DNA from: Ensifer sp. Root278
Lineage (GTDB): Bacteria > Pseudomonadota > Alphaproteobacteria > Rhizobiales > Rhizobiaceae
Assembly: GCF_001429285.1 (NCBI RefSeq)
Contig: NZ_LMJJ01000003.1
Span: 144,662 to 208,661 of the forward strand
Reading direction: 5' to 3'
Length of the DNA stretch: 64,000 nucleotides
Shown here piece after piece: positions 1 to 64,000 of the stretch. A program made the translations under genes and the position numbers. Under the pieces are notes generated by a model. The model did no database searches and was not told the DNA's origin. It saw only the letters and a program-made list of their open reading frames with translations. Position 1 is the first letter of the stretch, and every line of letters begins with the position of its first letter.

Positions 1-1
1 G

Positions 2-184
2 TTTTCGCTTCCGCCGTCTGTGGTGCGCCAGCTTTTTCTCGATGGTGCAATCGACGAACTCGATCTTGTTCGGCACTACGGCGTTATCCTCGACTTTACC
101 CAAGGGGACACCCCGGTCCTGGCACATACGACCGAACAGTTCCGGCAATCTTTGAGACAGCGCAGCTTGTCCCACTGGAGCTAG
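2..184 (+). CDS. C-terminal end of an unidentified protein (partial, runs off the left edge)
   Basis: Frame 2 is open from the window edge to a TAG at 182-184 and gives about 60 residues with natural protein composition. It includes a stretch reading HYGVILDF followed by a Thr/Arg-rich tail. The pattern YGV-hydrophobic-D, then a short linker, then a T..R-rich helix, resembles the C-terminus of hydantoinase-B/acetophenone-carboxylase type subunits. That is a weak resemblance only. The next gene starts about 100 bp downstream on the same strand, so the two could be co-transcribed. Without the upstream sequence no function can be assigned. Confidence 0.45.
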   Translation, partial: FSLPPSVVRQLFLDGAIDELDLVRHYGVILDFTQGDTPVLAHTTEQFRQSLRQRSLSHWS

Positions 185-281
185 GTCCGCTCAACCATAA
201 TGAGGTTTTGGCTGGGGAGCACTCTCCAGCCACGACTTCCGTTTGTTTTTCATTTCGCATCAAGCAAGACGGAATGCCTTT

Positions 282-1250
282 ATGACGACACAATTGACCT
301 CGCTCGACGCTCAAATGACCGGCGAGCTTCTGCCGTTCGACGGTTTGATATCCGCTTTGCGCAATGCATTTGCAGAAGGTTGCGAGGTGCCCGTTCGACA
401 TCACCATACGATTTTCAACGAAGGCGAACCCGACGCGACGGTCTTGCTAATGCCGGCCTGGCACAGCGCTGCAAGGATCTCGCGATATCTGGGCGTAAAA
501 ATAGTGACAGTTTTTCCCGGGAATGCGTCGCGGGGCATGCCCGGCTTGACATCAACCTACATTCTTTACGACGGTCAAACTGGGCGCCAACTCGCGACCC
601 TCGATGGGGGTACGATTACGGCACGACGAACTGTGGCCGCCTCTGCGCTTGCCGCTGACTACCTGGCTAGGAAGGATTCCAGACGACTGCTGGTCGTCGG
701 AGCCGGAAAGGTGGGCTCCCTAATCCCCGATGCTTTCTGTGCCGTTCGGCCCATCGAACACATCGATGTTTGGGACATCGATGCTGCGAATTCGAAGCGC
801 CTCGTCGATGATCTTCGCGGCAGAGGAATGAATGCGAATGTCGCTGATAAATTGGAGGCCAGCGTAGAGGCGGCTGACATTGTTAGCGCCGCGACCCTCT
901 CAACAACACCGATCCTGAAGGGATCGTGGCTACAGCCCGGAACGCACGTCGATCTCATCGGGAGCTTCACACCGAAAATGCGTGAAGCCGACGACGAAGC
1001 AATAATGCGTTCGGCGCTTTTTGTAGACACTGTCGAAGCGCTCCATGAAAGCGGCGATTTGGTTCAGCCAATCCAAAGCGGCGTTTGCACAGAGGCCGCA
1101 GTTCGCGCAACCCTTGCAGAAATGTGCCGGCGGTCAGATGTTCGGCGCACTTCAGCGGGGGAGATTACACTCTACAAGGCCGTGGGGACGGCTTTGTCTG
1201 ACCTCGCGGCGGCCACGATGGCCTACGAACGCCATTTGGTGGCAGGGTAG
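282..1250 (+). CDS. Ornithine cyclodeaminase / mu-crystallin family protein
   Basis: A 322-residue protein of the usual family length (about 310-350). The N-terminal half forms the dimer and substrate platform, with the KIVTVFPGN segment and a TARRT motif. The nucleotide-binding motif VVGAGKVGSL lies near residue 150. Family members are NAD(P)-dependent: ornithine cyclodeaminase, alanine dehydrogenase, or reductases of cyclic imines such as pyrroline-2-carboxylate. The substrate cannot be read from sequence. I chose the ATG at 282 because a purine-rich AAGACGGA lies just upstream; an in-frame TTG at 243 is an alternative. The family often accompanies hydantoin, proline-isomer or opine catabolism. 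Confidence 0.85.
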   Translation: MTTQLTSLDAQMTGELLPFDGLISALRNAFAEGCEVPVRHHHTIFNEGEPDATVLLMPAWHSAARISRYLGVKIVTVFPGNASRGMPGLTSTYILYDGQTGRQLATLDGGTITARRTVAASALAADYLARKDSRRLLVVGAGKVGSLIPDAFCAVRPIEHIDVWDIDAANSKRLVDDLRGRGMNANVADKLEASVEAADIVSAATLSTTPILKGSWLQPGTHVDLIGSFTPKMREADDEAIMRSALFVDTVEALHESGDLVQPIQSGVCTEAAVRATLAEMCRRSDVRRTSAGEITLYKAVGTALSDLAAATMAYERHLVAG

Positions 1251-1328
1251 GGTTTCCCGGCCGCTGGGCTTTGAAGACAAAGGGATCACTGGTTCGATTA
1301 CAGTCAAGGCGAGGGATAGGAGACATCC

Positions 1329-4300
1329 GTGCTGCCGGCTTCCGGTCGTCGAGTGGAGAGTTCGCGTTGGTTTATTGTGCCGAACATTTCGCGTCGACGG
1401 CTTTTCCAGTATCGTCGTCACATGCCAGACACGCCTATGACGCCCGAAACCCCTGCGCCGATTGACGGCACCAAGCCTGCTGTCGCGGCACGCCGTCGAG
1501 ACGACTTCAAGCCCACTGTCAAAATCCAGCTCGCCCAGCGCGTCGGCTACCTGTGTTCCAACCCGCAGTGCCAGCGGCTGACCATCGGACCACGCAAAGG
1601 CGAAGAAGGTTCGAACACCATCGGCGTAGCCGCCCACATCAAAGCCGCGTCACCCGGCGGTCCCCGATACGATTCCAGTCAGACGGCGATGGAACGCGCG
1701 AGTGCAGATAACGGAATCTGGCTGTGCGCCGACCATGCCCACCTCATCGACCACAACCCGGAGGAGTTCACGGTCGAGAGGCTGGAGAAGTGGAAGCAGG
1801 AGGCCGAAGAACGCGCGTTCCAGCAACTTGCCAGCGGCAAGGGCCCAGCGACCATCGCCCAGCTGTCGGACGAACTTATCCAGCAATTGGCGCCTTACAT
1901 TTCACGGCTCGGTCTGCCGGCGAATGCCGATCTTGCGACTATCAAAACGGAGGTGCGCGTGGCGTCGCTGGCGGATATCGAAACCTACGAGCGGCGGCGG
2001 AGCTGGCCCAGGCATTCCGTGGAGCTCGAACTCACGGCCGAGGGCGTTAAGGACGTCCGCAATCTTGACCAAGCGCATTTCCCTCAGGTTCTCGCTTCTG
2101 CGCAGCATATCGTCCTGCTGTCGGCGCCGGGCACGGGCAAGACTACGACCCTTATCCAGATCGCCCGCAAGATGATTGAGGCCGGTCCCGTGCCGGTTTT
2201 CGTGCCACTTGGCGCATGGGCCGAGTCGGCCAGGGACCTGTTCGACTGGGCATCCCGCCGCAGAAGCTACGAGGTGCTCTCCAGCGCGCACCTCAAGTTC
2301 TTGGCCGACCACGGCGAGCTTGCCCTGTTCCTGGACGGGTGGAACGAAGTTCCCGAGGCGGCACGCCGCCGTCTCATTAAGGAGATGGAGGAGCTCGAAA
2401 CACAGTTTCCGTTGCTGAAGCTCGTGATGAGCAGTCGCAGGACCGTGCTGGACGTTCCCCTCGCGGGGCGCCGCATCTCCATCCTTCCCCTCTCGGACGA
2501 CCAGCAACGCGAAATCGCGGAGGGTATGAGGGGGCAGGACGGCGTCAGCGTGCTCGATGGCGCCTGGCGCACCGTGGGCCTGCGGGACCTGGTCACCAAT
2601 CCCCTGTACCTGCGTGCCTTACTGGAGGCGACCACTTCGGGGAAACTGCCAGAGACGAAGGAAGAAGTGCTTCGCCGCATGGTCGAGGCCCATGAAGCCG
2701 TTCCCGCCAACAAAGAGCTTTTTCACCGGGAGTTGCATGACGCCCAACAAACCTACCTGACGGTCATCGCGGCGGCCGCCCAGCTGTCCGGTACGCCGAC
2801 CATTCCTGATCGTGAAATGCGTTCGGCCATATCGGGCGCAGGCGAAAAGCTCGTGTCTGAGGGGCAGATCTCCGCCGCACCAAACCCACCTCACGTCCTC
2901 GACATCCTCGTGGCAAGTCACTTGCTGGTCAGGCAGGACAGCCAGCTCTACGCCTTCCAGCACCAGCAGCTGCAGGAATGGTTCGCATCGTTCGACCTCG
3001 AGGCGGGGCTCATCGTGGCAGGGGACGACCTCAGCCTCGAGCATCCGCTTGCAATTGTTGCGCTCAACGATCGCAGCTGGACCGAAGTGGTCCTGTTTGC
3101 CTGCGAGCGTATGTCGCGAAAAGACGTGGCGGGCGCCAAGGTTGTCGCCAAGGTCGTGGACGTACTGCTGGGTATCGACCCGATCTTCGCCGCGCAGGTT
3201 GTCGCGCGATCTGGGCCGATTGTCTGGGAGATCAGTGGAGACAGAGTCGTAAGGTTCGCGAGCGCTTGGCATAGGCAAGGCAAGTTAGACCGCGCTGTGG
3301 GCTTCATGATCGAGACCAAGAGGCCCGAGTTTGCCGATATCGTCTGGCCTTTCGTTTCCTGCGACAACGGTCAGAGCCAGATGAGCGCGATGAGGATCGT
3401 GCGTCGGTTCAATCCGTCCGTCCTCGGAGATCATCTCGCACGGGACTTCGCGGGTTTGCCAGATCAGGCACGCGAGACATTAGCCGCCGAGTTGGCGTTT
3501 CATGGCGATCGGGACGCCCTCGATGCGGTCCTCGCGTTGGCGCTGAATGAACACAGTCTGGAAATCCGGCTTCGCATCTTTGAAGGCCTCTCTTTCCGTA
3601 TCGCCACGCGGCAAATGGAGGAGCTTCTAAAAGCCTCTGGTGAGGAGTTGGTGCAGGCAGTCGCGCAAAGGGGCCACTTCGACGGGGTTCGCGATCCCGC
3701 GCTACTGGCCGATCTGATGGAAAGGCGTAAAGCCTTAGTAACAGCTGACGCATCTCCAGAGACACGTTTGGCAAGGGCCTTCGACGCTCTTCCGGACGAA
3801 GAAGTAGCGGTGGCGCTTGAGCGCGAGCTGAGAGACCCCGCGTTCTCGTTCAAGGACCGCGGTATTCATATCGTGCGCGACGCCTGGACGCGATTTCCGC
3901 GCCAGGTCGCCGTCGCGCTCAAGTGGCGAGTGGAGAATGGTCTCGACGTACCCCATCAGCCGCAGCAGTATCTGGAGGGCGTCGAGCCCACCGACGACGA
4001 CCCCGTAGCCACGCTGACGCTGCAGGACGACAAGAGCGATCGACCAAGCGTGGCGTGTTTTCTCGCGGGGAACAGTACCGTACGGGAACTGGTCGTGCGT
4101 TACCTTGATGCCAGACGCAAGTTCCGAGCGGACGGCGAGCGGACAGAGGCGGCCTACGGACCCTCCCGAAAGCTTGCAGACAAGCTGGAAAGCACGCGCG
4201 CAAGCGTGCTGATCGATGTCTTGCAGGAGTTCGCAGAGGGGCTAACTCCGGATGAGATTCACGACCTCGCCGATATTCTCAGCCGGCACGGACCCGGCGG

Positions 4301-5897
4301 CGATATCGAGCACTTGCAGATGCCCCCTGCCACCAGACCAACTGCCGTCAAACTCATAGAAGGATGGGGGCAGCAGCTCATCGGTAAGTCGGCTTCACGG
4401 CATCACATGGCCCAACTCACGTGGGCGATGCGCCGCGTCCCTGATGCTGGTCAGGTGCCCATATTGGACAGGATGGTCGAAGCGGACCTCGCGGGTCTTG
4501 CCGCGGCAAGGGCGGCATATGCGGCCAACAGGTCCAACGAGAAAGCCCTAAACGAGATGCGATGGTCTCACGTTCACGAGTACCGTATCACGCTGACAAC
4601 TATCGGCAACGACGAGGCCGAAGCGGTTCTGAAGCGTTATCTTCTCGACCAGGACTTCGGTCCGGAAGCGGCTGTCGGTCTCCAAGTCATTTGGCAGCAG
4701 CGAAACGAACCAGTGCCTGACGACAATGATCGCAAGTTCAGCCAATGGCCCGACTTCGCTCGTGCCGCCGCAAATCGGTCAAGGAACCGCGCCCAGAGCT
4801 GCGACACAGCGGATCTGCTTTTCAAGGCCGCAGAGACCTTGCGTAAAGGCGGGTCGCTGAATGAACTTGGACGTGCGGCGCGATTTGCCGGCTGCGCCGT
4901 GCTGCTCCCGCATGGCGACCGCACGGCATTCCTGATCGACATCTTGCAACCTGAGTTACCACACCGGCTGCGGCTCGAACTTGCGCAACGCATGACGGTA
5001 GGTGGTCTTGTCGTGCCCGCCGGCATCATCATGAAGGGGCTGTCGGATACGATGGCCGAGCACGGTGATCACAAATGGATACAGGACAATGACCTAAGCA
5101 CGTTGTTCGACTGGCTGGAGCTGCTACCGGTCTCGGATCAGCCGTTCGCGTTGTTCGACGGACTCGAGGCGATGGCCGCAAAGTTCGAGTTCGGCAAATG
5201 GCGTGTCCGGGATCTCTTGAACAGTGTGCGCCATCTGGAGGATGGTCTTCGCGTCGAACTTTTGCGCGGGCTCGTAACCCGATACCCGGAGTTGACCGAC
5301 CGGTACGAGCTGTTTCTTGCGCTCAAGAATCCGGGACAGGCAACGCTGGACTTCCTACTGGAAATCGCGGCCGGAAAATACGGTAACAAGCCGATCGAGC
5401 GCGTTACACGCTTCGACTACCCCGACGAACTGTTTTTGACGCTCTCGTCAGAGGCGCGGGAGAGCTTACCAGCGCGGTATGACGCGGCAACAGATGAGCG
5501 ACAGAAGGCGCTGCTCGCGGGCATCCTTCTCGCTGGAGCAGATCACGCCACCGTCCTGAAGCTTGCACAAGACAAGACCGGACGCCGTGTCATCGGTCAA
5601 TTTGGCTGGAATACGCACTCCAAAATTCTGTATTTCCACCAGCCCACAGGCAGCGGTTCGTCGTCATACTCTCTTATTCCACGCGATTTGTCCGAACTCC
5701 GTAAAGGACTGCACGGTCTGACCCGGTCTTCTGATCCCGAAACGGCCAAATTCGCTGCCGACTATCTGGTGCAGATTGATGCCGAGCGTGATGAGGAAGG
5801 TGGGTTTGATTCTGGTCCCCGCCATCCGGACATCTCCTCTGGTCGACCCTGGCCTGTCGTGAATGAGGTGGGCAACACGTCTCCTACTTCCGCTTAG
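1329..5897 (+). CDS. HNH nuclease-NACHT/STAND NTPase, probable anti-phage protein
   Basis: A 1522-residue multidomain protein. Residues about 70-155 form an HNH/zinc nuclease-like domain: Cys76 and Cys81, AAHI around His103, NGIWLC around 128-133, then His136/138 and LID. Residues about 255-400 form a NACHT-type P-loop NTPase with Walker A SAPGTGKTT (265-273) and Walker B LALFLDGWNEVP (331-342). The remaining roughly 1000 residues are alpha-helical and repeat-like, as expected for a STAND sensor. By analogy with bacterial NACHT and Avs proteins, the C-terminus would sense a phage product and the NTPase would oligomerise and switch on the DNase; that is inference. The GTG at 1329 is preferred because AGGAG lies 6 nt upstream (1318-1322). 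ATG 1422 has no such site. Confidence 0.85.
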   Translation: MLPASGRRVESSRWFIVPNISRRRLFQYRRHMPDTPMTPETPAPIDGTKPAVAARRRDDFKPTVKIQLAQRVGYLCSNPQCQRLTIGPRKGEEGSNTIGVAAHIKAASPGGPRYDSSQTAMERASADNGIWLCADHAHLIDHNPEEFTVERLEKWKQEAEERAFQQLASGKGPATIAQLSDELIQQLAPYISRLGLPANADLATIKTEVRVASLADIETYERRRSWPRHSVELELTAEGVKDVRNLDQAHFPQVLASAQHIVLLSAPGTGKTTTLIQIARKMIEAGPVPVFVPLGAWAESARDLFDWASRRRSYEVLSSAHLKFLADHGELALFLDGWNEVPEAARRRLIKEMEELETQFPLLKLVMSSRRTVLDVPLAGRRISILPLSDDQQREIAEGMRGQDGVSVLDGAWRTVGLRDLVTNPLYLRALLEATTSGKLPETKEEVLRRMVEAHEAVPANKELFHRELHDAQQTYLTVIAAAAQLSGTPTIPDREMRSAISGAGEKLVSEGQISAAPNPPHVLDILVASHLLVRQDSQLYAFQHQQLQEWFASFDLEAGLIVAGDDLSLEHPLAIVALNDRSWTEVVLFACERMSRKDVAGAKVVAKVVDVLLGIDPIFAAQVVARSGPIVWEISGDRVVRFASAWHRQGKLDRAVGFMIETKRPEFADIVWPFVSCDNGQSQMSAMRIVRRFNPSVLGDHLARDFAGLPDQARETLAAELAFHGDRDALDAVLALALNEHSLEIRLRIFEGLSFRIATRQMEELLKASGEELVQAVAQRGHFDGVRDPALLADLMERRKALVTADASPETRLARAFDALPDEEVAVALERELRDPAFSFKDRGIHIVRDAWTRFPRQVAVALKWRVENGLDVPHQPQQYLEGVEPTDDDPVATLTLQDDKSDRPSVACFLAGNSTVRELVVRYLDARRKFRADGERTEAAYGPSRKLADKLESTRASVLIDVLQEFAEGLTPDEIHDLADILSRHGPGGDIEHLQMPPATRPTAVKLIEGWGQQLIGKSASRHHMAQLTWAMRRVPDAGQVPILDRMVEADLAGLAAARAAYAANRSNEKALNEMRWSHVHEYRITLTTIGNDEAEAVLKRYLLDQDFGPEAAVGLQVIWQQRNEPVPDDNDRKFSQWPDFARAAANRSRNRAQSCDTADLLFKAAETLRKGGSLNELGRAARFAGCAVLLPHGDRTAFLIDILQPELPHRLRLELAQRMTVGGLVVPAGIIMKGLSDTMAEHGDHKWIQDNDLSTLFDWLELLPVSDQPFALFDGLEAMAAKFEFGKWRVRDLLNSVRHLEDGLRVELLRGLVTRYPELTDRYELFLALKNPGQATLDFLLEIAAGKYGNKPIERVTRFDYPDELFLTLSSEARESLPARYDAATDERQKALLAGILLAGADHATVLKLAQDKTGRRVIGQFGWNTHSKILYFHQPTGSGSSSYSLIPRDLSELRKGLHGLTRSSDPETAKFAADYLVQIDAERDEEGGFDSGPRHPDISSGRPWPVVNEVGNTSPTSA

Positions 5898-6222
5898 AAT
5901 GGTCTATCGGCAAGCTGAGCCGGGGCGCAGGCGCTGCGGGCCCGCGAAGACATATGCAACGCGACCTAAGGCAATCATCAGGTAATCGCCATTTACGGTT
6001 ATTCTCAGCCGGTCTGACATTCGCCCCCCGATGATAGCCTCGCGGATGGTATCGCGCCAGGATAGTTGTGCCTATGACGGCCTCCGGGAAATGCGCAAAG
6101 AGGGCTGGACGACCGACTGGAGGGCGCAATGCCGTTCACAGAACTTAAGCGTGGACGTCGCCTTAGGGGCGGACGGAATCGTGCTTCCACGAGCCCTGCA
6201 CGGCTTGTTGCTGTGACGTTCA
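5898..6222. other. Intergenic stretch with no convincing gene
   Basis: Between the HNH-NACHT gene and the first copy of the dispersed repeat I see only short frames. One 39-codon frame (ATG 6129, TAA 6246-6248) is Arg-rich and its last 15 codons run through the repeat (LVAVTFTFWAKKIA). The same codons recur in part at other repeat copies, so the frame may be the tail of an eroded mobile-element gene rather than a gene in use. Confidence 0.4.
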
Positions 6223-6262
6223 CCTTTTGGGCCAAGAAGATCGCATAATGTATCGACGGGAA
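6223..6262 (+). repeat. Dispersed module-boundary repeat, copy 1
   Basis: About 40 bp containing CCTTTTGGGCCAAGAA followed by the core GATCGCATAATGTATC and GACGGGAA. The core at 6239-6254 is identical in all four copies in the window (others near 26.5, 45.4 and 63.8 kb), and all copies point the same way. It lies between the HNH-NACHT gene and the XRE/LysR pair. The identity of the element is unknown. It could be one end of a mobile element or a recombination site. Confidence 0.75.
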
Positions 6263-6280
6263 CTCCCGTCGAGGTGGCAA

Positions 6281-6544
6281 TCAGCTTTTAGGCTTGCGAC
6301 CCGAGCGCATAGGCGGTGGACGCGACGAATTTGGCTCCACGTCAGCGAATAGTTCGACCACTTTAGCCTCAAGGACATTCGCCAAAGCTTCCAAGGCAGA
6401 GATCGTGACGTTCTCCAGACCGCGTTCGATGCGCCCGACATACGAGCGATCAATGCTTGCCTCTAGTGCAAGCTTCTCCTGGGACAGCCCCTTGGCGACA
6501 CGCAACCTGCGCAGGTTCCATCCAATGGTTTGCCTTATGTGCAT
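6281..6544 (-). CDS. XRE-family helix-turn-helix regulator
   Basis: An 87-residue single-domain Cro/CI-type DNA-binding protein. The HTH covers about residues 8-65, with GLSQEKLALEASIDRSYVGRIERG as the first two helices plus recognition helix, followed by a proline/arginine-rich basic tail. There is no effector domain. The internal ATG at 6544 is chosen because the domain starts within a few residues of it; upstream codons in the same frame do not look like protein. The gene sits between a dispersed repeat and a divergent LysR gene. It may be a remnant regulator of a lost phage or restriction unit. Its targets are unknown. Confidence 0.75.
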   Translation of the reverse strand: MHIRQTIGWNLRRLRVAKGLSQEKLALEASIDRSYVGRIERGLENVTISALEALANVLEAKVVELFADVEPNSSRPPPMRSGRKPKS

Positions 6545-6611
6545 AGCGCACCATGCGATATTGGCGGCTTGACAATCGACGGACTGTAGGTCCCTAATTA
6601 TGCGCTCAAAT

Positions 6612-6651
6612 ATGCCGGAACGCTTCCGCGCATTCGGAAGCGTTCCGGCAT
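6612..6651. promoter_or_regulatory. Perfect 17-bp inverted repeat in front of the LysR gene
   Basis: ATGCCGGAACGCTTCCG (6612-6628) and its exact reverse complement (6635-6651) are separated by 6 nt (CGCATT). The element lies 28 nt upstream of the LysR ATG and 67 nt from the divergent XRE start. No T-tract follows on either side, so it is not a typical intrinsic terminator. It could be a large operator or an RNA hairpin in the LysR leader. Confidence 0.7.
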
Positions 6652-6679
6652 CCATCTTCACTCCAATAAGGCGATATCG

Positions 6680-7570
6680 ATGGAACTGCGCCAACTCTCA
6701 TATTTCGTTGCTGTCGCCGAAGAGCTGCACTTCAATCGGGCAGCGGCGCGGATGTGCATTGCCCAGCCGGCGTTGAGTGCGCACATTCAGGCGCTTGAGA
6801 AGGAGTTGGGCGTGCGGCTGCTCGAGCGGTCGACACGGCGGGTCGAGCTGACGCGGGCAGGGGAGGTGTTCTACGATCGGGCCGTCCGGATCATAGGGGA
6901 TGTCGGGCTTTCGATGGACGTGGCGCGCTCGGTGGCAGGGAAGGCGGCACGGACGATCAAGATCGGAACAGTCTATCCGGCGACCATAGGCGTGCTGCCG
7001 GCGTTTCTCGCCCGCATCGGCCGGAAGTTTCCGGATGTGGCGCTGCATGTGACAAGCGGTTCGACCAGCGACATCATCCGTTCCATCGAGAACGGCCAGA
7101 TCAATCTCGGCTTCATTCGCCCGGTCGAGAACATCGGATCCCTGCGCTTCTTCTCGATCGCGCATGAGCGCTATCTGCTGGCGGTCGAAAAGACGAGCCC
7201 GCTGGCGCTCCGAAGCGAGATCGACATCGAGGATCTACGCTCCGAGAGGATCATCGCCTTTTCCCGTCAGAACCTCTCCTACAGCGAGCGCTATTTCTCC
7301 GAGATGTTCGAGACCCATGGTCTGACTGGCAACATCGCCTATAGCTGCGACGACACGTTCTCGCTGGTGTCGCTGGTTTCGGCCGGCCTCGGCATCGGCT
7401 TTGCCCCGGAATGGACGAAGGATCTGCCGAACCGCAACTTCGAACTTCGGCCCGTGCGCGGCGTCGATCTCAAGATCGGGCTTGGGGTTGCCTGGAATAA
7501 GGAAGACCCGACCGCGTCACGCGACGACATCATCGATATTGCCCGGTCGCTGGCGCGGCCGGGTAGGTGA
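6680..7570 (+). CDS. LysR-family transcriptional regulator
   Basis: A 296-residue protein of standard LysR length. The N-terminal winged HTH is at residues 1-60 (MELRQLSYFVAVAEELHFNR, then AQPALSAHIQALE), followed by a linker helix and a two-lobed effector-binding domain from about residue 90. The Arg/Ser-rich SRQNLSYSERYF region and overall similarity fit the BenM/CatM/CbbR side of the family, which usually responds to small carboxylates. No obvious target operon lies next to it, because the following genes are a toxin-antitoxin pair on the opposite strand. It may act at a distance or may have been separated from its partner by rearrangement. Confidence 0.9.
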   Translation: MELRQLSYFVAVAEELHFNRAAARMCIAQPALSAHIQALEKELGVRLLERSTRRVELTRAGEVFYDRAVRIIGDVGLSMDVARSVAGKAARTIKIGTVYPATIGVLPAFLARIGRKFPDVALHVTSGSTSDIIRSIENGQINLGFIRPVENIGSLRFFSIAHERYLLAVEKTSPLALRSEIDIEDLRSERIIAFSRQNLSYSERYFSEMFETHGLTGNIAYSCDDTFSLVSLVSAGLGIGFAPEWTKDLPNRNFELRPVRGVDLKIGLGVAWNKEDPTASRDDIIDIARSLARPGR

Positions 7571-7642
7571 GGGAATATAGGCGCTGGATGGAAGCCTGAT
7601 GGCCCTTCCGCGGCGTTTGTTTCCGGACGATCGAGAGCAGTT

Positions 7643-7918
7643 TCAATGCTGGGCCACTCGGCCGCTTCGCGCGGTTTCCCACTTTTGCACTGTCGATTCA
7701 CTGGTGTTCAGGTAGCGCGCGAAGACTGGCTGGCTGACATGATTGTTCTCGCGCAGCGCCTTGATCTCGCTTGGCGTCAGCTCCTGGGGGATGGACAGGC
7801 AAGTCTCATCGAAGGTCTTCATGGTTTCCTTGTCGATGGTGCCTGCCGCATACATGTCATCGACGGCGCTATGGATCGCCTCAAAGGCATCGCTCTTGAA
7901 CTTGCGCTTGGTCGCCAT
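7643..7918 (-). CDS. Antitoxin with C-terminal XRE HTH (HigA-like)
   Basis: A 91-residue protein: a short N-terminal helical part (MATKRKFKSDAFEAIHSAV) and a C-terminal helix-turn-helix (LTPSEIKALRENNHVSQP, then FARYLNTSESTVQKWE). This is the architecture of HigA2/RelB-type antitoxins that neutralise the adjacent toxin and repress their own promoter. The start ATG at 7918 lies inside the end of the toxin frame (overlap 7881-7918), the usual coupling of toxin-first pairs. The C-terminal end ARSGRVAQH is slightly unlike the usual ending, so the 3' end may be altered. Confidence 0.8.
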   Translation of the reverse strand: MATKRKFKSDAFEAIHSAVDDMYAAGTIDKETMKTFDETCLSIPQELTPSEIKALRENNHVSQPVFARYLNTSESTVQKWETARSGRVAQH

Positions 7919-8285
7919 TGCAAATCTCCAATAGGGCGCCGATCCCGATTTCGGCATCAAGCTCGGCCTGTGTCTTGCGCCGATAGAGTTCGGCGAGCTT
8001 CCGGAAAGCCAAGAGCTCGTCGTCATCGATGTTTGCGCGGTCCTCCTTCGCGAACAGATAGGCGAACACCCAGTACTCACCGGCTTTTGCCAGAACGATC
8101 GAACGGTGCCTGTTATCGTTGAGCCGCTTCTTGAACACGCCGCCACCGAGATCATCAGCCTGTCCGCGTGCGACTTGCTCAATCGCCTTGCAAAGGGCCC
8201 TGTCGGAGATCTGCGCTTTCTTCGCTGCCTTGGAAAACCACGCCGTCTTGAAAGTATCCGACAGGGAGCCGGTAGCGTCGCTCAA
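7881..8285 (-). CDS. RelE/HigB-like toxin, start region altered by a fusion
   Basis: The recognisable protein runs from TFKTAWFSKAAKKAQ through ALCKAIEQV, HRSIVLAKAGEYWVFAYLFAKEDR to the stop at 7881. It is a RelE-superfamily, DUF1044-like mRNA interferase of about 115-125 residues. The family normally begins with Met just before TFKTAWF. Here that codon reads GAT, and the DNA immediately upstream instead encodes, in another frame, a recombinase fragment ending RYRLPVGYF. The only in-frame starts are non-ATG: CTG at 8264 or TTG at 8285 (used as the outer limit here). Whether a toxin is still made is uncertain. Confidence 0.6.
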   Translation of the reverse strand: MSDATGSLSDTFKTAWFSKAAKKAQISDRALCKAIEQVARGQADDLGGGVFKKRLNDNRHRSIVLAKAGEYWVFAYLFAKEDRANIDDDELLAFRKLAELYRRKTQAELDAEIGIGALLEICNGDQAQVQERCL

Positions 8286-8607
8286 TGAGGGCGAGGATCT
8301 CGAAGCTGTCCGTCGATCTTGGGACGCGCATGCCGTTCGTCCAACTGAGCAGCGTCTTTTTGTCGAAGGTCGGGTGGTCGCCGGCGACTGCGCGGTGGAG
8401 ATGCCAGTACGTGTCACCGTGCCGGCCCATGTGGTAGTTCAGCGCCTCACGGAAGTCTGACGGATTTTCAGTCCAGCCAAAGAGGGCGCCGGCTGTTCCT
8501 CGATCGTAACGAACTCTAAACTCGACCCAGAGATACGTGTGGTGTCGTATCGGCAAACGCCCAGGCTGTGCTAAGCATAATTCATGGGATTCGGGGTCTT
8601 CATTCAT
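8179..8607 (-). pseudogene. N-terminal fragment of a site-specific recombinase/integrase-like protein
   Basis: The frame encodes a 142-residue product. Its middle part (FREALNYHM, YWHLHRAV, KKTLLSWTNGMRVPRS, FEILALIERRYRLPVGYF) matches my knowledge of the N-terminal domain of a class of proteobacterial tyrosine recombinases, in which IERRYRLPxGYFxAKLP is followed by the catalytic domain. Here similarity stops at GYF, exactly where the toxin coding sequence begins in another frame. The catalytic domain is absent. The first 24 nt overlap the divergent HNH gene, so the true 5' end is unclear. Confidence 0.6.
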
Positions 8608-9495
8608 CGCTCAGATTCGATCTACGACGATAGCCCAGCGGAGCAGTACCAGTTTCCAAGCCAATATCTTGGACGGGTGCGGGCCTGTCTTGGCGATTGG
8701 ATCATCTACTATGAGCCACGCAAGGTTGCGGCGACGCGAGGCTACTTCGCTGTTGCGAAGGTGGCCGAGGTCATCCCAGACCCGAAGGCACCGGGCATGT
8801 ATCTCGCGCTCATCGAACCGGGTAGCTATCTCGACTTCATCAATCCGGCTCCTTTCAGCGGAACAGAAGGTGTGGTTGAGCGCGGCGTTCTAAACGAAGA
8901 GGGCAGGATATCGGGCAGGGCGCAGTCTGCGGTAAGGCCTATTTCGAGCGCGGACTTCAATCGCATTGTGGGCATTGGGCTCAATGAACAAGAGCCAGAG
9001 TTGCCCCGGACCGGAGAATTGGACGCCAGGATCTCCGTTGAAGGATTTGGTGAAGGCGCTCAAACGCCGTTCGTGTTCGAGCAGGAGCGCAATCGCGTCA
9101 TGCAGCTATCGTCGCGGATTGTTCGTGACCGATTGTTCCGCCGCCTCGTCGTTCAGGCCTACGACAAACGCTGCGCAATCACTGGCTTGAAGCTCATCAA
9201 TGGCGGAGGACGCGCCGAAGTCGATGCAGCCCACATTCGGCCCGTCGAGGTGAATGGACCCGATATCCTGACCAATGGCATCGCCCTTTCGGGCACCGCG
9301 CACTGGATGTTCGACCGTGGCCTGATAAGCCTTTCCGATGACCTCGACATTCTGGTTTCCAGACACGCCAACGATCCAGATAGCATCCAAGGGCTGATCA
9401 ACAAGACTGGGCGCGCGATCGTGCCAACGCGGGCGTTTGAACGGCCACATCCGCATTTCCTGCGCTGGCATCGGGAGAATTGTTTCAAACAATAA
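8584..9495 (+). CDS. HNH endonuclease with N-terminal PUA/EVE-like domain
   Basis: A 303-residue protein. The C-terminal part (about 190-280) is an HNH_2-type nuclease: YDKRCAITGLKL, then VDAAHIRPVEVNG, DILTNGIALSGTAHWMFDRGLI. The N-terminal 150 residues (GVFIHRSDSIYDD, LGDWIIYYEPRK, GYFAVAKVAEVIPDP) look like a small beta-barrel of the PUA/EVE type, which in restriction enzymes can read modified bases. A modification-dependent restriction enzyme is therefore plausible but unproven. No partner methyltransferase is nearby. The start ATG lacks a strong ribosome site. It lies divergently from the recombinase fragment, within a run of nuclease genes. Confidence 0.8.
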   Translation: MGFGVFIHRSDSIYDDSPAEQYQFPSQYLGRVRACLGDWIIYYEPRKVAATRGYFAVAKVAEVIPDPKAPGMYLALIEPGSYLDFINPAPFSGTEGVVERGVLNEEGRISGRAQSAVRPISSADFNRIVGIGLNEQEPELPRTGELDARISVEGFGEGAQTPFVFEQERNRVMQLSSRIVRDRLFRRLVVQAYDKRCAITGLKLINGGGRAEVDAAHIRPVEVNGPDILTNGIALSGTAHWMFDRGLISLSDDLDILVSRHANDPDSIQGLINKTGRAIVPTRAFERPHPHFLRWHRENCFKQ

Positions 9496-9523
9496 TGATG
9501 AAGGCGAAGGGGGACTCGTCGCT

Positions 9524-9540
9524 AGCGGTTCGAGTCCGCT
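9524..9540 (+). other. tRNA T-arm-like sequence (possible attachment-site scar)
   Basis: AGCGG-TTCGAGT-CCGCT forms a perfect 5-bp T-stem with a canonical 7-nt T-loop. There is no matching acceptor 5' strand about 70 nt upstream and no CCA end, so this is not a tRNA gene. Integrative elements often leave such 3' tRNA fragments. Chance is also possible. Confidence 0.3.
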
Positions 9541-9620
9541 CGAGACCTTCGACTTCAACTTTCACTTTGCATTTTTCGAAGGCGAGGCAAGACTGGTCCG
9601 CTTTGCTGACAAAGGCGTCA

Positions 9621-10115
9621 CTAGGCGTGAGGCAGGTCTCTCCATCTTATCTTCAGGAGAGATTTCGCCGTTTTGGGAAGCTTCGAGCGATCGACCATCC
9701 GCGATGAGACTTCAAAGTCCGCGTTGATCTTCACGACGAGCAGCTTGCTAAAGTTTCCTGATACCTTCACGAAAACCTCGTCTTTGGATTTGAATGGCGT
9801 GATCGTTTTGATCTCAACGTGATCGTTGCCAAGCCGACCGTCGGCACCCTGCGCGTAGTTCTTGTTCAGCTTTATTCCGTAGGTGATGGCGCCGAAGAGT
9901 TCTCCTATGTCTCCGTACACATTGAGATGACGACCTGTCTCAAGGTGGTAGCTTTCTGCCAGTGACAAGAGCTCCTGAAAATACCGGATCAAAGACCTGA
10001 TTGCATTGGGATATTTGGCGCGCCACTCCTGGTATCGGAGCTGTTCTTCCACGTCGGACCAGGAAACCCACTCGCCGTCGTCATAGAAGGCTCTATCCCA
10101 GATATCAGCATCCAT
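9621..10115 (-). CDS. PD-(D/E)XK-like nuclease-domain protein (DUF6998-like)
   Basis: A 164-residue protein. After an N-terminal helical region comes a GELFGAITYGIKL helix, followed by DGRLGNDHVEIKTITPFKSKDE. The acidic helix, Asp, then V-E-I-K is the typical core of restriction-endonuclease-like folds, and the arrangement resembles DUF6998 domains. Its start has a good ribosome site (GAGGTGAAG). It begins 10 nt after the stop of the preceding minus-strand gene, so the two form an operon. The function is probably nucleic-acid binding or cleavage in defence. The substrate and any partner dependence are unknown. Confidence 0.6.
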   Translation of the reverse strand: MDADIWDRAFYDDGEWVSWSDVEEQLRYQEWRAKYPNAIRSLIRYFQELLSLAESYHLETGRHLNVYGDIGELFGAITYGIKLNKNYAQGADGRLGNDHVEIKTITPFKSKDEVFVKVSGNFSKLLVVKINADFEVSSRMVDRSKLPKTAKSLLKIRWRDLPHA

Positions 10116-10125
10116 TCTTCACCTC

Positions 10126-10989
10126 TTAGATATTCGACCTTCTCGACCCCGCCCTTGCGATTTTATGATCGACCCATGCAGAAAGGCCGTTCCAAAGTTC
10201 ATGGTCTCGGCCGAGGTGACAAGCGATTGCAATGATCTGTTGGTAGGAGATCGGCGTGATTGCCGCTTGGACAGCGAGACTGGGATCCACCAGGCCTCGC
10301 TTTACCTTCCGCGCCGTCGGGAAACTGGGGTGATCGGCAAAGGCTGCGAGAGCTGCTGCTTGAAGGTTGCGGTGCTTGCCTATCGCTACCGCCAGCACTG
10401 CGTTGCGCATCCACTGATAGGCGTCTCCCTTAAATGGGCAGGGCGTATGATCAACGCCCGGATCGAGCGCAAAAACCTCAGGGATGTATTCCCAGTACCG
10501 AGTGCCCTTGCCTGTAAGAGCGCAATGCGCGCGCACGCCGTTACCAGGGTTGATTTGGTCAGCATAGCTTCCGTTGCATTGTCGTTCGCCCGAGCGCGAC
10601 ACAGCCGTTTGGCTACATTGTCCTCCGGGTTCGGTGAATTTGCACTCGATAACGAGCGCAGCCATCGAGCCGACGGCAAACACGTCGACTTGCGTGGGCC
10701 TCGGTTCTCCTAGCATCCGATCGCTATCCGTCCACTCGAGTGTTATCGCCCATGGACCGCCCGGTGCCACTCCCACACGCTCGGCTATGACGTCGAGGAT
10801 GCGGTCGCGATCGGTGCTCATCTTGAGTGTGCCGAACACGTCGATTGCGATGGCTTGCGACGAATGCGCCTTGTGTGCCTGAATTTGATTGGCTCGGTCA
10901 CGGTGCCAAGGGAATGCACTCCAGTCCTCGATCGCTCCGTGGCTGGCCGGAAACAGATTGTCGCGAACTGCCTCGAAATCGGAGATCAT
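10126..10989 (-). CDS. PD-(D/E)XK-like protein (PGN_0703-like nuclease domain)
   Basis: A 287-residue protein with no signal peptide. The segment PTQVDVFAVGSMAALVIECKF (about 95-115) gives the D...E-x-K pattern of PD-(D/E)XK nucleases. It is followed by a Cys/Tyr/Gln segment (QCNGSYADQINPG) and an ALTGKGTRYWEYIPEVF strand region, resembling the uncharacterised PGN_0703-type nuclease domain. It is the upstream gene of a two-gene operon with the 164-residue nuclease-like protein. The companion suggests a two-component restriction or abortive-infection module. The family has little experimental work that I can name, so the call rests on motif pattern. Confidence 0.6.
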   Translation of the reverse strand: MISDFEAVRDNLFPASHGAIEDWSAFPWHRDRANQIQAHKAHSSQAIAIDVFGTLKMSTDRDRILDVIAERVGVAPGGPWAITLEWTDSDRMLGEPRPTQVDVFAVGSMAALVIECKFTEPGGQCSQTAVSRSGERQCNGSYADQINPGNGVRAHCALTGKGTRYWEYIPEVFALDPGVDHTPCPFKGDAYQWMRNAVLAVAIGKHRNLQAAALAAFADHPSFPTARKVKRGLVDPSLAVQAAITPISYQQIIAIACHLGRDHELWNGLSAWVDHKIARAGSRRSNI

Positions 10990-11079
10990 CTCGGGGCTGC
11001 CTCAATTCCATCAAGCCAATGCGATGTGTTCCTCCAATGGAAGTGGCTCGACCGTGCAGGCATTCGTGATGAGCGCGCG

Positions 11080-11829
11080 TTAGGTGACACTCGGCTTGTC
11101 CACCAACTTTTCGACCAAGCGCCTGAGTTCCGACGGGGTCGTTTGGCCAGCCACGACCTCGTAGTACCCGATCCCGGCGCGTCGCAGCGCCTCCTTCTTT
11201 ACCGCGTCACGCGCGGCCGCGGCGCCTTGATGGTGCGCTCCGCCCTGGTATTCGATGACGTGCCGCGGTTGGCAATTGCTGTCTACGAGCAGCAGATCGA
11301 CACGCTTGGAGTTGATGCAACGGTAGGCGTCTGGGTCGGTGCTTCGGAGGATCTCGCCCAGTGAAACCTGAGCCATTACCTGCCAAGAAGGATTGCAGCC
11401 GATTACGATGCTGTCGAGTTCCCGAAACACCCGGGCCTCGCTCTTATTCAGCAACGGCTGAATATTGAAATCCGAGCGCATCACGATACGCAGTTGATCG
11501 GTGGCGTCGACCGGCTTCGATGGCTCCGTAACTGGCATCTGTTGCCAAGGTCCCACTACAATGCGCTCGTGGCTGCGCCTTTCCTCCCAGCGTGATCTGT
11601 TTTTCTCCCGCCACGCCTGCTTTCTCATCGTGGCTAGGAACTGCTCAATGGCCATGCCGATCAGGAGGCCGATAAACAGCACGGCGATCAGCAGTTCAGG
11701 CTTTTCGAAGTCTGCAACGGTTATACTGCCCGAAGCGACTACTGCGGCCGCTCCGATGATTAGCCAAGGCGCTGCGAACAGCACCGACCTTTGGCGATAT
11801 TGCATGCCCCTCTCCAGATTTCCCGCCAA
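11080..11829 (-). CDS. Membrane-anchored DUF2726 (PD-(D/E)XK-like) protein
   Basis: A 249-residue protein. Residues about 15-60 contain two hydrophobic segments (VLFAAPWLIIGAAAVVA and LLIAVLFIGLLIGMAIEQFL), giving an N-terminal membrane hairpin. A basic linker follows. The C-terminal domain begins at LLNKSEARVFRELD and contains VDLLLVDSNCQPRHVIEYQG and KKEALRRAGIGYYEV, the DUF2726 pattern with a restriction-endonuclease-like core (D...E-Y-Q in place of E-x-K). Such proteins may act on nucleic acid near the membrane. It stands 90 nt upstream of the PGN_0703-like gene on the same strand and may be co-transcribed with it. An ATG at 11805 is an alternative start. Confidence 0.7.
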   Translation of the reverse strand: MAGNLERGMQYRQRSVLFAAPWLIIGAAAVVASGSITVADFEKPELLIAVLFIGLLIGMAIEQFLATMRKQAWREKNRSRWEERRSHERIVVGPWQQMPVTEPSKPVDATDQLRIVMRSDFNIQPLLNKSEARVFRELDSIVIGCNPSWQVMAQVSLGEILRSTDPDAYRCINSKRVDLLLVDSNCQPRHVIEYQGGAHHQGAAAARDAVKKEALRRAGIGYYEVVAGQTTPSELRRLVEKLVDKPSVT

Positions 11830-12114
11830 GATAGTAGAACGCTCGGAGGACGCGCGAAAAGTCGCCCAAAAGGATTAGGTTCCGCGGGACGCAGAGCCAG
11901 CAGCTATCGCATGCGAAAGCCTGCGCGGAAGGTTCGCGTCCCTTCAAGAGCCTGGCGACTTTTTGCGTTTGAAACACGTGCCTATAGCTTTCGGCCAGCG
12001 AGACTGGGCGAGAAGCAGGATTGCACTGTTCATTTTGTGACCAAACCAGCGAAGCTTTTCAAAGCCGCAGTCCGCGAAAGGCAGGTCTCCATCGAAATGG
12101 GGATCAAAAACCTG
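11830..12114. other. Intergenic region between the nuclease block and the GntR-controlled operon
   Basis: No convincing coding frame is seen on either strand. The region probably carries the promoter of the minus-strand DUF2726 gene at its left end. At its right end it leads into the promoter and operator of the transketolase operon. Confidence 0.4.
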
Positions 12115-12142
12115 TTGCATAGTTGCCGCTTTCCTATATCTT
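12115..12142 (+). promoter_or_regulatory. Putative promoter of the transketolase operon
   Basis: TTGCAT (12115-12120) and TATCTT (12137-12142) are separated by 16 nt, resembling sigma-70 -35 and -10 elements. The proposed GntR operator begins inside the -10 element, so binding there would block initiation. Confidence 0.4.
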
Positions 12143-12156
12143 ATAACTTATAAGTT
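12140..12156. promoter_or_regulatory. Putative GntR operator, site 1
   Basis: Two tandem CTTATAA heptamers (12140-12146 and 12147-12153). The perfect palindrome AACTTATAAGTT lies at 12145-12156. The same 14 bp (CTTATAACTTATAA) occurs at 21161-21174 upstream of the other transcription unit of this module and beside the divergent GntR gene. This is strong circumstantial evidence for a regulator site. Confidence 0.6.
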
Positions 12157-12177
12157 AGAAACAGCGGGAGCAATTCC

Positions 12178-13077
12178 TTGTCAGTGCGACAGACACCAGG
12201 CGGCCACCTTTTGGTGGCGCGCAGCCATGAACTATTGTCCGACGAACAGCTTGCCTTCCTTCATGAGCGCGCGCGCTTCATCAGGCTCGAGACGCTTCGG
12301 TTGATCTCGATCGCCAAAGTGGGCCACTACACCTCGGTCTTCTCCTGTGCTGAGATCTTTGCGGCGCTCTATTACGATGTGATGCGGCTTCGAAAGGGCG
12401 AGCCGGCCTGGACCGACCGGGACCGCTTCCTGATGGGCAAGGGCCATGCGGCCGTTGGGCTTTTCCCCATTCTCGCCGATCTCGGCTTCTTCGATCCCGC
12501 ATGGCTTGAAAGCTACACGCGGCTCGGCAGCCCCCTCGGCGATCACCCTGATATGACGAAGGTCCCCGGCGTCGATTTCAGCTCCGGGTCTATCGGTCAT
12601 GCCCTGTCGAACGGCGTCGGCATGCTGCTTGGCGCGCGCTTCCAGCAGCGTGATTTCAATGCCTTCGTCCTCCTCGGCGACGGGGAAATGCAGGAGGGCC
12701 AGGTCTGGGAAGCCGCCTTGTCCGCCGCCTCGCACAATCTCTCCAACCTGATCGCCATCGTCGATCGCAACGGCTACCAGCTCGACGGCAAGGTCGACGA
12801 CGTCATGGCGATAGAACCGCTTGATGAGAAATGGCGCGCCTTCGGCTGGGAGGTTCACACCGTCGACGGCCATGACCTTGAGGCGCTGACGACGCTGCTG
12901 CGCGCCGTGAAGGCCGACCGTGCTCGCACAAAGCCGTGCTGCATCATCGCCCGCACCGTGAAGGGCAAGGGCATCGACTACATGGAAACCGAACCCGGTT
13001 GGCATCTCGGCTATCTCGGTGCGGAAGATGAGGCCAAGGCCCGCGAAACGATCATGAACACGGTAATTTCCCAATGA
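12178..13077 (+). CDS. Transketolase-like TPP enzyme, N-terminal subunit
   Basis: A 299-residue protein matching the N-terminal (diphosphate-binding) half of transketolase. GKGHAAVGLFP is at about 87-97. The thiamine-diphosphate motif starts at GDGEMQEGQVWEA (167) and ends at the conserved Asn of HNLSN. It needs the downstream subunit to form the active site. It would move a two-carbon ketol unit between sugar-like substrates in the cytoplasm. The start is TTG at 12178, with GGGAG 7 nt upstream. It is the first gene of an operon and overlaps the next gene by 4 nt (ATGA). The neighbouring aminotransferases and amidase suggest an unusual amino-sugar-like or aldehyde substrate rather than the pentose phosphate pathway. 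Confidence 0.9.
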   Translation: MSVRQTPGGHLLVARSHELLSDEQLAFLHERARFIRLETLRLISIAKVGHYTSVFSCAEIFAALYYDVMRLRKGEPAWTDRDRFLMGKGHAAVGLFPILADLGFFDPAWLESYTRLGSPLGDHPDMTKVPGVDFSSGSIGHALSNGVGMLLGARFQQRDFNAFVLLGDGEMQEGQVWEAALSAASHNLSNLIAIVDRNGYQLDGKVDDVMAIEPLDEKWRAFGWEVHTVDGHDLEALTTLLRAVKADRARTKPCCIIARTVKGKGIDYMETEPGWHLGYLGAEDEAKARETIMNTVISQ

Positions 13078-14051
13078 CCCAACTGCTTTCCAAGGACTCG
13101 TGGCAGTACCGCGAGATCAACCGCCGCGCGCCCTCGCTCCCCACGCTGTCGAATGCGCTCATCGCCCTTGCCGACGCCGGCCATCCCGTCATGGCGGGCA
13201 CGGCCGACCTGCAATATTCGAACGGTCTTTCCGGTTTCGCCCAGCGCTATCCCGAGCGTTTCGTGCAGTTCGGCATTTCCGAGCAGAACATGGTCTCGGC
13301 TGCCGCCGGTATGGCGACGACCGGCGTCATTCCCTATGTGGCGACCTTCGCCTCGTTCCTCGCGCTTTTGTGCTGCGAGCAAATCCGCATGGATGTCGCC
13401 TATTGCAAGCAACCGGTTCGCCTGATCGGGCATCACACCGGCATTTCGCTAGGCTTCTACGGGACGTCCCATCATGCGACCGAAGACATTGCCATCATGC
13501 GCAGCATTGCCAACCTCGCCGTCGTGTCGACGGCGGATGGGCCGGCGCTCGATGCAGCCCTCAGGGCGACCGTCGACTATCCGCTCCCCATCTATTTCCG
13601 CATCCACCGCGGGCACGATCCGGTCGTCTACGAGAACGGCGTCGCATTCGAACTCGGCAGGGCGATCGTACACGGCATCGGCAAAGACATCACGATCATA
13701 GCAGCGGGCTATCCCGTGCATGGCGCCAAGCGCGCGATGGAGGAGCTGAATGCCGCAGGCCATTCCGTCGGGCTAATCGACATGCATTCGATCAAGCCGC
13801 TCGACGAGGATGCGATCCTCGAGGCCTCCGCCCGTTCGAAAGTCATCCTGACGGTCGAGGAGCACAACATCCTCGGCGGGCTCGGCGCGGCCGTCGCCGA
13901 AGTGTTGGCCGAAAAGGGCAGGGGCGCCCGCCTCGTCCGGCACGGCATCCGCGACGAATACAGCCTGATCGCACCCCCCACCCATCTCTACAGGCACTAC
14001 CGCCTGGACGGCGACGGCATCCGGGCCGTGGCGCTCGAGAGCATTGCGTAA
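13074..14051 (+). CDS. Transketolase-like TPP enzyme, C-terminal subunit
   Basis: A 325-residue protein carrying the pyrimidine-binding and C-terminal domains of transketolase. The catalytic Glu of the FGISEQNMVSAAAGMA motif is about residue 70, and the C-terminal VEEHNILGGLGAAVAEVL segment is typical. Together with the preceding gene it makes a split transketolase, an arrangement used by several sugar-degradation clusters in bacteria (for example apulose and sulfoquinovose pathways). The true substrate here is unknown. The start overlaps the stop of the N-subunit, which ensures equal synthesis. The next gene follows after 11 nt. Confidence 0.9.
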   Translation: MTQLLSKDSWQYREINRRAPSLPTLSNALIALADAGHPVMAGTADLQYSNGLSGFAQRYPERFVQFGISEQNMVSAAAGMATTGVIPYVATFASFLALLCCEQIRMDVAYCKQPVRLIGHHTGISLGFYGTSHHATEDIAIMRSIANLAVVSTADGPALDAALRATVDYPLPIYFRIHRGHDPVVYENGVAFELGRAIVHGIGKDITIIAAGYPVHGAKRAMEELNAAGHSVGLIDMHSIKPLDEDAILEASARSKVILTVEEHNILGGLGAAVAEVLAEKGRGARLVRHGIRDEYSLIAPPTHLYRHYRLDGDGIRAVALESIA

Positions 14052-14062
14052 GGAGAATGCCG

Positions 14063-15361
14063 ATGTCGAACAACGAAACGATCGCCGCGCGCGCGGAAGC
14101 CGTCATACCCGGCGGCCTGTTGAGTCCTAGCCGGCGCCTCGGCGCGCCGATCGCCTTCGCCAGGGCCGAGGGAGCCTATCTCTACGATGCCGATGGCAAC
14201 CGCTACACCGACTATCACTGCGCCTTCGGTGCCAATGTGCTCGGCCATCGACCGCCCGCCGTCGCTGCCGCGATTGCCGAGACGGCCGAAAACCTCGACC
14301 TGATCGGTGCCGGCGTGCTGGAGCTGGAGGTCGAGGTGGCCGAACTCCTCGTGAACGTGATCCCCTGCGCCGATCAGGTGGCATTTTGCAGCAGCGGCTC
14401 GGAGGCAACCTACCATGCCCTGCGTCTCGCCCGCGCCTATACGGGGCGCAAGCAGATCATCAAGTTCCAGGGCGGCTACCATGGCTGGCACGATTATGTC
14501 GCCATGAACGGCCAGTCGAGCCGCCAGATGATCGGCTCCTACGACCCAATGTCCGACGGCATGCTGTTTGATGCCGCCCGCCACACCGCCATCCTGCCCT
14601 ATAACGATGCCGGTGCCGTCGAGGACTACATCCGTAAAAACCCCGGCGAGGTCGCGGCGATCATCGTCGAGCCTATCGCGCACAATATGGGCGCGGTCAT
14701 CGCCGAGAGGCAGTTCCTTTCCGACCTGCGCCGGATCACCGCCGAGCACGGTGTTGTCCTCATCTTCGACGAGGTGATCACCGGTTTCCGGCACGCGCTT
14801 GGCGGCTACCAGTCGATCGTCGGCGTCACGCCCGACCTTTCGACCTTCGGCAAGGCCGCAACGAGCGGCTATCCGATCGGCATTGTTGCTGGCCGGCGCG
14901 ACATCATGGAGCGGGTGGGCCGCACGGGCGAGGGCGCCGTCTTCATGGGTGGCACGTTCAACGGCACGCCGTCCTCGATGGCGGCCGTAAAAGCGACGAT
15001 TGAGGAGCTAGCGAGACCGGGCGTCTACGAGCGGCTGTTCGAGCTTGGCGCCTATCTCCGCGGCGAGATAGACGGCATCATAGCGCGGCACGGCCTGAAG
15101 GCGCAGGCCGCCGGTTTCGGCTCGGTCTGGCTCGTCTACTTCTTTGACGGCGAGTTCCGCCAATACACGGACCTCCTGCGCAACGACAACAATCTCGACA
15201 TGCGCTTCCGGCGGGCGCTGATCGCCGGCCGGCAGGTCTTCCAGCCGCTTCAGCTCAAACGCCTTTACCTCTCGCTGAGTCACGATCGCGCCGTCATAGA
15301 CGACACGCTCGAACTCATCGACACGACCATGGCCGGCCTCGCGCGTTCCGCCGCGGCCTGA
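14063..15361 (+). CDS. Class III aminotransferase, glutamate-1-semialdehyde-aminomutase-like
   Basis: A 432-residue PLP enzyme. SSGSEATYHALRLAR (about 110-124), KFQGGYHGWHDY, IFDEVITGF with the PLP-contacting Asp236, and STFGKAATSGYP with the Schiff-base Lys264 place it in the GSA aminomutase-like branch of class III. As it lies in a catabolic operon, it more likely transaminates or shifts an amino group on a substrate of this pathway than serves heme synthesis. The ATG at 14063 is chosen over the ATG at 14057, because AGGAG at 14051-14055 is 7 nt from the former and only 1 nt from the latter. Confidence 0.88.
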   Translation: MSNNETIAARAEAVIPGGLLSPSRRLGAPIAFARAEGAYLYDADGNRYTDYHCAFGANVLGHRPPAVAAAIAETAENLDLIGAGVLELEVEVAELLVNVIPCADQVAFCSSGSEATYHALRLARAYTGRKQIIKFQGGYHGWHDYVAMNGQSSRQMIGSYDPMSDGMLFDAARHTAILPYNDAGAVEDYIRKNPGEVAAIIVEPIAHNMGAVIAERQFLSDLRRITAEHGVVLIFDEVITGFRHALGGYQSIVGVTPDLSTFGKAATSGYPIGIVAGRRDIMERVGRTGEGAVFMGGTFNGTPSSMAAVKATIEELARPGVYERLFELGAYLRGEIDGIIARHGLKAQAAGFGSVWLVYFFDGEFRQYTDLLRNDNNLDMRFRRALIAGRQVFQPLQLKRLYLSLSHDRAVIDDTLELIDTTMAGLARSAAA

Positions 15362-15398
15362 TCTTTCAAACCTGCTCTCAAAGATAAAAGGGGAACCC

Positions 15399-16427
15399 AT
15401 GAGAACTCGGTTTTTTGCGATGATGACGAGTGCCACACTCGTCGTCGCGTCTCCAGCGCTGTCACGCGACCTGACCGTCGTCGGCTTCGGCGGCGCGACA
15501 CAGGAAGCGATGCGCGAAACGCTCTTCAAGCCTTTTCAGGAGAAAGCCGGCGCGCCGCTACTGGAGGAATCCTATACGGGCGGCATCGCCAAGGTGAAGG
15601 CCATGGTCGAGACGGGCACGACCACCTGGGATGTCGTTCAGATGGACGAGAACGAGATGATCCTCGCCTGCGACCAGGGTCTGCTGGAGCCATTCGATTG
15701 GGCCAGTCTGCCGAACAGCGCCGAGATCATCGAGCCGGCCAAGTCCGATTGCGGCGTCGGCGCCTTCGTCTGGTCGAAGATCCTCGCCTATGACGGCGAC
15801 AAGACGAGCGGCGTCACGTCCTGGGCGGATTTCTGGAACCTTGAGAAATGGCCGGGAAAGCGCGGGTTGCGCAAGCAGGCGCGTATGACGCTTGAAGTTG
15901 CCCTGCTCGCCGACGGCGCAAAGCCCGAGGAGCTTTACGGAATCCTTGCGACCAAGGAAGGACAGGACCGCGCCTTTGCCAAGCTCGACGAGATCAAGTC
16001 GAGCATCCAGTGGTGGGAGAGCGGCGCTCAGCCGATGGAATGGCTGGCCTCCGGCGAGGTGACGATGACCTCCGCCTATAACGGGCGCGTCATCGCCGCA
16101 AACCAGCAGGGACGGCATTTCAAGATGTCCTGGACCAACCAGCTCTATGCAATGGACTTCTGGGCCATTCCGAAGGGCGGAAACAGGGATCAGGCGTTCC
16201 GCATCGTCAACTTCATGACCAGCCCCGACCCGCAGAAGGCCTTTGCCGAGAAGATGGTCTACGGCGTGACCAATGCCAAGGCGATGGACAGCATCTGCGC
16301 CGACATCAAGCCGCAGCTTCCGACGGCCGAGGAGAACATGGCGGGTGCGCTTGCCGTCAGCACGCCGTTCTGGGTGGATCACGAAGAGGAACTTCAGCAG
16401 CGCTTCAACCGATGGGTTGCACAATAA
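15399..16427 (+). CDS. Polyamine-type ABC transporter substrate-binding protein (first of a tandem pair)
   Basis: A 342-residue secreted protein with a signal peptide of about 22 residues (MRTRFFAMMTSATLVVASPA). It belongs to the PotD/PotF-like group of extracellular solute-binding proteins: DLTVVGFGGATQEAM at the mature N-terminus, then WDVVQMDENEM, CGVGAFVWSK, WPGKRGLRKQ and FAKLDEIKSSIQWW. It delivers the substrate to the permeases encoded just downstream. It is strikingly similar to the next gene (shared EGQDRAFAKLDEIKSSI), so the pair arose by tandem duplication. The ligand is unknown, but family members bind amines and amino-acid-like compounds. Confidence 0.88.
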   Translation: MRTRFFAMMTSATLVVASPALSRDLTVVGFGGATQEAMRETLFKPFQEKAGAPLLEESYTGGIAKVKAMVETGTTTWDVVQMDENEMILACDQGLLEPFDWASLPNSAEIIEPAKSDCGVGAFVWSKILAYDGDKTSGVTSWADFWNLEKWPGKRGLRKQARMTLEVALLADGAKPEELYGILATKEGQDRAFAKLDEIKSSIQWWESGAQPMEWLASGEVTMTSAYNGRVIAANQQGRHFKMSWTNQLYAMDFWAIPKGGNRDQAFRIVNFMTSPDPQKAFAEKMVYGVTNAKAMDSICADIKPQLPTAEENMAGALAVSTPFWVDHEEELQQRFNRWVAQ

Positions 16428-16438
16428 GGGAGGATGTC

Positions 16439-17485
16439 ATGAGCTATCGTGGGTTTTTCGGCGGGCTGGGCTTGCTCGTCGCCCTGGCGGGGGCTCCCGC
16501 CGCTTTCGCCGATGCCGGCAAGTTGACTGTCGTCGGTGCCGGCGGCGTACTGCAGGATGCCGAGCGCAAGGCCTTCTTCGAGCCCTTCGCGACGTCGTCC
16601 GGCGTGGTGCTTACGGAAGATTCCTATTCCGGGCAGATGGCCAAGGTGCGTGCCATGGTCGACAGCGGCAGCGTCTCCTGGGACGTCATGCAGGTGGAGC
16701 AGAACACGCTTCTATCCGGTTGCGCCGAGGGCCTTTTCGAGGAACTTGACTGGAGCAGGATCGGCAAGCGGGAGGACTTCATTCCCGAAGCCTATAGCGA
16801 TTGCGGCGTCGGCGCCTTCGTCTGGTCCATGGTACCGAGCTACGACAAGGTGAAACTGGCGGATGGGCCGAAGAACTGGGCAGACCTGTGGAATGTCGAG
16901 AAATGGCCCGGCAAGCGCGGGTTCCGCCAAACGGCGAAGATGACGCTCGAAATCGCACTGCTCGCGGACGGTGTTGCCAAGGACAAGGTCTATGAGGTGC
17001 TTGCCACGGATGAGGGCCAGGACCGCGCTTTCGCCAAGCTCGACGAGATCAAGTCGTCGATCCTCTGGTGGACGACGGGTGCGGAATCCGTCGAACGCCT
17101 TGCCGCCGGTGACGTCGTCGCCACGGCGACCTTTAACGGCCGTGTCGCCGCGGCCAATGCCTCCGGCAAGGACTTCGCCCTCATCTGGGACGGTCAGGTC
17201 TTCGGCATCGACTACTGGGGGATCGTGAAGGGCTCGCCCAATCGGGAGAACGCGGAGAAGTTCGTCGCCTTCGCCTCGACCGAGCGTGCCCAGGCAGCCT
17301 TCCCGCAGCACATCGCATATGGAGTCACCAATCTTGCAGCCATTCGCGGCGTCAAGCCGGAAATCGCGAAGAATCTTCCCACGACCGAGGCGAACATGGC
17401 CACGGCGGTAGCGCTCAACACCGAATTCTGGGCCGACCACGGCGAGGCGCTCGAGGCGAGATTTGCGACATGGCGCGCGCAATGA
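16439..17485 (+). CDS. Polyamine-type ABC transporter substrate-binding protein (second of the pair)
   Basis: A 348-residue paralogue of the preceding protein with its own signal peptide (about 24 residues, cleavage after AAFA). It keeps the same landmarks: TVVGAGGVLQDAE, WDVMQVEQNTL, CGVGAFVWSM, WPGKRGFRQT and FAKLDEIKSSILWW. The start ATG at 16439 follows GGGAGG at a suitable distance; an upstream in-frame ATG at 16412 overlaps the previous gene and has no such site. Two binding proteins for one transporter would widen the substrate range. Its stop overlaps the start of the permease gene. Confidence 0.88.
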   Translation: MSYRGFFGGLGLLVALAGAPAAFADAGKLTVVGAGGVLQDAERKAFFEPFATSSGVVLTEDSYSGQMAKVRAMVDSGSVSWDVMQVEQNTLLSGCAEGLFEELDWSRIGKREDFIPEAYSDCGVGAFVWSMVPSYDKVKLADGPKNWADLWNVEKWPGKRGFRQTAKMTLEIALLADGVAKDKVYEVLATDEGQDRAFAKLDEIKSSILWWTTGAESVERLAAGDVVATATFNGRVAAANASGKDFALIWDGQVFGIDYWGIVKGSPNRENAEKFVAFASTERAQAAFPQHIAYGVTNLAAIRGVKPEIAKNLPTTEANMATAVALNTEFWADHGEALEARFATWRAQ

Positions 17486-18756
17486 CGTCGGTTGTTTTCC
17501 CGGGGCCGCGCATTGGCGCGGCCGACGGCCGGCCTGGGCGGGTGTCCGCCCTTGCTACCGGCTTTCGCGCCGACAGACGGCGGCAGACGATCGGCAGCCT
17601 TGTTCTGATCGGTCCTCTCGTCGTCTTCATCGTCTTCGCCTTCGTGCTACCGCTCGGCACGATGCTGTTCCATGCCATCAACAATCCCGAGGTCCGCAAT
17701 GCCTTTCCAATGACGCTCGCCTCGCTGGAGGATTGGGACGGGATGGGCACGCCGCCCGATGCGGCCTTCGACGCTGTGGCTGCTGACATCCGCGCGAGTG
17801 CCGATCCCAAGACCATGGCGGAGGCGGGTCGCCGACTGAACTACGAGATCACCGGGTTCCGGAGCCTTCTCGCAAAAACGGTCCGAACGGTCCGCAAAGC
17901 GCCGGAGCAACCCGCCAGGACACAGTTGCTCGCCATCGACGGGAACTGGGGCAACCCTGCCTATTGGCGGGTCATCCAGCGCAACGGCACACCGCTGACG
18001 GCCTTCTACCTGCTCTCGGCCGTCGACCTGCGCCCCGGGGAGAACGGCGGCGTGCAGATGGCGCCGCCGGAGGAGCGGCTGTTCCTCTCAACGCTTATGC
18101 GGACTTTGACGATCAGTGCGTTGGTCACGCTGATCTGCCTCTTCGTCGCCTATCCGATTGCCAACGCAATCGTTGCCATCGGTGGTCGACTCTCGGCGAT
18201 CATGCTGGCCTGCGTGCTCTTGCCGTTCTGGACGTCGCTCCTGGTGCGGACGAGTGCCTGGATCGTCATCCTGCAGAAGGAAGGTGTGGTGAACCGCCTG
18301 CTTCAGGCGCTGAACATCACGAACGCGCCGCTCGAGCTCGTATTTAACCGTACCGGCCTCTACATCGCGATGGTGCATATCCTACTGCCATTCATGGTGC
18401 TGCCGCTGGTCAGCGTCATGAAAGGCATCTCGCCGTCTTATGTCAAAGCCTCCGCTTCGCTCGGTGCCGGACCCGTCACGACGTTTCTTCGGGTCTATTT
18501 GCCGCTCACGCTGCCGGGTGTCGGCGCGGGATGCCTTCTCACCTTCATCATTTCCGCCGGCTACTACGTCACGCCCACTCTCGTCGGCGGTGCATCGGAC
18601 CAGATGCTGAGCTACTTCGTGGCCTTCTATGCCAACACGACGATCAACTGGGGCATGTCCGCCGCGCTCGGCGTCCTGCTTTTGACCTGTATCCTCGCGC
18701 TCTACGGGATTGTCGGGCGGATCGTCGGCATCGGCCGCATCGTTGGAATGGAGTGA
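17482..18756 (+). CDS. PotB-like ABC permease with an unusually long periplasmic insert
   Basis: A 424-residue inner-membrane protein of the polyamine permease type. The first transmembrane segment lies near residues 40-65 (LVLIGPLVVFIVFAFVLPLG). The conserved core with five more segments starts near residue 205. The EAA loop is visible at VKASASLGAGPVTTFLRVYLPLTLPG. Typical PotB proteins are about 280-320 residues. The extra roughly 120 residues lie between the first and second transmembrane segments and are soluble. The ATG at 17482 overlaps the upstream TGA (ATGA); an ATG at 17470 is also possible. Confidence 0.85.
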   Translation: MTSVVFPGPRIGAADGRPGRVSALATGFRADRRRQTIGSLVLIGPLVVFIVFAFVLPLGTMLFHAINNPEVRNAFPMTLASLEDWDGMGTPPDAAFDAVAADIRASADPKTMAEAGRRLNYEITGFRSLLAKTVRTVRKAPEQPARTQLLAIDGNWGNPAYWRVIQRNGTPLTAFYLLSAVDLRPGENGGVQMAPPEERLFLSTLMRTLTISALVTLICLFVAYPIANAIVAIGGRLSAIMLACVLLPFWTSLLVRTSAWIVILQKEGVVNRLLQALNITNAPLELVFNRTGLYIAMVHILLPFMVLPLVSVMKGISPSYVKASASLGAGPVTTFLRVYLPLTLPGVGAGCLLTFIISAGYYVTPTLVGGASDQMLSYFVAFYANTTINWGMSAALGVLLLTCILALYGIVGRIVGIGRIVGME

Positions 18757-18759
18757 GAG

Positions 18760-19563
18760 ATGCCTGTTGCCTTGAGACGCGTACAGATAGCCTTCTGCTG
18801 CCTCGCGATGATCTTCCTCATCGGGCCGACGATCGTGGTCATCCCGATCTCCTTCAGCTCGGCAAACTTCCTATCCTATCCGCTGCCGGGCTTTTCCCTG
18901 CAATGGTATGAGAAGATCCTGCAGCCGCAGCCCTGGATGTCGGCACTCCTCAACAGCCTGATCATTGGCGCCGGCGCGACTCTGGTGTCCACGGTGCTGG
19001 GCACGCTGGCAGCACTCGGCATGTCGCGCGGCCGACTTCCGGCGCGGTCCATGATCCTGGCGGTGGTGATCTCGCCGATGATCGTGCCCGTCGTCATCAG
19101 CGGCGTCGGAATGTATTTCTTCTTCGCGAAGCTGGGCCTTGTCGCGTCCTTCCTAGGCCTCGTTCTCGCCCACGCGGTTCTGGCGGTGCCCTTCGTACTG
19201 ATCACGGTTACCGCCACGCTGAAGAACTTCGACGTGAACCTCGTTCGGGCCGCAGCAAGCCTCGGCGCGAGTCCCTTCCATGCCTTCCGTACGGTGACGC
19301 TGCCACTCATCGCGCCGGGCGTAATCTCGGGTGCGCTCTTCGCTTTCGTCTTTTCGTTCGACGAGGTCGTCGTCGCGCTCTTTATCAGCGGGCCGGGCCA
19401 GCGCACTCTACCGCGCCAGATGTTCGATGGTCTTCGGGACAATATAGATCCGTCGATCCTGGCGATGTCGACATTGCTCGTGATCATCTCCATCGTCCTG
19501 ATGGGGGGCGGGGCCTTGGCCCAGAAGCGTGCCGCCACAAACCGTTCGACTGCCAATGTATAG
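18760..19563 (+). CDS. PotC-like ABC transporter permease
   Basis: A 267-residue inner-membrane protein with six predicted membrane segments. The EAA motif region is NLVRAAASLGASPFHAFRTV, followed by TLPLIAPGVISGALFAFVFSFDEVVVALF, the typical PotC ending. It forms the heterodimeric channel with the preceding permease (3-nt gap). The ATPase that energises the pair lies farther downstream at 24.0 kb in the second transcription unit. Co-expression of the two units is therefore needed for uptake. Confidence 0.9.
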   Translation: MPVALRRVQIAFCCLAMIFLIGPTIVVIPISFSSANFLSYPLPGFSLQWYEKILQPQPWMSALLNSLIIGAGATLVSTVLGTLAALGMSRGRLPARSMILAVVISPMIVPVVISGVGMYFFFAKLGLVASFLGLVLAHAVLAVPFVLITVTATLKNFDVNLVRAAASLGASPFHAFRTVTLPLIAPGVISGALFAFVFSFDEVVVALFISGPGQRTLPRQMFDGLRDNIDPSILAMSTLLVIISIVLMGGGALAQKRAATNRSTANV

Positions 19564-19573
19564 AGGTGAAGGA

Positions 19574-20317
19574 ATGATCATCGTAACAGGTGCCACGCAC
19601 GGGATAGGGCGGGCCTGCGTGGAGAAGCTTGCAGCGGCCGGCGCCCGGGTGGTGGCGACGGGCCGGGATGCGGAGGCGGGCAGGGCGCTCGAGGAGATTA
19701 GTCCGGGCGTCACCTTCCTGCCCGGCGATGTCAGCCGCGAAGAGGATTGCCGGCGCGTCATCGACCGTGCGCTCGACCTTGGCGGGGGCCATCTTTCGGG
19801 CCTCGTCAACAATGCCGGCATGTCGAAGCGCATTTCCTTCGCTTCCGCTACGCAGGGCGATTGGGACGAGGTGCTGGCGGTCAATGCTCGCAGCACGTTC
19901 CTTTTCATCCGCCACGCGCTGGAAGGCCTGCGGCGCGGCAGGGGATCAGTCGTCAACATCGCCAGCATCGCCGGAAAGACCGGCGAGGAGGGGCTGGCTG
20001 TTTACTGCGCCTCGAAGGCTGCCGTCATCGGCCTCACCCAAGCGCTGGCACTCGAGTTCGGCGACGAGGTGCGTTTCAATGCCGTCTGCCCTGGCCAGAT
20101 CGAAACGCGCATGATGGACAAGATCATGAGTGATGCCTTGCGCAAGAAGCAGCTCGAACTGCGCATCCCCGCCAATCGCTTCGGGGCCCCGCAGGAAGTG
20201 GCGGATGTCGTCGCCTGGCTGCTGTCGGATCAGTCGACCTATGTCAACGGCACGGTTGTGACCGTGGATGGCGGGGAGACCGCCGGCCTGCGCACCCCGC
20301 GCATCGCGCAGGTCTAG
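19574..20317 (+). CDS. Short-chain dehydrogenase/reductase
   Basis: A 247-residue classical SDR. The nucleotide motif GATHGIG is at 6-12, NNAG at 79-82, and the catalytic triad is Ser131, Tyr144 and Lys148 (YCASK). The C-terminal NAVCPGQIETRMM and VNGTVVTVDGG are typical of 3-oxoacyl/alcohol SDRs. It would oxidise an alcohol or reduce a ketone of the pathway with NAD(P). The start ATG at 19574 follows AGGTGAAGGA, which decides against a frame extension into the previous gene. It is the last gene of the first transcription unit and converges on the GntR gene. Confidence 0.88.
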   Translation: MIIVTGATHGIGRACVEKLAAAGARVVATGRDAEAGRALEEISPGVTFLPGDVSREEDCRRVIDRALDLGGGHLSGLVNNAGMSKRISFASATQGDWDEVLAVNARSTFLFIRHALEGLRRGRGSVVNIASIAGKTGEEGLAVYCASKAAVIGLTQALALEFGDEVRFNAVCPGQIETRMMDKIMSDALRKKQLELRIPANRFGAPQEVADVVAWLLSDQSTYVNGTVVTVDGGETAGLRTPRIAQV

Positions 20318-20336
20318 GACCTCGCCGGCGCCGGTT

Positions 20337-21014
20337 TCACTCGGCGCCGCGTTCTTCGAAATAGCGCAGGAGACTGGGCGAGGCCCGCTGGATGTCGTTT
20401 TCGATGGCCTGGCGGGCCTTCTTCTTGTCGCCGAGCCTCAGCGCTTCGATCAGATGGTCGTGTTCCTCCGCGCCGGTATAGCCGTGCGGGATTTCCCGGT
20501 AGTAGACGTTGAGGATCGGCCCCATCGAGACCCACATGCTCTCGATCTGGCCGACCAGCATCGGCATGCGCGACAGACGGTAGACACCGAAGTGGAAGGC
20601 ACGATTGGAGGAGCGCGCCTCCTCCAGATTGCCGGCCTTTTCATTTTTCACGAAGGCGGCGTGCAAGCTTTCGAGCTGCGTCAGATCGGCGGCGGTCACA
20701 TGGTCGGTGGCGTGCTCTGCAGCCAGCCCCTCGAGTGCCATGCGGATGAGCTTGATCTGGATGTAGCGGGCGCGGCTGAGGTCAGGCACCGTGACGAACC
20801 GGCCGGAGCGCAGTTCGAGAGCCTGTTCGCTAACGAGCCTCAGGCAGGCCTCGCGCACCGGCGTGACGCTGGTCCCGAGCTGCTCTGCGAGATCCTGCAT
20901 GAGGAGACGGTCGCCCGGAGCGAAGTTACCGATGATAAGGCCTTCGCGCACCTTGTTGTATATCCGGGCGGACAGGCTGCCCGCTTCGCCGGGCTGCATC
21001 TCCATAACGCTCAT
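20337..21014 (-). CDS. GntR/FadR-family regulator of the surrounding module
   Basis: A 225-residue protein. The winged HTH spans about residues 12-75 (SARIYNKVREGLIIGNFAPGD, then DLAEQLGTSVTPVREACLRL), followed by an all-helical FCD ligand-binding domain with metal-ligand-type His residues (FHFGVYRL and the EEHDHLIEAL helix). This type represses catabolic operons until a carboxylate ligand binds. It is transcribed divergently from the aminotransferase-amidase-ATPase unit. The tandem CTTATAA element next to it recurs before the transketolase operon. The ATG at 21014 is preferred because AGGAGA lies just upstream. Confidence 0.88.
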   Translation of the reverse strand: MSVMEMQPGEAGSLSARIYNKVREGLIIGNFAPGDRLLMQDLAEQLGTSVTPVREACLRLVSEQALELRSGRFVTVPDLSRARYIQIKLIRMALEGLAAEHATDHVTAADLTQLESLHAAFVKNEKAGNLEEARSSNRAFHFGVYRLSRMPMLVGQIESMWVSMGPILNVYYREIPHGYTGAEEHDHLIEALRLGDKKKARQAIENDIQRASPSLLRYFEERGAE

Positions 21015-21140
21015 GGGAATTCTCCTCATCTTTTTTGCAGCTCTAGCTGAAAATGCCCGGAGCCGCCAATCGCTTATATCTTATCGCTCGCCGCGGCGGC
21101 GTGACGTCGCAAAAAGTTTCTCGCCTCTGGCGAAATTCAC

Positions 21141-21168
21141 TTGCATGCGCCTTCTGATAACTTATAAC
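21141..21168 (+). promoter_or_regulatory. Putative promoter of the aminotransferase-amidase unit
   Basis: TTGCAT (21141-21146) and TATAAC (21163-21168) are spaced by 16 nt, a good sigma-70-like match. The operator overlaps the -10 element. The same TTGCAT hexamer precedes the operator of the transketolase operon. Confidence 0.45.
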
Positions 21169-21174
21169 TTATAA
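21156..21174. promoter_or_regulatory. Putative GntR operator, site 2
   Basis: Tandem CTTATAA heptamers at 21161-21167 and 21168-21174, in an AT-rich island within GC-rich DNA. The site lies 29 nt upstream of the TTG start at 21203 and about 140 nt from the divergent GntR start. It is identical over 14 bp to site 1 at 12140-12153. Confidence 0.6.
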
Positions 21175-21202
21175 AATAGCAAACACGGTTTCGGAGGCTA
21201 CC

Positions 21203-22567
21203 TTGCACAATTCGCTGCGGGCGCGCGACATGGCGTACCACTTCCATTCACAGACCAACCCGCGCAGGCATGAGGCCGAGGGCCCCTTGATGATCACGGC
21301 GGGGGAGGGTTGCTACGTCATCGACGAGATGGGAAATCGCTATCTCGAGGGCATGGGAGGCCTCTGGTGCGCCTCGCTCGGCTTTCGCAACGAGCGCCTT
21401 GCCGACGTTGCGGCAAGCCAGATGCGCAGGCTCGCCACCTATCACACCTTCAATCACCGCTCGAACGACCCGACGGTGGATGTCGTCGAGCAGATCGCGA
21501 CGCTTTCCCCCATTCCGGGGAGCAAGGTCTTCCTCGTGAATTCCGGCTCGGAAGCCAACGACACGATGATCAAGCTTGCCTGGTACTACAATGTCGCGCG
21601 TGGCAAGCCTGGCAAGCGCAAGATCATCAGCCGAAAGGGCGCCTTTCACGGCAGCACCGTCATGGGGGCGGCCCTCGGCGGGCTTCCACACATGCATGAG
21701 AGCTTCAACATGCCCGGCCTCAACGTGATCTACACGGAGAAGCCGCACTACTACCGCAACGCCCTGCTGGATGAGAGCGAGGAGGCTTATTGTGTCCGGC
21801 TGATTGCCGCGCTGGAGGCCCTGATAGAGGCGGAAGGGCCGGAAACCATCGCCGCGATGATCGCCGAGCCGATCATGGGGGCGGGCGGCGTCGTCACGCC
21901 GCCGGCGGGATACTTCCCAGCGCTGCGACAGCTTCTGACGAAGCATGACATCCTGCTTCTTGCGGACGAGGTCGTCTCCGGTTTCGGGCGAACCGGAAAG
22001 TGGTTCGGGTCCGAGGCGCTCGGCTTCGTTCCGGACATGATGTCGGTCGCCAAGGGCCTGTCCTCCGGCTACCTGCCCATCGCCGCGGCGGTGATCGGCG
22101 ATCATGTCTACCAGGCCATTGCCGGCGAAGCCGATCGAATCGGCGTCTTCGGCCATGGCTTCACCTATTCCGGCCATCCGGTCACCGCTGCGGTGGCGGC
22201 CGATGTGCTGCGCATCTACCAGGAAATGGATGCGCCGGGCCGAGCCGCCGAACTTGGCCGCCGTCTGTTCGCCGCGCTCGACGCGCGCATTGCGCGTTAT
22301 TCCCTTGTCGGCGAGATTAGGGGAACCGGCTTCCTTGCCGGCATCGAGCTGGTGGCCGACAAGTCGCGCCGTGCGCCCTTCGATCCCGCTCTGAAGGTCG
22401 GCACACTGGTCGAACAGCGCTGCCGGGCGCATGGCGTCATGATTCGCAACATGGGCGACGTCATTTCCATATGCCCGCCCTTCGTCATGACGCCCGAGGA
22501 AGTCGACCAGCTTGTCGACAGCATAGCGGCGGCGCTTGACGATGTTGCCGACCGGCTTGCAGCGTGA
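21203..22567 (+). CDS. Class III (omega) aminotransferase
   Basis: A 454-residue PLP enzyme of the beta-alanine:pyruvate / putrescine-type omega-aminotransferase group. The landmarks are GMGGLWCASLGF, VNSGSEANDTMIKLAWYY, the PLP-contacting Asp255 in LLADEVVSGFGRTG and the Schiff-base Lys284 in SVAKGLSSGYLP. It would move a terminal amino group to pyruvate or a similar acceptor, giving an aldehyde. The start is TTG at 21203 with GGAGG 5 nt before it. It is the first gene of the second transcription unit, under the same operator type as the transketolase operon. A close paralogue is encoded at 40.7 kb. Confidence 0.92.
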   Translation: MHNSLRARDMAYHFHSQTNPRRHEAEGPLMITAGEGCYVIDEMGNRYLEGMGGLWCASLGFRNERLADVAASQMRRLATYHTFNHRSNDPTVDVVEQIATLSPIPGSKVFLVNSGSEANDTMIKLAWYYNVARGKPGKRKIISRKGAFHGSTVMGAALGGLPHMHESFNMPGLNVIYTEKPHYYRNALLDESEEAYCVRLIAALEALIEAEGPETIAAMIAEPIMGAGGVVTPPAGYFPALRQLLTKHDILLLADEVVSGFGRTGKWFGSEALGFVPDMMSVAKGLSSGYLPIAAAVIGDHVYQAIAGEADRIGVFGHGFTYSGHPVTAAVAADVLRIYQEMDAPGRAAELGRRLFAALDARIARYSLVGEIRGTGFLAGIELVADKSRRAPFDPALKVGTLVEQRCRAHGVMIRNMGDVISICPPFVMTPEEVDQLVDSIAAALDDVADRLAA

Positions 22568-22577
22568 GGGCGTGACG

Positions 22578-24014
22578 ATGGACGATTTTGTCAATCTGGA
22601 CCTCACCGCGCAGGCGGATCTTGTGAAGTCGGGGCAGGCCACCGCCTGGGAGCTGGTCGAGGCGGCAATCCGGCGTGCCAAAAAGGTGAACCCCACGATC
22701 AACGCGATCAACGCGCCACTCTATGACGAAGGGCGCGCGGAAGCGGCGCAGGCGGCCACGGACAGCCTTTTCGCCGGGGCCCCGTTCCTGGTGAAGGACC
22801 TTTACTGCCACATGAGCGGCGTGCCCACCACCGGGGCCTCCCGGCTGACCCGGAGCTTCGTGCCCGCCCGAGACAGCGAGCTGATGCGCCGTTACCGCGC
22901 GGCCGGCCTCAGCACGTTCGGCAAGACCAACCTGTGTGAATTCGGAACGCTTGGCACAACCGAGCCGAAGCTGTTCGGACCGACGCGCAATCCCTGGAAC
23001 GTCGGGCGGTCCAGCGGCGGTTCGAGCGGCGGCGCCGGCGCGGCGGTGGCGGCGGGCATCGTGCCGGCGGCGCATGGCGGTGACGGGGCGGGCTCGATCC
23101 GCATTCCCGCATCCTGCTGTGGCGTGTTCGGGCTGAAACCCTCCCGCGGACGCATCACGCTGGGGCCGGATCTCGGCGACAGCACGGGCGGGATCGTGAA
23201 CGAACATGTCCTGTCCCGCAGCGTGCGCGACAGCGCCGCACTCCTCGACGCGACACAGGGTTCGATGCCCGGCGATCCCTACGCCGCGCCTCCCCCTTCG
23301 GGCGGTTATGCCGATGCGATCCGGATGAAGCCGCGCCGCCTGCGCATCGGCTTCACGACGGCCTCGCTGCTCGGCACCGCGGTCGATCCCGACTGCGTGG
23401 CGGCGACGACCGACGCGGCGCGCCTTTGCGAAAGTCTCGGCCACGAGGTCGTGGAATGCGCGCCGTCGATCGACGGGGAAACCTACCGCACCCTGTACAA
23501 GCGCTTCTGGGCGATGACAGCGACACGCGCGATCACCGCGCTGGCGCGAAGCCGCGGCGAGGACCCGTCTGGACTCGTGGCCGAGGTGGAGAGCTTCAAT
23601 CAGTATCTCTACGGCGTCGGTTCGCGGATCTCGGCGGCCGACTATCTCGTCGATCTCAACTGGTTCCATACGACGGGCAGGACGCTGGCGAATTTCCTGC
23701 TCGACGTTGATGTCTGGCTGACCCCGACACTCGGCACGCCGCCGCCGGTACTCGGCCACTTCGATGCCGACAGGCATGGCGGCGAGGCGGTCATGGAGCG
23801 CTTCCTCGAGTTTCTCGCCTTCACGACCTTTGCCAACATGGCTGGCTTGCCGTCAATGAGCGTGCCGCTCTACTGGACAGCCGGCGGCCTGCCTGTCGGC
23901 ACGCAGTTCACCGGCCGGTTCGACGACGAGGCGACATTGCTTCAACTCGCGGCGCAACTGGAAGAGGCGCGGCCCTGGGCGCAGCGCCGACCCGCGGTCC
24001 ACGCGGCTGAATGA
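22578..24014 (+). CDS. Amidase (amidase signature family)
   Basis: A 478-residue enzyme with the complete Ser-cisSer-Lys site of the amidase signature family: Lys73 in PFLVKDLY, Ser149 in the GGSSGG run and the nucleophile Ser173 in [16 protein letters not shown]. It hydrolyses a carboxamide to acid and ammonia or amine. In context it may open an N-acyl or amide bond of the imported compound before or after transamination. The ATG at 22578, 10 nt after the aminotransferase stop, is used. No signal peptide is present, so it is cytoplasmic. Confidence 0.9.
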
Positions 24015-24035
24015 CAGATAAAAAGGGGAACCAAA

Positions 24036-25118
24036 ATGTCATCCTCCAACTACGTCGAATTCCTCAACATCGACAAGAGCTACGACGGCCGCAGCCTCGT
24101 GGTCGACGATCTCAACCTCACCATCGCGAAGGGTGAGTTCCTGACCATGCTTGGGCCGTCCGGCTCTGGAAAGACGACGAGCCTGATGATGCTCGCGGGC
24201 TTCGAGGCGCCAAGCTCCGGCAGTATCCGGATCGACGGACGATCGCTGGAAGCCATGCCGCCACACCGAAGAAACATAGGCATGGTGTTTCAGAACTATG
24301 CGCTCTTTCCCCATCTGACGGTCGCTGAAAACTTAGACTACCCATTGCGGGTGCGTAAGGTCGCCAGGCAGGAGCGGAACGCCCGCGTTCGAAGGGCGCT
24401 GGAAATGGTCCAGATGGGGGCGATGGGCGGGAGGAAGCCCGCGCAACTGTCGGGCGGGCAGCAGCAGCGCATCGCGCTCGCTCGCGCAATCATCTTTGAG
24501 CCGGATGTGGTGTTGATGGACGAACCGCTCGGCGCCCTCGACAAGAACCTGCGTGAACATCTCCAGCTCGAGATCAAGCATCTCCACGAGCGCCTCGGCA
24601 TAACCGTCGTCTATGTCACGCACGACCAGTCCGAGGCGCTGACCATGTCCGACCGCGTCGCCGTGTTCAACGCCGGCAAGATCGAGCAGCTTGCGCCGCC
24701 GAGTGAACTCTACGAACGCCCCTCCACGGCCTTCGTCGCCGGCTTCATCGGAGAAAACAACCGGTTCGTGGGCGAGATCGTCGGCGGTAGCGGGGGCGAA
24801 TACGGAGTTCGCACGGCGGACGGGCAGGTCATCAGCGTCTCCAGCAGCGCGGCCTTCTCGAAGGGCCAGTCCGTCATCGTGTCCCTGCGCCCGGAGCGCC
24901 TCTATCTTGAACATGCCGCCGCCTGCAGCAATAGCTTCTCCGGGACCGTCGCCGAGGTCATCTATCTCGGGGATCATCGCCGGGTCCATGTCCGTTTCGG
25001 AGACAATGCGACGCTCGTCGCCAAAATTCCCAATGCGGGCACGGGCGTGGATGTCACACCCTCGCAGGCCATTTCGCTCGGCTGGAACAGCCGCGATGCC
25101 GTACTGATCCCGGCCTGA
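24036..25118 (+). CDS. PotA-like ABC transporter ATP-binding protein
   Basis: A 360-residue ATPase of the polyamine/iron importer group. Walker A GPSGSGKTT is at 40-48, the Q-loop at Gln86, the signature LSGGQ at 138-142 and Walker B VVLMDEP at 158-164, with a C-terminal regulatory TOBE domain from about residue 270. It is the only ATPase gene in this module and presumably drives the two permeases and two binding proteins encoded at 15.4-19.6 kb, although it lies in the other transcription unit. It has a good ribosome site (AAGGGGAA) before ATG 24036. Confidence 0.92.
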   Translation: MSSSNYVEFLNIDKSYDGRSLVVDDLNLTIAKGEFLTMLGPSGSGKTTSLMMLAGFEAPSSGSIRIDGRSLEAMPPHRRNIGMVFQNYALFPHLTVAENLDYPLRVRKVARQERNARVRRALEMVQMGAMGGRKPAQLSGGQQQRIALARAIIFEPDVVLMDEPLGALDKNLREHLQLEIKHLHERLGITVVYVTHDQSEALTMSDRVAVFNAGKIEQLAPPSELYERPSTAFVAGFIGENNRFVGEIVGGSGGEYGVRTADGQVISVSSSAAFSKGQSVIVSLRPERLYLEHAAACSNSFSGTVAEVIYLGDHRRVHVRFGDNATLVAKIPNAGTGVDVTPSQAISLGWNSRDAVLIPA

Positions 25119-25119
25119 C

Positions 25120-26154
25120 ATGAAGGCGGTCTATTCCGGCCTGCATCGGTTGCACAATCCCGGCTCCGTCGTCGAAGGGGGCGTTGCCCGGCGGAGCCGG
25201 GACGTGCCCGATCGTCTCGACGCGTTGTTGCGGGCGGCGCGGCGTGCCGGGTTCGAGGTTGTCGATGCCGTCGATCACGGGATGGCGCCGCTCGCTGCCG
25301 TCCATACGGGTCGTTATCTCAGCTTTCTCTCGTCCGCGGGATGCGGAGACGGGTGTTCCGGGTGGCTCGCGCCGGCTGTCTTCGAAACCCGTCCCGAAAT
25401 GTACAGACCGGATTGGTCGCTGATTGCCAAGGCGGGTTACCATCTGCGCGACCAGCTGACGCCGCTCGGCGAGGGGACATGGCAGGCCGCCTATTGGGCT
25501 GCATAGGCGGCACTCACCGCAGCGTCGCTTATCAGCGCAGGAGAGCGGATCACCTATGCCTTGTGCCGGCCGTCGGGTCACCATGCTGGACGGGATTTCG
25601 GCGGCGGTGCGACTTACCTGAACAATTCTGCGATAGCGGCGCGGGCGCTTTCGGCCACACTCGGGCGGATAAGCCTCATCGATATCGATGTCCATCACGG
25701 CAATGGGACACAGGACATATTCTGGGAGGATCCGCTCGTCTTCTTCGCCTCCCTGCACAGGAGCCCCGCAGACTATTATCCGCACCTTACCGGCTTTTCC
25801 GACGAGACAGGGGGGAGATCGGCCCCGCGCCTCACTCTGAACCAACCTCTTTCGGCAGAAACGGGCGACGCGGCCTACATCGCGGCGTTCAACACGTGCC
25901 TTGAAGCGGCACTTTACCACGGGCCAGAGGTCCTGATCATCTCCCTCGGCTTCGACCCGCTGGCAAGCGACCCGGCGCGAGGCCTCCAGCTCACCGTCGA
26001 GGCGTTCAGGAAAATCGGGGAAACGCTCGGAAGACTCGATTTGCCGGTGCTGCTAATCCAAGAAGGCGGATACGATCTGATGAGCCTCGAAAAAGCTGCT
26101 ACAACGTTCCTACTTGCACTTTCTCAGCCGCCGAATGATCCGGCCTGCTCCTGA
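25120..26154 (+). pseudogene. Acetylpolyamine amidohydrolase/histone-deacetylase-family gene with an in-frame stop
   Basis: The reading frame starts 1 nt after the ATPase stop and runs to 26154 in one constant frame, broken by a single TAG at 25504-25506. Before it, the protein ends YWAA. After it, the frame continues AALTAASLISAG, YALCRPSGHHAGRDFGGG, YLNNSAIAARAL, DIDVHHGNGTQD and SLGFDPLASDP. These are the conserved zinc-site motifs of arginase-fold deacetylases of about 340 residues. The most likely ancestral codon is Gln (CAG). An ATG-less internal restart would lose the N-terminal lobe. The enzyme would remove acetyl groups from an acetylated amine. A sequencing error cannot be excluded. 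Confidence 0.8.
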
Positions 26155-26400
26155 GAGGCTCCCTCGGGTCAGCAGGTTTGGCGCGATCAGTGTCAACATG
26201 GGGAAATAGGTCCGATTACGGCTGACATCACGCGTGAGCAGCGGGAATCCGCCGACGGCCGCATGGGCGCCGATGAAGAAGTCGGGGAATACCCCGGTTC
26301 TTATTTCCTTCGCTTTGCGAAATCGGGCGAAAACTATGCCCAAGCGGAACTCCAGGCACTGGCCATGACGGCTGTGGTCGGCGTTGAGGAAATCCGGCTA
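26110..26400 (-). pseudogene. Remnant of a PIN-domain (VapC-like) toxin gene
   Basis: The minus-strand frame ending at TAG 26110-26112 encodes FARFRKAKEIRTGVFPDFFIG, then AHAAVGGFPLLTRDVSRNRTYFPMLTLIAP. This is the C-terminal third of a PIN-domain ribonuclease with the conserved D-F-x-I-GAHA and L-x-RD motifs. Upstream in the frame a stop interrupts it and no N-terminal PIN half or antitoxin is visible. The 3' end runs beyond the usual family end and overlaps the deacetylase gene convergently. It is a decayed toxin-antitoxin relic next to repeat copy 2. The left and right limits are approximate. Confidence 0.55.
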
Positions 26401-26498
26401 AATGCTGTTGCTGGCCCGGGGCGTAGAGCGAGAGTTGCGCGCTGCTCCTCTCAACGTGGCGATGGGCCTCCGAGGTGACGGAGGGACCAGAGATCATG

Positions 26499-26544
26499 GA
26501 ATGTGCCTTCTGGGCCAAATGATCGCATAATGTATCGACGGGAA
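26499..26544 (+). repeat. Dispersed module-boundary repeat, copy 2
   Basis: GAATGTGCCTTCTGGGCCAA, then the core GATCGCATAATGTATC (26521-26536) and GACGGGAA. From the core through GACGGGAA it is identical to copy 1 over 24 bp. It separates the GntR-controlled module from the MarR-controlled module and lies between the VapC remnant and the GMC oxidoreductase gene. Confidence 0.75.
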
Positions 26545-26586
26545 TTCGTTGGGTGGTCAGGCGGCGCGCGCGGCGCTCCAATGTGG

Positions 26587-28194
26587 TTACCTCGATCTAC
26601 GAACCTCCAGCTCGGACTTCTGGAGTAAGAAGTCGGCACAACGCTCGGCAATCATGATCGATGGGGCATTGGTATTGCCACTGACGAGCGTCGGCATGAT
26701 GGAGGCGTCTGCTATCCGTAGCCGCGGCACACCGATTACTCTGAGCCGACTATCGACGACGGCCATCTCGTCGCGGCCCATCTTGGCCGTGCCCGAGGGA
26801 TGATAGACGGTCTTCGCGATGGAGCGCGCGTGGTGCTCGATCGCATCATCGGTTTGGGCTGCGTCCCCTGGCGCCAGTTCGCGGAAGCCGAGCGCTTTCA
26901 TCGCCGGGGCCGCGAGGATCTTTCGGCCTAGCTTGATGCCGCGCATCAACGTGTCGATGTCGGCTTGCTTGGTGAGGTTGTTCCCGACAAAAAGGATTGG
27001 ATCTTCGGCCTTGGAGCTTCTGATCGAAACTTTGCCTCGTGCTTGCGGCCGCAGGATGCATGGATTGATCGAGACGCCGTGACCATCCATCTGACCGCGC
27101 GACGCATCGCCAACAAGTGCCGGTGTGACGTGAAACTGTACGTCGGGCCGGCCGCAGCCGGACGTGTCGATGAAGCCGCCAGTCTCAACGACGTTCGACG
27201 AGAGCAGCCCCGAGCGGTTGAACAGGTATTGTAGGCCGTTGACCGCGGCACGTATCCCCTTGTCCTGACCTCTCAGCGAAATCGCGCGGTCGGTAATGCC
27301 ATAAACCGAGGCGGTGATGTGATCTTGAAAATTCTCTCCGACGCCAGGCAGATCGCGTAGTACCGGAATGCCGTGGGACGAAAGATGGGCGGCTGGGCCG
27401 ATGCCGGAAAGCATCAGAAGCTTTGGCGTGGCGAGGGCCCCAGCGCAAAGGATGACCTCTTCCCTAGCTTTCGCTTTGTGGTCGATACCATCCGCAGTTC
27501 TGTAGGCGATCCCAGAGGCAGCGCCATTTTCCATCAGTATGCTGCGGACGGCACTTTCGGTACTGATCGTCAGCAGCGGTGATCCCCGCACAACCTTTAG
27601 ATAGGTTGCCGCCGTCGATCCGCGTCGGGCCTGAAACGTTGTCGTCTGGTAGAAGCCGATGCCTTCCTGGGATGCCCCATTGAAGTCATGCGAAAAGGGC
27701 AGACCCACTTCCTGCGCGGCGCGAACGAAGGCGGAACTGATCGGGTGCCGGTGGCGCGGCTCGGAGACCTTCAAGGGCCCGCCCGTCCCGTGATACTCGC
27801 CGGCGAGTGTCTCGTTGTCCTCGCAGCGCTTGAAAACCGGCAAAACGTCGTCGTAGCCCCAGCCCTCACAGCCGAGATCACGCCAGGTATCGTAATCCTG
27901 CGCCTGACCGCGAATATAGATCATTGCATTGACGGAGGAGCCGCCGCCGAGCGTTCGGCCCTGCGGCACAACGAGAACACGACCATTGGCGCCTGGTTCG
28001 GGTTCCGTTTCATACATCCACGTACGCTTGGAACCGATCACGCGCACGAAGGTGGCGGGGATATGGATGAAGGGTGTATTGTCCCGCGGACCCGCCTCCA
28101 GCAGAAGGACTGTCTTGCCGGCCGTAACGAGCCGGTTCGTTACCACGCAGCCGGCCGAGCCGCCACCCACCACAATGTAATCGAACGTCTTCAT
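26587..28194 (-). CDS. GMC-family flavin oxidoreductase (choline dehydrogenase-like)
   Basis: A 535-residue FAD enzyme. The dinucleotide motif VGGGSAG is at 9-15 and the second GMC signature around GRTLGGGSSVNAMIYIRG (about 78-95). The substrate-side GALATPKLLMLSGIGP is near 250, and the catalytic His is in the C-terminal TVYHPSGTAKMG. It would oxidise an alcohol or polyol to an aldehyde or ketone, feeding the aldehyde dehydrogenase encoded next to it. It is the last gene of the long minus-strand operon, separated from the dehydrogenase gene by 69 nt. Confidence 0.9.
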   Translation of the reverse strand: MKTFDYIVVGGGSAGCVVTNRLVTAGKTVLLLEAGPRDNTPFIHIPATFVRVIGSKRTWMYETEPEPGANGRVLVVPQGRTLGGGSSVNAMIYIRGQAQDYDTWRDLGCEGWGYDDVLPVFKRCEDNETLAGEYHGTGGPLKVSEPRHRHPISSAFVRAAQEVGLPFSHDFNGASQEGIGFYQTTTFQARRGSTAATYLKVVRGSPLLTISTESAVRSILMENGAASGIAYRTADGIDHKAKAREEVILCAGALATPKLLMLSGIGPAAHLSSHGIPVLRDLPGVGENFQDHITASVYGITDRAISLRGQDKGIRAAVNGLQYLFNRSGLLSSNVVETGGFIDTSGCGRPDVQFHVTPALVGDASRGQMDGHGVSINPCILRPQARGKVSIRSSKAEDPILFVGNNLTKQADIDTLMRGIKLGRKILAAPAMKALGFRELAPGDAAQTDDAIEHHARSIAKTVYHPSGTAKMGRDEMAVVDSRLRVIGVPRLRIADASIMPTLVSGNTNAPSIMIAERCADFLLQKSELEVRRSR

Positions 28195-28263
28195 CCGCTG
28201 TCTGATCCTCTACGAGCCCACAGATAGAGTGCGCCGAACGATGTTCAGCACACCAAAGAGGCG

Positions 28264-29694
28264 TCAGGCGCCGATGTGGCTGACGAACTTCACGGTTTGA
28301 TAGGCGTCGAGACTTTCCGCCCCGCCCTCGCTGCCATAGCCGCTGTCCTTGATGCCCCCGAACGGCGTCTCCGCCGCGGCGATGCCGAAATGATTGATGG
28401 ACACCATGCCCGCTGCAAGCTCGCACGCGAAGCGGTCCGCCACCGCCAGCGAGCGGGTAAATGCGAAGGCGGCCAAGCCAAAGGGCAAGCGATTGCTACG
28501 CTTGATCGCCTCATCGACAGAGCCGACACGAACCAGTGCAGCCACGGGGCCAAAGGGTTCCTCGTTCATAATACGTGCCTCTTCCGGCACGTCGGACAAC
28601 ACCGTCGGCTCGAAGAAGAAGCCGGCATTGCCAATGCGTCGGCCACCACATTCCAGCTTCGCGCCGGCTGCCACTGCGTCCTCGACGAACATCTCCATCG
28701 CATCGAGACGCCGCGGGTTGGCCAGCGGACCCATCTGCGTATCTTCTGCCAGTCCGTCACCGACCTTGAGTGCCTTTGCTCCGGCGACGAAGCTATCCTT
28801 GAAGCGGTCGTAGACGGAGTCCTCGATATAAAAGCGGGTTGGCGATGCGCAGACCTGACCGGCGTTCCGAAACTTCAGCATGACACCGAGCTTGGCGGCC
28901 GCTGCAATATCTGCGTCCGCCGCAACGATGTATGGGGCATGCCCGCCGAGCTCCATCGTCGAACGTTTCATGTGCGAGGCGGCCGCCGCGGCCAGCGCCT
29001 TGCCGACCGGAACCGAGCCAGTAAAGGAGATCTTTTGAATGATCGGCGATGCAATAAGATATTCGGAGACCTCAGCCGGGATGCCGAAGACGATGTTTAC
29101 GACACCATCTGGTACGCCAGCGTCCTGGAATGCCTTGGCGAGCTCGATGCAGGCAGATGGTGTTTCTTCCGGTGGCTTCGCGATCACCGAGCATCCGGCG
29201 GCGAGTGCCGCGGAAATCTTGCGAACGAGCTGATTGATCGGGAAATTCCAGGGAGAGAAGGCGGCTACGGGGCCGACCGGCTCCTTGACCACGATTTGCC
29301 TCGCGCCAGGAATGCGTGAGGGGATCACCCGACCGTAGGAGCGGCGAGCCTCTTCTGCATGCCATTCGATGTGCTCCGGGGCTGCATTGGCCTCGCCCCG
29401 TGCTTCTGCGAGCGGTTTGCCCTGTTCACGCACCATGTGCTGGGCGATTGTCTCTGCACGTTCGCGAACCAAAGAGGCTGCGCGCAGCATGACACGGCTG
29501 CGTTCCAGAGCTGTCGTCTTTCGCCAGCTTTCAAAGCCCTTGGCTGCGGCGGCCAGCGCTTCGTCGAGATCGGCTCGTTCGCAGACCGGCAGTCGCGCAA
29601 TGACCTGTCCGGTTGCCGGGTTCTTGACCTCGGTTGTGCGACTACCAGAAGGCGCGCGCCAGGTTCCGTCGATCAGAAGCGGTTTATCCAACAT
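28264..29694 (-). CDS. NAD(P)-dependent aldehyde dehydrogenase (succinate-semialdehyde type)
   Basis: A 476-residue ALDH with all catalytic landmarks: Asn150 (FSPWN), Lys173, the general base Glu248 (MELGGHAP) and the nucleophile Cys282 (NAGQVCASPTR). The Cys-Ala-Ser context and length fit the succinate/glutarate-semialdehyde branch. It would oxidise the aldehyde produced by the aminotransferase or the GMC enzyme to the acid that the CoA ligase then activates. Its start overlaps the end of the upstream gene by 11 nt, so translation is coupled. Confidence 0.92.
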   Translation of the reverse strand: MLDKPLLIDGTWRAPSGSRTTEVKNPATGQVIARLPVCERADLDEALAAAAKGFESWRKTTALERSRVMLRAASLVRERAETIAQHMVREQGKPLAEARGEANAAPEHIEWHAEEARRSYGRVIPSRIPGARQIVVKEPVGPVAAFSPWNFPINQLVRKISAALAAGCSVIAKPPEETPSACIELAKAFQDAGVPDGVVNIVFGIPAEVSEYLIASPIIQKISFTGSVPVGKALAAAAASHMKRSTMELGGHAPYIVAADADIAAAAKLGVMLKFRNAGQVCASPTRFYIEDSVYDRFKDSFVAGAKALKVGDGLAEDTQMGPLANPRRLDAMEMFVEDAVAAGAKLECGGRRIGNAGFFFEPTVLSDVPEEARIMNEEPFGPVAALVRVGSVDEAIKRSNRLPFGLAAFAFTRSLAVADRFACELAAGMVSINHFGIAAAETPFGGIKDSGYGSEGGAESLDAYQTVKFVSHIGA

Positions 29695-30676
29695 TGCTTA
29701 TTTCCTTCGAATTTCCGTCATAGACGGCGTTCGGCAGGCTGCTTACGACCTGCACATATTCTTTCGCGATACGGGTGACGATTTCGGCGGCAGGCAGAAC
29801 TTCGGAGACGAGCCCCGTGCTCTGGCCGGCCTCCACCTTGCCGCCGCTCACGTCTCCGTCGAAGGCCGCGGCTTTCAGAGAACTGGCGACGAAGAGCGCT
29901 TTGCGCTGATCGTCGGAAAGCCCCGCGGCTTCGGCCTTGGCCATGCCTTCGGCGAACTGGTTGCGGACGACGCGAATGGCGCCGAAACCGCGCCCGACAA
30001 CCATCGTGTCGGCAACTCCGGCCTTCACCAGCATGTCCTGATAGGCCGGATGAAGACGTGCCTCACGCGACAGCATGAAGCGCGAGCCAAATTGCGCAGC
30101 ACCCGCTCCAAGCGAGAGGGCTGCCGCCAGCCCTGAGCCGTCGGCAAAGCCGCCAGACAGGATCAGCGGCACGTCGGGCACAGCCTTGGCGATCGCCCGG
30201 CCGAGAACCAGCGTGGAAACCAGTTCCGGAGGCGGGTGACCACCGGCTTCGCCGCCAACCGCAATCAACCCATCGACGCCTGCGTCAGCTGCCTTGCGGG
30301 CATGGACCTCACCCGAGACGACATGCAAGCAGATCGTTCCGGCGGCCTTGAAGCGATCGATGTACTTTTTCGGTCCGCCCTGGGAAGCAATCAAAACCGG
30401 GATGCGTTTTGCCAAGAGCATGTCGATGATCGCGTCAGCGCCTTGGCGGTAGAGAGGCAGGTTGACGGCAAAAGGACGATCAGTTCCCGCCCTGATCTCG
30501 TTGATTGCCTCTTCGAGATCATGGGGATACATCGGCCCGGCAGCAAGAACGCCGAGACCCCCGGCATTCGACACCGCAAGTGGCAATGCCGAGTTGGATG
30601 ACGCCCAGGACATACCTGCCTGAATGATCGGCAAGTCGATGCCCAGCAATTTGGTGACGTTGGTCTCGATGCGCAT
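29684..30676 (-). CDS. Nitronate monooxygenase / FabK-like flavoprotein
   Basis: A 330-residue TIM-barrel FMN protein. It has KLLGIDLPIIQAGMSW at the N-terminus, the AVNLPL strand, GVDGLIAVGGEAGGHPPP with the catalytic-His region, LILSGGFADG and GAGAAQFGSRFMLS for FMN phosphate binding. The family includes nitronate monooxygenases that detoxify nitroalkanes such as 3-nitropropionate, and enoyl reductases. In an acyl-CoA degradation operon either activity is conceivable. The start ATG at 30676 comes 1 nt after the stop of the upstream ligase gene (TGACATG). Confidence 0.85.
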   Translation of the reverse strand: MRIETNVTKLLGIDLPIIQAGMSWASSNSALPLAVSNAGGLGVLAAGPMYPHDLEEAINEIRAGTDRPFAVNLPLYRQGADAIIDMLLAKRIPVLIASQGGPKKYIDRFKAAGTICLHVVSGEVHARKAADAGVDGLIAVGGEAGGHPPPELVSTLVLGRAIAKAVPDVPLILSGGFADGSGLAAALSLGAGAAQFGSRFMLSREARLHPAYQDMLVKAGVADTMVVGRGFGAIRVVRNQFAEGMAKAEAAGLSDDQRKALFVASSLKAAAFDGDVSGGKVEAGQSTGLVSEVLPAAEIVTRIAKEYVQVVSSLPNAVYDGNSKEISNVG

Positions 30677-30677
30677 G

Positions 30678-32291
30678 TCAGCTCTCGATGCCCACGAGTT
30701 TGCGCGCGTGGGCGGCAAGTTGCTTCTTCTGAATTTTGGAACTGGCTGTCATGCCGATCGACTCGAAATCCTCGACGATCCAGACGTGGCGCGGCACCTT
30801 GAAGCCCGCCATTTCCCGCTTCGACCACTCGATGATCTCCGCCTCCGTTGCCGTGCAGCCATCATTGAGAATGATGAAGGCGGCGGTGACCTCGACGAGA
30901 CGTTCATCCGGCACGCCAACCACGGCCGCCTGGCGGATCAGCCTGTTCTGGTGCAGCACGTTTTCGACATCGGCGGGCGATACGTTCTCGCCACCTACGC
31001 GCACGATTTCCTTCGCCCTGCCGAGAAATCTTAGCCGCCCGGTGGTATCGAGTGCGCCAAGGTCACCCGTCGATAGCCAGCCATCGGCGGACAGCGCGGC
31101 TGCGGTTTCTTCCAGTTTGTCGAAATAGCCCTTCATGACGTTCCAGCCGCGAACATGGATCTCGCCAGGTTCGTCCGGTCCAGCATTACGCCCCTCTTCA
31201 GTGCGGATGCGGACATCGACTCCGGTTTGAACCCGCATGGCCGCGCTGACGCGAACCTCCTCTGGCTCCCACCAACAAGACTGCGCTACGTTAGGGGAGG
31301 CTTCCGACAGCCCGTAGCCAACGACGCATTCGCGTGCGCCAAGCTCGTCGATCACACGACGAACGATCGTGGGGGAGGCTGCAAGCCATGCGCCGCGCAG
31401 GTTGAGGTGGCGCGACGGCAGGTCGGGATGTGTGAGGAGCATCAGCGCCATGGTGTCGTTGCCCGAGAAATGCGTGCAGCGCTCCCTTTCCATCAGGCGA
31501 AGCGCCTCGCCGGGCTCGAAGCGGTCCATGCTTACCAGGGTCACCGCATGCTGCAGACATGAGAGGATCGACAGCGTGGTGCCCGCGACATGGAAAAACG
31601 GGCGGGCACTGTGGAAACGGTCACCAGGCCGCAACCCCATTCGCAGGCCGGAGAAGAAGGCATTCGGCAACATGTTGCGATGCCGAAGCAACACGCCCTT
31701 GGGGAAGGAGGTTGTGCCGGATGTGTATTGAATGAGGAGGACGTCGTCGGCGTTGTCCTCCGGTTTCGTGCGCACCAGCGTGCTTGCGCACAGCTCACGA
31801 AAGTTTTCCGCGGCAGAAGGAACATTGTCCCCAATCACCAGAACTCGCTGCAGGTCGGGCAGGGCATCGTGGGGAAGCGCACTATCTAGGCCTGGACACA
31901 CCTCGCGGAGCATTGAGATGAAGTCGATCTTGAGGAAACGATCGCAGGTAACGAGCGTGGTCACGCGCGACTGCTTCAGCGCATACGCCATTTCGGCGGT
32001 AACGAAACGGGTATTGATGGGGACGGTCACGGCTCCCATCGATCCGATCGCCAGGAAGATGACGACCCATTCGATGGAATTCCCGAGGCACAGGCCGACA
32101 TGATCTCCCTTGCGCACGCCCGCTGCGAAAAGCGCATCGCGGGCGTCGGCAACTCTTGTTTCGAGTTCTTGATATGTCAGCCTGCCGTCGCTTGCGACGA
32201 TCGCTTCGACATCCGGCGCAATGGTCGACGAACGGCGTAACGCGGCAGAGATCGTCAAGGGGCAAGTGGCGTGGAGATCGAGATCGCTCAT
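30678..32291 (-). CDS. Acyl-CoA synthetase / AMP-dependent ligase
   Basis: A 537-residue ANL-superfamily enzyme. The P-loop-like YTSGTTSFPKG is at 189-199, the motif VVGYGLSEASPN lies mid-protein, STGDLGALDTTGRLRFLGRAKEIVRVGGENVSP marks the hinge region, and the C-terminal SSKIQKKQL carries the catalytic Lys. It activates a carboxylic acid to acyl-AMP and then the CoA thioester. Its substrate would be the acid made by the aldehyde dehydrogenase. It overlaps the upstream crotonase gene by 4 nt. Confidence 0.9.
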   Translation of the reverse strand: MSDLDLHATCPLTISAALRRSSTIAPDVEAIVASDGRLTYQELETRVADARDALFAAGVRKGDHVGLCLGNSIEWVVIFLAIGSMGAVTVPINTRFVTAEMAYALKQSRVTTLVTCDRFLKIDFISMLREVCPGLDSALPHDALPDLQRVLVIGDNVPSAAENFRELCASTLVRTKPEDNADDVLLIQYTSGTTSFPKGVLLRHRNMLPNAFFSGLRMGLRPGDRFHSARPFFHVAGTTLSILSCLQHAVTLVSMDRFEPGEALRLMERERCTHFSGNDTMALMLLTHPDLPSRHLNLRGAWLAASPTIVRRVIDELGARECVVGYGLSEASPNVAQSCWWEPEEVRVSAAMRVQTGVDVRIRTEEGRNAGPDEPGEIHVRGWNVMKGYFDKLEETAAALSADGWLSTGDLGALDTTGRLRFLGRAKEIVRVGGENVSPADVENVLHQNRLIRQAAVVGVPDERLVEVTAAFIILNDGCTATEAEIIEWSKREMAGFKVPRHVWIVEDFESIGMTASSKIQKKQLAAHARKLVGIES

Positions 32292-33055
32292 TTGCCGCTC
32301 CCACTGCCAACGACTTCGGAGAACTTTTCGATGCCGGAGCGCCAGTTACCATCGGCAAGGCAGCGTTCGATCGCTGCCATTTCGATTCGGATACCGTTGC
32401 CAAGGTTGGTTTCATGGCCGAGGTCAACAGCCTGTTTGGACAACGCCATCGCAAGTGGTGGTGCTGCGGCAATGCTTTCGGCGATTTCCTGCCCTACCTT
32501 CTCCAGTTCGTCCGCCGGCACGACCCGCGCGACGAGGCCGCGTTGATAGGCTTCGTCAACCGGCATGATTCGACCGGTGAAGAGCAGTTCCTTAGCGTTC
32601 ATGCGTCCAATCACCCGCTGGAGGCGCTGGGTGGCGCCAACCGTGCCCCATTGTGGTTCCGGGAAGCGGAATGTCGTGTTCTCAGACGCGATGACGAAGT
32701 CGCAACTCATGAGAATCTCACCGCCGGAGCCGACGACCGGCCCCTGCGTCAGCGCGACAATCGGCTTACCGCAGCGGCCGATCGCGTCATAGGCGGCGAA
32801 GGAGGCCTGCCGGCGCGCAAGCACCCAAGCTTCGTCCTTGTCGGCGCGTTCCTTCAGGTCCGCGCCTGCACAGAATACTGGACCGTTGGCGGAAAGCAGA
32901 ATGACGCGGACATCTGGCTTTGAGTCCAGGCGTTGAAATGCCTCGCGAAGCGCGATGCACATTTCAAGATTGACCGCGTTGCGGGACTGCGGGCGGTTCA
33001 GGACAACGCGCGCGATGGCCCCGTCCTGCGTTACCGATACAGCATCGAGGCTCAT
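32288..33055 (-). CDS. Enoyl-CoA hydratase/isomerase (crotonase) family protein 1
   Basis: A 255-residue crotonase. The oxyanion-hole segments are FCAGADLKERAD (about 60-71) and GPVVGSGGEILMSCDFVIAS (about 105-124). The position of the first catalytic Glu is present in GEILMSCD and the second Glu region in FPEPQWGTVGATQRL. It would hydrate or rearrange an unsaturated acyl-CoA. It overlaps the CaiB-family gene upstream and the ligase gene downstream by 4 nt each. A second, divergent crotonase is encoded three genes upstream in the same operon. Confidence 0.9.
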   Translation of the reverse strand: MSLDAVSVTQDGAIARVVLNRPQSRNAVNLEMCIALREAFQRLDSKPDVRVILLSANGPVFCAGADLKERADKDEAWVLARRQASFAAYDAIGRCGKPIVALTQGPVVGSGGEILMSCDFVIASENTTFRFPEPQWGTVGATQRLQRVIGRMNAKELLFTGRIMPVDEAYQRGLVARVVPADELEKVGQEIAESIAAAPPLAMALSKQAVDLGHETNLGNGIRIEMAAIERCLADGNWRSGIEKFSEVVGSGSGK

Positions 33056-34242
33056 CCGATAGCTCCTTCCTTCCGAAGCGCCGCAATCTCAGCGTCGGTC
33101 AGGTTCATCTCGTCTCTCAAAATGGTCTCGGTGTCGGCGCCAAGCAGCGGTGGACAGCCTATCTCGGGGCTGTCGAAACCTTCGAAATTCACAGGCGTGC
33201 GAAGTGCCTTGAACGTGCCTTCCGCCGGGTGTTCGAACGTGCCTACCATACCGCGCGCCAGCATATGCGGATCATCAAGGATCTGCCGCGTCGTGTTGAC
33301 TTCGCCGGCCGGTATGCCGACTGCGCGTAGCGCTTCGGCCAGCGGCGCGCGCTCACGTGCCGCAATCGCCGTGCGCATCTCGTCCATCACTCTTTTTCGA
33401 TTGGCCACTCGCCCGCCGTTCTTGGCGAAGGCGGGGTCGGCGCCGAGCTCAGACAGGCCTAGGACGTCACACAGTCGTCCCCAATGCTGATCGCTGCCGC
33501 TGATATGCAGCCATCCGCCATCGCGGCACTGGAAAGCTGCTGAGGGAACGCGGCCCGGATGCTCTGTCCCGGAGCGACCAATATCTTCGTCCAACGCGAA
33601 AAGGCGCGCGGCGGCCAGCGCAAGCAGACTTGCCTGCACATCCATCATCGCAAGGTCGATATGGCACCCCTTACCACTGCGGCCCCTGCCGACGAGGCCG
33701 GTTAGAATGGCGATCGCGATCCACAGGCCGGCGGTCAAGTCGGCGATCGGCACGCCAGCCTTGGCCGGCGGCGTATCGGGATGGCCAGTCAGGTGCATGA
33801 TACCGGATAATGCTTGAAACACCGTGTCGTAGCCGGCGCGCTCTCGATACGGTCCGGTCTGGCCGAAGCCGGTATTGGAAACATAGATAAGGCCTGGATT
33901 GAGCGCCGAGAGTTTGCCGAAGCCAAGATCGAAGCGATCCATGTCGCCGGGAAGGAAGTTCTCCAGCACTACATCGTGCTGCGCTGCGAGCCGTGCTGCG
34001 ATCTGCTGAGCCTTTGGCGACTTCAGATTAAGCGTCAACGATCGCTTGCCGCGATTAAAAGCAAAGAAGTAGGCGCTTTCGCCGCCGGGAAGACGCGGCT
34101 CGAAGACGCGCGATTCATCGCCGCCACCCGGGCGTTCCACCTTTGTGACCGTTGCGCCCAACTCAGCGAGAATCTGGGTCGCCATCGGGCCTGCCAGGAC
34201 GCGAGAGAAGTCGAGAATACGGATGCCTTCAAGCGGTTTCAT
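33052..34242 (-). CDS. CaiB/BaiF family (class III) CoA transferase
   Basis: A 396-residue protein with the family N-terminus MKPLEGIRILDFSRVLAGPM, FNRGKRSLTLNLKSPKAQ, and the catalytic Asp in PIADLTAGLWIAIAIL. Class III transferases move CoA between dicarboxylates or carnitine-like acids. With a ligase and this transferase the operon has two ways to load CoA, which suggests a substrate that is regenerated as free acid during the cycle. It overlaps both neighbours by 4 nt. Confidence 0.92.
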   Translation of the reverse strand: MKPLEGIRILDFSRVLAGPMATQILAELGATVTKVERPGGGDESRVFEPRLPGGESAYFFAFNRGKRSLTLNLKSPKAQQIAARLAAQHDVVLENFLPGDMDRFDLGFGKLSALNPGLIYVSNTGFGQTGPYRERAGYDTVFQALSGIMHLTGHPDTPPAKAGVPIADLTAGLWIAIAILTGLVGRGRSGKGCHIDLAMMDVQASLLALAAARLFALDEDIGRSGTEHPGRVPSAAFQCRDGGWLHISGSDQHWGRLCDVLGLSELGADPAFAKNGGRVANRKRVMDEMRTAIAARERAPLAEALRAVGIPAGEVNTTRQILDDPHMLARGMVGTFEHPAEGTFKALRTPVNFEGFDSPEIGCPPLLGADTETILRDEMNLTDAEIAALRKEGAIG

Positions 34243-34985
34243 TTGGCCTCCGTGCGGAAACTGCGCATTTTAGCATTAAGCTCGCGGCCAGCGGCCATGG
34301 CTTGAGGGTAGGGGAGGTCTTCCACCTGATAGTAGAGCGTCTTTGCTGCTGCCATGGCGAGCGGGTTGGCCGTCGCCCACGCCTCTGCTATCTCGACCGC
34401 CGCCGCGAGAATCCCGTCGGGGGGCACAACGCGGTTGCACAGGCCAAGTGACATAGCTTCATCCGCACCAATCAACCGGCCGAGGCTGATCATCTCGAAA
34501 GCAGCCTTGCGACCCAGTGACCGCTGCAGCCCAGTCATGACCAGTGCTGGCACAATGGAATGCTTCAGCTCGGGATAGCCAAATTTTAGGTTGGTCGCCG
34601 CCACCATCATGTCGCAGCCGATGGCAAGGCCCGCACCGCCGCCGACGGCAGCGCCCTGCACTGCGGAAACGATGGGCTTCGACAGGCTTTGCATCATTGC
34701 CTGCGTTCGGCACGTCAAATCTGCGCGCTTTTCGACCAGATCCTGATTTCCCGGCGTCAGCGTCTCGAACTCTGACAGGTCGGCGCCAGCGCAAAAAGCA
34801 CGACCATTCCCGGCCAACACGATCGCGCGGATCGCGGGATCCGCATCCGCGGCCAAAAGCGCGTCGTGGATCGCTTGGGTGAGTTCGGTATTCAACGCGT
34901 TGAGCTTTTCGGGGCGGTTCATCGTAACGATGCGCACCGCGCCGCGTGTCTCGGCGAGAAGAACGGTAGAAGATGGAACGTTCAT
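34239..34985 (-). CDS. Enoyl-CoA hydratase/isomerase (crotonase) family protein 2
   Basis: A 248-residue crotonase. Oxyanion-hole segments are FCAGADLSEFETL (about 60-72) and GAAVGGGAGLAIGCDMMVAA (about 105-124). An Ala-Gly pair replaces the first catalytic Glu position seen in classical hydratases, so isomerase or another activity is possible. The YPELKHSIVPALVMTGLQRS segment is retained. It lies second in the operon, 9 nt after the lyase gene. Low similarity to crotonase 1 suggests distinct steps rather than duplication. Confidence 0.88.
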   Translation of the reverse strand: MNVPSSTVLLAETRGAVRIVTMNRPEKLNALNTELTQAIHDALLAADADPAIRAIVLAGNGRAFCAGADLSEFETLTPGNQDLVEKRADLTCRTQAMMQSLSKPIVSAVQGAAVGGGAGLAIGCDMMVAATNLKFGYPELKHSIVPALVMTGLQRSLGRKAAFEMISLGRLIGADEAMSLGLCNRVVPPDGILAAAVEIAEAWATANPLAMAAAKTLYYQVEDLPYPQAMAAGRELNAKMRSFRTEAK

Positions 34986-34994
34986 GCCCTAACC

Positions 34995-35921
34995 CTATGC
35001 TGCCAGATGGCCAAAGCCGCTGCGCGCGACCCGGCTTAAAAGTTCACGTTTGAGGATGGCCTCGCAGCGACGGGAGGCCTCTTGCAATTTCTCCAGGTCA
35101 AGACCGGTCTCGATCCCTTCGGCTTCGAACAGGTTGACGAGGTCTTCTGTGGCGACGTTGCCCGTGAAACCTTCGCCGTATTTGATTTGTGCCGGGTGGC
35201 CGCCGACGCCGCCCATCGCACTGTCGAACCAACGGCAACCTGACTCATAGGCGGCGTAGCAGTTGGCAAGCCCCGTTCCGCGACTGTCGTGGAAATGGGC
35301 GATCGGGGTCATATCCGGGAGTTCGTGGGCGATCCGCTTAAAGAGGCCTTTTATCGACGCCGGTGTGCCATGCCCTGTCGTATCGCAGACGGAAACGTGG
35401 TGCACACCGAGTTGCGAAAAACGGGCGAGGTCAGCAAGCACACTCGACGGATCGACCTTGCCTTCGAAGGGGCAGCCAAGGGCCATGGAAATCACCCCGA
35501 TCAGCCGGAAGCGGCCATCCGCCAATTTCACCATTTCCGCGACATTCGCCCACTGCAATTCTCGGGTAGTTCTAAGGTTGCGCTGGGTATGGGCTTCGGT
35601 GGCAGAAACCAGCAGGCTGATTTCTTCGGTACCATGTCCGGCATCGAGATCGGTAATCGCGCGTTGAACAGCTTTAATGTTGGGGCAGGTGGCCTTGTAG
35701 CGCGTGCCCTTGCGTCTGGTGATGCCGGCCAGAACCTGCGACGCGTCTGCAAAGACAGGGACGTGCACCGGGCTGCTGTAGCTTGTTGCTTCAATCCTGG
35801 GAAAGCCGGCATCCGAGAACGCATTGATCAATGCGATCTTGTCGGCCGTAGACGTCGAAACAGCCTCATGCTGCAGTCCGTCTCGCGCAAAGCATTCGCA
35901 GATTGTGATTTCGCTCGCCAT
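34995..35921 (-). CDS. HMG-CoA lyase-like enzyme
   Basis: A 308-residue DRE-TIM metallolyase. The N-terminal ECFARDGLQHE carries the catalytic Arg-Asp (13-14). ISMALGCPFEGKVDP contains the conserved Cys-Pro pair. HFHDSRGTGLANC holds the metal-binding His residues, and MGGVGGHPAQIKYGEGFTGN forms the glycine loop. It would cleave a 3-hydroxy-3-substituted glutaryl-type CoA to acetyl-CoA and a keto acid. It is the first gene of the minus-strand operon, with GGAGGTGAGG before its ATG and a MarR-type palindrome about 45 nt upstream. Confidence 0.9.
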   Translation of the reverse strand: MASEITICECFARDGLQHEAVSTSTADKIALINAFSDAGFPRIEATSYSSPVHVPVFADASQVLAGITRRKGTRYKATCPNIKAVQRAITDLDAGHGTEEISLLVSATEAHTQRNLRTTRELQWANVAEMVKLADGRFRLIGVISMALGCPFEGKVDPSSVLADLARFSQLGVHHVSVCDTTGHGTPASIKGLFKRIAHELPDMTPIAHFHDSRGTGLANCYAAYESGCRWFDSAMGGVGGHPAQIKYGEGFTGNVATEDLVNLFEAEGIETGLDLEKLQEASRRCEAILKRELLSRVARSGFGHLAA

Positions 35922-35963
35922 GCCTCACCTCCGTTCGGCTTGACGACAGAAATGTATTTATTC

Positions 35964-35978
35964 GTTCACAATGTCAAC
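35964..35978. promoter_or_regulatory. Putative MarR operator at the lyase operon promoter
   Basis: GTTCACAATGTCAAC is an imperfect palindrome of the form GTTNACNNNGTNAAC. On the minus strand it contains TTGACA, a perfect -35 hexamer pointing towards the lyase gene, so a bound repressor would cover the promoter. Two related palindromes lie at 36657 and 36678. Confidence 0.6.
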
Positions 35979-36007
35979 TAATTTCTTATCCATGGCAGCG
36001 ACGTGCC

Positions 36008-36568
36008 TCACTCTTCCTCCAGGCTCTTGAGGTCTGACTGTGAGGCGGTGTTGCGCAGTTCGTGATAATATTTGCTGCTTGTGCGGGTAACGCGGCGCAG
36101 GAGCTCGACAAGGATTTGTTGCTCGGCGCGGCTCAAGGTGGCGAGCATTTCCTCGTTACGCTCGAAGGAGTCTTCAAGGATGCTTCGCGACAGTGCCAGG
36201 CCTTCTGGGCTTAACGTCAACAGGATGCTGCGTCCGTCCTGGGGGTTGGCAGTCTTGGCGATGTAGCCGCGCTCAATCATTGCCGACACGGTACGGCTCA
36301 TTTGGCTTTTCAGAAGGCCGCTATGCTTCGCAAGTTCCTGTAGCGGCACCTCTCCAAGGTATTTCAGAACCGCAAGAACGCGCCACTCCCGTGGCGTAAT
36401 GCCGTATTTGGGGCGAATGGAAAGGGCCGCAATGCGGGTCGAAAGTCCTGCCAACCGCTGAAGCTGGAAGCTGAAAAGGTCGCGGATATCAGGTTCCTTT
36501 TCCGACTGCTCGTGGAGCCGATCGAAGTAGTCCCCTGATTTTTCATTCAGCTGATCGCGGTTCTGCAC
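36008..36568 (-). CDS. MarR-family regulator of the acyl-CoA/transport module
   Basis: A 186-residue protein. The helical dimerisation N-terminus is followed by a winged HTH at about 65-130: GITPREWRVLAVLKYLGEVP, LAKHSGLLKSQMSRTVSAMI and NPQDGRSILLTLSPEG. MarR proteins of catabolic clusters usually repress until an aromatic acid or acyl-CoA binds. It sits between the minus-strand lyase operon and the plus-strand transport operon. Matching palindromes lie in both intergenic regions. The GTG at 36568 is chosen because GAGGAAA precedes it; the upstream extension to 36691 overlaps the operators and looks non-coding. Confidence 0.88.
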   Translation of the reverse strand: MQNRDQLNEKSGDYFDRLHEQSEKEPDIRDLFSFQLQRLAGLSTRIAALSIRPKYGITPREWRVLAVLKYLGEVPLQELAKHSGLLKSQMSRTVSAMIERGYIAKTANPQDGRSILLTLSPEGLALSRSILEDSFERNEEMLATLSRAEQQILVELLRRVTRTSSKYYHELRNTASQSDLKSLEEE

Positions 36569-36656
36569 GGTCGTTTCCTCTCCGGGTGTGAATCGGTCTC
36601 TTTCTGCTCGATTTCTTCCGGCGATGCCAGTTTCGCCAAAGTCGCGCAGAAAATTA

Positions 36657-36671
36657 GTTGACAACGTGAAC
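36657..36671. promoter_or_regulatory. Putative MarR operator, transport promoter, site 1
   Basis: GTTGACAACGTGAAC fits GTTNACNNNGTNAAC and contains a -35-like TTGACA (36658-36663) directed to the binding-protein gene. The flanking AAATTA is also shared with the site at 35964-35978 (read on the minus strand). Confidence 0.6.
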
Positions 36672-36677
36672 AATGTA

Positions 36678-36692
36678 GTTAATTTCGTCAAC
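36678..36692. promoter_or_regulatory. Putative MarR operator, transport promoter, site 2
   Basis: GTTAATTTCGTCAAC keeps both GTT and AAC arms and the inner A and GT of the palindrome, with one inner position changed. It starts exactly 21 bp after site 1, two helical turns, so two dimers could bind the same face. It overlaps the likely -10 region of the transport operon. Confidence 0.5.
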
Positions 36693-36784
36693 TAGATTGG
36701 CATGTGGCCGACGACTTGTCGACCACGATGATCTCGCCAGAGGAGTGGCGGGACGGTCGGATCTGTTTTCGTGGAGGAGCAAAC

Positions 36785-37831
36785 ATGATTTCACTGCGGC
36801 ATAAATCGGCCTGCCTCGTTGGTGCGGCCTTTATCGCGTCGATGACGGTACCTGCTAGCGCGGCCGACACGACGCTGACGATCGCCGGTTTCGGCGGTAA
36901 CCTACAGACCGACCTGCGCAATACTATCTGGCAGCCTGCGGCAGATGCGGCAGGAGTTCAACTGCGTGAGGAGACCCATGACGGTCTGGCGGCTGTGCGG
37001 GTTCAGGTCCAATCGGGTTCACCGACATGGGATGTTGTGCATCTCGGCGCCGACGAATGCGCCGTTGGCGGAAAAGAGGGCCTGTTCGAAACGCTCGACT
37101 ACAAGGTGATCGACACCACTGGTTTCGACCAGCTCGGCTATGGCGACAACTGGATCGCGACGAACACGTATTCGGTGGTGCTCGCCTGGCGCACAGACGT
37201 ATACAAGGACAAGAAGCCGCAAGGCTGGAAGGACCTTTGGGATGTAGAGAATTTCCCAGGGCGCCGAGCGTTGAGCAGCTACCCGCAGGAGATGATGGAG
37301 ATCGCACTCCTGGCTGACGGTGTGGAAAAGGACAAGCTCTATCCGCTCGACACCAAGCGCGCGCTTGCCTCTCTGGACAAGATCAAAGGGAACGTCGCCG
37401 TCTGGTGGTCCTCCGGCGCACAGTCTGCGCAGCTGATCAAGGACAAGGAAGTCGACATGATGGCAATTTGGGGTAGCCGCGTTGCCAATGTCATCAAGGA
37501 TGGCGCGCCCGTTGAGTTCACCTATCAAGACGCTGTCCTCGGCTATGGCTGCCTGGCCATTCTAAAGGGATCGCAGAACGTTGAGGCGGCGCAAAAGTTC
37601 ATCGCTGGCGTTGTGTCTCCCGAAGTCCAGGCGCGCATTCCGGAAATGATGCCATACTACGGACCAACGAACAGCCGTGCCTTCGAGGTCAAGAAGTTCG
37701 CGCCCGAGGTGCTGGCCAAGTCGAACATGTCGCCGGAAAACGTCAAGAAGCAAACCTTTTTGAACGCCAACTGGTGGCGCGACAATAATGCTCTCGTTCG
37801 CGAGGACTACAGCCTGTTGATGTCGAACTGA
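36785..37831 (+). CDS. Polyamine-type ABC transporter substrate-binding protein
   Basis: A 348-residue exported protein. The signal peptide is about 26 residues, with cleavage near PASA-ADTT. The mature part starts TLTIAGFGGNLQTDLRN. Landmarks are WDVVHLGADECAVGG, NWIATNTYSVVLAW, VENFPGRRALSSYP and VWWSSGAQSAQLI. It belongs to the same PotD-like group as the two binding proteins at 15-17 kb, but is clearly diverged from them. ATG 36785 follows GGAGGAGC. It is the first gene of the plus-strand operon and divergent from marR. Confidence 0.88.
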   Translation: MISLRHKSACLVGAAFIASMTVPASAADTTLTIAGFGGNLQTDLRNTIWQPAADAAGVQLREETHDGLAAVRVQVQSGSPTWDVVHLGADECAVGGKEGLFETLDYKVIDTTGFDQLGYGDNWIATNTYSVVLAWRTDVYKDKKPQGWKDLWDVENFPGRRALSSYPQEMMEIALLADGVEKDKLYPLDTKRALASLDKIKGNVAVWWSSGAQSAQLIKDKEVDMMAIWGSRVANVIKDGAPVEFTYQDAVLGYGCLAILKGSQNVEAAQKFIAGVVSPEVQARIPEMMPYYGPTNSRAFEVKKFAPEVLAKSNMSPENVKKQTFLNANWWRDNNALVREDYSLLMSN

Positions 37832-37856
37832 CGTCGATCGCATACGGAGAACGGCA

Positions 37857-38921
37857 ATGACATCAGGTGCAGTTTCGATCCGCCAGATCTATAAGGCCTA
37901 TGGGAGCTACAAGGCGCTGGACGGCATATCTCTCGATATCGCCGCCGGGGAATTCCTGACGCTTCTCGGCCCCTCGGGTTCGGGTAAGACCACGCTCCTG
38001 AACGTCATTGCCGGCTTCGAGAGACCGGACAGCGGTAGCCTGCTGGTCGACAATACCGAGTTCATCACCCGGCCGCCGCACAAGCGCGACCTGGGCATGG
38101 TATTCCAGAGCTATGCTTTGTTTCCGCATATGGACGTGTTCGCCAATGTCGCATATCCGCTGAAGCTCAGAAAGGCGGATTCCTCGACCATTCAGGCGAA
38201 AGTGACAAAAGCGCTTGAGACCGTGCATATGGCCCATCTCGCCGGGCGACGCATTCACGAACTATCAGGCGGTCAGCGTCAGCGCGTCGCATTGGCACGT
38301 GCCATCGTATTCGAACCAAAACTGCTTCTGATGGATGAGCCCTTGTCGGCGCTCGACAAGAATTTGCGCGAGCACATGCAAATCGAACTGAAGCGTCTGC
38401 ATCGTACTCTCGGGATGACGACCGTATATGTCACCCATGATCAGCAGGAAGCGCTGACCATGTCGGACCGTATCGCCGTTCTCGATCGGGGCCGCGTCAT
38501 GCAGTTGGATACGCCAAGGGCCATCTACGATGCGCCAAATTGCAAGTTCGTTGCCGGCTTCATGGGCGATACCCGTTTCGTCCCGGTTGAAAGAAATGGC
38601 TCGGATTTCGCGTTGGGTGGTCAACCACTCAAAGTTCGCGCCGCACCGGCGAAGTCCGCAAGCGACATCTTCCTGATGGTGCGCCCGGAGCGATTGCGCT
38701 GGCACGGCACTCCCGAGCGCGACAATCGGATCGAAGGCAATGTCATCGATGTGATCTATCTTGGTGACAGCCATATGGTGTCAGTCGAACTGCCCCAAAG
38801 CACGGAAATTTCCATCCGCCATACCGGCGCGGAAGCGACCTCCTTGCCGAAACCTGGCGATCGCCTTGCCCTTTGGATGACGCCGGAGTCCAGCGTCATC
38901 ATCGAAGGGGCCCGCTCATGA
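37857..38921 (+). CDS. PotA-like ABC transporter ATP-binding protein
   Basis: A 354-residue ATPase with Walker A GPSGSGKTT at 38-46, the Q-loop at Gln84, the signature LSGGQ at 136-140, Walker B LLLMDEP at 156-162 and a C-terminal TOBE domain. It powers the permease pair encoded immediately downstream. It overlaps the next gene by 4 nt (ATGA). Similar in layout to the ATPase at 24.0 kb, but here placed in the normal order binding protein, ATPase, permease, permease. Confidence 0.93.
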   Translation: MTSGAVSIRQIYKAYGSYKALDGISLDIAAGEFLTLLGPSGSGKTTLLNVIAGFERPDSGSLLVDNTEFITRPPHKRDLGMVFQSYALFPHMDVFANVAYPLKLRKADSSTIQAKVTKALETVHMAHLAGRRIHELSGGQRQRVALARAIVFEPKLLLMDEPLSALDKNLREHMQIELKRLHRTLGMTTVYVTHDQQEALTMSDRIAVLDRGRVMQLDTPRAIYDAPNCKFVAGFMGDTRFVPVERNGSDFALGGQPLKVRAAPAKSASDIFLMVRPERLRWHGTPERDNRIEGNVIDVIYLGDSHMVSVELPQSTEISIRHTGAEATSLPKPGDRLALWMTPESSVIIEGARS

Positions 38922-39820
38922 CCATGGCGGAAACTCATATGCCCTCAATTGAACTCAATACGGACGTCCTGCAGCGGTCCCGCCGCAAGACCGGGCTTAC
39001 TTTTATAGGGCTGTCGGCTCCTGCGTTCGTATTGGTCGTCTTGGTGCTTATTATCCCGTTTGCCTGGCTCGCATGGATGTCGCTCTATGACGCATCGGGC
39101 GCTTTGTCGGCAGAAAACTATGCGCGTTTGCTGCGCCCCGCCTATGTCGACAGCTTTCTGACGACCTTCAAAGTCGCGGCGATCGTCACAATCGTCTGCG
39201 TCGTGCTCGGCTACCCGGTGTCGTACCTTCTTTCGCAACTGCCGCAGAAGGTGGCGCAGATTTTGATGATCTTCATCATCCTACCCTTCTGGACTTCGGT
39301 GCTGGTGCGCACTTATGCCTGGCTCGTTCTCCTGCAGCGTCAGGGGCTGATCAACACCTGGCTGACGAATCTTGGGTTGATCTCTGAGCCGCTGCCACTT
39401 GTCAACAATCTGACGGGTACCGTTATCGGCATGGTGCACATCATGCTGCCGTTCCTGATCTTGCCCCTCTATGCCTCGATGAAGACGATCGATCCCATTC
39501 TCTTGCGGGCGGCGTCCAATTGCGGCGCTTCGCCGGCCCAGGCGTTTCGGCAGGTGTTTCTGCCTTTGTCACTGCCGGGCGTGGCGACGGGTGTGGCGCT
39601 GATCTTCGTACTGTGCCTTGGCTACTATTTGACGCCGGCTCTGCTTGGCGGCGGACGAGTGGCGATGTGGTCGACTCAGATCGCCGACATGATCGCCAAA
39701 TTCGCAAACTGGGGCGCGGCCAGCGCTCTGAGCGTAGTGCTTCTCGTTGTCACCGGAAGCATTCTGTGGATCGTCAGCGCGCTGTTTAAAGCCGCCAGCG
39801 TAACCAAAGGAGGCGTCTGA
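38918..39820 (+). CDS. PotB-like ABC transporter permease
   Basis: A 300-residue inner-membrane protein of typical PotB length, six membrane segments. The EAA region is LLRAASNCGASPAQAFRQVF followed by PLSLPGVATGVALIFV. Unlike the homologous permease at 17.5 kb it has no long soluble insert. The ATG at 38918 overlaps the stop of the ATPase gene; earlier in-frame codons lie inside that gene and are not used. Confidence 0.92.
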   Translation: MTMAETHMPSIELNTDVLQRSRRKTGLTFIGLSAPAFVLVVLVLIIPFAWLAWMSLYDASGALSAENYARLLRPAYVDSFLTTFKVAAIVTIVCVVLGYPVSYLLSQLPQKVAQILMIFIILPFWTSVLVRTYAWLVLLQRQGLINTWLTNLGLISEPLPLVNNLTGTVIGMVHIMLPFLILPLYASMKTIDPILLRAASNCGASPAQAFRQVFLPLSLPGVATGVALIFVLCLGYYLTPALLGGGRVAMWSTQIADMIAKFANWGAASALSVVLLVVTGSILWIVSALFKAASVTKGGV

Positions 39821-40644
39821 TGCTGAAATCTCCGGCCACCTCCACCCAGATCACCCACGGCGAGCGGCTTTGGCTCTATGTCTTTGTCGGGGTCATCTTG
39901 GCCTTCCTGATCATTCCATGCCTGATCGTCATTCCGATGTCCTTTTCGGATTCCCAATATCTCGAGTTTCCACCCCGGGTGCTGAGTTTACGCTGGTACG
40001 ATGCGTTCTTCTCCTCGCCGGAGTGGCGGCAGTCGGCAATCGTCTCGTTCAAAGTGGCTGGCGCCACTACTCTCTTAGCGACAATCCTGGGAACGCTCGC
40101 AAGCTATGGCCTCTTCAAATCGACGAACCCGTTCAATTTCGTCATTCGCAGCGTTCTCATCCTGCCAATGATGGTACCGCTGATCTTTGTGGCGATCGGC
40201 GTGTTCTTCGTCTTCGCAAAGCTTGGTATGAACAATACGCTCACGGGCCTCATCCTGGCTCATACGACGCTTGCAATCCCCTTTGTCATGATTGCTGTGA
40301 CCAATGGTCTGCAGGGCTTCGATTTTAACCAGGAGCGGGCTGCCCGCAGCCTTGGAGCTTCGCCGGCCTGGGCCTTCTTCACCGTCACCCTGCCGCAGAT
40401 CAGGATCTCAATCGTGTCCGGCATGCTGTTTGCATTCATTACCTCATTCGACGAGGTCATTGTGTCGTTGTTTGTCTCCAGCGGCGCCAACTCTACGCTC
40501 ACCAAGCGCATGTTCGCCAACATTCGCGACCAAGTTGACCCGACCGTGGCCGCTATTTCGTCCATGCTGGTGGTCGCCTCGATCGTGATCCTTATAGGCG
40601 CGCAATTCGTCAAAAGGCCGAAGGCCAGGGCCGCCGAACAATAA
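39820..40644 (+). CDS. PotC-like ABC transporter permease
   Basis: A 274-residue inner-membrane protein with the PotC pattern: FVGVILAFLIIPCLIVIPMS as the first segment, the EAA region RAARSLGASPAWAFFTVTLP and the ending MLFAFITSFDEVIVSLFVS. Its ATG shares one base with the stop of the preceding permease (TGATG). It completes a four-gene importer for an amine-like substrate. Confidence 0.92.
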   Translation: MLKSPATSTQITHGERLWLYVFVGVILAFLIIPCLIVIPMSFSDSQYLEFPPRVLSLRWYDAFFSSPEWRQSAIVSFKVAGATTLLATILGTLASYGLFKSTNPFNFVIRSVLILPMMVPLIFVAIGVFFVFAKLGMNNTLTGLILAHTTLAIPFVMIAVTNGLQGFDFNQERAARSLGASPAWAFFTVTLPQIRISIVSGMLFAFITSFDEVIVSLFVSSGANSTLTKRMFANIRDQVDPTVAAISSMLVVASIVILIGAQFVKRPKARAAEQ

Positions 40645-40698
40645 GCTTCGCGGTCCATCATTCATCGACTGGCAGCAGTCGCCCCTCAGGAGGAAACC

Positions 40699-42081
40699 AT
40701 GCTTCAGAATTCGCTTCGCGCGCTCGACATCGCCGTGCAGATCCATCCCCAGACCAATCTCGCTTTGCACGAGAAGGTGGGCCCGACGATCATGTCGCGC
40801 GGTGAGGGCGCCTATGTCTACGACGATGACGGCAAGCAGTACATCGAAGGGATGTCAGGTCTGTGGTGCGCCGCTCTCGGCATGAGCGAAAAGCGCTTGG
40901 TCGAGGCTGCAACGCGTCAGATGAATACTCTGCCTTATTACCAGAATTTCGCCCATCGAACGACCGAGCCGGCCATCGAGTTGTCCGATCGGCTGCTGCG
41001 GTTGGCGCCAGTGCCAATGTCGAAGGTTCTCTTTCAAAGTTCCGGATCGGAGGCCAATGACACCGCAGTCAAGCTTGTTTGGTACTATTTCAACTCGCAG
41101 GGGCGCCCGGAAAAAAAGAAGATCATTGCTCGCAAGCGCGCCTATCACGGCACCTCAATCGCATCCGCCAGTATTACCGGCTTACCGCATTTGCATCGCG
41201 ACTGGAACCTACCGCTCGATGGCTTCCTGCATGTGACCTGCCCGCACTTCTATCGCGATGGCTTGCCAGGCGAGACCGAAGAGGAGTTTGCAACGCGTCT
41301 GACCGATGAACTTGACGCGCTGATCGTTGCTGAGGGCCCCGAAACAGTCGCGGCCTTCTTCGCTGAACCCGCCATGGGCACTGGTGGTGTGGTGCTCCCG
41401 CCGAAGACCTATTTTGAAAAGATCCAGAAGGTCCTGAAGAAGCACGACGTCCTCCTGATTGCCGACGAAGTCATTACCGGCTTCGGTCGGACTGGCAACT
41501 GGTGGGGAGCGCAGACCTATGAAATGCGACCCGATATAATCACCTGCGCGAAGGCATTGACGTCTGCATACATGCCGCTGTCGGCAATCCTCCTATCGGA
41601 GCGCATCTATGAAGGCATGAGGGCACAGAGCGAGAAAATCGGCGTCTTCGGCCACGGATACACCTATGGTGCTCACCCGGTGGCCTGTGCTGTCGGGGTC
41701 GAAACTTTGCGCATCTACGAGGAAGACGGCATTATCGACGGCGTTAAAGCGCTTGGGGAGCACATGGGCAAGCTCCTGCACCCTCTCGTGGATCACCCGC
41801 TCGTAGGGGAGGTCCGTGGCGTCGGCCTGATGTGGGGCGTGGAACTGGTGCGCAGCAAGACGAGCCGTGAGGCATTTTCGCCCGAACTGCAGTTCGGACT
41901 TGGCGTCCAGAACCACGCCTTCGAAAACGGCCTCGTCTGCCGCTCGCTTGGTTCGGCCATTGCCTTTGCGCCGCCGCTCATCGCAACCACGCAACAGATC
42001 GACCAAATCGCCGATCGTTTTAAACGCGCACTCGATACGGCTCTGGACGACTATTCCCGTTCGGGCGGGAAGCTGGGCTGA
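40699..42081 (+). CDS. Class III (omega) aminotransferase, paralogue of the 21.2-kb enzyme
   Basis: A 460-residue PLP enzyme. GMSGLWCAALGMSEKR, FQSSGSEANDTAVKLVWYY, the PLP-contacting Asp256 (LIADEVITGFGRTG) and the Schiff-base Lys285 (TCAKALTSAYMP) are intact. It closely parallels the aminotransferase at 21.2 kb. Located directly behind the amine-type transporter, it most likely converts the imported amine to an aldehyde. A very strong ribosome site (AGGAGGAAACC) precedes the ATG. Confidence 0.92.
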   Translation: MLQNSLRALDIAVQIHPQTNLALHEKVGPTIMSRGEGAYVYDDDGKQYIEGMSGLWCAALGMSEKRLVEAATRQMNTLPYYQNFAHRTTEPAIELSDRLLRLAPVPMSKVLFQSSGSEANDTAVKLVWYYFNSQGRPEKKKIIARKRAYHGTSIASASITGLPHLHRDWNLPLDGFLHVTCPHFYRDGLPGETEEEFATRLTDELDALIVAEGPETVAAFFAEPAMGTGGVVLPPKTYFEKIQKVLKKHDVLLIADEVITGFGRTGNWWGAQTYEMRPDIITCAKALTSAYMPLSAILLSERIYEGMRAQSEKIGVFGHGYTYGAHPVACAVGVETLRIYEEDGIIDGVKALGEHMGKLLHPLVDHPLVGEVRGVGLMWGVELVRSKTSREAFSPELQFGLGVQNHAFENGLVCRSLGSAIAFAPPLIATTQQIDQIADRFKRALDTALDDYSRSGGKLG

Positions 42082-42422
42082 GAATTACTGGGGAGCGTGA
42101 TCGATATTGGCCATATACGAAACAATCGCAAGGGCTTGCACAAGCCCTTGCAGCGCCGGCGCAGCCGGACTGCAGCAAGTTGTTTAAGCAGGGGCTTGAT
42201 CGGTATCATATCCCTTGCGTCGGCAGAACACGACTTTGATGCGGTCGCGGTGGCCGAGTATCTGGATTTCCAGCAGATCGGGTGTTCATTGCGGGGCTGG
42301 GTGCCGCGACCGCGCCCAGCAAGGTCGTCGGCCAACATCATTTGCGTGCCATCGCCGCACGCCATCCGACTGCGAATTCGACCGACGCGAAATACGAAGC
42401 CTGAGCAGGGGTGCAAAATAAC
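42082..42422. other. Intergenic stretch between aminotransferase and amidohydrolase genes
   Basis: I see no convincing gene. A short frame ending near 42403 reads VFIAGLGAATAPSKVVGQH and then HLRAIAARHPTANSTDAKYEA, which has natural composition and could be the tail of a broken coding sequence. No full domain is recognisable. A strong hairpin lies at its left end. Confidence 0.35.
42128..42151. terminator. Strong hairpin after the aminotransferase gene
   Basis: GCAAGGGCTTG and CAAGCCCTTGC are exact reverse complements separated by CA, 47 nt after the aminotransferase stop. No T-tract follows, so it may stabilise the mRNA end or help a factor-dependent stop instead of acting as an intrinsic terminator. 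Confidence 0.4.
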
Positions 42423-44060
42423 ATGGAAGCCAGCACGCTTTACACCAACGGCGCGATCCGGACGATGGATCTGGAGCGCCCCTTAGCCGAAGCGCTCGCC
42501 GTCGACGCGGCGGGCCGCATCCTCGCTATCGGTACTGCGGCAGAACTGAAGCCGTTCATCGGAACGACAACGAAGGTGATCGATCTCGGCGGGCGCCTCG
42601 TCATGCCTGGTGTCTTCGATTTCCATTTGCATGTGATCACCGGCATGACGACGCGCCTGCGCTCATTCGTTATCGATGCCGGCGATGACTTTGGGACTAT
42701 CTTGGCGCGGGTCCGCGCGGCAGCTGCAGGTAAGCGCGAAGGCGAATGGCTCACTGGCAGTGCCTATGGCGCGCGTGCCCTCGCCGATATCCAACGAGCT
42801 GGCCTCGATGCCAAGCGGCAACTGGATGAAGCGAGCGGAGGCCGTCCGACGCTCCTCATCCACAGCAGCCTGCATGGAGCTTTCGCCAACGAGGCCGGGC
42901 TAGCACGCGCGGGCATTGACGCGGCGACGCCGGACCCTGCGGGCGGTCGGATCGTGCGCATTCGCGGCGAGGCTACCGGGCTGCTCGAAGAGAACGCGAT
43001 GTGGATCGTCGATGCCGCGATTCCGGTGCTTAGAGACAGCGAGATGGTCGACGTGGCGCGAGCCGCGATGCGCTACTTCAATTCGGTCGGTGTTACCGGA
43101 TTCGTCGACGCCCAGTCGACACCGGAGATGATCGATGCTTTCCGAGCACTGGATGATGCTGAAGAACTGTCGACCTGGGCAGGCTTCACGCTTTCGGCAA
43201 GCCGAACCTGTTCAACTTGGTCTCCTGGCTCGGAAGCGCTGCTTGCACGCCGCAAGGAGGTCTGTGGGCCGCACATGATTGCCGAGAATGCCAAGATCTT
43301 CCTCGACGGCGTGCCGTCGCTGAAGACTGCTGCCATGATTGAGCCGTATCCCGGCACAGACGGGTATGGCGAAATGTATCTTTCACCGGAGGAACTTTTC
43401 GCCGAAATAGCGGCCTTCGACAAGCAAGGCGTCGGTGTAAAGGTGCATGCGGTGGGAGACGCCGCCGTTGTACGCGTGCTCGATGCCGTGGAGAGAGTGC
43501 GTGACGAAAACGGCGACGGTGGCCCCTGGCACCACATTGCCCACGGTCAATACATTCCGCATCGGGAGTTTTCGCGTATGAAGCGGTTGCGAATAGTTGC
43601 TGACCTCAGTCCGCCCATGTGGTTCGTCAACCATGCTAGCCTCGCCCATGAGCGCGTCGTCGGCAAAGAACGTTACGCAACGGTCTGGCCAATCCGCTCC
43701 ATGTTGGAAGCCGGCGTGAACATGGCGCTGGGCTCGGACTGGATGACGATCTTTCCAGAGCTCAACCCGTGGCATGCGCTCGCCGGCCTGCTGACACGCC
43801 GTGATCCTACCGGCCAGTTTGAAGGAATTCATGGGCCACACGAGGCGATCACCCTCGATCAGGCGTTGCCGCTTATGACGCGCAACGGCGCCACGGCAAT
43901 GGGCCTCGGCGATCGAACAGGGCGCCTAGCGCCGGGCTTGTCGGCCGATTTTATCGTGCTCGACCGCGATCTCTACGAAATTTCGGCTGCTGAGATCGCC
44001 GGAGCGCAGGTACTGAAGACCATCTTTGAGGGGCACGAAGTCTACAGCGCGCCGGCGTAA
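42423..44060 (+). CDS. Metal-dependent amidohydrolase (YtcJ-like)
   Basis: A 545-residue cytoplasmic hydrolase. The N-terminal beta-sandwich (TLYTNGAIRTMDLERPLAEA) leads to the metal motif VFDFHLHV (His68, His70). Later landmarks are KIFLDGVPSLKTAAM, VKVHAVGDAAVVRVLDAVE, HHIAHGQYIP and ALGSDWMTIFPELNPW with the catalytic Asp. The ending GRLAPGLSADFIVLDRDL is typical. It resembles uncharacterised imidazolonepropionase/AtzB-like amidases of the YtcJ group. It probably cleaves an amide or cyclic precursor of the pathway. The start is uncertain: ATG 42423 or GTG 42411. Confidence 0.85.
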   Translation: MEASTLYTNGAIRTMDLERPLAEALAVDAAGRILAIGTAAELKPFIGTTTKVIDLGGRLVMPGVFDFHLHVITGMTTRLRSFVIDAGDDFGTILARVRAAAAGKREGEWLTGSAYGARALADIQRAGLDAKRQLDEASGGRPTLLIHSSLHGAFANEAGLARAGIDAATPDPAGGRIVRIRGEATGLLEENAMWIVDAAIPVLRDSEMVDVARAAMRYFNSVGVTGFVDAQSTPEMIDAFRALDDAEELSTWAGFTLSASRTCSTWSPGSEALLARRKEVCGPHMIAENAKIFLDGVPSLKTAAMIEPYPGTDGYGEMYLSPEELFAEIAAFDKQGVGVKVHAVGDAAVVRVLDAVERVRDENGDGGPWHHIAHGQYIPHREFSRMKRLRIVADLSPPMWFVNHASLAHERVVGKERYATVWPIRSMLEAGVNMALGSDWMTIFPELNPWHALAGLLTRRDPTGQFEGIHGPHEAITLDQALPLMTRNGATAMGLGDRTGRLAPGLSADFIVLDRDLYEISAAEIAGAQVLKTIFEGHEVYSAPA

Positions 44061-44252
44061 GCGGACCCGTATCAACCGCAGCAAAAACCCAAGCGGGTGG
44101 GGTTAGTGTGAAACGAGGTTGGGCCCAGAGACCGGTAACTTGTCTGAGGATGGGCCGCGCGCAGGAGCGGCGGTATGGGGTTGAACAGCGAAGGTACGTT
44201 CGGCCCTGGCTGTCGGGGGGCTTGTTGCCGTGACGTTCACTTTTGGGAGATC
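44061..44252. other. Degenerate DNA flanking the insertion sequence
   Basis: No gene is seen. The last 27 bp (44221-44247, CTTGTTGCCGTGACGTTCAC and TTTTGGG) match, with two differences, the DNA just before and into repeat copy 1 (6204-6230). The IS therefore sits next to a piece of the same repeat family. Confidence 0.5.
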
Positions 44253-45351
44253 CTAACTGAAGTGCAACATGCCGGTTTTCAGGGTAGGGGTTCAGCGTCC
44301 CTCTTGCAAATGTGCCCGAAACACTTCGGCCGGTGTTCTGTAGTCGAGGCACTTTCTCGGCTGGTCGTTGAGATGGCGAGCAAGCTGGATGAGCTTGCGT
44401 TGCGACACGCCTGCAAGGTCGGTATCGCCTGGCATGAAGCGGCGGATGCGCTTGTTGGCGTTCTCCACCGCCCCTTTCTGCCACGGCGCGCTGGGGTCGC
44501 AAAACCAGCTGCGCGCGCCGATGCCATCTTCCAAAGCCCTGAATCCGGCGAACTCCGTGCCGCGATCAAAGGTGAAGCTCTGCCGGGCAAAGGCTGGCAA
44601 GGGAGAGAACGTTTCGATGATCTTGTCCATGATCGGTCGTGAGTGCCGGCTGGGGTTCTTGATCATGACGGTGTAGCGGCTCTTGCGTTCAACCAAGGAC
44701 GTGACGTTGGCGTTGCCCAAAGTCACGTTGGAAGATCAACAAGTCGCCTTCCCAATGCCCGAACTGCGAACGATCACCAATGAAATCAGGACGTTGCGAT
44801 ATCCTGCAGGCAGCAGGAAAAGTGCCGTCGCGGGGTTTCCTCGAGCCGCGGGAGCGGCGTTTGCGGCGACCTTCCGCCAGATGCTGATAGAGCTCCAGCG
44901 CCTGATCTTCCTTGCCGTAGATGAAGCGATAGATCGTCTCGGTACAGACCCGCACGGCGCTCACGCCATCGGCGAGCAGACGACCGGCGATCTGTTCCGG
45001 GGACCAAAGCGCCTTCAACTGCTCGATCACCAGTTCGCGCAATTGCCGGTGCCGCACAAGCTTTCTCAAACGCTGCCGCCGCTCCTTGCGGATCTCGTCA
45101 GCAACCGTTGGGAAGTAGCCGCTATAGTCGGGCAGCTCGCGATCGTGGAAGGTGTTGCGCCGGATCTCACGATAGATCGTCGATCGATGACGACCGAGGT
45201 CGCGCGCCATTTCTTTGATCGGCAGCTTGCGTTCGACAAAGTGGAAGAGGCGGCGTCGATCGGCAAGCTTCAGCTGCGAATAGCGTCGGGACATGCCAAA
45301 ATCTCCAAGGGGAAACCATTGAAATCATTGGCATGTCGCACTTCAAATTAG
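44253..45351 (-). mobile_element. IS30-family insertion sequence
   Basis: An element of about 1.1 kb with imperfect terminal inverted repeats: GAAGTGCAACATGCC (44259-44273) on the left and the complement of GAAGTGCGACATGCC (45330-45344) on the right, extended outward by CTAA. It encodes one DDE transposase on the minus strand. The left flank carries the first part of the dispersed repeat and the right flank copy 3 of it. I cannot see a clean target-site duplication. Confidence 0.8.
44292..45294 (-). pseudogene. IS30-family transposase, frameshifted
   Basis: From ATG 45294 the frame encodes the N-terminal HTH part (KLADRRRLFHFVERKLP, LGRHRSTIYREIRRN), LWSPEQIAGRLLADG and FGHWEGDLLIFQRD, with the first catalytic Asp. 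The next frame then continues LGNANVTSLVERKSRYTV, FTFDRGTEFAGF (second Asp) and WQKGAVENANKRIRRF (Glu). The switch needs removal of one base in the AAA at 44719-44721 (plus strand). Both halves are otherwise intact, so the mutation is recent or is a sequencing error. IS30 transposases are normally a single frame. Confidence 0.85.
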
Positions 45352-45397
45352 AATGTACCTTTTGGGCCAAGAAGATCGCATAATGTATCAAAGGGAA
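45351..45397 (+). repeat. Dispersed module-boundary repeat, copy 3
   Basis: GAATGTACCTTTTGGGCCAA, GAA and the core GATCGCATAATGTATC (45374-45389) followed by AAAGGGAA. It directly abuts the IS30 element and precedes the sulfur-type gene block. From CCTTTTGGGCC through the core it is identical to copy 1. Confidence 0.75.
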
Positions 45398-45515
45398 TAA
45401 GACTTGGCCTACAGCGTCGCAGGTCAGGAGTTTTAAGACGTCCACGGTTTCGGTAAGGCCGTTCGCCTCAATATCCAGAATCAAGATATCTGCGGGATTC
45501 GCCGGTTTTTGGTTT

Positions 45516-46817
45516 TCAATCAGCCGGAAAAGGCAGACCGTAGCGCTCCCTGACGGTTCGCTCTTCATAGTGGCTGCGATAGACACCGCGGTCCTGCAGG
45601 ATGGGGACGACCTTCTTTACGAACTCCTCGATATCGTCAGGCGCTCGTGGCGGCTGAAGCGTGTAGCCGTCGACGGTCCCGTCCTCCCAAAGATCGATGA
45701 GCGCATCGGCAACCTCTTCCGGCGTTCCAAGCAGCAGACGGTGGTGCCCCTCCGAGCGGCGTACTGCCTGCCTTGCCGTTAGTTTCTCATGTGTCAGCAG
45801 ATCGGAAAGCCCGAGACCCATACCGACCGCCTGAAGACGGTTGGGATCCGGGATAAAGCGCTCGGCATCCAGCGCCGCATCTGGATCGAAACCGTCAGGA
45901 TCGATGCCGTTCTCCTTGACGAACCGTGCGATCAGGCCGTCTTCCGAACCGGCGCCGCTGAAGAGTTCGTGCTTGCGCAAGGCTTCTTCTTTCGTCTCGC
46001 CGAGGATCACCACTACCCCGGGCACGATCCGGATACCCTTGGGGTCACGACCAAGCGCTGCGGCGCGATCCCTGACCTTCTTGCCGAAGGCCTGGCCGGC
46101 CGGCCGGGAGAGGATGTTGCAATAGATGATCTCGCCGTGGCGGGCGGCGAGCTCGATGCCCCCTTCGGACGCACCCGCCTGCGCAATCACCGGATGGCCC
46201 TGCGGGCCGCGCGGCACATTCAGCGGTCCCTTGACGGTGAAATGATCGCCCTCGTGGTCGATCGAATGCGCACTCTCGGCATCCCAGAACCGTTCGTCGG
46301 GCACATCGCCTTCCCGGGCTGGATCCCAGCTCGCCCAGAGCTTCTTGGCGACGTCGAGGAATTCGGACGCTTTCGCGTAGCGCTCCGCTCTCGGAGGCAG
46401 CGGTGCGGAGCCGAAATTGGCGGCCACGTTCGGATTGAAGGAGGAGACGATGTTGATGATCAGGCGGCCGCCGGAAACGATGTCGGTCGATTGGGTGCGG
46501 CGGGCAAGATTGTAGGGCGAATTGTAGGTCGACGACATCGTTGCGACAAAGCCGATGTCAGGCACCTGTGCCGCAAGCGCCGTACAGAGGATCAGCGGGT
46601 CGATGGTATGGAATGGCCGGCTGTCCGGGTCAGTCATCAATGCCGGATGATCGGAAAAGAACACGGCGTCAAACCGACCTTTGTGGGCGAGTTCGGTCAG
46701 GCGTCTGTAGTATTGCGGATCATAGATGTCATGGCGGCTGCCGCTGCGGTATTTCCAGGCGGCCGGCAGGTAGCCGGTAGTATTGATGCCGACATTGATG
46801 TTGAGCGTTCGGGGCAT
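45516..46817 (-). CDS. DszA/NtaA/SnaA-type flavin-dependent monooxygenase
   Basis: A 433-residue luciferase-like TIM-barrel protein of the DszA/NtaA group: LNINVGINTTGYLPAAWK, GRFDAVFFSDHPAL, ATMSSTYNSPYNLARR, GRLIINIVSSFNPNVAANF, HPVIAQAGASEGGIELAA and CNILSRPAGQAFGKKV. Known members use FMNH2 and O2 to open a sulfone, chelate or similar bond. In this operon, with two DszB-like and DszC-like proteins, a role in C-S bond oxidation is the best guess. It is the last gene of the seven-gene minus-strand operon. It needs reduced flavin from a reductase not evident nearby. Confidence 0.88.
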   Translation of the reverse strand: MPRTLNINVGINTTGYLPAAWKYRSGSRHDIYDPQYYRRLTELAHKGRFDAVFFSDHPALMTDPDSRPFHTIDPLILCTALAAQVPDIGFVATMSSTYNSPYNLARRTQSTDIVSGGRLIINIVSSFNPNVAANFGSAPLPPRAERYAKASEFLDVAKKLWASWDPAREGDVPDERFWDAESAHSIDHEGDHFTVKGPLNVPRGPQGHPVIAQAGASEGGIELAARHGEIIYCNILSRPAGQAFGKKVRDRAAALGRDPKGIRIVPGVVVILGETKEEALRKHELFSGAGSEDGLIARFVKENGIDPDGFDPDAALDAERFIPDPNRLQAVGMGLGLSDLLTHEKLTARQAVRRSEGHHRLLLGTPEEVADALIDLWEDGTVDGYTLQPPRAPDDIEEFVKKVVPILQDRGVYRSHYEERTVRERYGLPFPAD

Positions 46818-46832
46818 GCGAATGAAGGTCCT

Positions 46833-47483
46833 TCAGTAGGCCGCGGTGAAACGGCGGCGGATGAACTGTCTCTTGTCGAGTTCATCGAGAATGGCGATGG
46901 CGAAATCCGCTTCGGAGATCCGGCTTTCGCCCGCTTCGTCGCGCAGCAGCGCATCTTCGCCGAGCCGGAAGCGGCCGGTCCTCTCGCCGGATTTGATGGA
47001 GAGAGGCGGGGAGACATAGGTCCAGTCGAGGTCGTGCTCGCCGCGTTTCAAGCTGCGAAGGATCTCGCGGTTGCGCAGGGTATGGGCCTTGTGTTCGGCG
47101 GGATAAAAATCGCTGTCGACGACGTCGATGCCGGGGCTTGCCTCCAGGCTTCCAACGCCGCCGACGATGATGATGCGGCCAACGCCCGTGCGCTTGACGC
47201 CTTCGAAAAGGGAGGCATGCGCTTTCTCGATGAGAACCGCCGCATCTTCCGCCGAATGCCGACGAAGACCAGGACTATAGGCGCTGATGACCGCGTCGTG
47301 GCCGGCCACGATCTTTGCCACCTCCTCCGGGTCGGCAATATCCGCTTTCAGAACGGTCAGGCGTTCGGCAGGCTCCACATCGGAGGCATGTGTTACCGCT
47401 GTCACCCGATGGCCGCGCGACAGGGCCTCTTTGCGAATGTTGCTGCCGATATTTCCGGACGCACCGAAGACGACGATAGACAT
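46833..47483 (-). CDS. NAD(P)-binding oxidoreductase (NmrA/BLVRB-like atypical SDR)
   Basis: A 216-residue Rossmann protein. The nucleotide motif is VVFGASGNIGSNIRKEA (4-20), followed by DAVISAYSPG, GRIIIVGGVGSLEA and LDWTYVSPPLSI, the pattern of NAD(P)H-binding proteins related to flavin/biliverdin reductase B and YwnB. It has no canonical Tyr-x-x-x-Lys site. It could reduce flavin for the monooxygenases in the operon, which would solve the missing-reductase problem, but this is only an inference. It lies 15 nt upstream of the DszA-like gene. Confidence 0.78.
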   Translation of the reverse strand: MSIVVFGASGNIGSNIRKEALSRGHRVTAVTHASDVEPAERLTVLKADIADPEEVAKIVAGHDAVISAYSPGLRRHSAEDAAVLIEKAHASLFEGVKRTGVGRIIIVGGVGSLEASPGIDVVDSDFYPAEHKAHTLRNREILRSLKRGEHDLDWTYVSPPLSIKSGERTGRFRLGEDALLRDEAGESRISEADFAIAILDELDKRQFIRRRFTAAY

Positions 47484-47501
47484 GATCGATTTTCCTGGGG
47501 G

Positions 47502-48752
47502 CTAGAGGGCAGGTATCGCCTTGAGCGGTCGATTGGCGCCGACATTGCGCTGCATGGCGGAAAGCGAGGACCGCACGGCTTCGTAGCCGTGTTCGCGCAT
47601 GGCGTTTTCGTAGTCGTTCACAGCGGCAAGCTGTGGCTTGCCGAAGCGCCGTGCGGCGACAAGCTCGCGAACGAGCAATCCGGCATCGTAGAGGGCGGTG
47701 TTGCCGCCAAGCGCGCGGAAATAGGTCATCGCGTGGATCGCGTCGCCGAGCAGCGTCACCGGCCCGCTTTGCCATACCGCGCCGGGGGTGGAGCTCTTGA
47801 CCTTGAGGAAGGCCACCGTCGACGGGTCGCTGTGGCGAATGAGCTTCAGGATGCGCTCGTCCCAGTGTCCGATGCGCTGAAGGAGCGTTTCGAGCAGGGC
47901 ATTACCGTCGAGAGATTCAAGCTCCTCGTCTGGCCCGAGCTCGTCGGTATCGTAGGCCGTGTTCCACCAGGTGTAGCTGGTCGAGTTGTTGAAGTGGAAG
48001 CCGGGGATGTCGCGGTGGCCGGGGTCTTCTGCACTGACAAAGTCGTAGCGGGCATAGACGGATGGATCGACCCGGTGGCTGGTGATCATCAGGCCGCGGC
48101 CGTCGCGCGGGCGAATGTTGGTATTGAACTCCGTGAGAAGCGGTGAGATGCCCCGTCGCTCAGCCTCGTCGATCGTGATCTTGCCGGCCAGCCGGCGCAC
48201 GCCGGTGTCGATGCTCTTGAGGTCCGGCAGGAGCTGGCGGCGTACCGCCGATCCCGCTCCATCGGCCCCGACCAGAAGATTGGCGCGCACGGCCAAGCCG
48301 TCGGAGAAATGCGCAAGCACCGTTCCGTCGGCAAGCTGCTCGTAGCGCTCGAACCGTTTGCCTGTGTGAAAGACGCCGTCGAGCCCGGACAGAAGGATCT
48401 GGCGGAGTGTGATCCGGCTGACCGACTTCTCGATGTGGGTATCTTCGGGCTCTGGGGCCGCCTGTCCGGCATCCTCCAGACGGTTGAACCTTTCGTCGAG
48501 GACCAGGTTCTCGGTCGGCGCAAGCCCAAGCGTATCGAGGAAAGCGTGAAAGAGATGGGCCGGCAGGTTCGCCTGAAGCGCGTCAATACCGCGTTGCCGG
48601 ATCCGCATTCGGAAGCCTTGTACATAGTCCGAGCGGACCGGGTCGCGCTCGAAGATGGCGGTGTCGATGCCGTTCTTCCTGAGGCCCTGCGCCAGGGCGA
48701 GGCCGCCCGGTCCTCCACCGATGATGGCGACGTCGACGAAGGGTATGGTCAT
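47502..48752 (-). CDS. FAD-dependent monooxygenase (PHBH-type)
   Basis: A 416-residue class A flavoprotein monooxygenase. GGGPGGLALAQGL binds ADP at 12-24, LLVGADGAGSAVRRQL is the DG motif region, and VTLLGDAIHAMTYFRALGGNTAL is the GD motif with altered ending (usual is GDAAH...P..G.G). It uses NAD(P)H and O2 to hydroxylate a substrate without help from a separate reductase. It overlaps the upstream NmrA-like gene by 4 nt. The substrate may be the desulfurised product. Confidence 0.87.
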   Translation of the reverse strand: MTIPFVDVAIIGGGPGGLALAQGLRKNGIDTAIFERDPVRSDYVQGFRMRIRQRGIDALQANLPAHLFHAFLDTLGLAPTENLVLDERFNRLEDAGQAAPEPEDTHIEKSVSRITLRQILLSGLDGVFHTGKRFERYEQLADGTVLAHFSDGLAVRANLLVGADGAGSAVRRQLLPDLKSIDTGVRRLAGKITIDEAERRGISPLLTEFNTNIRPRDGRGLMITSHRVDPSVYARYDFVSAEDPGHRDIPGFHFNNSTSYTWWNTAYDTDELGPDEELESLDGNALLETLLQRIGHWDERILKLIRHSDPSTVAFLKVKSSTPGAVWQSGPVTLLGDAIHAMTYFRALGGNTALYDAGLLVRELVAARRFGKPQLAAVNDYENAMREHGYEAVRSSLSAMQRNVGANRPLKAIPAL

Positions 48753-49627
48753 GGCTGATACTCGGGAACTGCAGCCGCTGTAGCGACCTGTTCCAAGATG
48801 AACGCTTCGACGGTCCGGGGCGGGCGGCCGAGCAGTGTCGGTACGATGTCGGTCGTCGTCGCGGCACGGCCGGCAGCGATCAACCTTGAAAATTGCGCAA
48901 CGGCGCGGTGTTCGAAGTCACCATCTTTGGGAACCGTCTGTGGTGGCTTCTCGAGGGCGGCAATCGGCCGTTTCAAGGCTGTCGTCAGTAGAGAAGCGAC
49001 CTGACGCAATGAGACTACGTCCGGGCCGGTGAGGCTGAGCGTGCGGCCCCGGACGCGATCGGCCAGGAGTTGATGCACGGCGATATCGGCAATGTCACGG
49101 GCGTCGATGTAGCCGATGCCGGCGTCGAGGTTGGCGGTGGCGACCTGGCCACTCGTGACCGCGTGCCTGATGGTGTTGGCGAGCGAGACCTGCATCCAGG
49201 CGTTGGGCCGAAGCGAAACGGTCTCCACCGGCAGGCCTTGCAGGTGACGTTCGACGGCAGCGTGTGCGGCCCCGGAGATCGAATTGCCGGCCGGTTCGAT
49301 CGTCCAGTCGGAGCCCGATATCTTGACGATGCGGGCAACGTTTCCGGCGGCGGCAGCATCGGCGACAGCGGTCTGATCCATCACGAGTCTGGCGCTGATG
49401 GGGGACAGCAGAAGAAGGCGCTCCACACCTCGAACGGCCGCGTCGAGCGCGGCGCGGTCGCCGAAATCGCCTGCGGCTATCTGGACAGTCTCGCCGAACA
49501 GGGCACGTGCCGTCTCCGGGCGTCGGGTAAAGACGCGAACCGGTTGCCCGAGCGCCACTAGCCGCTCGACGATCAGCCGCCCGAGTTTGCCCGTGGCGCC
49601 GGTAACGAGGATCGGCGTGGCGCTCAT
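48749..49627 (-). CDS. NmrA-like NAD(P)-binding protein
   Basis: A 292-residue atypical SDR. ILVTGATGKLGRLIVERL at 6-23 binds the dinucleotide. VKISGSDWTIEPAG, VSLRPNAWMQVSLA and YIDARDIADIAVHQLL follow the NmrA/quinone-reductase-2 pattern. Members are NAD(P)H-dependent quinone or ketone reductases or redox sensors. ATG 49627 overlaps the stop of the DszB-like gene (4 nt); the frame upstream of it lies inside that gene and is not used. The exact step is unknown. Confidence 0.82.
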   Translation of the reverse strand: MSATPILVTGATGKLGRLIVERLVALGQPVRVFTRRPETARALFGETVQIAAGDFGDRAALDAAVRGVERLLLLSPISARLVMDQTAVADAAAAGNVARIVKISGSDWTIEPAGNSISGAAHAAVERHLQGLPVETVSLRPNAWMQVSLANTIRHAVTSGQVATANLDAGIGYIDARDIADIAVHQLLADRVRGRTLSLTGPDVVSLRQVASLLTTALKRPIAALEKPPQTVPKDGDFEHRAVAQFSRLIAAGRAATTTDIVPTLLGRPPRTVEAFILEQVATAAAVPEYQP

Positions 49628-50658
49628 GCGGCGGACCGCTGCAATGTGGCCTCCAGCGGCCGGTGATCGATCCAACTGAAGACGTCGAAATCGGCTGGAA
49701 TGAAATCCCAATCGAGAAGGAAGCGTTTGAAGTGATCAAACGCGGCGATCTGGAGTTCGTCCAGTGCCAATCCAAGATGGAGATTGATGTCCGGGCCGTT
49801 GGCAGCCCAGACCGCGTCCTCGCCGACGCCGATCTCGTTGGCGATGAAGCGAACAGCCGTATCCGGGTTCGAGGCCGCCCAATCGCCGACGCTGGCGACG
49901 GTCGACACAAGATCGACAACGAGGTCGAAATGTTCGTCAAGAAAGCGAGCGTCGACCGTCAGTGGTCTCGGCGTGCCATTGTTGATGCGGATCTTCGGAT
50001 CCGGATGGAAGCCGAATTCCGCCACCACCACTGCACCGATCTGATTGGCGAGCACGATACCTTCGGCACCCTTGACGAAGAAAGCGTCGATCTTGCCCGA
50101 GGCCAGGGCCAAAAGTTCGTCGCCATAGGGATATCGGCGCTTCAAGCCCAGGAAGGCGGCATTACCCCGTTCGACCAGGTTGCCCTCCTCGGTGTCGAGA
50201 TAGACGAGTTCGACATTGCCGGGATCGAGGCCGTCGAGCGAAAGCGCCGAGACGATGCCTTTCAAGGCGGTGGCCCGCTGGAAGTCTACGACGTCGGAAT
50301 TGGGTTTGCGTGGCACGCCGATGCGGCGTCCTTTCAAGTCTTTCGCCACAGCGATGCCGGAACCTGGAAGCGCGATGATCGCCTGGAATTCGTCTGTCGT
50401 GGTGATGCCGACGACGCGTGTCTCGCGACCACCGGATCGCGCCCAAATCGGTGGAATGTTGCCGCCCTGCCGGAACGAGTAATCCAGCGCATGGGTAAAG
50501 TGGCTCTGCCGGACCGACGGATCCTTGCTGTCGCGGATCGAGCGCACGGCAACGCCGGCGTTCTGAAACTGTTTGTCGAGCCAGCCGAGTTGATGGGCGA
50601 TCGACAGCGGGGTCGGGGCGGGGCAGCGTGTGTACCAGACGGAATCGAGGGAAGACAT
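49624..50658 (-). CDS. DszB-like sulfinate desulfinase candidate, copy 1
   Basis: A 344-residue protein with the periplasmic-binding-protein fold pattern but no signal peptide. The N-terminus reads VWYTRCPAPTPLSIAHQLGWL, then SHFTHALDYSFRQGGNIPPI, VVGITTTDEF and KGRRIGVPRK. Compared with DszB of Rhodococcus (Cys27, His60, Arg70, Gly73), Cys12, His53, Arg63 and Gly66 are all present with the same His-to-Arg-to-Gly spacing. It would cleave a sulfinate to sulfite. Databases usually name such proteins ABC sulfonate-binding proteins; the lack of an export signal argues against that. ATG 50658 is chosen because TAGGAG is 7 nt upstream. Confidence 0.75.
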   Translation of the reverse strand: MSSLDSVWYTRCPAPTPLSIAHQLGWLDKQFQNAGVAVRSIRDSKDPSVRQSHFTHALDYSFRQGGNIPPIWARSGGRETRVVGITTTDEFQAIIALPGSGIAVAKDLKGRRIGVPRKPNSDVVDFQRATALKGIVSALSLDGLDPGNVELVYLDTEEGNLVERGNAAFLGLKRRYPYGDELLALASGKIDAFFVKGAEGIVLANQIGAVVVAEFGFHPDPKIRINNGTPRPLTVDARFLDEHFDLVVDLVSTVASVGDWAASNPDTAVRFIANEIGVGEDAVWAANGPDINLHLGLALDELQIAAFDHFKRFLLDWDFIPADFDVFSWIDHRPLEATLQRSAA

Positions 50659-50668
50659 CATAAAACTC

Positions 50669-51901
50669 CTAGCTGCGGCCGGCGACTGCAAGGCGGGGCT
50701 GGTGGTGAGACCGAACCGGCACCGGCTCCAGCGCAACGGCAGATGCTGCGGCGTGGCGGCTGAACGCGGCCTTGGCGAGCATCGTCCGGATGAGGTTGTT
50801 CTGCGGCGCGTGCGCCTTGCCAGAGAGGGCGTCACGATGGTGACGCTCCAGCGGATTGTCGCGGCTGATGCCGGGGTTGCCGCCAAGCTCAAGGGCAAGG
50901 GTTGTCACCGTGATTGCATTGGCGATCACCGTATGTTTGACCGCGGCAGCGTCAGCGCCGAAGGCGCGCCCCGTATCGAAATCCTCGGCAATCGAACGCA
51001 GGAGCCTGCGATTGACTGTCAGCAAGACCTCGATCTCGCCAAGGCCGTCCTGAATGCGGGGGACAGTCGAAAGCGGTGCGCCGAGGCTTGCCGGTGCCCG
51101 CGAGGTGGTAAAGTCGATCAGCCAGTCGCGGGCGCCCTGCGCGGCGCCGTCATAGATTGCCGGGACAAGGCTGAAATACCAGGCACCCATGCGTTCGTCG
51201 CGTTTCAGGCCCTCCCTCGCCGGCGCGATGTCGAGAACATCCTCCAGCGGGATCGCGACGTCATCGAGGATCAGGTCGTCGCTGTTGGTTGCCCGCATGC
51301 CCGTGGCGTTCCAGGTCTTTTCGACGCGAATACCATCGGCCGACGTCGGTACGAGGAACGAACCCAGCCTCGGCTCCGGCTCGTCGGTGACCGCAAGGAC
51401 CGCCACCCAGCGCAGCAGCGGGATGCCGGTGGCATAGGTCTTGTGGCCGGTGATGCGCCACTGGTCGCCAACGCGCCGGGCAATGGTTTCCGGCAACGAC
51501 CCATGCGATGGCGAACCGACGCGCGGCTCCACCTGCGCGGCATTGATCAGCGCGACGCCCTCGCGATTGGCCCTGGTAACACGCTCGACCAGGTGCTGTG
51601 GCCACTTGCCTGAGGTGCGCACCGAATAGTGCTGGTTGTAGTGCATTGAAAGAACGAGGGCGGTCGACGGCTCTCCGCGGGCTATTGCCGAGATGACGGC
51701 GAGCGCCTCCGTCAATCCGCCGCCGAGGCCGCCGTGCTCGGGCGCCGTTACCAGGCCAAGCAGTCCCGCCTCATGGAGCGCGTCGAAATTGGCGAAAGGG
51801 AATTCGCCGGTTTCATCGTAGTGGCGCGCTGTGAGGGCGAAGCGTTTTCCGAGCTCTTCGGCCTTGGCAATCACCAGCTCGAAACGTGTGGGATCGGTCA
51901 T
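50669..51901 (-). CDS. DszC/SfnB-like acyl-CoA-dehydrogenase-fold flavin monooxygenase, copy 1
   Basis: A 410-residue protein with the acyl-CoA dehydrogenase fold: FDALHEAGLLGLVTAPEHGG, RVGDQWRITGHKTYATGIP, TWNATGMRATNSDDLILDDV and a C-terminal LELGGNPGISRDNPLERHHRD. The last motif is typical for the DszC/SfnB/IBAH group, which oxidises sulfur or carbon with reduced flavin and O2 rather than dehydrogenating acyl-CoA. It lies between the two DszB-like genes (10-nt and 13-nt gaps), which strongly ties it to sulfur chemistry. The second member of this group in the window is at 62.4 kb. Confidence 0.82.
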   Translation of the reverse strand: MTDPTRFELVIAKAEELGKRFALTARHYDETGEFPFANFDALHEAGLLGLVTAPEHGGLGGGLTEALAVISAIARGEPSTALVLSMHYNQHYSVRTSGKWPQHLVERVTRANREGVALINAAQVEPRVGSPSHGSLPETIARRVGDQWRITGHKTYATGIPLLRWVAVLAVTDEPEPRLGSFLVPTSADGIRVEKTWNATGMRATNSDDLILDDVAIPLEDVLDIAPAREGLKRDERMGAWYFSLVPAIYDGAAQGARDWLIDFTTSRAPASLGAPLSTVPRIQDGLGEIEVLLTVNRRLLRSIAEDFDTGRAFGADAAAVKHTVIANAITVTTLALELGGNPGISRDNPLERHHRDALSGKAHAPQNNLIRTMLAKAAFSRHAAASAVALEPVPVRSHHQPRLAVAGRS

Positions 51902-51914
51902 TTGTTGCTCTCGT

Positions 51915-52955
51915 TCAGGCGACAGCGCGGATGTCGAGTTCCGCCCAGGGACGGTGGTCGACCCATGCGTCGATGTCGAAGTTCTCGGCCAGGAACCCCC
52001 ATTGATGCAGGAAGTCCTTGTAGTGCCCGATCGCCGCGACGAGTTCCGGTTCGAGGCCGATGCCGAGATGCCTGTGCAGATCCGGACCGTTGGCCGCAGC
52101 CACGACCTCTTCGGATGCGCCGACTTCGCGAGCAACCAAGCGGCGCGCCTCTTCGGGGTGCTCTTCGGCCCAGGCGCCGGCTTGCTTTAGCGTCGCGATC
52201 AGCTTGGCGACGAGGTCAGGACGATCTTCCGCCAGCCGTTCATCGACGGTCAGCACCCGTGGGGAGCCGGAATTGATGCGGATCTTCGGGTCCGGGTGGA
52301 AACCGAATTCCGCGACCGTGTGAGCCGCAAAGAGATTGGCAACGGCAATACCGGGCGTGCCTTTGACATAAATCGCGTCCACCTCGCCGCGCAGCAGTGC
52401 GGCCACTTCCGGCCCGTAGGCCTGCCGGTTTCTGAGGCCGTAGAGCTGCGGGCCCTCCCTGCCATCAAGAACGCTTTCGGAAAGCGGGATATCGACGATC
52501 TGGACATCGGAGGGCGTGAGCCCTTCGAGCGACAGAGCGGAAACCAGGCCCTTCAGCGCCGTTGCGGCCATGAAGTCGATGATACCGGGTGGTCGGCGCG
52601 CAATGCCGAAGCGTCGGCCGACAAGATCGCGCGTCGTTTTGATCCCGGTCCCGGGCAACGTGATGATGGCCTGGAATTCGTCGGTCCAAGTGATGCCGAC
52701 CAGGCGTGTCGGGTTGCCTTCCGAGCGGGCGCGGATCGGCGGGACGTTGCCGCCATGGCGAAACGAATAATCGAGATGGTGATCGAAGTGGCTGGATCGG
52801 ACGGAGCGGTCCTTGCTGTCGATGATCGAGTTAAGCGTAATGCCCTCCGCGGCAAACGCCTTGTCGAGCAGGCCGAGCTGGGTGGCGAGCCCCACGGGTG
52901 TCGGGACAGGGCAGCGCGTGTACCAGATTTGCGAGATGGCATTTTTGCGTGTCAC
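51915..52955 (-). CDS. DszB-like sulfinate desulfinase candidate, copy 2
   Basis: A 346-residue paralogue of the protein at 49.6 kb: IWYTRCPVPTPVGLATQLGLL, SHFDHHLDYSFRHGGNVPPI, LVGITWTDEF and VGRRFGIARR. Cys15, His56, Arg66 and Gly69 match the DszB catalytic residues with identical spacing between His, Arg and Gly. Again there is no signal peptide or lipobox, so it is cytoplasmic. It is the first gene of the operon. Divergence from copy 1 outside the active site suggests a different sulfinate substrate or a heteromeric role. Confidence 0.75.
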   Translation of the reverse strand: MTRKNAISQIWYTRCPVPTPVGLATQLGLLDKAFAAEGITLNSIIDSKDRSVRSSHFDHHLDYSFRHGGNVPPIRARSEGNPTRLVGITWTDEFQAIITLPGTGIKTTRDLVGRRFGIARRPPGIIDFMAATALKGLVSALSLEGLTPSDVQIVDIPLSESVLDGREGPQLYGLRNRQAYGPEVAALLRGEVDAIYVKGTPGIAVANLFAAHTVAEFGFHPDPKIRINSGSPRVLTVDERLAEDRPDLVAKLIATLKQAGAWAEEHPEEARRLVAREVGASEEVVAAANGPDLHRHLGIGLEPELVAAIGHYKDFLHQWGFLAENFDIDAWVDHRPWAELDIRAVA

Positions 52956-53057
52956 GGGGTTTCTCCGCTGTCTTCAATGGGATGTGCCGGGAAGGGTTTT
53001 TCGTTCGAGTGCGTCTTCCTAGTCAGTCATTGCGAGAGCTGTACCGATTTCGGATTA

Positions 53058-53069
53058 GTATTCCAATAC
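53058..53069. promoter_or_regulatory. Inverted repeat in the divergent promoter region
   Basis: GTATT and AATAC flank CC. It is short but perfect, and 34 bp from the second inverted repeat. Possible regulator half-sites. Confidence 0.35.
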
Positions 53070-53091
53070 GAGTTCAACTATCAATAAATCG

Positions 53092-53108
53092 CAGGAATTG
53101 TGTTCCTG
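53092..53108. promoter_or_regulatory. Inverted repeat, possible LysR-type operator
   Basis: CAGGAA-TTGTG-TTCCTG is a perfect 6-bp inverted repeat with a 5-bp spacer, a size typical of LysR or other dimeric regulator sites. It lies 164 bp upstream of the DppB-like gene and about 137 bp from the DszB-like gene. Confidence 0.4.
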
Positions 53109-53254
53109 TAAGTGGCTAATCTCAGGGCGAAATTACTAAAACAGATTTGACAAAGCCTATGTAATTAGTCAACTATAAAAATCATCCGCGGCGAAGGGTC
53201 AGGCCGAGGTGAAGGTTCGCTGTTGGCGGACGGCCAAACGGAGAGGCGACATCG

Positions 53255-54241
53255 ATGCCGGTGCTGATCAGAATTGCGCGAACGCTTCGACGAACGCTTC
53301 TGCAGGCGGTTCCGACGATCCTTGGAATTGTGATCCTGAATTTCTTCCTTTTGCAGCTGGCTCCCGGCGACGCGGCCGATGTTCTGGCCGGCGAGGCGGG
53401 TTCGGCGACCGAAGAAAGCGTTGCGGCGCTGAGAGCCCGCTTCGGGCTGGATAGCCCGGTGCTCGAACAATTGGCCACCTATCTCGGCAACCTCGCGCAA
53501 TTCAGCCTCGGCTTTTCCCCGCGCTACGGCATGCCGGTCGCCGATCTGATTGCCCAGCGGCTGCCCGGAACACTGACGCTGATGGCGGTCGCGCTCCTCA
53601 TCGCGATCCTGCTCGGTGTCATCCTCGGATCGCTGATGGCGACCTTTGCGGGCCGGATCCCCGACCGCCTGCTGTCGGTGTTCTCGTTGCTCTTCTACTC
53701 GATCCCGAGCTTCTGGATCGGCCTGATGCTGATCGTGCTCTTTTCGGTCAAGCTCGGCTGGCTGCCGAGCGGCGGTGCGGGCACGATCGGATCCCAGCTG
53801 AAAGGATTCCCGGCGTTGCTCGACAAGGCCCGCTACATGGTGCTGCCGGCGACCTCGCTCGCGCTGTTCTACGTTGCGATCTACGCGCGGCTGACCCGTG
53901 CCGCCATGCTCGAAGTCAAGAACCAAGATTTCGTCCGCACCGCCTATGCCAAGGGGTTGACGCCGTTTGGCGTGACGGCAAGGCACATTCTGCGCAACGC
54001 GCTGATCCCGATCACGACCATGGCCGGCATGCATATCGGCGGTATGCTCGGCGGCGCCGTGGTGGTGGAAACCGTCTACAGTTGGCCGGGTCTCGGCAGG
54101 CTTGCCTTCGAGGCGGTCATGGGCCGGGATTTCACCGTGCTGCTCGGCATCCTGCTTCTGTCCTCTCTTCTCGTCATCATTGCCAATGCCGCCGTGGACC
54201 TCGTCCACGCCTGGCTCGACCCTCGAATTGGAGCGCGCTGA
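53255..54241 (+). CDS. Dipeptide-type ABC transporter permease (DppB-like)
   Basis: A 328-residue inner-membrane protein. The N-terminal membrane segment lies in a VPTILGIVILNFFLLQLAPGD context. The standard DppB pattern follows: RFGLDSPVLEQLATYLGNLA, VLGVILGSLMATFAG region, SVFSLLFYSIPSFWIGLM and the EAA region FVRTAYAKGLTPFGVTARHILRNALIP. It imports oligopeptide-like or other polar organic compounds. It is the first gene of the plus-strand operon, divergent from the DszB/DszC operon, and overlaps the next gene by one base. Confidence 0.92.
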   Translation: MPVLIRIARTLRRTLLQAVPTILGIVILNFFLLQLAPGDAADVLAGEAGSATEESVAALRARFGLDSPVLEQLATYLGNLAQFSLGFSPRYGMPVADLIAQRLPGTLTLMAVALLIAILLGVILGSLMATFAGRIPDRLLSVFSLLFYSIPSFWIGLMLIVLFSVKLGWLPSGGAGTIGSQLKGFPALLDKARYMVLPATSLALFYVAIYARLTRAAMLEVKNQDFVRTAYAKGLTPFGVTARHILRNALIPITTMAGMHIGGMLGGAVVVETVYSWPGLGRLAFEAVMGRDFTVLLGILLLSSLLVIIANAAVDLVHAWLDPRIGAR

Positions 54242-55239
54242 TGTCCACCACCGACTTCGGGGCTTTTCCTGCTGTCACCGGCGGCGCCTATGCTGCTCCG
54301 GCGACGAACGAGCAGGCAACCGCGCCGGAACGTCCGTCCTGGTCAAACATGAAGGCGCCTGACGCGCGTTCCCAGCCAAACGCTGCGGTCGCCGTCACCA
54401 ATGGGCACCGGGCGCTGAAGGTCTTCTTCGCCAACCCCAATGCGCTGTTCGGCACCGCATTCCTTGCACTCGTCATCGCCGTCGCGCTGCTGGCGCCGGT
54501 GCTCTACCCCGACGACCCCCTGTCGATGGTCGGAAAACCGTTCCTGTGGCCGTGCCAGGATCCGGCTTTCCCGCTCGGTACGGATTCACTTGGGCGCGAC
54601 GTGCTCGCCGGCATCCTGCATGGTTCGCGCATCTCCCTGTTCGTGGGGCTGGTGGCGACGGCCCTCGGCCTCACCTTCGGCGTGGTCGTCGGCGCGATTG
54701 CCGGTTATTTCGGCGGCTGGGTCGACGACCTTCTGGTGAGGCTCATCGAGATCTTCCAGACCCTGCCGAGCTTCGTGCTTCTTGTCGTTCTGGTTGCGAT
54801 CGTCCAACCCTCGGCCACGACGGTGACGCTTGCGATCGCCGTTATCTCCTGGCCAACGGTCGCGCGGCTGACGAGGGCCGAGTTTCGCGCGATCCGCGAG
54901 AAGGATTTCGTCATGGCTGCCCGCAGCCTCGGCGTTGGCCATGGGCGGATCATCTTCCGCGAGATCCTGCCGAACGCGCTGCCGCCGATCATCGTCACGT
55001 CTTCGGTCATGGTCGCAACCGCAATCCTGATGGAATCGGCGCTTTCCTTCATGGGGCTCGGCGACCCGAACGTGGTGAGCTGGGGGTCGATGATCGGCAC
55101 TGGCCGCGAACTGGTCAGAACGGCCTGGTACCTGACAGCTCTTCCGGGCTTGGCCATCGTCTTCACGGTGCTTGCGCTCAATCTCATCGGCGACGGGCTG
55201 AATGACGCCCTCAACCCCCGGTTCTCGCAGGACCGTTGA
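54241..55239 (+). CDS. Dipeptide-type ABC transporter permease (DppC-like)
   Basis: A 332-residue inner-membrane protein. A soluble N-terminal extension of about 60 residues, rich in Ala, Pro and Thr, precedes the first membrane segment (LFGTAFLALVIAVALLAPVL). The core carries PLGTDSLGRDVLAGILHGSRISLFVG, the signature of DppC proteins, and the EAA region FVMAARSLGVGHGRIIFREILPNALPP. It pairs with the DppB-like permease. The extension is longer than in most DppC proteins and has no evident function. Confidence 0.92.
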   Translation: MSTTDFGAFPAVTGGAYAAPATNEQATAPERPSWSNMKAPDARSQPNAAVAVTNGHRALKVFFANPNALFGTAFLALVIAVALLAPVLYPDDPLSMVGKPFLWPCQDPAFPLGTDSLGRDVLAGILHGSRISLFVGLVATALGLTFGVVVGAIAGYFGGWVDDLLVRLIEIFQTLPSFVLLVVLVAIVQPSATTVTLAIAVISWPTVARLTRAEFRAIREKDFVMAARSLGVGHGRIIFREILPNALPPIIVTSSVMVATAILMESALSFMGLGDPNVVSWGSMIGTGRELVRTAWYLTALPGLAIVFTVLALNLIGDGLNDALNPRFSQDR

Positions 55240-55241
55240 CA

Positions 55242-56240
55242 ATGGCGCCGCTGCTTCAGGTCGAAAACCTCACCATCGGCTTTCCGCGCGCTGAACCGGT
55301 CCGGGATCTTTCCTTTGAGGTCAGCGCCGGCGAGACACTGGCGATCGTCGGAGAATCCGGCTCGGGCAAATCGCTGACGGCACTTGCCCTGATGCAGTTG
55401 CTGCCGCGCACAGCACGGGTCACCAGTGGCCGCATCGTCTTTGACGACCGCGATCTTCTCGGTCTCGATGCGCGCGAGATGCGGCAGCTGCGCGGGCGCG
55501 AGATCGCCATGATCTTTCAGGAGCCGATGACGAGCCTCAATCCCGTCATGTCGATCGGCTGGCAGATCGGCGAAGTGCTGAAGGTGCATGAGAAGCTCTC
55601 GGGCAGGGCGGCGCGCGAACGGGCGATCGAACTCCTGAGGCTCGTGCGCATCCCGGCCGCCGAAAAGCGGGTCGACGACTATCCCCACCAGCTCTCGGGC
55701 GGCATGCGACAGCGGGTTATGATCGCCATGGCCGTTGCCTGCCGGCCGAAACTCTTGATCGCCGACGAACCGACGACCGCGCTCGACGTGACGATCCAGG
55801 CGCAGGTGCTCGACCTGCTCGACACGCTCAGACGCGAACTGCAGATGGCGGTGGTGTTGATCACCCACGACCTCGGCGTCGTCGCGCAATGGGCCGACAA
55901 GGTCGTCGTCATGTATGCCGGCCGCAAGGTCGAGCAGGCTCTCCCCGGGGATCTCTTCAACGATCCGCTGCATCCCTATACGCGCGGGCTGCTTTCGGCC
56001 TCGCCACGTCTGAAGAGCGACTTTCACTATCTGAGCGGTCGCTTGACCGAGATCCCCGGGTCGATCGTCTCGGCGGCCGGCGAGGCCGGCTGTCCCTTCA
56101 GGCCGCGCTGTCGCCAGGCGCGTGCGAGCTGCGGCCATCAGGTGCCGCCGCTGATTGCTCAGACGCCGGAGAGGCTCGTTGCCTGCCCGTTCACCTCGTC
56201 CCTCAAGGCCGTCCCCGATGCCGCTTCTCTCAGCCTCTGA
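55242..56240 (+). CDS. Dipeptide-type ABC transporter ATPase (DppD-like)
   Basis: A 332-residue ATPase with Walker A GESGSGKS at 37-44, the signature [14 protein letters not shown], Walker [15 protein letters not shown] and the C-terminal oligopeptide-ABC cysteine-containing tail ([16 protein letters not shown]), which in this family can bind an iron-sulfur cluster. ATG 55242 starts 3 nt after the permease stop. It works as a heterodimer with the next gene product. Confidence 0.93.
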
Positions 56241-57162
56241 TCTCAAGACCCATTACAACACCCGCGACGGCCTCTTGCGCTCCGTCGATGGCGTCGATCT
56301 CGTGGTCGAGCGCGGTGAAACCGTCGGGCTAGTCGGCGAAAGCGGCTGTGGCAAATCGACCCTTGGCAAGACGCTGTTGCGGTTGGTCGATCCGACCGCT
56401 GGACGGATCGAATTCAAGGGCGAAGACATCACGACCCTTGATCAGGGGCGGCTCCGAAACGTTCGCAAGTCGATCCAGATGATCTTCCAGGATCCCTTCG
56501 CCTCGCTCAATCCGCGCCACACGATCGGTGAAATCCTCGAAGCACCGCTGGTCGTCCACAAGGCTGGCGGCCGGCCGGAGCGGCGGCGCACTGTCGCCGG
56601 TATCATCGCCAAGGTCGGGCTGCCCGCCGATGCCATCAATCGTTACCCCCACGAATTCTCCGGCGGCCAGCGGCAAAGGATCGGCATTGCCCGGGCGCTG
56701 CTGCTCAACCCGGAGCTGATCGTCTGCGACGAGCCGGTTTCGGCGCTCGACCTGTCGATCCAGGCGCAGATCCTGAACCTTTTGGTGGAGATGAAGAAGG
56801 AGTTCGGCCTTTCCTATCTCTTCATCAGCCATGACCTGTCTGTGGTGCGCTATTTCTGCGACCGGGTTCTGGTCATGTATCTCGGCCGGATCGTGGAAAG
56901 CGCCGACAATGAAACGCTCTGGTCGGACCCGCGCCATCCCTATACGCGCGCTTTGATGGCTGCGGTTCCCGATCCCTCGCGGCCGCGGCAGGCGGCTCCC
57001 CTTGGCGGCGATCTGCCGAGCCCGAGCGACATTCCGTCGGGCTGTCGGTTCCACACCCGCTGCCCGCTGGCGACGGACCTCTGCCGCGTCACCGAACCCG
57101 AATTCCGCACCATCAAACCCGGCCATCAGGTGGCCTGTCATGTCGCGGACCACATCAACTGA
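56218..57162 (+). CDS. Dipeptide-type ABC transporter ATPase (DppF-like)
   Basis: A 314-residue ATPase with Walker [10 protein letters not shown] at 40-48, the signature [15 protein letters not shown], Walker [15 protein letters not shown] and the C-terminal cysteine tail ([15 protein letters not shown]). Its ATG at 56218 lies 23 nt inside the end of the DppD-like gene. It completes the importer; the periplasmic binding protein is encoded separately at 60.7 kb. Confidence 0.93.
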
Positions 57163-57176
57163 AATGGAGAACTTGA

Positions 57177-58238
57177 ATGGTTGAGTATCGCTATCTTGGG
57201 CGCAGCGCCCTCAAAGTGTCGCCGCTGACGCTCGGATCCATGATGTTCGGCAACCAGACGCCGGACGACGTTGCCTTCCGCATCATCGACAAGGCGCGCG
57301 AGCAAGGCATTAACTTCATCGACACGGCCGACGTCTACCACGACGGCAAGTCGGAAGAGGTGGTGGGACGCGGCATCAAGGCGCATCGCGACCATTGGGT
57401 CGTGGCGACGAAGTTCGTCAATTCGCGTGCGAAGGGGCCGAACCTCGGGGGCTATTCGCGCAAATGGGTCTATCAGACAGTCGAAAACTCGCTGCGCAAT
57501 CTCGGCACGGACTATATCGACATTCTCTATTTCCACCGCGCCGTCTTCGATGCTCCGCTCGAAGAGCCGGTGCGGGCAATCGCCGACCTGATCAAGGCTG
57601 GCAAGCTGCGCTATTTCGGGGTCTCGAACTTCCGGGGATGGCGCATCGCGGAAGTCGCCCATCTCGCCGACCAGCTCGGAATTGACCGGCCTATTGCAAG
57701 CCAGCCGCTCTACAACATCGTCAACCGCACCGCCGAGGCCGAGCAGTTGCCGGCGGCTGCCGCCTACGGTCTGGGTGCCGTATCCTACAGCCCGCTCGCC
57801 CGCGGCGTTCTGACGGGCAAGTACAATCCGGGCGAAGCCCCGGCTGCGGACACACGCGCCGGGCGTGGCGACAAGCGCATGCACGACGTCGAGTTTCGCG
57901 AGGAATCGATTGCGATCGCCAAGCAGATCGCAGCGCACGCTCAGGCCAAGGGTATTGCGGCCGCCGATTTTGCGCTCGCGTGGGTGCTGAACAATCGGCT
58001 GATCACCTCGACCATCGCAGGGCCGCGCACGGAAGAGCATTGGGATGCCTATATCCGCGCGCTTGACATCAAGCTCGATGCGGAAGACGAGGCTTTGGTC
58101 GACCGGCTCGTCGCGCCTGGTCATCCGTCAACCCCGGGCTTCACCGATCCAGGCCATCCGCTCGAGGGACGCGAGCCGCGTTTCGGAGCTACGGAAGCCG
58201 AGATCATTCCGCTTGCCCGTTCGCAGCGCGTTGCCTGA
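57177..58238 (+). CDS. Aldo/keto reductase
   Basis: A 353-residue TIM-barrel AKR with the complete tetrad Asp49, Tyr54, Lys79 and His120 (FIDTADVYHDG, VVATKF, ILYFHRAV). It resembles the YajO/Gre3-like and potassium-channel-beta-type AKRs. It would reduce an aldehyde or ketone with NADPH. Its place at the end of the transporter operon suggests it handles the carbonyl product left after C-S cleavage. A bidirectional terminator-like hairpin lies after it. Confidence 0.9.
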   Translation: MVEYRYLGRSALKVSPLTLGSMMFGNQTPDDVAFRIIDKAREQGINFIDTADVYHDGKSEEVVGRGIKAHRDHWVVATKFVNSRAKGPNLGGYSRKWVYQTVENSLRNLGTDYIDILYFHRAVFDAPLEEPVRAIADLIKAGKLRYFGVSNFRGWRIAEVAHLADQLGIDRPIASQPLYNIVNRTAEAEQLPAAAAYGLGAVSYSPLARGVLTGKYNPGEAPAADTRAGRGDKRMHDVEFREESIAIAKQIAAHAQAKGIAAADFALAWVLNNRLITSTIAGPRTEEHWDAYIRALDIKLDAEDEALVDRLVAPGHPSTPGFTDPGHPLEGREPRFGATEAEIIPLARSQRVA

Positions 58239-58288
58239 CAGGTTTCGTGTCGGCGCCGTCAGGCAGATGGCGGTCGAGTTGCAAAAGC

Positions 58289-58307
58289 CCCGGATCATTG
58301 ATCCGGG
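58289..58307. terminator. Probable bidirectional intrinsic terminator
   Basis: CCCGGATCA-T-TGATCCGGG is a perfect 9-bp inverted repeat, followed on the plus strand by TCTTCGTTTT and preceded by CAAAAG, which reads as CTTTTG on the minus strand. It lies between the converging aldo/keto reductase and amidohydrolase genes and can serve both. Confidence 0.75.
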
Positions 58308-58325
58308 TCTTCGTTTTGCCGGGGT

Positions 58326-59279
58326 TTATTCCGCCGCCACCGCCTGATCGTGGCGCAGGCCGAGGAGGCGCCGGGCGTTGCCGCCAGCAACGAGACGTGC
58401 CTCCTGATCGCTTAGCCCGGCTTGCGCCAAGCTCTGCCGCAACGAGTCCGCATCGAGCGCGGGAAGAATTGGCCAGTCCGTGCCGGCAAGCACGCGGTCT
58501 GCGCCGAAAAAGCCTGTCAGCGTGCGCACGATGTCCGGATCATGCCCCATCGTGTCGAAGTAGATATTGGGCCGTCGCCCCGCTTCACGGTGGGAGCGAG
58601 CATAGATGCCGCCGCGTGCCGCCTGGACGATTGCCCCAAGGCCGAGTGTTGCAAAGACCAGATGCAGGTCCGGCAGTTCGTCGAGCAGCGAAGACTGGAT
58701 GACCGACAGGAAGGCGACGCCGTTCATCAATCCACGCCCGAGCGAATTGCCGAGATTGCCGGCGCCGTCGATCAGAACCCCGGCGTCCGGGTGGGCAACG
58801 GGATGCACAAAAACCGGAACCCTGTGACGCGCCGCGACTTCGAGTGTTGGTCGGACTGCGGGATCGGCGATGAACTTGCCGTCGCGCGAAGAGTCGATAA
58901 CCAGTCCTGAAAGGTCCAGCTCCACGATCGCCCGTTCGGCCTCGCGTGCCGCTTCATCGCCGGCGAAGGCATCGACGACGGCAAATCCGGTGAGTGTCGG
59001 ATGCTCGCGAGAAAGCGTCGCCAGCCAGTCGTTGGCTTCCCGGACCGCTTCGAGCGGCACGCTCCCTTTCATTCCGAAGAGGCTTTCGATCGTCGCGGTG
59101 ACCACGGCAAGCGATACACCGCTTTGTTCAAGCTCATCGACCAGCGCCTGGGGCGTGGTGATCTTTCGGTGTATGTCCGGCGCAAATGCACCAGCAGGCT
59201 TTTCGTATCTCCCGCCGGGGCGCCAGGCTGGCGGCCAGAGATGGGCATGGATGTCGACGATATCGAGCGGCGTGGTCAT
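58326..59279 (-). CDS. Metal-dependent amidohydrolase (PF04909 type)
   Basis: A 317-residue TIM-barrel hydrolase. The N-terminal DIHAHLWPP gives the metal ligands His11 and His13. The middle part has VPVFVHPVAHP, and the C-terminal YFDTMGHDPDIVRTLTGFFGADRVLAGTDWPI carries the last metal Asp. The family includes decarboxylases and lactone or amide hydrolases such as ACMSD-like enzymes. It overlaps the upstream luciferase-like gene by 4 nt, so both act in one pathway. The substrate is unknown. Confidence 0.88.
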   Translation of the reverse strand: MTTPLDIVDIHAHLWPPAWRPGGRYEKPAGAFAPDIHRKITTPQALVDELEQSGVSLAVVTATIESLFGMKGSVPLEAVREANDWLATLSREHPTLTGFAVVDAFAGDEAAREAERAIVELDLSGLVIDSSRDGKFIADPAVRPTLEVAARHRVPVFVHPVAHPDAGVLIDGAGNLGNSLGRGLMNGVAFLSVIQSSLLDELPDLHLVFATLGLGAIVQAARGGIYARSHREAGRRPNIYFDTMGHDPDIVRTLTGFFGADRVLAGTDWPILPALDADSLRQSLAQAGLSDQEARLVAGGNARRLLGLRHDQAVAAE

Positions 59280-60376
59280 TCGGCGGCAACCTTTCTCGCT
59301 TCGCGTTCAGCGATACCGGCTTTGACGAGGGGCACGACATCGCGGCCATAGGTGACGGTATCCTCCGTCGGGTAGAAACCGCGGACGAGGAAGTTTGAAA
59401 CGCCGGCGTCATAGTAGTCGAGGATGGCGTCGGCGACCTGTTCGGGCGTTCCGACCAGCGCGGTCGAGTTTCCGCCGGCGCCACTCGCTTCTGCGACCTC
59501 GGTCCAGAGCCGCTTGTCCAGCACCTTGCCGCGTCTGGCGGCCTCCCGCAGGCGAACAGAACCGACGTTCGACGGCAGCTTCTCGCCATTGCCGCCGGCC
59601 GAGCGCGCAACCTGCGACTTGACCTTATCGAGGATATCCGCCGCCTTTGCCCAGGCTGCGTCTTCGGTTTCCGCCACCACGGTGCGAAAGGCGAGGGTGA
59701 AGCGGATATCGTCTGCCGCGCGACCATTGGCAATCGCCGCGGTCCGTACCTTGCCGATGGTTTCCCGTGCGCCGTCGAGCGGCTCGCCCCAGAGCGCATA
59801 GACATCCGCGTGCTTGCCGGCAACGGCGATCGCCGCATCGGACGAACCGCCGAAGGAAATCGGGATGCGGGGCTTCTGGAACGGCTTTACCTGGCTATAG
59901 GCGCCCTTGAACCTGTAGAAGCGCCCCTCGTGATCGAAGGGCTGATCGCTCTCCCAGACTTTCCTCAGCACTTGCAGGTACTCGTCGGTGCGGGCGTAGC
60001 GGGTGTCGTGATCCTCGAAGTCGCCGTCGCGAGCCTGGTCCGTGTCGGATCCGCCGGTGATGATATGCACCCACAAGCGGCCCTCGGAGAACTGATCGAG
60101 GGTGGCAAGCTGGCGCGCGCCGAGTGTCGGGGCCATCAGGCCGGGCCGGTGGGCAAGCAGCGCCCCGATCCGTTCCGTCTGGCTGAAGACATAGGCGGCG
60201 ATCTGGTTGTTGTCGGGCCATTGCGCGAATTGGCCGATGAGCAGACGGTCGATGCCCGCCGCTTCCGCCGCCTGAACATGATTGCGGATGTAGGCCTTAT
60301 CGATGACCGGACCGGAGGCGGGGACGATGTCGGACCCCTCCCTGTTTGACGTGTGGCCGATAAATTCGGGTCGCAT
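59276..60376 (-). CDS. SsuD/SfnG-like FMNH2-dependent monooxygenase
   Basis: A 366-residue luciferase-like protein of the alkanesulfonate-monooxygenase type: FIGHTSNREGSD at the N-terminus, IDRLLIGQFAQWPDNNQIAAYV, HRPGLMAPTLGARQLATLDQFS, GRLWVHIITGGSDTDQARDGDF and PISFGGSSDAAIAVAGKHADVYALWGEP. SsuD and SfnG split C-S bonds of sulfonates or sulfones to aldehyde and sulfite. The ATG at 60376 is chosen because AAGGAG lies 5 nt upstream. It is the first gene of a two-gene operon. Confidence 0.88.
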   Translation of the reverse strand: MRPEFIGHTSNREGSDIVPASGPVIDKAYIRNHVQAAEAAGIDRLLIGQFAQWPDNNQIAAYVFSQTERIGALLAHRPGLMAPTLGARQLATLDQFSEGRLWVHIITGGSDTDQARDGDFEDHDTRYARTDEYLQVLRKVWESDQPFDHEGRFYRFKGAYSQVKPFQKPRIPISFGGSSDAAIAVAGKHADVYALWGEPLDGARETIGKVRTAAIANGRAADDIRFTLAFRTVVAETEDAAWAKAADILDKVKSQVARSAGGNGEKLPSNVGSVRLREAARRGKVLDKRLWTEVAEASGAGGNSTALVGTPEQVADAILDYYDAGVSNFLVRGFYPTEDTVTYGRDVVPLVKAGIAEREARKVAAE

Positions 60377-60720
60377 GGGAACTCCTTCGGAAAGCAAGCA
60401 CGTGAATGATGTAATCTATTTATTTGATGTATTTTGTCGATTGCGTTTTGCCGGTGGATCTTGGGATGGATTGTCGCGCGCTCATCGAAACGAGAACTTT
60501 TCCTCCATCGAAACGGTCCTGCCGGCGCGTCACCCTCTCCCTGTGAACATCAGGGACGCGGCAAACGGAGTGGCCTGAGTAGCTTTTTTCAGAAAAGCCG
60601 CGGACTTTAGAATTACACTATCTCGATAAATATAGTAGATTTTATAAGGTCTGGCGATCACCCTGGTGGGTGCTGGAGAAATCGGCGTGGCCTGTGCTTC
60701 GCCTGCTTGGGGATATTCAG
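60377..60720. promoter_or_regulatory. Divergent promoter region between the SsuD-like and binding-protein genes
   Basis: An AT-rich region with no convincing gene. A hairpin GCTTTT-TTCAG-AAAAGC is at 60581-60597 and an interrupted repeat ACTAT...ATAGT is at about 60617-60635. It should hold both promoters. I cannot assign -35/-10 pairs with confidence. Confidence 0.4.
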
Positions 60721-62352
60721 ATGACATCTAGAAAGACCGGGACTTTGAAGTCGACGCGCCGCGCGTTCCTCCTATCCTCCGTTGCGCTCGCGACCGCGAT
60801 TGCCGTGCCGATGCTGCCGGTGCCCACGTTCGCCGCCGAAGAGCCAACGCGCGGCGGCAGCGTATCGATCAATATCGGTACCGAGCCGCCGGTTCTCGTG
60901 CTCATTGCCCATAGCGCGGGCGCTGCCTACTACATCAGCGGCAAGGCGACCGAAAGCCTGCTGACCTATGACAAGGATTTCAATCCTCAGCCGTTGCTTG
61001 CCACGGAGTGGACGGTGAGCGAAGACGGCCTGCGCTACTGGTTCAAGCTGCGCCAGGGTGTTCGCTGGCACGACGGCAAGGATTTCACCGCCGAGGACGT
61101 TGCTTTTTCGATCCTCGCTCTGAAGGAAAACCATCCGCGCGGCCGGGCGACCTTCGCCCATGTGAAGGAGGCAAATGTCCTCAATTCGCATGAGGTGGAA
61201 CTGATCCTTGCCAAACCAGCTCCCTATCTGCTGACCGCCTTTGCCAGCTTCGAGGCGCCGATCGTACCGAAACACCTCTACGAGGGCACGAAGATCGCGG
61301 AAAACCCGCACAACGTCGCGCCGGTCGGCACTGGCCCCTACAAGTTCGTCGAATGGGTGCGCGGCAGCCACGCGCTTTTCGTGCGGAACGAGGACTATTG
61401 GGGTTCGCCCAAGCCCTATCTTGACCAGATCATCTTCCGCTTCATCATCGATCCGGCCGCAGCCGTTGCGGCGATCGAAACCGGCGAGGTGCAGGTCTCG
61501 ACGGCCAACCTGCCGCTGACCGACATCGATCGCCTGAAAGCCAATCCGAACCTTGTCGTCGATACCGACCCGGCGCCCTATTCGCCAAGCATCGCCCGCG
61601 CCGAGTTCAACCTCGAAAACAAGTATCTGGCCGACATCAAGGTCCGCCACGCGATTGCCCATGCGGTCGACAAGGACTTCATCGTCAACACCGTCTATCT
61701 CGGCTACGCGACCCGGCTCGACGGGCCTGTGAGCCCGGATCTCGCGAAGTTCTACACGCCGGACCTTCCCAAGTACGAGTTCGACCCTGCCAAGGCAGAG
61801 AAGCTTCTTGACGAGGCAGGCTACGCCCGCGGCGCTGACGGTTTCCGCTTCAAGCTGTTCATCGATCCGACCCAGCCGTCAGGTCCTCCCAAACAGACCG
61901 CGGAATATATCGCACAGGCGCTTGCCAAGGTCGGCATCAAGGTGGAACTGCGAACGCAGGACTTTGCGACCTTCGTGAAGCGCGTCTTCACCGATCGCGA
62001 CTTCGACATCGCCATCGAAGGCATGAGCAACCTCTACGATCCGACCGTCGGCGTCCAGCGCCTCTACTGGTCGAAGAACTTCAAGCCGGGTGTCCCCTTC
62101 ACCAACGGCTCCAAGTATTCCAATCCGGACGTCGACCGACTGCTCGAGACGGCGGCCGTTGAGATCGATCCAAAGAAGCGCCTGCAGCTCTTCAACGAGT
62201 TCCAGAAGCTGGTCGTTCAGGATCTGCCGACGCTCGATATCGTCACACCGGCTGTCATCACCGTCTACGACAAGCGGGTGAAGAACCTGAAGCTCGGCGT
62301 CGAGCATCTTTGGAGCAACGGCGCAGACATTTATCTCGACGGGCAATCGTAA
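60721..62352 (+). CDS. Dipeptide-type ABC substrate-binding protein with Tat-like signal
   Basis: A 543-residue SBP_bac_5 family protein. The N-terminus STRRAFLLSSVALATAIAV has a twin-arginine motif followed by a hydrophobic stretch ending near TFAAEEP, so export by the Tat route is likely. The mature protein shows TEPPVLVLIAHSAGAAYYI, GVRWHDGKDFTAEDVAFSI, VGTGPYKFVEWVRG and VRHAIAHAVDKDFIVN, all typical of the DppA/OppA family. It most likely serves the permeases and ATPases at 53-57 kb. ATG 60721 follows GGGGATATTCAG. Confidence 0.9.
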   Translation: MTSRKTGTLKSTRRAFLLSSVALATAIAVPMLPVPTFAAEEPTRGGSVSINIGTEPPVLVLIAHSAGAAYYISGKATESLLTYDKDFNPQPLLATEWTVSEDGLRYWFKLRQGVRWHDGKDFTAEDVAFSILALKENHPRGRATFAHVKEANVLNSHEVELILAKPAPYLLTAFASFEAPIVPKHLYEGTKIAENPHNVAPVGTGPYKFVEWVRGSHALFVRNEDYWGSPKPYLDQIIFRFIIDPAAAVAAIETGEVQVSTANLPLTDIDRLKANPNLVVDTDPAPYSPSIARAEFNLENKYLADIKVRHAIAHAVDKDFIVNTVYLGYATRLDGPVSPDLAKFYTPDLPKYEFDPAKAEKLLDEAGYARGADGFRFKLFIDPTQPSGPPKQTAEYIAQALAKVGIKVELRTQDFATFVKRVFTDRDFDIAIEGMSNLYDPTVGVQRLYWSKNFKPGVPFTNGSKYSNPDVDRLLETAAVEIDPKKRLQLFNEFQKLVVQDLPTLDIVTPAVITVYDKRVKNLKLGVEHLWSNGADIYLDGQS

Positions 62353-62442
62353 ATGATCTCGACGCGTGATCATCGAAGGCGCGCGTGCAGCCGAGGTGCT
62401 ACCCGGCTGCACGCTCCTTTTGTTCAGTCTCGGAGTTGATGT

Positions 62443-63666
62443 GTGACGATAACCAAGGTGCTGACCGTTTCCCGTCCGACACGCGCGGAACTTCTCGCGC
62501 GCGTTCCGGGCTTTGTGTCCGAGGTCGCCAAGGGCGCGGCCGAGCGAGATCTGTCGCGCAAGCTTCCCTTCGAAGCTTTCGAGCTCTTCCGCGAACTGGA
62601 GCTTGGAACCTTGCGCATCCCGGTCGCACTCGGGGGACCGGGCGGGTCGGTCGCCGACTATATCGAGATGATCGCCGCAATCGGTGCTGCCGATTCCAAC
62701 GTGGCGCACGCCCTAAGGTCGCATTTCAACTATGTCGAAAACGTCATCCTCAGCGAGCCGCGCGAGCGGGATGCCGGGGCGATCGAGCTGATCCTGGCCG
62801 GAAAGCTCTTCGGCGGCGCCCATACTGAGCAAGGTACGGCACGTCCGGGCCAGGTGACGACGACGATCGTCAGGCAGGGCGACACCTACAGGCTGAATGG
62901 CCGCAAATGGTACGCCACAGGCACGGCCTTCGCCGACTTCGCCTCGTTCAGTGCGCTGGACGAGGAAGGGCAGGCCGTCGGTGTTCTCCTGCCGGTCGAC
63001 AGGGAGGGCATCACCATTCTCGACGATTGGGATGGCATGGGACAGCGGCTGACTGCAAGTGGAGGCGTGATCCTCGACAATGTCGAGGTGTTCCCGCACG
63101 AGATGGCCCGCCGCGCCCTCGACAATCTCGTGGGGCGCCATTGCTCGACGCTGCGACAGTTGCACCTGGCGGCAAGTGCTGCCGGCGCAGTGCGCAACGT
63201 CCTTTCCGATGGACTTGCCTATGTCCGCAAGCAGGCGCGCTCCGCCGCCCACAGCAGCGCCGAAACGGCCAATCAGGATCCTTTCGTCCAGCAGGTCATC
63301 GGCGAAATTTCGGCCAATTCCTTCGCGATCGACACGGCGATTGCCGCGGCGGCAGTTGCACTCGATCAGACAGTTGCCGCGCTTGGCGAGGGGGTGGACG
63401 CCGAGATCGAGGACGCCTTGATCGCCAGCTCCCGTGCGACAGCGCAAGCGCAGCTTGTAATTGGCCAGCTCGGATTGCGAAGTGCGGAGCGCATGTTTGA
63501 GCTCGGCGGTGGCTCGGCGACGTCCCGCAACAACAACTTCGATCGGCACTGGCGCAACATCCGCACCGTACTCAACCACAACCCCCTCTCGCACAAGGCG
63601 AGGGTGCTGGGCGACTACCTGGTTAACGGGACGACCACCCATCTGAGGGAAGGAAAGGTGTTTTGA
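62443..63666 (+). CDS. DszC/SfnB-like flavin monooxygenase, copy 2
   Basis: A 407-residue acyl-CoA-dehydrogenase-fold protein. RIPVALGGPGGSVADYIEMIA, VAHALRSHFNYVENVIL, YRLNGRKWYATGTAFADF, WDGMGQRLTASGGVILDNV and especially the C-terminal NNFDRHWRNIRTVLNHNPLSHKARVLGDY place it with SfnB and DszC, the FMNH2-dependent sulfur-compound monooxygenases. The GTG start at 62443 is supported by GGAG 7 nt upstream. It lies 90 nt after the binding-protein gene on the same strand, so the importer and this enzyme are probably co-expressed. Confidence 0.88.
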   Translation: MTITKVLTVSRPTRAELLARVPGFVSEVAKGAAERDLSRKLPFEAFELFRELELGTLRIPVALGGPGGSVADYIEMIAAIGAADSNVAHALRSHFNYVENVILSEPRERDAGAIELILAGKLFGGAHTEQGTARPGQVTTTIVRQGDTYRLNGRKWYATGTAFADFASFSALDEEGQAVGVLLPVDREGITILDDWDGMGQRLTASGGVILDNVEVFPHEMARRALDNLVGRHCSTLRQLHLAASAAGAVRNVLSDGLAYVRKQARSAAHSSAETANQDPFVQQVIGEISANSFAIDTAIAAAAVALDQTVAALGEGVDAEIEDALIASSRATAQAQLVIGQLGLRSAERMFELGGGSATSRNNNFDRHWRNIRTVLNHNPLSHKARVLGDYLVNGTTTHLREGKVF

Positions 63667-63823
63667 CTGCGCACACACCTGTCAAAACAGGGGCGCCGGA
63701 GGCTCTCCCCACGATGAGCGCATGCCCGCAGCGTTTAACTGAGGCGCACGGAGACCTGGTCGAAAAGTTCTTCAATTGAACGTACGCCTTAAACGTCGCC
63801 GTGTGCACTGTTTGTTCCAAATT
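63667..63823. other. Intergenic DNA before repeat copy 4
   Basis: No convincing gene. A 21-codon frame (ATG 63715) ends at TGA near 63780. A weak hairpin CCTGT-CAAA-ACAGG at 63678-63691 might mark the end of the DszC-like transcript. Confidence 0.3.
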
Positions 63824-63847
63824 GATCGCATAATGTATCGTAGGGAA
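63824..63847 (+). repeat. Dispersed module-boundary repeat, copy 4
   Basis: The core GATCGCATAATGTATC is identical to the other three copies; it is followed by GTAGGGAA. The left part is diverged here (TTTGTTCCAAATT in place of TTTTGGGCCAAGAA). It marks the end of the sulfur block and the start of a toxin-antitoxin locus. Confidence 0.7.
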
Positions 63848-63936
63848 GCGGCTAAACTCCGAAGTCTCACCATTCGCGATGATACTGGATTTTGTCATGC
63901 AGGTGCATTACATTGGCCTTATGAAGGAGATTTGTC

Positions 63937-64000
63937 ATGGCTGCAAATGCACTGGTCCAGACGCGGATTGATGCTGACATCAAGGACCGCGCCACGGCTG
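63937..64000 (+). CDS. RelB/DinJ-family antitoxin, N-terminal end (partial, runs off the right edge)
   Basis: Twenty-one codons are present, starting MAANALVQTRIDADIKDRAT. This is the ribbon-helix-helix start of RelB/DinJ antitoxins (VQTRIDxxxKxxA). AAGGAG at 63924-63929 lies 7 nt before the ATG. The toxin gene would follow outside the window. It is the third toxin-antitoxin trace in the window next to a copy of the dispersed repeat or island border. Confidence 0.75.
   Translation, partial: MAANALVQTRIDADIKDRATA

Follow-up and report, generated by a model that had tools for sequence, protein, structure and literature searches.

Two Ensifer sp. Root278 proteins of a family named for transport are probably enzymes that strip sulfur from organosulfur compounds

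DszB has a binding-protein-like fold and cleaves a sulfinate to sulfite. The SfnB/SfnG, MsuC/MsuD and SsuD systems free sulfite from organosulfur compounds with monooxygenases of the same families as those encoded beside the two genes described here; to our knowledge these pathways finish by oxygenative C–S cleavage, and a DszB-type desulfinase is not needed. The sulfonate-binding proteins SsuA and TauA share the NMT1 fold and a scarcity of Cys and Met with our two proteins, but they are exported, lack the Cys/His/Arg set discussed below and have SsuBC or TauBC as partners. The bdsABC genes of Gordonia terrae C-6 (BdsA: KC831580) convert benzothiophene to o-hydroxystyrene with a desulfinase and two flavin monooxygenases and have low similarity to dsz (PMC3868597); they are actinobacterial.

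The DNA analyzed is a 64,000 nt stretch (the window) of Ensifer sp. Root278 (GCF_001429285.1, contig NZ_LMJJ01000003.1, 144,662–208,661 of the forward strand), and window coordinates are used throughout. Many database records for relatives of the two proteins, P0001 and P0002, carry the name ABC transporter substrate-binding protein; judged from their sequences, both are probably organosulfur-stripping enzymes. Our preferred reading, to which we give roughly three chances in four, is that they act in the cytoplasm as sulfinate desulfinases, that their branch is sister to DszB, and that they end an importer-fed, 4S-like sulfur pathway.

Two DszB-like genes and their starts

51915..52955, minus strand: candidate DszB-like desulfinase 1 (P0002), whose gene opens the operon; Cys15/His56/Arg66/Gly69 and Thr13
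49624..50658, minus strand: candidate DszB-like desulfinase 2 (P0001), 54% identical to P0002; Cys12/His53/Arg63/Gly66

Both genes lie on the minus strand where the initial annotation had placed them, and each product has the N-terminal motif and the later segment that it described. P0002 (346 aa, GTG start) has the N-terminus VTRKNAISQIWYTRCPVPTP and the later segment SHFDHHLDYSFRHGGNVPPI; P0001 (344 aa) has MSSLDSVWYTRCPAPTP and SHFTHALDYSFRQGGNIPPI. The P0001 gene starts with an ATG at 50658 or 50661, preceded by AGGAG, and ends at 49624, and the listed open reading frame 49624–50898 is about 80 codons too long. No leader was seen on either protein, as judged by start sites and upstream stops. 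Three in-frame stops lie within 40 codons upstream of the P0002 start, so a longer P0002 leader is impossible, and the motif already falls within its first 15 residues; the P0001 frame is open upstream, but there it overlaps the preceding gene. These start sites and stops bear out the earlier statement that both proteins lack a signal peptide.

Relationship to DszB and the active site

The best PDB match of both proteins by phmmer is DszB (2de2), with E values of 9.3e-16 for P0002 and 2.6e-12 for P0001, so the resemblance is not due to chance; SsuA-type chains were matched by P0001 only, at E 0.02–0.03. The structure nearest to the predicted model of a DszB-like protein is substrate-bound DszB (2de3), with SsuA the next-best fold. 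NCBIfam release 20.0 gave no matching desulfinase model for these proteins, and the one true DszB tested matches SsuA models alone, below their cut-offs. The phylogeny comprised DszB, the window proteins and 13 exported-type binding proteins. Of the 12 places in the genome with a PF09084 match, eight were compared, the two window proteins and L001–L006; the tree left out own_L002 (Val/Gln/Ile at the three active-site positions; for no special reason) and own_L008 (a wrong reading frame). The window proteins group with DszB and apart from the 13 binding proteins (support 100/99), and their branch lies outside the DszB clade (96/86), which unites all 12 DszB rows without them (100/99).

It is highly improbable that P0001 and P0002 are what the database names imply, ordinary SsuA/TauA-type sulfonate-binding proteins of an ABC importer. 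Such an identity would agree with the NMT1 fold (PF09084 is above cut-off), with the many records so named and with SsuA standing next behind DszB in fold, but neither protein has a leader, and the SsuA_fam model, whose cut-off is 163.5 bits, scores them at 62.6 and 78.9, much like the one true DszB tested (65.4). Moreover, the tree sets both apart from the binding proteins, no SsuB/C-like match occurs in the window from 38 kb onward (and in just 19 of 80 related loci), and the importer of the cluster has a different, leader-bearing binding protein.

Alignment to the 365-aa Rhodococcus DszB agrees with the earlier assignment of Cys12/His53/Arg63/Gly66 of P0001 and Cys15/His56/Arg66/Gly69 of P0002 to DszB Cys27/His60/Arg70/Gly73. 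In 431 aligned rows, which partly repeat one another and include P0001 and P0002 themselves, the non-gap cells hold Cys in 421/424, His in 425/427 and Arg in 427/428. Ten rows deviate at these three positions: seven are gapped at one or more of them, and the others are P0170, in which Gly replaces Cys; P0204, which is an ordinary binding protein; and a Devosia paralogue, an intact 348-aa frame where Ser and Tyr stand in for the Cys and His. None of the 13 usable aligned binding-protein rows has the Cys/His/Arg set. Of the four residues first proposed, Cys, His and Arg separate the DszB-like proteins from binding proteins; Gly73 is uninformative in this respect, because the position is a Gly in E. 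coli SsuA and TauA too. The hydroxyl of DszB Ser25 bonds the His (PMC6100217); Thr13 of P0002 keeps a hydroxyl at that position, as do 99–100% of the members of two branches, also with Thr. Of the five residues in the DszB cluster model, four are retained and one has a conservative replacement.

DszB and the window proteins are alike in predicted fold, in the four aligned residues, in the RXGG motif, in lacking a leader, in having few Cys and Met and in having DszC and DszA relatives adjoining. They differ in that identity to the DszB rows is 22–28%, the clades are separate, the conserved residues near the motif are changed (Tyr68 to Ser, Ser25 to Thr, Asn26 to Arg) and the DszB insertion is absent; given these flanking differences and the missing insertion, the substrate is not necessarily HBPS. 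Taken together, the results support the initial suggestion that these are cytoplasmic sulfinate desulfinases of a branch outside the dibenzothiophene pathway.

Sulfur-sparing composition

Three features go beyond the earlier reading: a conserved importer/monooxygenase cluster, a sulfur-sparing composition and a conserved 28-bp dyad. The 12 soluble proteins of the cluster contain 0–1.23% Cys+Met, and the mean of 238 background genes of the same genome is 3.29%. Equally Cys/Met-poor genes exist in that background (13/238 below 1.25%). P0001 and P0002 have one Cys each, and exactly one Cys, the catalytic one, is found in 116/120 and 115/120 members of the two branches. The 4S enzymes are likewise sulfur-sparing (PMC8557817); Mycobacterium DszABC have 0.56–1.11% Cys+Met, E. 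coli TauA has no Cys and no Met, and SsuA has no Cys and three Met. By the same measure, the sulfite oxidase that adjoins the S. meliloti operon (3.24%; its gene is on another contig in Root278) is not sulfur-sparing, nor is a Sphingobium paralogue without the His (L012 4204–5256), with 2.87%. This gene and L012 6689–7804 are dszB-like, and neither is matched by any of the 80 loci. An R. johnstonii homologue retains Cys/His/Arg but has 5 Cys and 11 Met, so the residues alone are no proof of sulfur scavenging.

This composition also bears on whether the two proteins could be non-catalytic cytoplasmic sensors or carriers of a sulfur compound, with the residues an inherited binding site. The Devosia paralogue, intact without the Cys and His (it has no Cys at all and no internal Met), makes a non-catalytic role possible for the fold, and 15 of the 80 loci have a second, P0001-type copy. 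However, the sole Cys kept under such strong Cys/Met depletion is the catalytic one, whereas a binding site alone could do without one, as it does in the Devosia paralogue; we consider a sensor or carrier role very unlikely.

The gene cluster and a proposed pathway

45516..46817, minus strand: luciferase-type FMN monooxygenase, NtaA/DmoA family (389 bits, cut-off 279.7)
46833..47483, minus strand: NAD(P)H-binding protein (PF13460) devoid of Cys and of internal Met; possibly a flavin reductase
47502..48752, minus strand: FAD-binding domain (PF01494) protein, group-A-monooxygenase-like
48749..49627, minus strand: NmrA-like NAD(P)H-binding protein (searched without its first Met)
50669..51901, minus strand: acyl-CoA-dehydrogenase-type flavoprotein AcDH_A, between P0001 and P0002; nearest PDB entry 5z8t, E 1e-62
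53146..53173, minus strand: putative operator in the divergent promoter region, the 28-bp dyad GTTGACTAATTACATAGGCTTTGTCAAA
53255..54241, plus strand: Opp/Dpp-type permease, OppB-like; ABC permease by annotation in S. meliloti AK83
54241..55239, plus strand: Opp/Dpp-type permease, OppC-like
55236..56240, plus strand: Opp/Dpp-type ATPase, OppD-like
56218..57162, plus strand: Opp/Dpp-type ATPase, OppF-like
57177..58238, plus strand: aldo/keto reductase, sulfur-sparing; in 75/80 loci
58326..59279, minus strand: amidohydrolase (PF04909), sulfur-sparing
59276..60397, minus strand: SsuD-like luciferase-type monooxygenase (SsuD models below cut-off), sulfur-sparing
60670..62352, plus strand: family-5 solute-binding protein, OppA-like, sulfur-sparing, with a twin-arginine-like leader (by eye); true start perhaps 60721
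62443..63666, plus strand: SfnB/DszC-like flavoprotein AcDH_B, by PDB matches

Beside the two DszB-like proteins, the conserved cluster encodes an Opp-type importer, the exported binding protein that belongs to it, an aldo/keto reductase, and DszA and DszC relatives. The monooxygenase at 45516..46817 is nearest to EDTA monooxygenase (5dqp, E 1e-91), with DszA (5tlc) at 6e-57. The models for SfnB, for DszC and for several acyl-CoA dehydrogenases each match AcDH_A below cut-off, and AcDH_B matches a probable monooxygenase (8cda, E 3e-41), TdsC (5xb8, 1e-32), MsuC (6u76, 1e-31) and DszC (4doy, 5e-27). DszA-, DszB- and DszC-like genes are all present, yet not as a dszABC operon, their order being different; unlike the dsz system, the locus has two copies of the dszB-like gene, an added Opp-type importer, an aldo/keto reductase and the promoter dyad.

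The importer, acyl-CoA-dehydrogenase-type and luciferase-type genes occur together in 73 of the 80 related loci, in 69 the first recognized neighbor downstream of the dszB-like gene is of the AcDH_A type, and the dyad is conserved in 74. Best matches are to the NtaA/DszA references in 59/80 loci and to the SfnB/DszC-like reference in 37/80. The nearest DszA-like and DszC-like relatives are missing from part of the 80 loci. S. meliloti 2011 has both dszB-like genes on pSymA, at two places, and in S. meliloti AK83 the annotated operon is on a plasmid. Operons that probably correspond to this cluster are raised when a certain pSymB region is deleted.

From the homology, residues, lack of a leader, context and composition we infer a pathway, with each of its reactions, their order, its induction by sulfur starvation and its substrate. 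Under such starvation the importer and its family-5 binding protein would take up an organosulfur compound, and the acyl-CoA-dehydrogenase-type monooxygenases (62443–63666, perhaps also 50669–51901) would oxidize its sulfur to the sulfone. The DszA/NtaA-type monooxygenase (45516–46817) would then cleave the C–S bond to give a sulfinate, which P0001 and P0002 would split into sulfite and a desulfurized product; as proposed for DszB, a proton from the Cys would replace the sulfinate group, the His would stabilize the thiolate and the Arg would hold the sulfinate. Sulfite would enter assimilation, and a carbonyl product could pass to the aldo/keto reductase.

We know of no member of this branch with demonstrated activity. 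Thi5, MqnD and 4,5-dihydroxyphthalate decarboxylase are enzymes that share the fold by fold matches, so P0001 and P0002 might be cytoplasmic enzymes acting on another leaving group, by decarboxylation or by C–S cleavage of a sulfonate; the unlike conserved residues flanking the motif leave room for this. However, Thi5 HMP-P synthase has several active-site cysteines (CCCFC), and Thi5-like chemistry needs several where each window protein has one, the five DszB cluster-model residues are kept, one of them by conservative replacement, and the neighbors come from S-oxygenating and C–S-cleaving monooxygenase families. We therefore consider a different leaving group unlikely, and sulfinate desulfination the better reading.

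More tentatively, and at somewhat less than even odds, this could be an importer-coupled 4S-like pathway, scattered in rhizobia and their relatives and kept for some polar organosulfur compound that occurs naturally in soil or plants, with the dibenzothiophene pathway an actinobacterial offshoot of the older system. Benzothiophene desulfurization has reportedly been found in one Sinorhizobium strain, and it could be a side activity of such a pathway. The cluster resembles a natural counterpart of the oil-desulfurizing pathway, in which DszB is the slow step (PMC6100217); it offers enzymes with different pockets, the importer's binding protein is a route to the substrate, and S. meliloti 2011 is a tractable host for study of the cluster. 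If our reading is true, many genes that now carry transport-protein names would encode desulfinases.

Two dszB-like genes and the surrounding cluster

Both dszB-like genes lie where the initial annotation had placed them, here on the minus strand, with the active-site motif and spacing it described, and their products (P0002, dszB-like 1; P0001, dszB-like 2) are 54% identical. P0002 starts at a GTG codon at 52955, preceded by GGAG. Three in-frame stops lie in the 40 codons before that start, which excludes a hidden leader. P0001 starts at ATG 50658 or 50661, preceded by AGGAG, and a longer frame reaching 50898 runs into the preceding gene. The cluster is laid out as follows.

51915-52955, minus strand: dszB-like 1
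next, minus strand: acyl-CoA-dehydrogenase-type flavoprotein
49624-50658, minus strand: dszB-like 2
then, minus strand, in this order: NmrA-like protein, FAD-binding protein, NAD(P)H-binding protein, NtaA/DmoA-type luciferase-like monooxygenase
53146-53173, divergent promoter region: 28-bp dyad GTTGACTAATTACATAGGCTTTGTCAAA, containing TTGAC-N16-GTCAA
divergent from the dszB-like operon: OppB, OppC, OppD, OppF, aldo/keto reductase
beyond the aldo/keto reductase, minus strand: amidohydrolase and SsuD-like monooxygenase
then: family-5 binding protein with a leader
62443-63666, after the family-5 binding protein: SfnB/DszC-like flavoprotein

The flavoprotein at 62443-63666 scores 275 bits against the SfnB model, under its cut-off of 431, and in the PDB matches 8cda, a probable monooxygenase (E 3e-41), and TdsC (E 1e-32), followed by MsuC (E 1e-31) and DszC (E 5e-27). 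For the NtaA/DmoA-type protein the closest match is EDTA monooxygenase (E 1e-91), with DszA at E 6e-57. By these family matches the cluster has a relative of each of the three enzymes DszA, DszB and DszC; its monooxygenases are relatives of DszA and DszC, not those enzymes themselves.

Immediately behind the operon, transposase-like frames were seen by eye at 44292-45294 (minus strand). At that flank S. meliloti AK83 has a sulfite oxidase gene that converges on the operon (locus L009, 19565-20959) and is not sulfur-sparing; a gene 92% identical to it is located elsewhere in the window's genome.

Active-site residues shared with DszB

The rival reading, embodied in the database-style name, is that these are exported SsuA/TauA-type sulfonate-binding proteins. 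In single-sequence searches, which are independent of our own alignments, the top PDB match of both is DszB (2de2; E 9.3e-16 for P0002, 2.6e-12 for P0001). In an alignment of 431 rows (324 proteins, including the window's own two, and 107 frames from related loci and the window), the catalytic-position Cys is present in 421 of 424 non-gap cells, His in 425 of 427 and Arg in 427 of 428, although these rows were gathered by similarity and contain repeats and so are no random sample. In a 55-row table, 39 of the 40 desulfinase-type rows keep all three residues, against none of the 15 others, two of which are wrong reading frames. Cys, His and Arg discriminate from SsuA and TauA; Gly73 carries no weight as evidence, since SsuA and TauA have this Gly too.

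According to PMC6100217, the DszB cluster model contains Cys27, His60, Arg70, Gly73 and Ser25; C27S has no activity, H60Q is ~17-fold slower, and R70I and R70K are insoluble. Ser25 is Thr13 in this branch and the other four residues are identical. An RXGG motif in DszB homologues is cited there, so the motif was already known.

Conservation, distribution and a candidate operator

We surveyed the best 80 of 102 loci, mostly from Rhizobiales and with flanks of at most 10 kb; they share kinship, so that independent events are fewer than 80.

Genes and features in the best 80 of 102 loci
OppA: 79
OppBCD: 78
luciferase-type monooxygenase: 78 (NtaA or DszA as best hit, narrower references: 59)
acyl-CoA-dehydrogenase-type gene: 77 (SfnB/DszC-like as best hit, narrower references: 37)
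dszB-like gene followed by an acyl-CoA-dehydrogenase-type gene as the first one recognised: 69
aldo/keto reductase: 75
importer, luciferase-type and acyl-CoA-dehydrogenase-type together: 73
promoter dyad, at most 5 mismatches in 26 scored positions: 74
two dszB-like copies: 15; three copies: 1

The dszB-like genes are accessory and patchy: they occur in 5 of 16 genomes of the genus, all five with both copies, and in the family sample 6 of 151 match at E 1e-20 or below. In Allorhizobium (L010, 12906-20325) a second transport and luciferase-type cluster, with a TIGR04028 binding protein, a CMD protein and an alkylhydroperoxidase-like protein, adjoins the dszB-like cluster; the three proteins measured are sulfur-poor.

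Letter-shuffled controls for the dyad in 20 loci gave 8 to 11 mismatches at best, and the 17 bases of its left part recur at one further place in the genome, with 2 mismatches; the dyad is a candidate operator. In S. meliloti, PMC5940162 reports that one pSymB deletion raises two divergent operons, one of five genes (sma2085-sma2077) and one of eight (sma2087-sma2101). Their five-gene divergent layout and their place on pSymA lead us to infer that these are the dszB-like cluster, although in AK83 the dszB-like side has seven genes by our count rather than eight.

Sulfur-sparing composition and known systems

The 4S enzymes are described as very low in Cys and Met (PMC8557817). Here Cys plus internal Met is 0 to 1.23% in the seven operon proteins and five soluble cluster proteins (aldo/keto reductase, amidohydrolase, SsuD-like, OppA-like and SfnB/DszC-like). 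The genome background, sampled in 20 stretches that gave 238 predicted genes with 200 aa or more (GC-by-codon-position filter, starts unrefined), averages 3.29% (SD 1.32), with 13 of 238 below 1.25% and 3 at or below 0.6%; 26 other, hand-listed window genes average 3.59%. OppB, OppC, OppD and OppF, at 2.4 to 4.8%, are not depleted.

The single Cys of P0001 and of P0002 is the catalytic-position one, as is the sole Cys in 116 of 120 proteins with 330 aa or more (P0001-P0122), 115 of 120 (P0205-P0324) and 36 of 74 DszB-type matches; the first AK83 copy, with two Cys, is an exception. A third paralogue, in a Devosia genome (L055, 1849-2895), in which Ser replaces the catalytic Cys and Tyr the His, has no Cys and no internal Met and appears to be a natural dead form, which argues that Cys disappears where it is not needed in a sulfur-poor background. 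We take the retained single Cys as the strongest sequence evidence for a working Cys. An R. johnstonii homologue (L014, 7947-9122; 23% identical) keeps Cys, His and Arg yet contains 5 Cys and 11 internal Met, so its role may differ; it adjoins genes for homocysteine S-methyltransferase and for amino-acid transport. P0236, its relative in Aminobacter, is sulfur-poor. On a Sphingobium plasmid (L012, 4204-11047) three dszB-like genes lie close to ssu genes and to an arylsulfatase; the paralogue at 4204-5256 lacks the His and is not sulfur-sparing.

In one library, judged by title or abstract opening, we found no paper on rhizobial DszB-like proteins. DszB-like proteins outside the dsz operon were noticed earlier, since in IGTS8 a second, chromosomal protein annotated SsuA/DszB adjoins ssu genes (PMC8557817), and some databases already name members desulfurase. 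PMC3868597 cites Tanaka 2001 for benzothiophene desulfurisation by Sinorhizobium sp. KT55, and gives o-hydroxystyrene as the product of Gordonia terrae bdsABC, whose similarity to dsz is low. For a Chelatococcus, PMC4839641 reports dibenzothiophene desulfurisation, with peptides that match known Dsz proteins. Separately, a Chelatococcus genome (L061) carries the dszB-like cluster. A desulfinase is not the sole route, as a Gordonia without dsz genes or a DszB analogue uses dibenzothiophene (PMC11852219).

Sulfinate desulfinases are thus the best reading of P0001 and P0002, with a probability of roughly three in four. What is new here, as judged from sequence, is a separate branch of putative DszB-type enzymes that forms part of a sulfur-sparing, importer-coupled cluster with a proposed role in desulfurisation.
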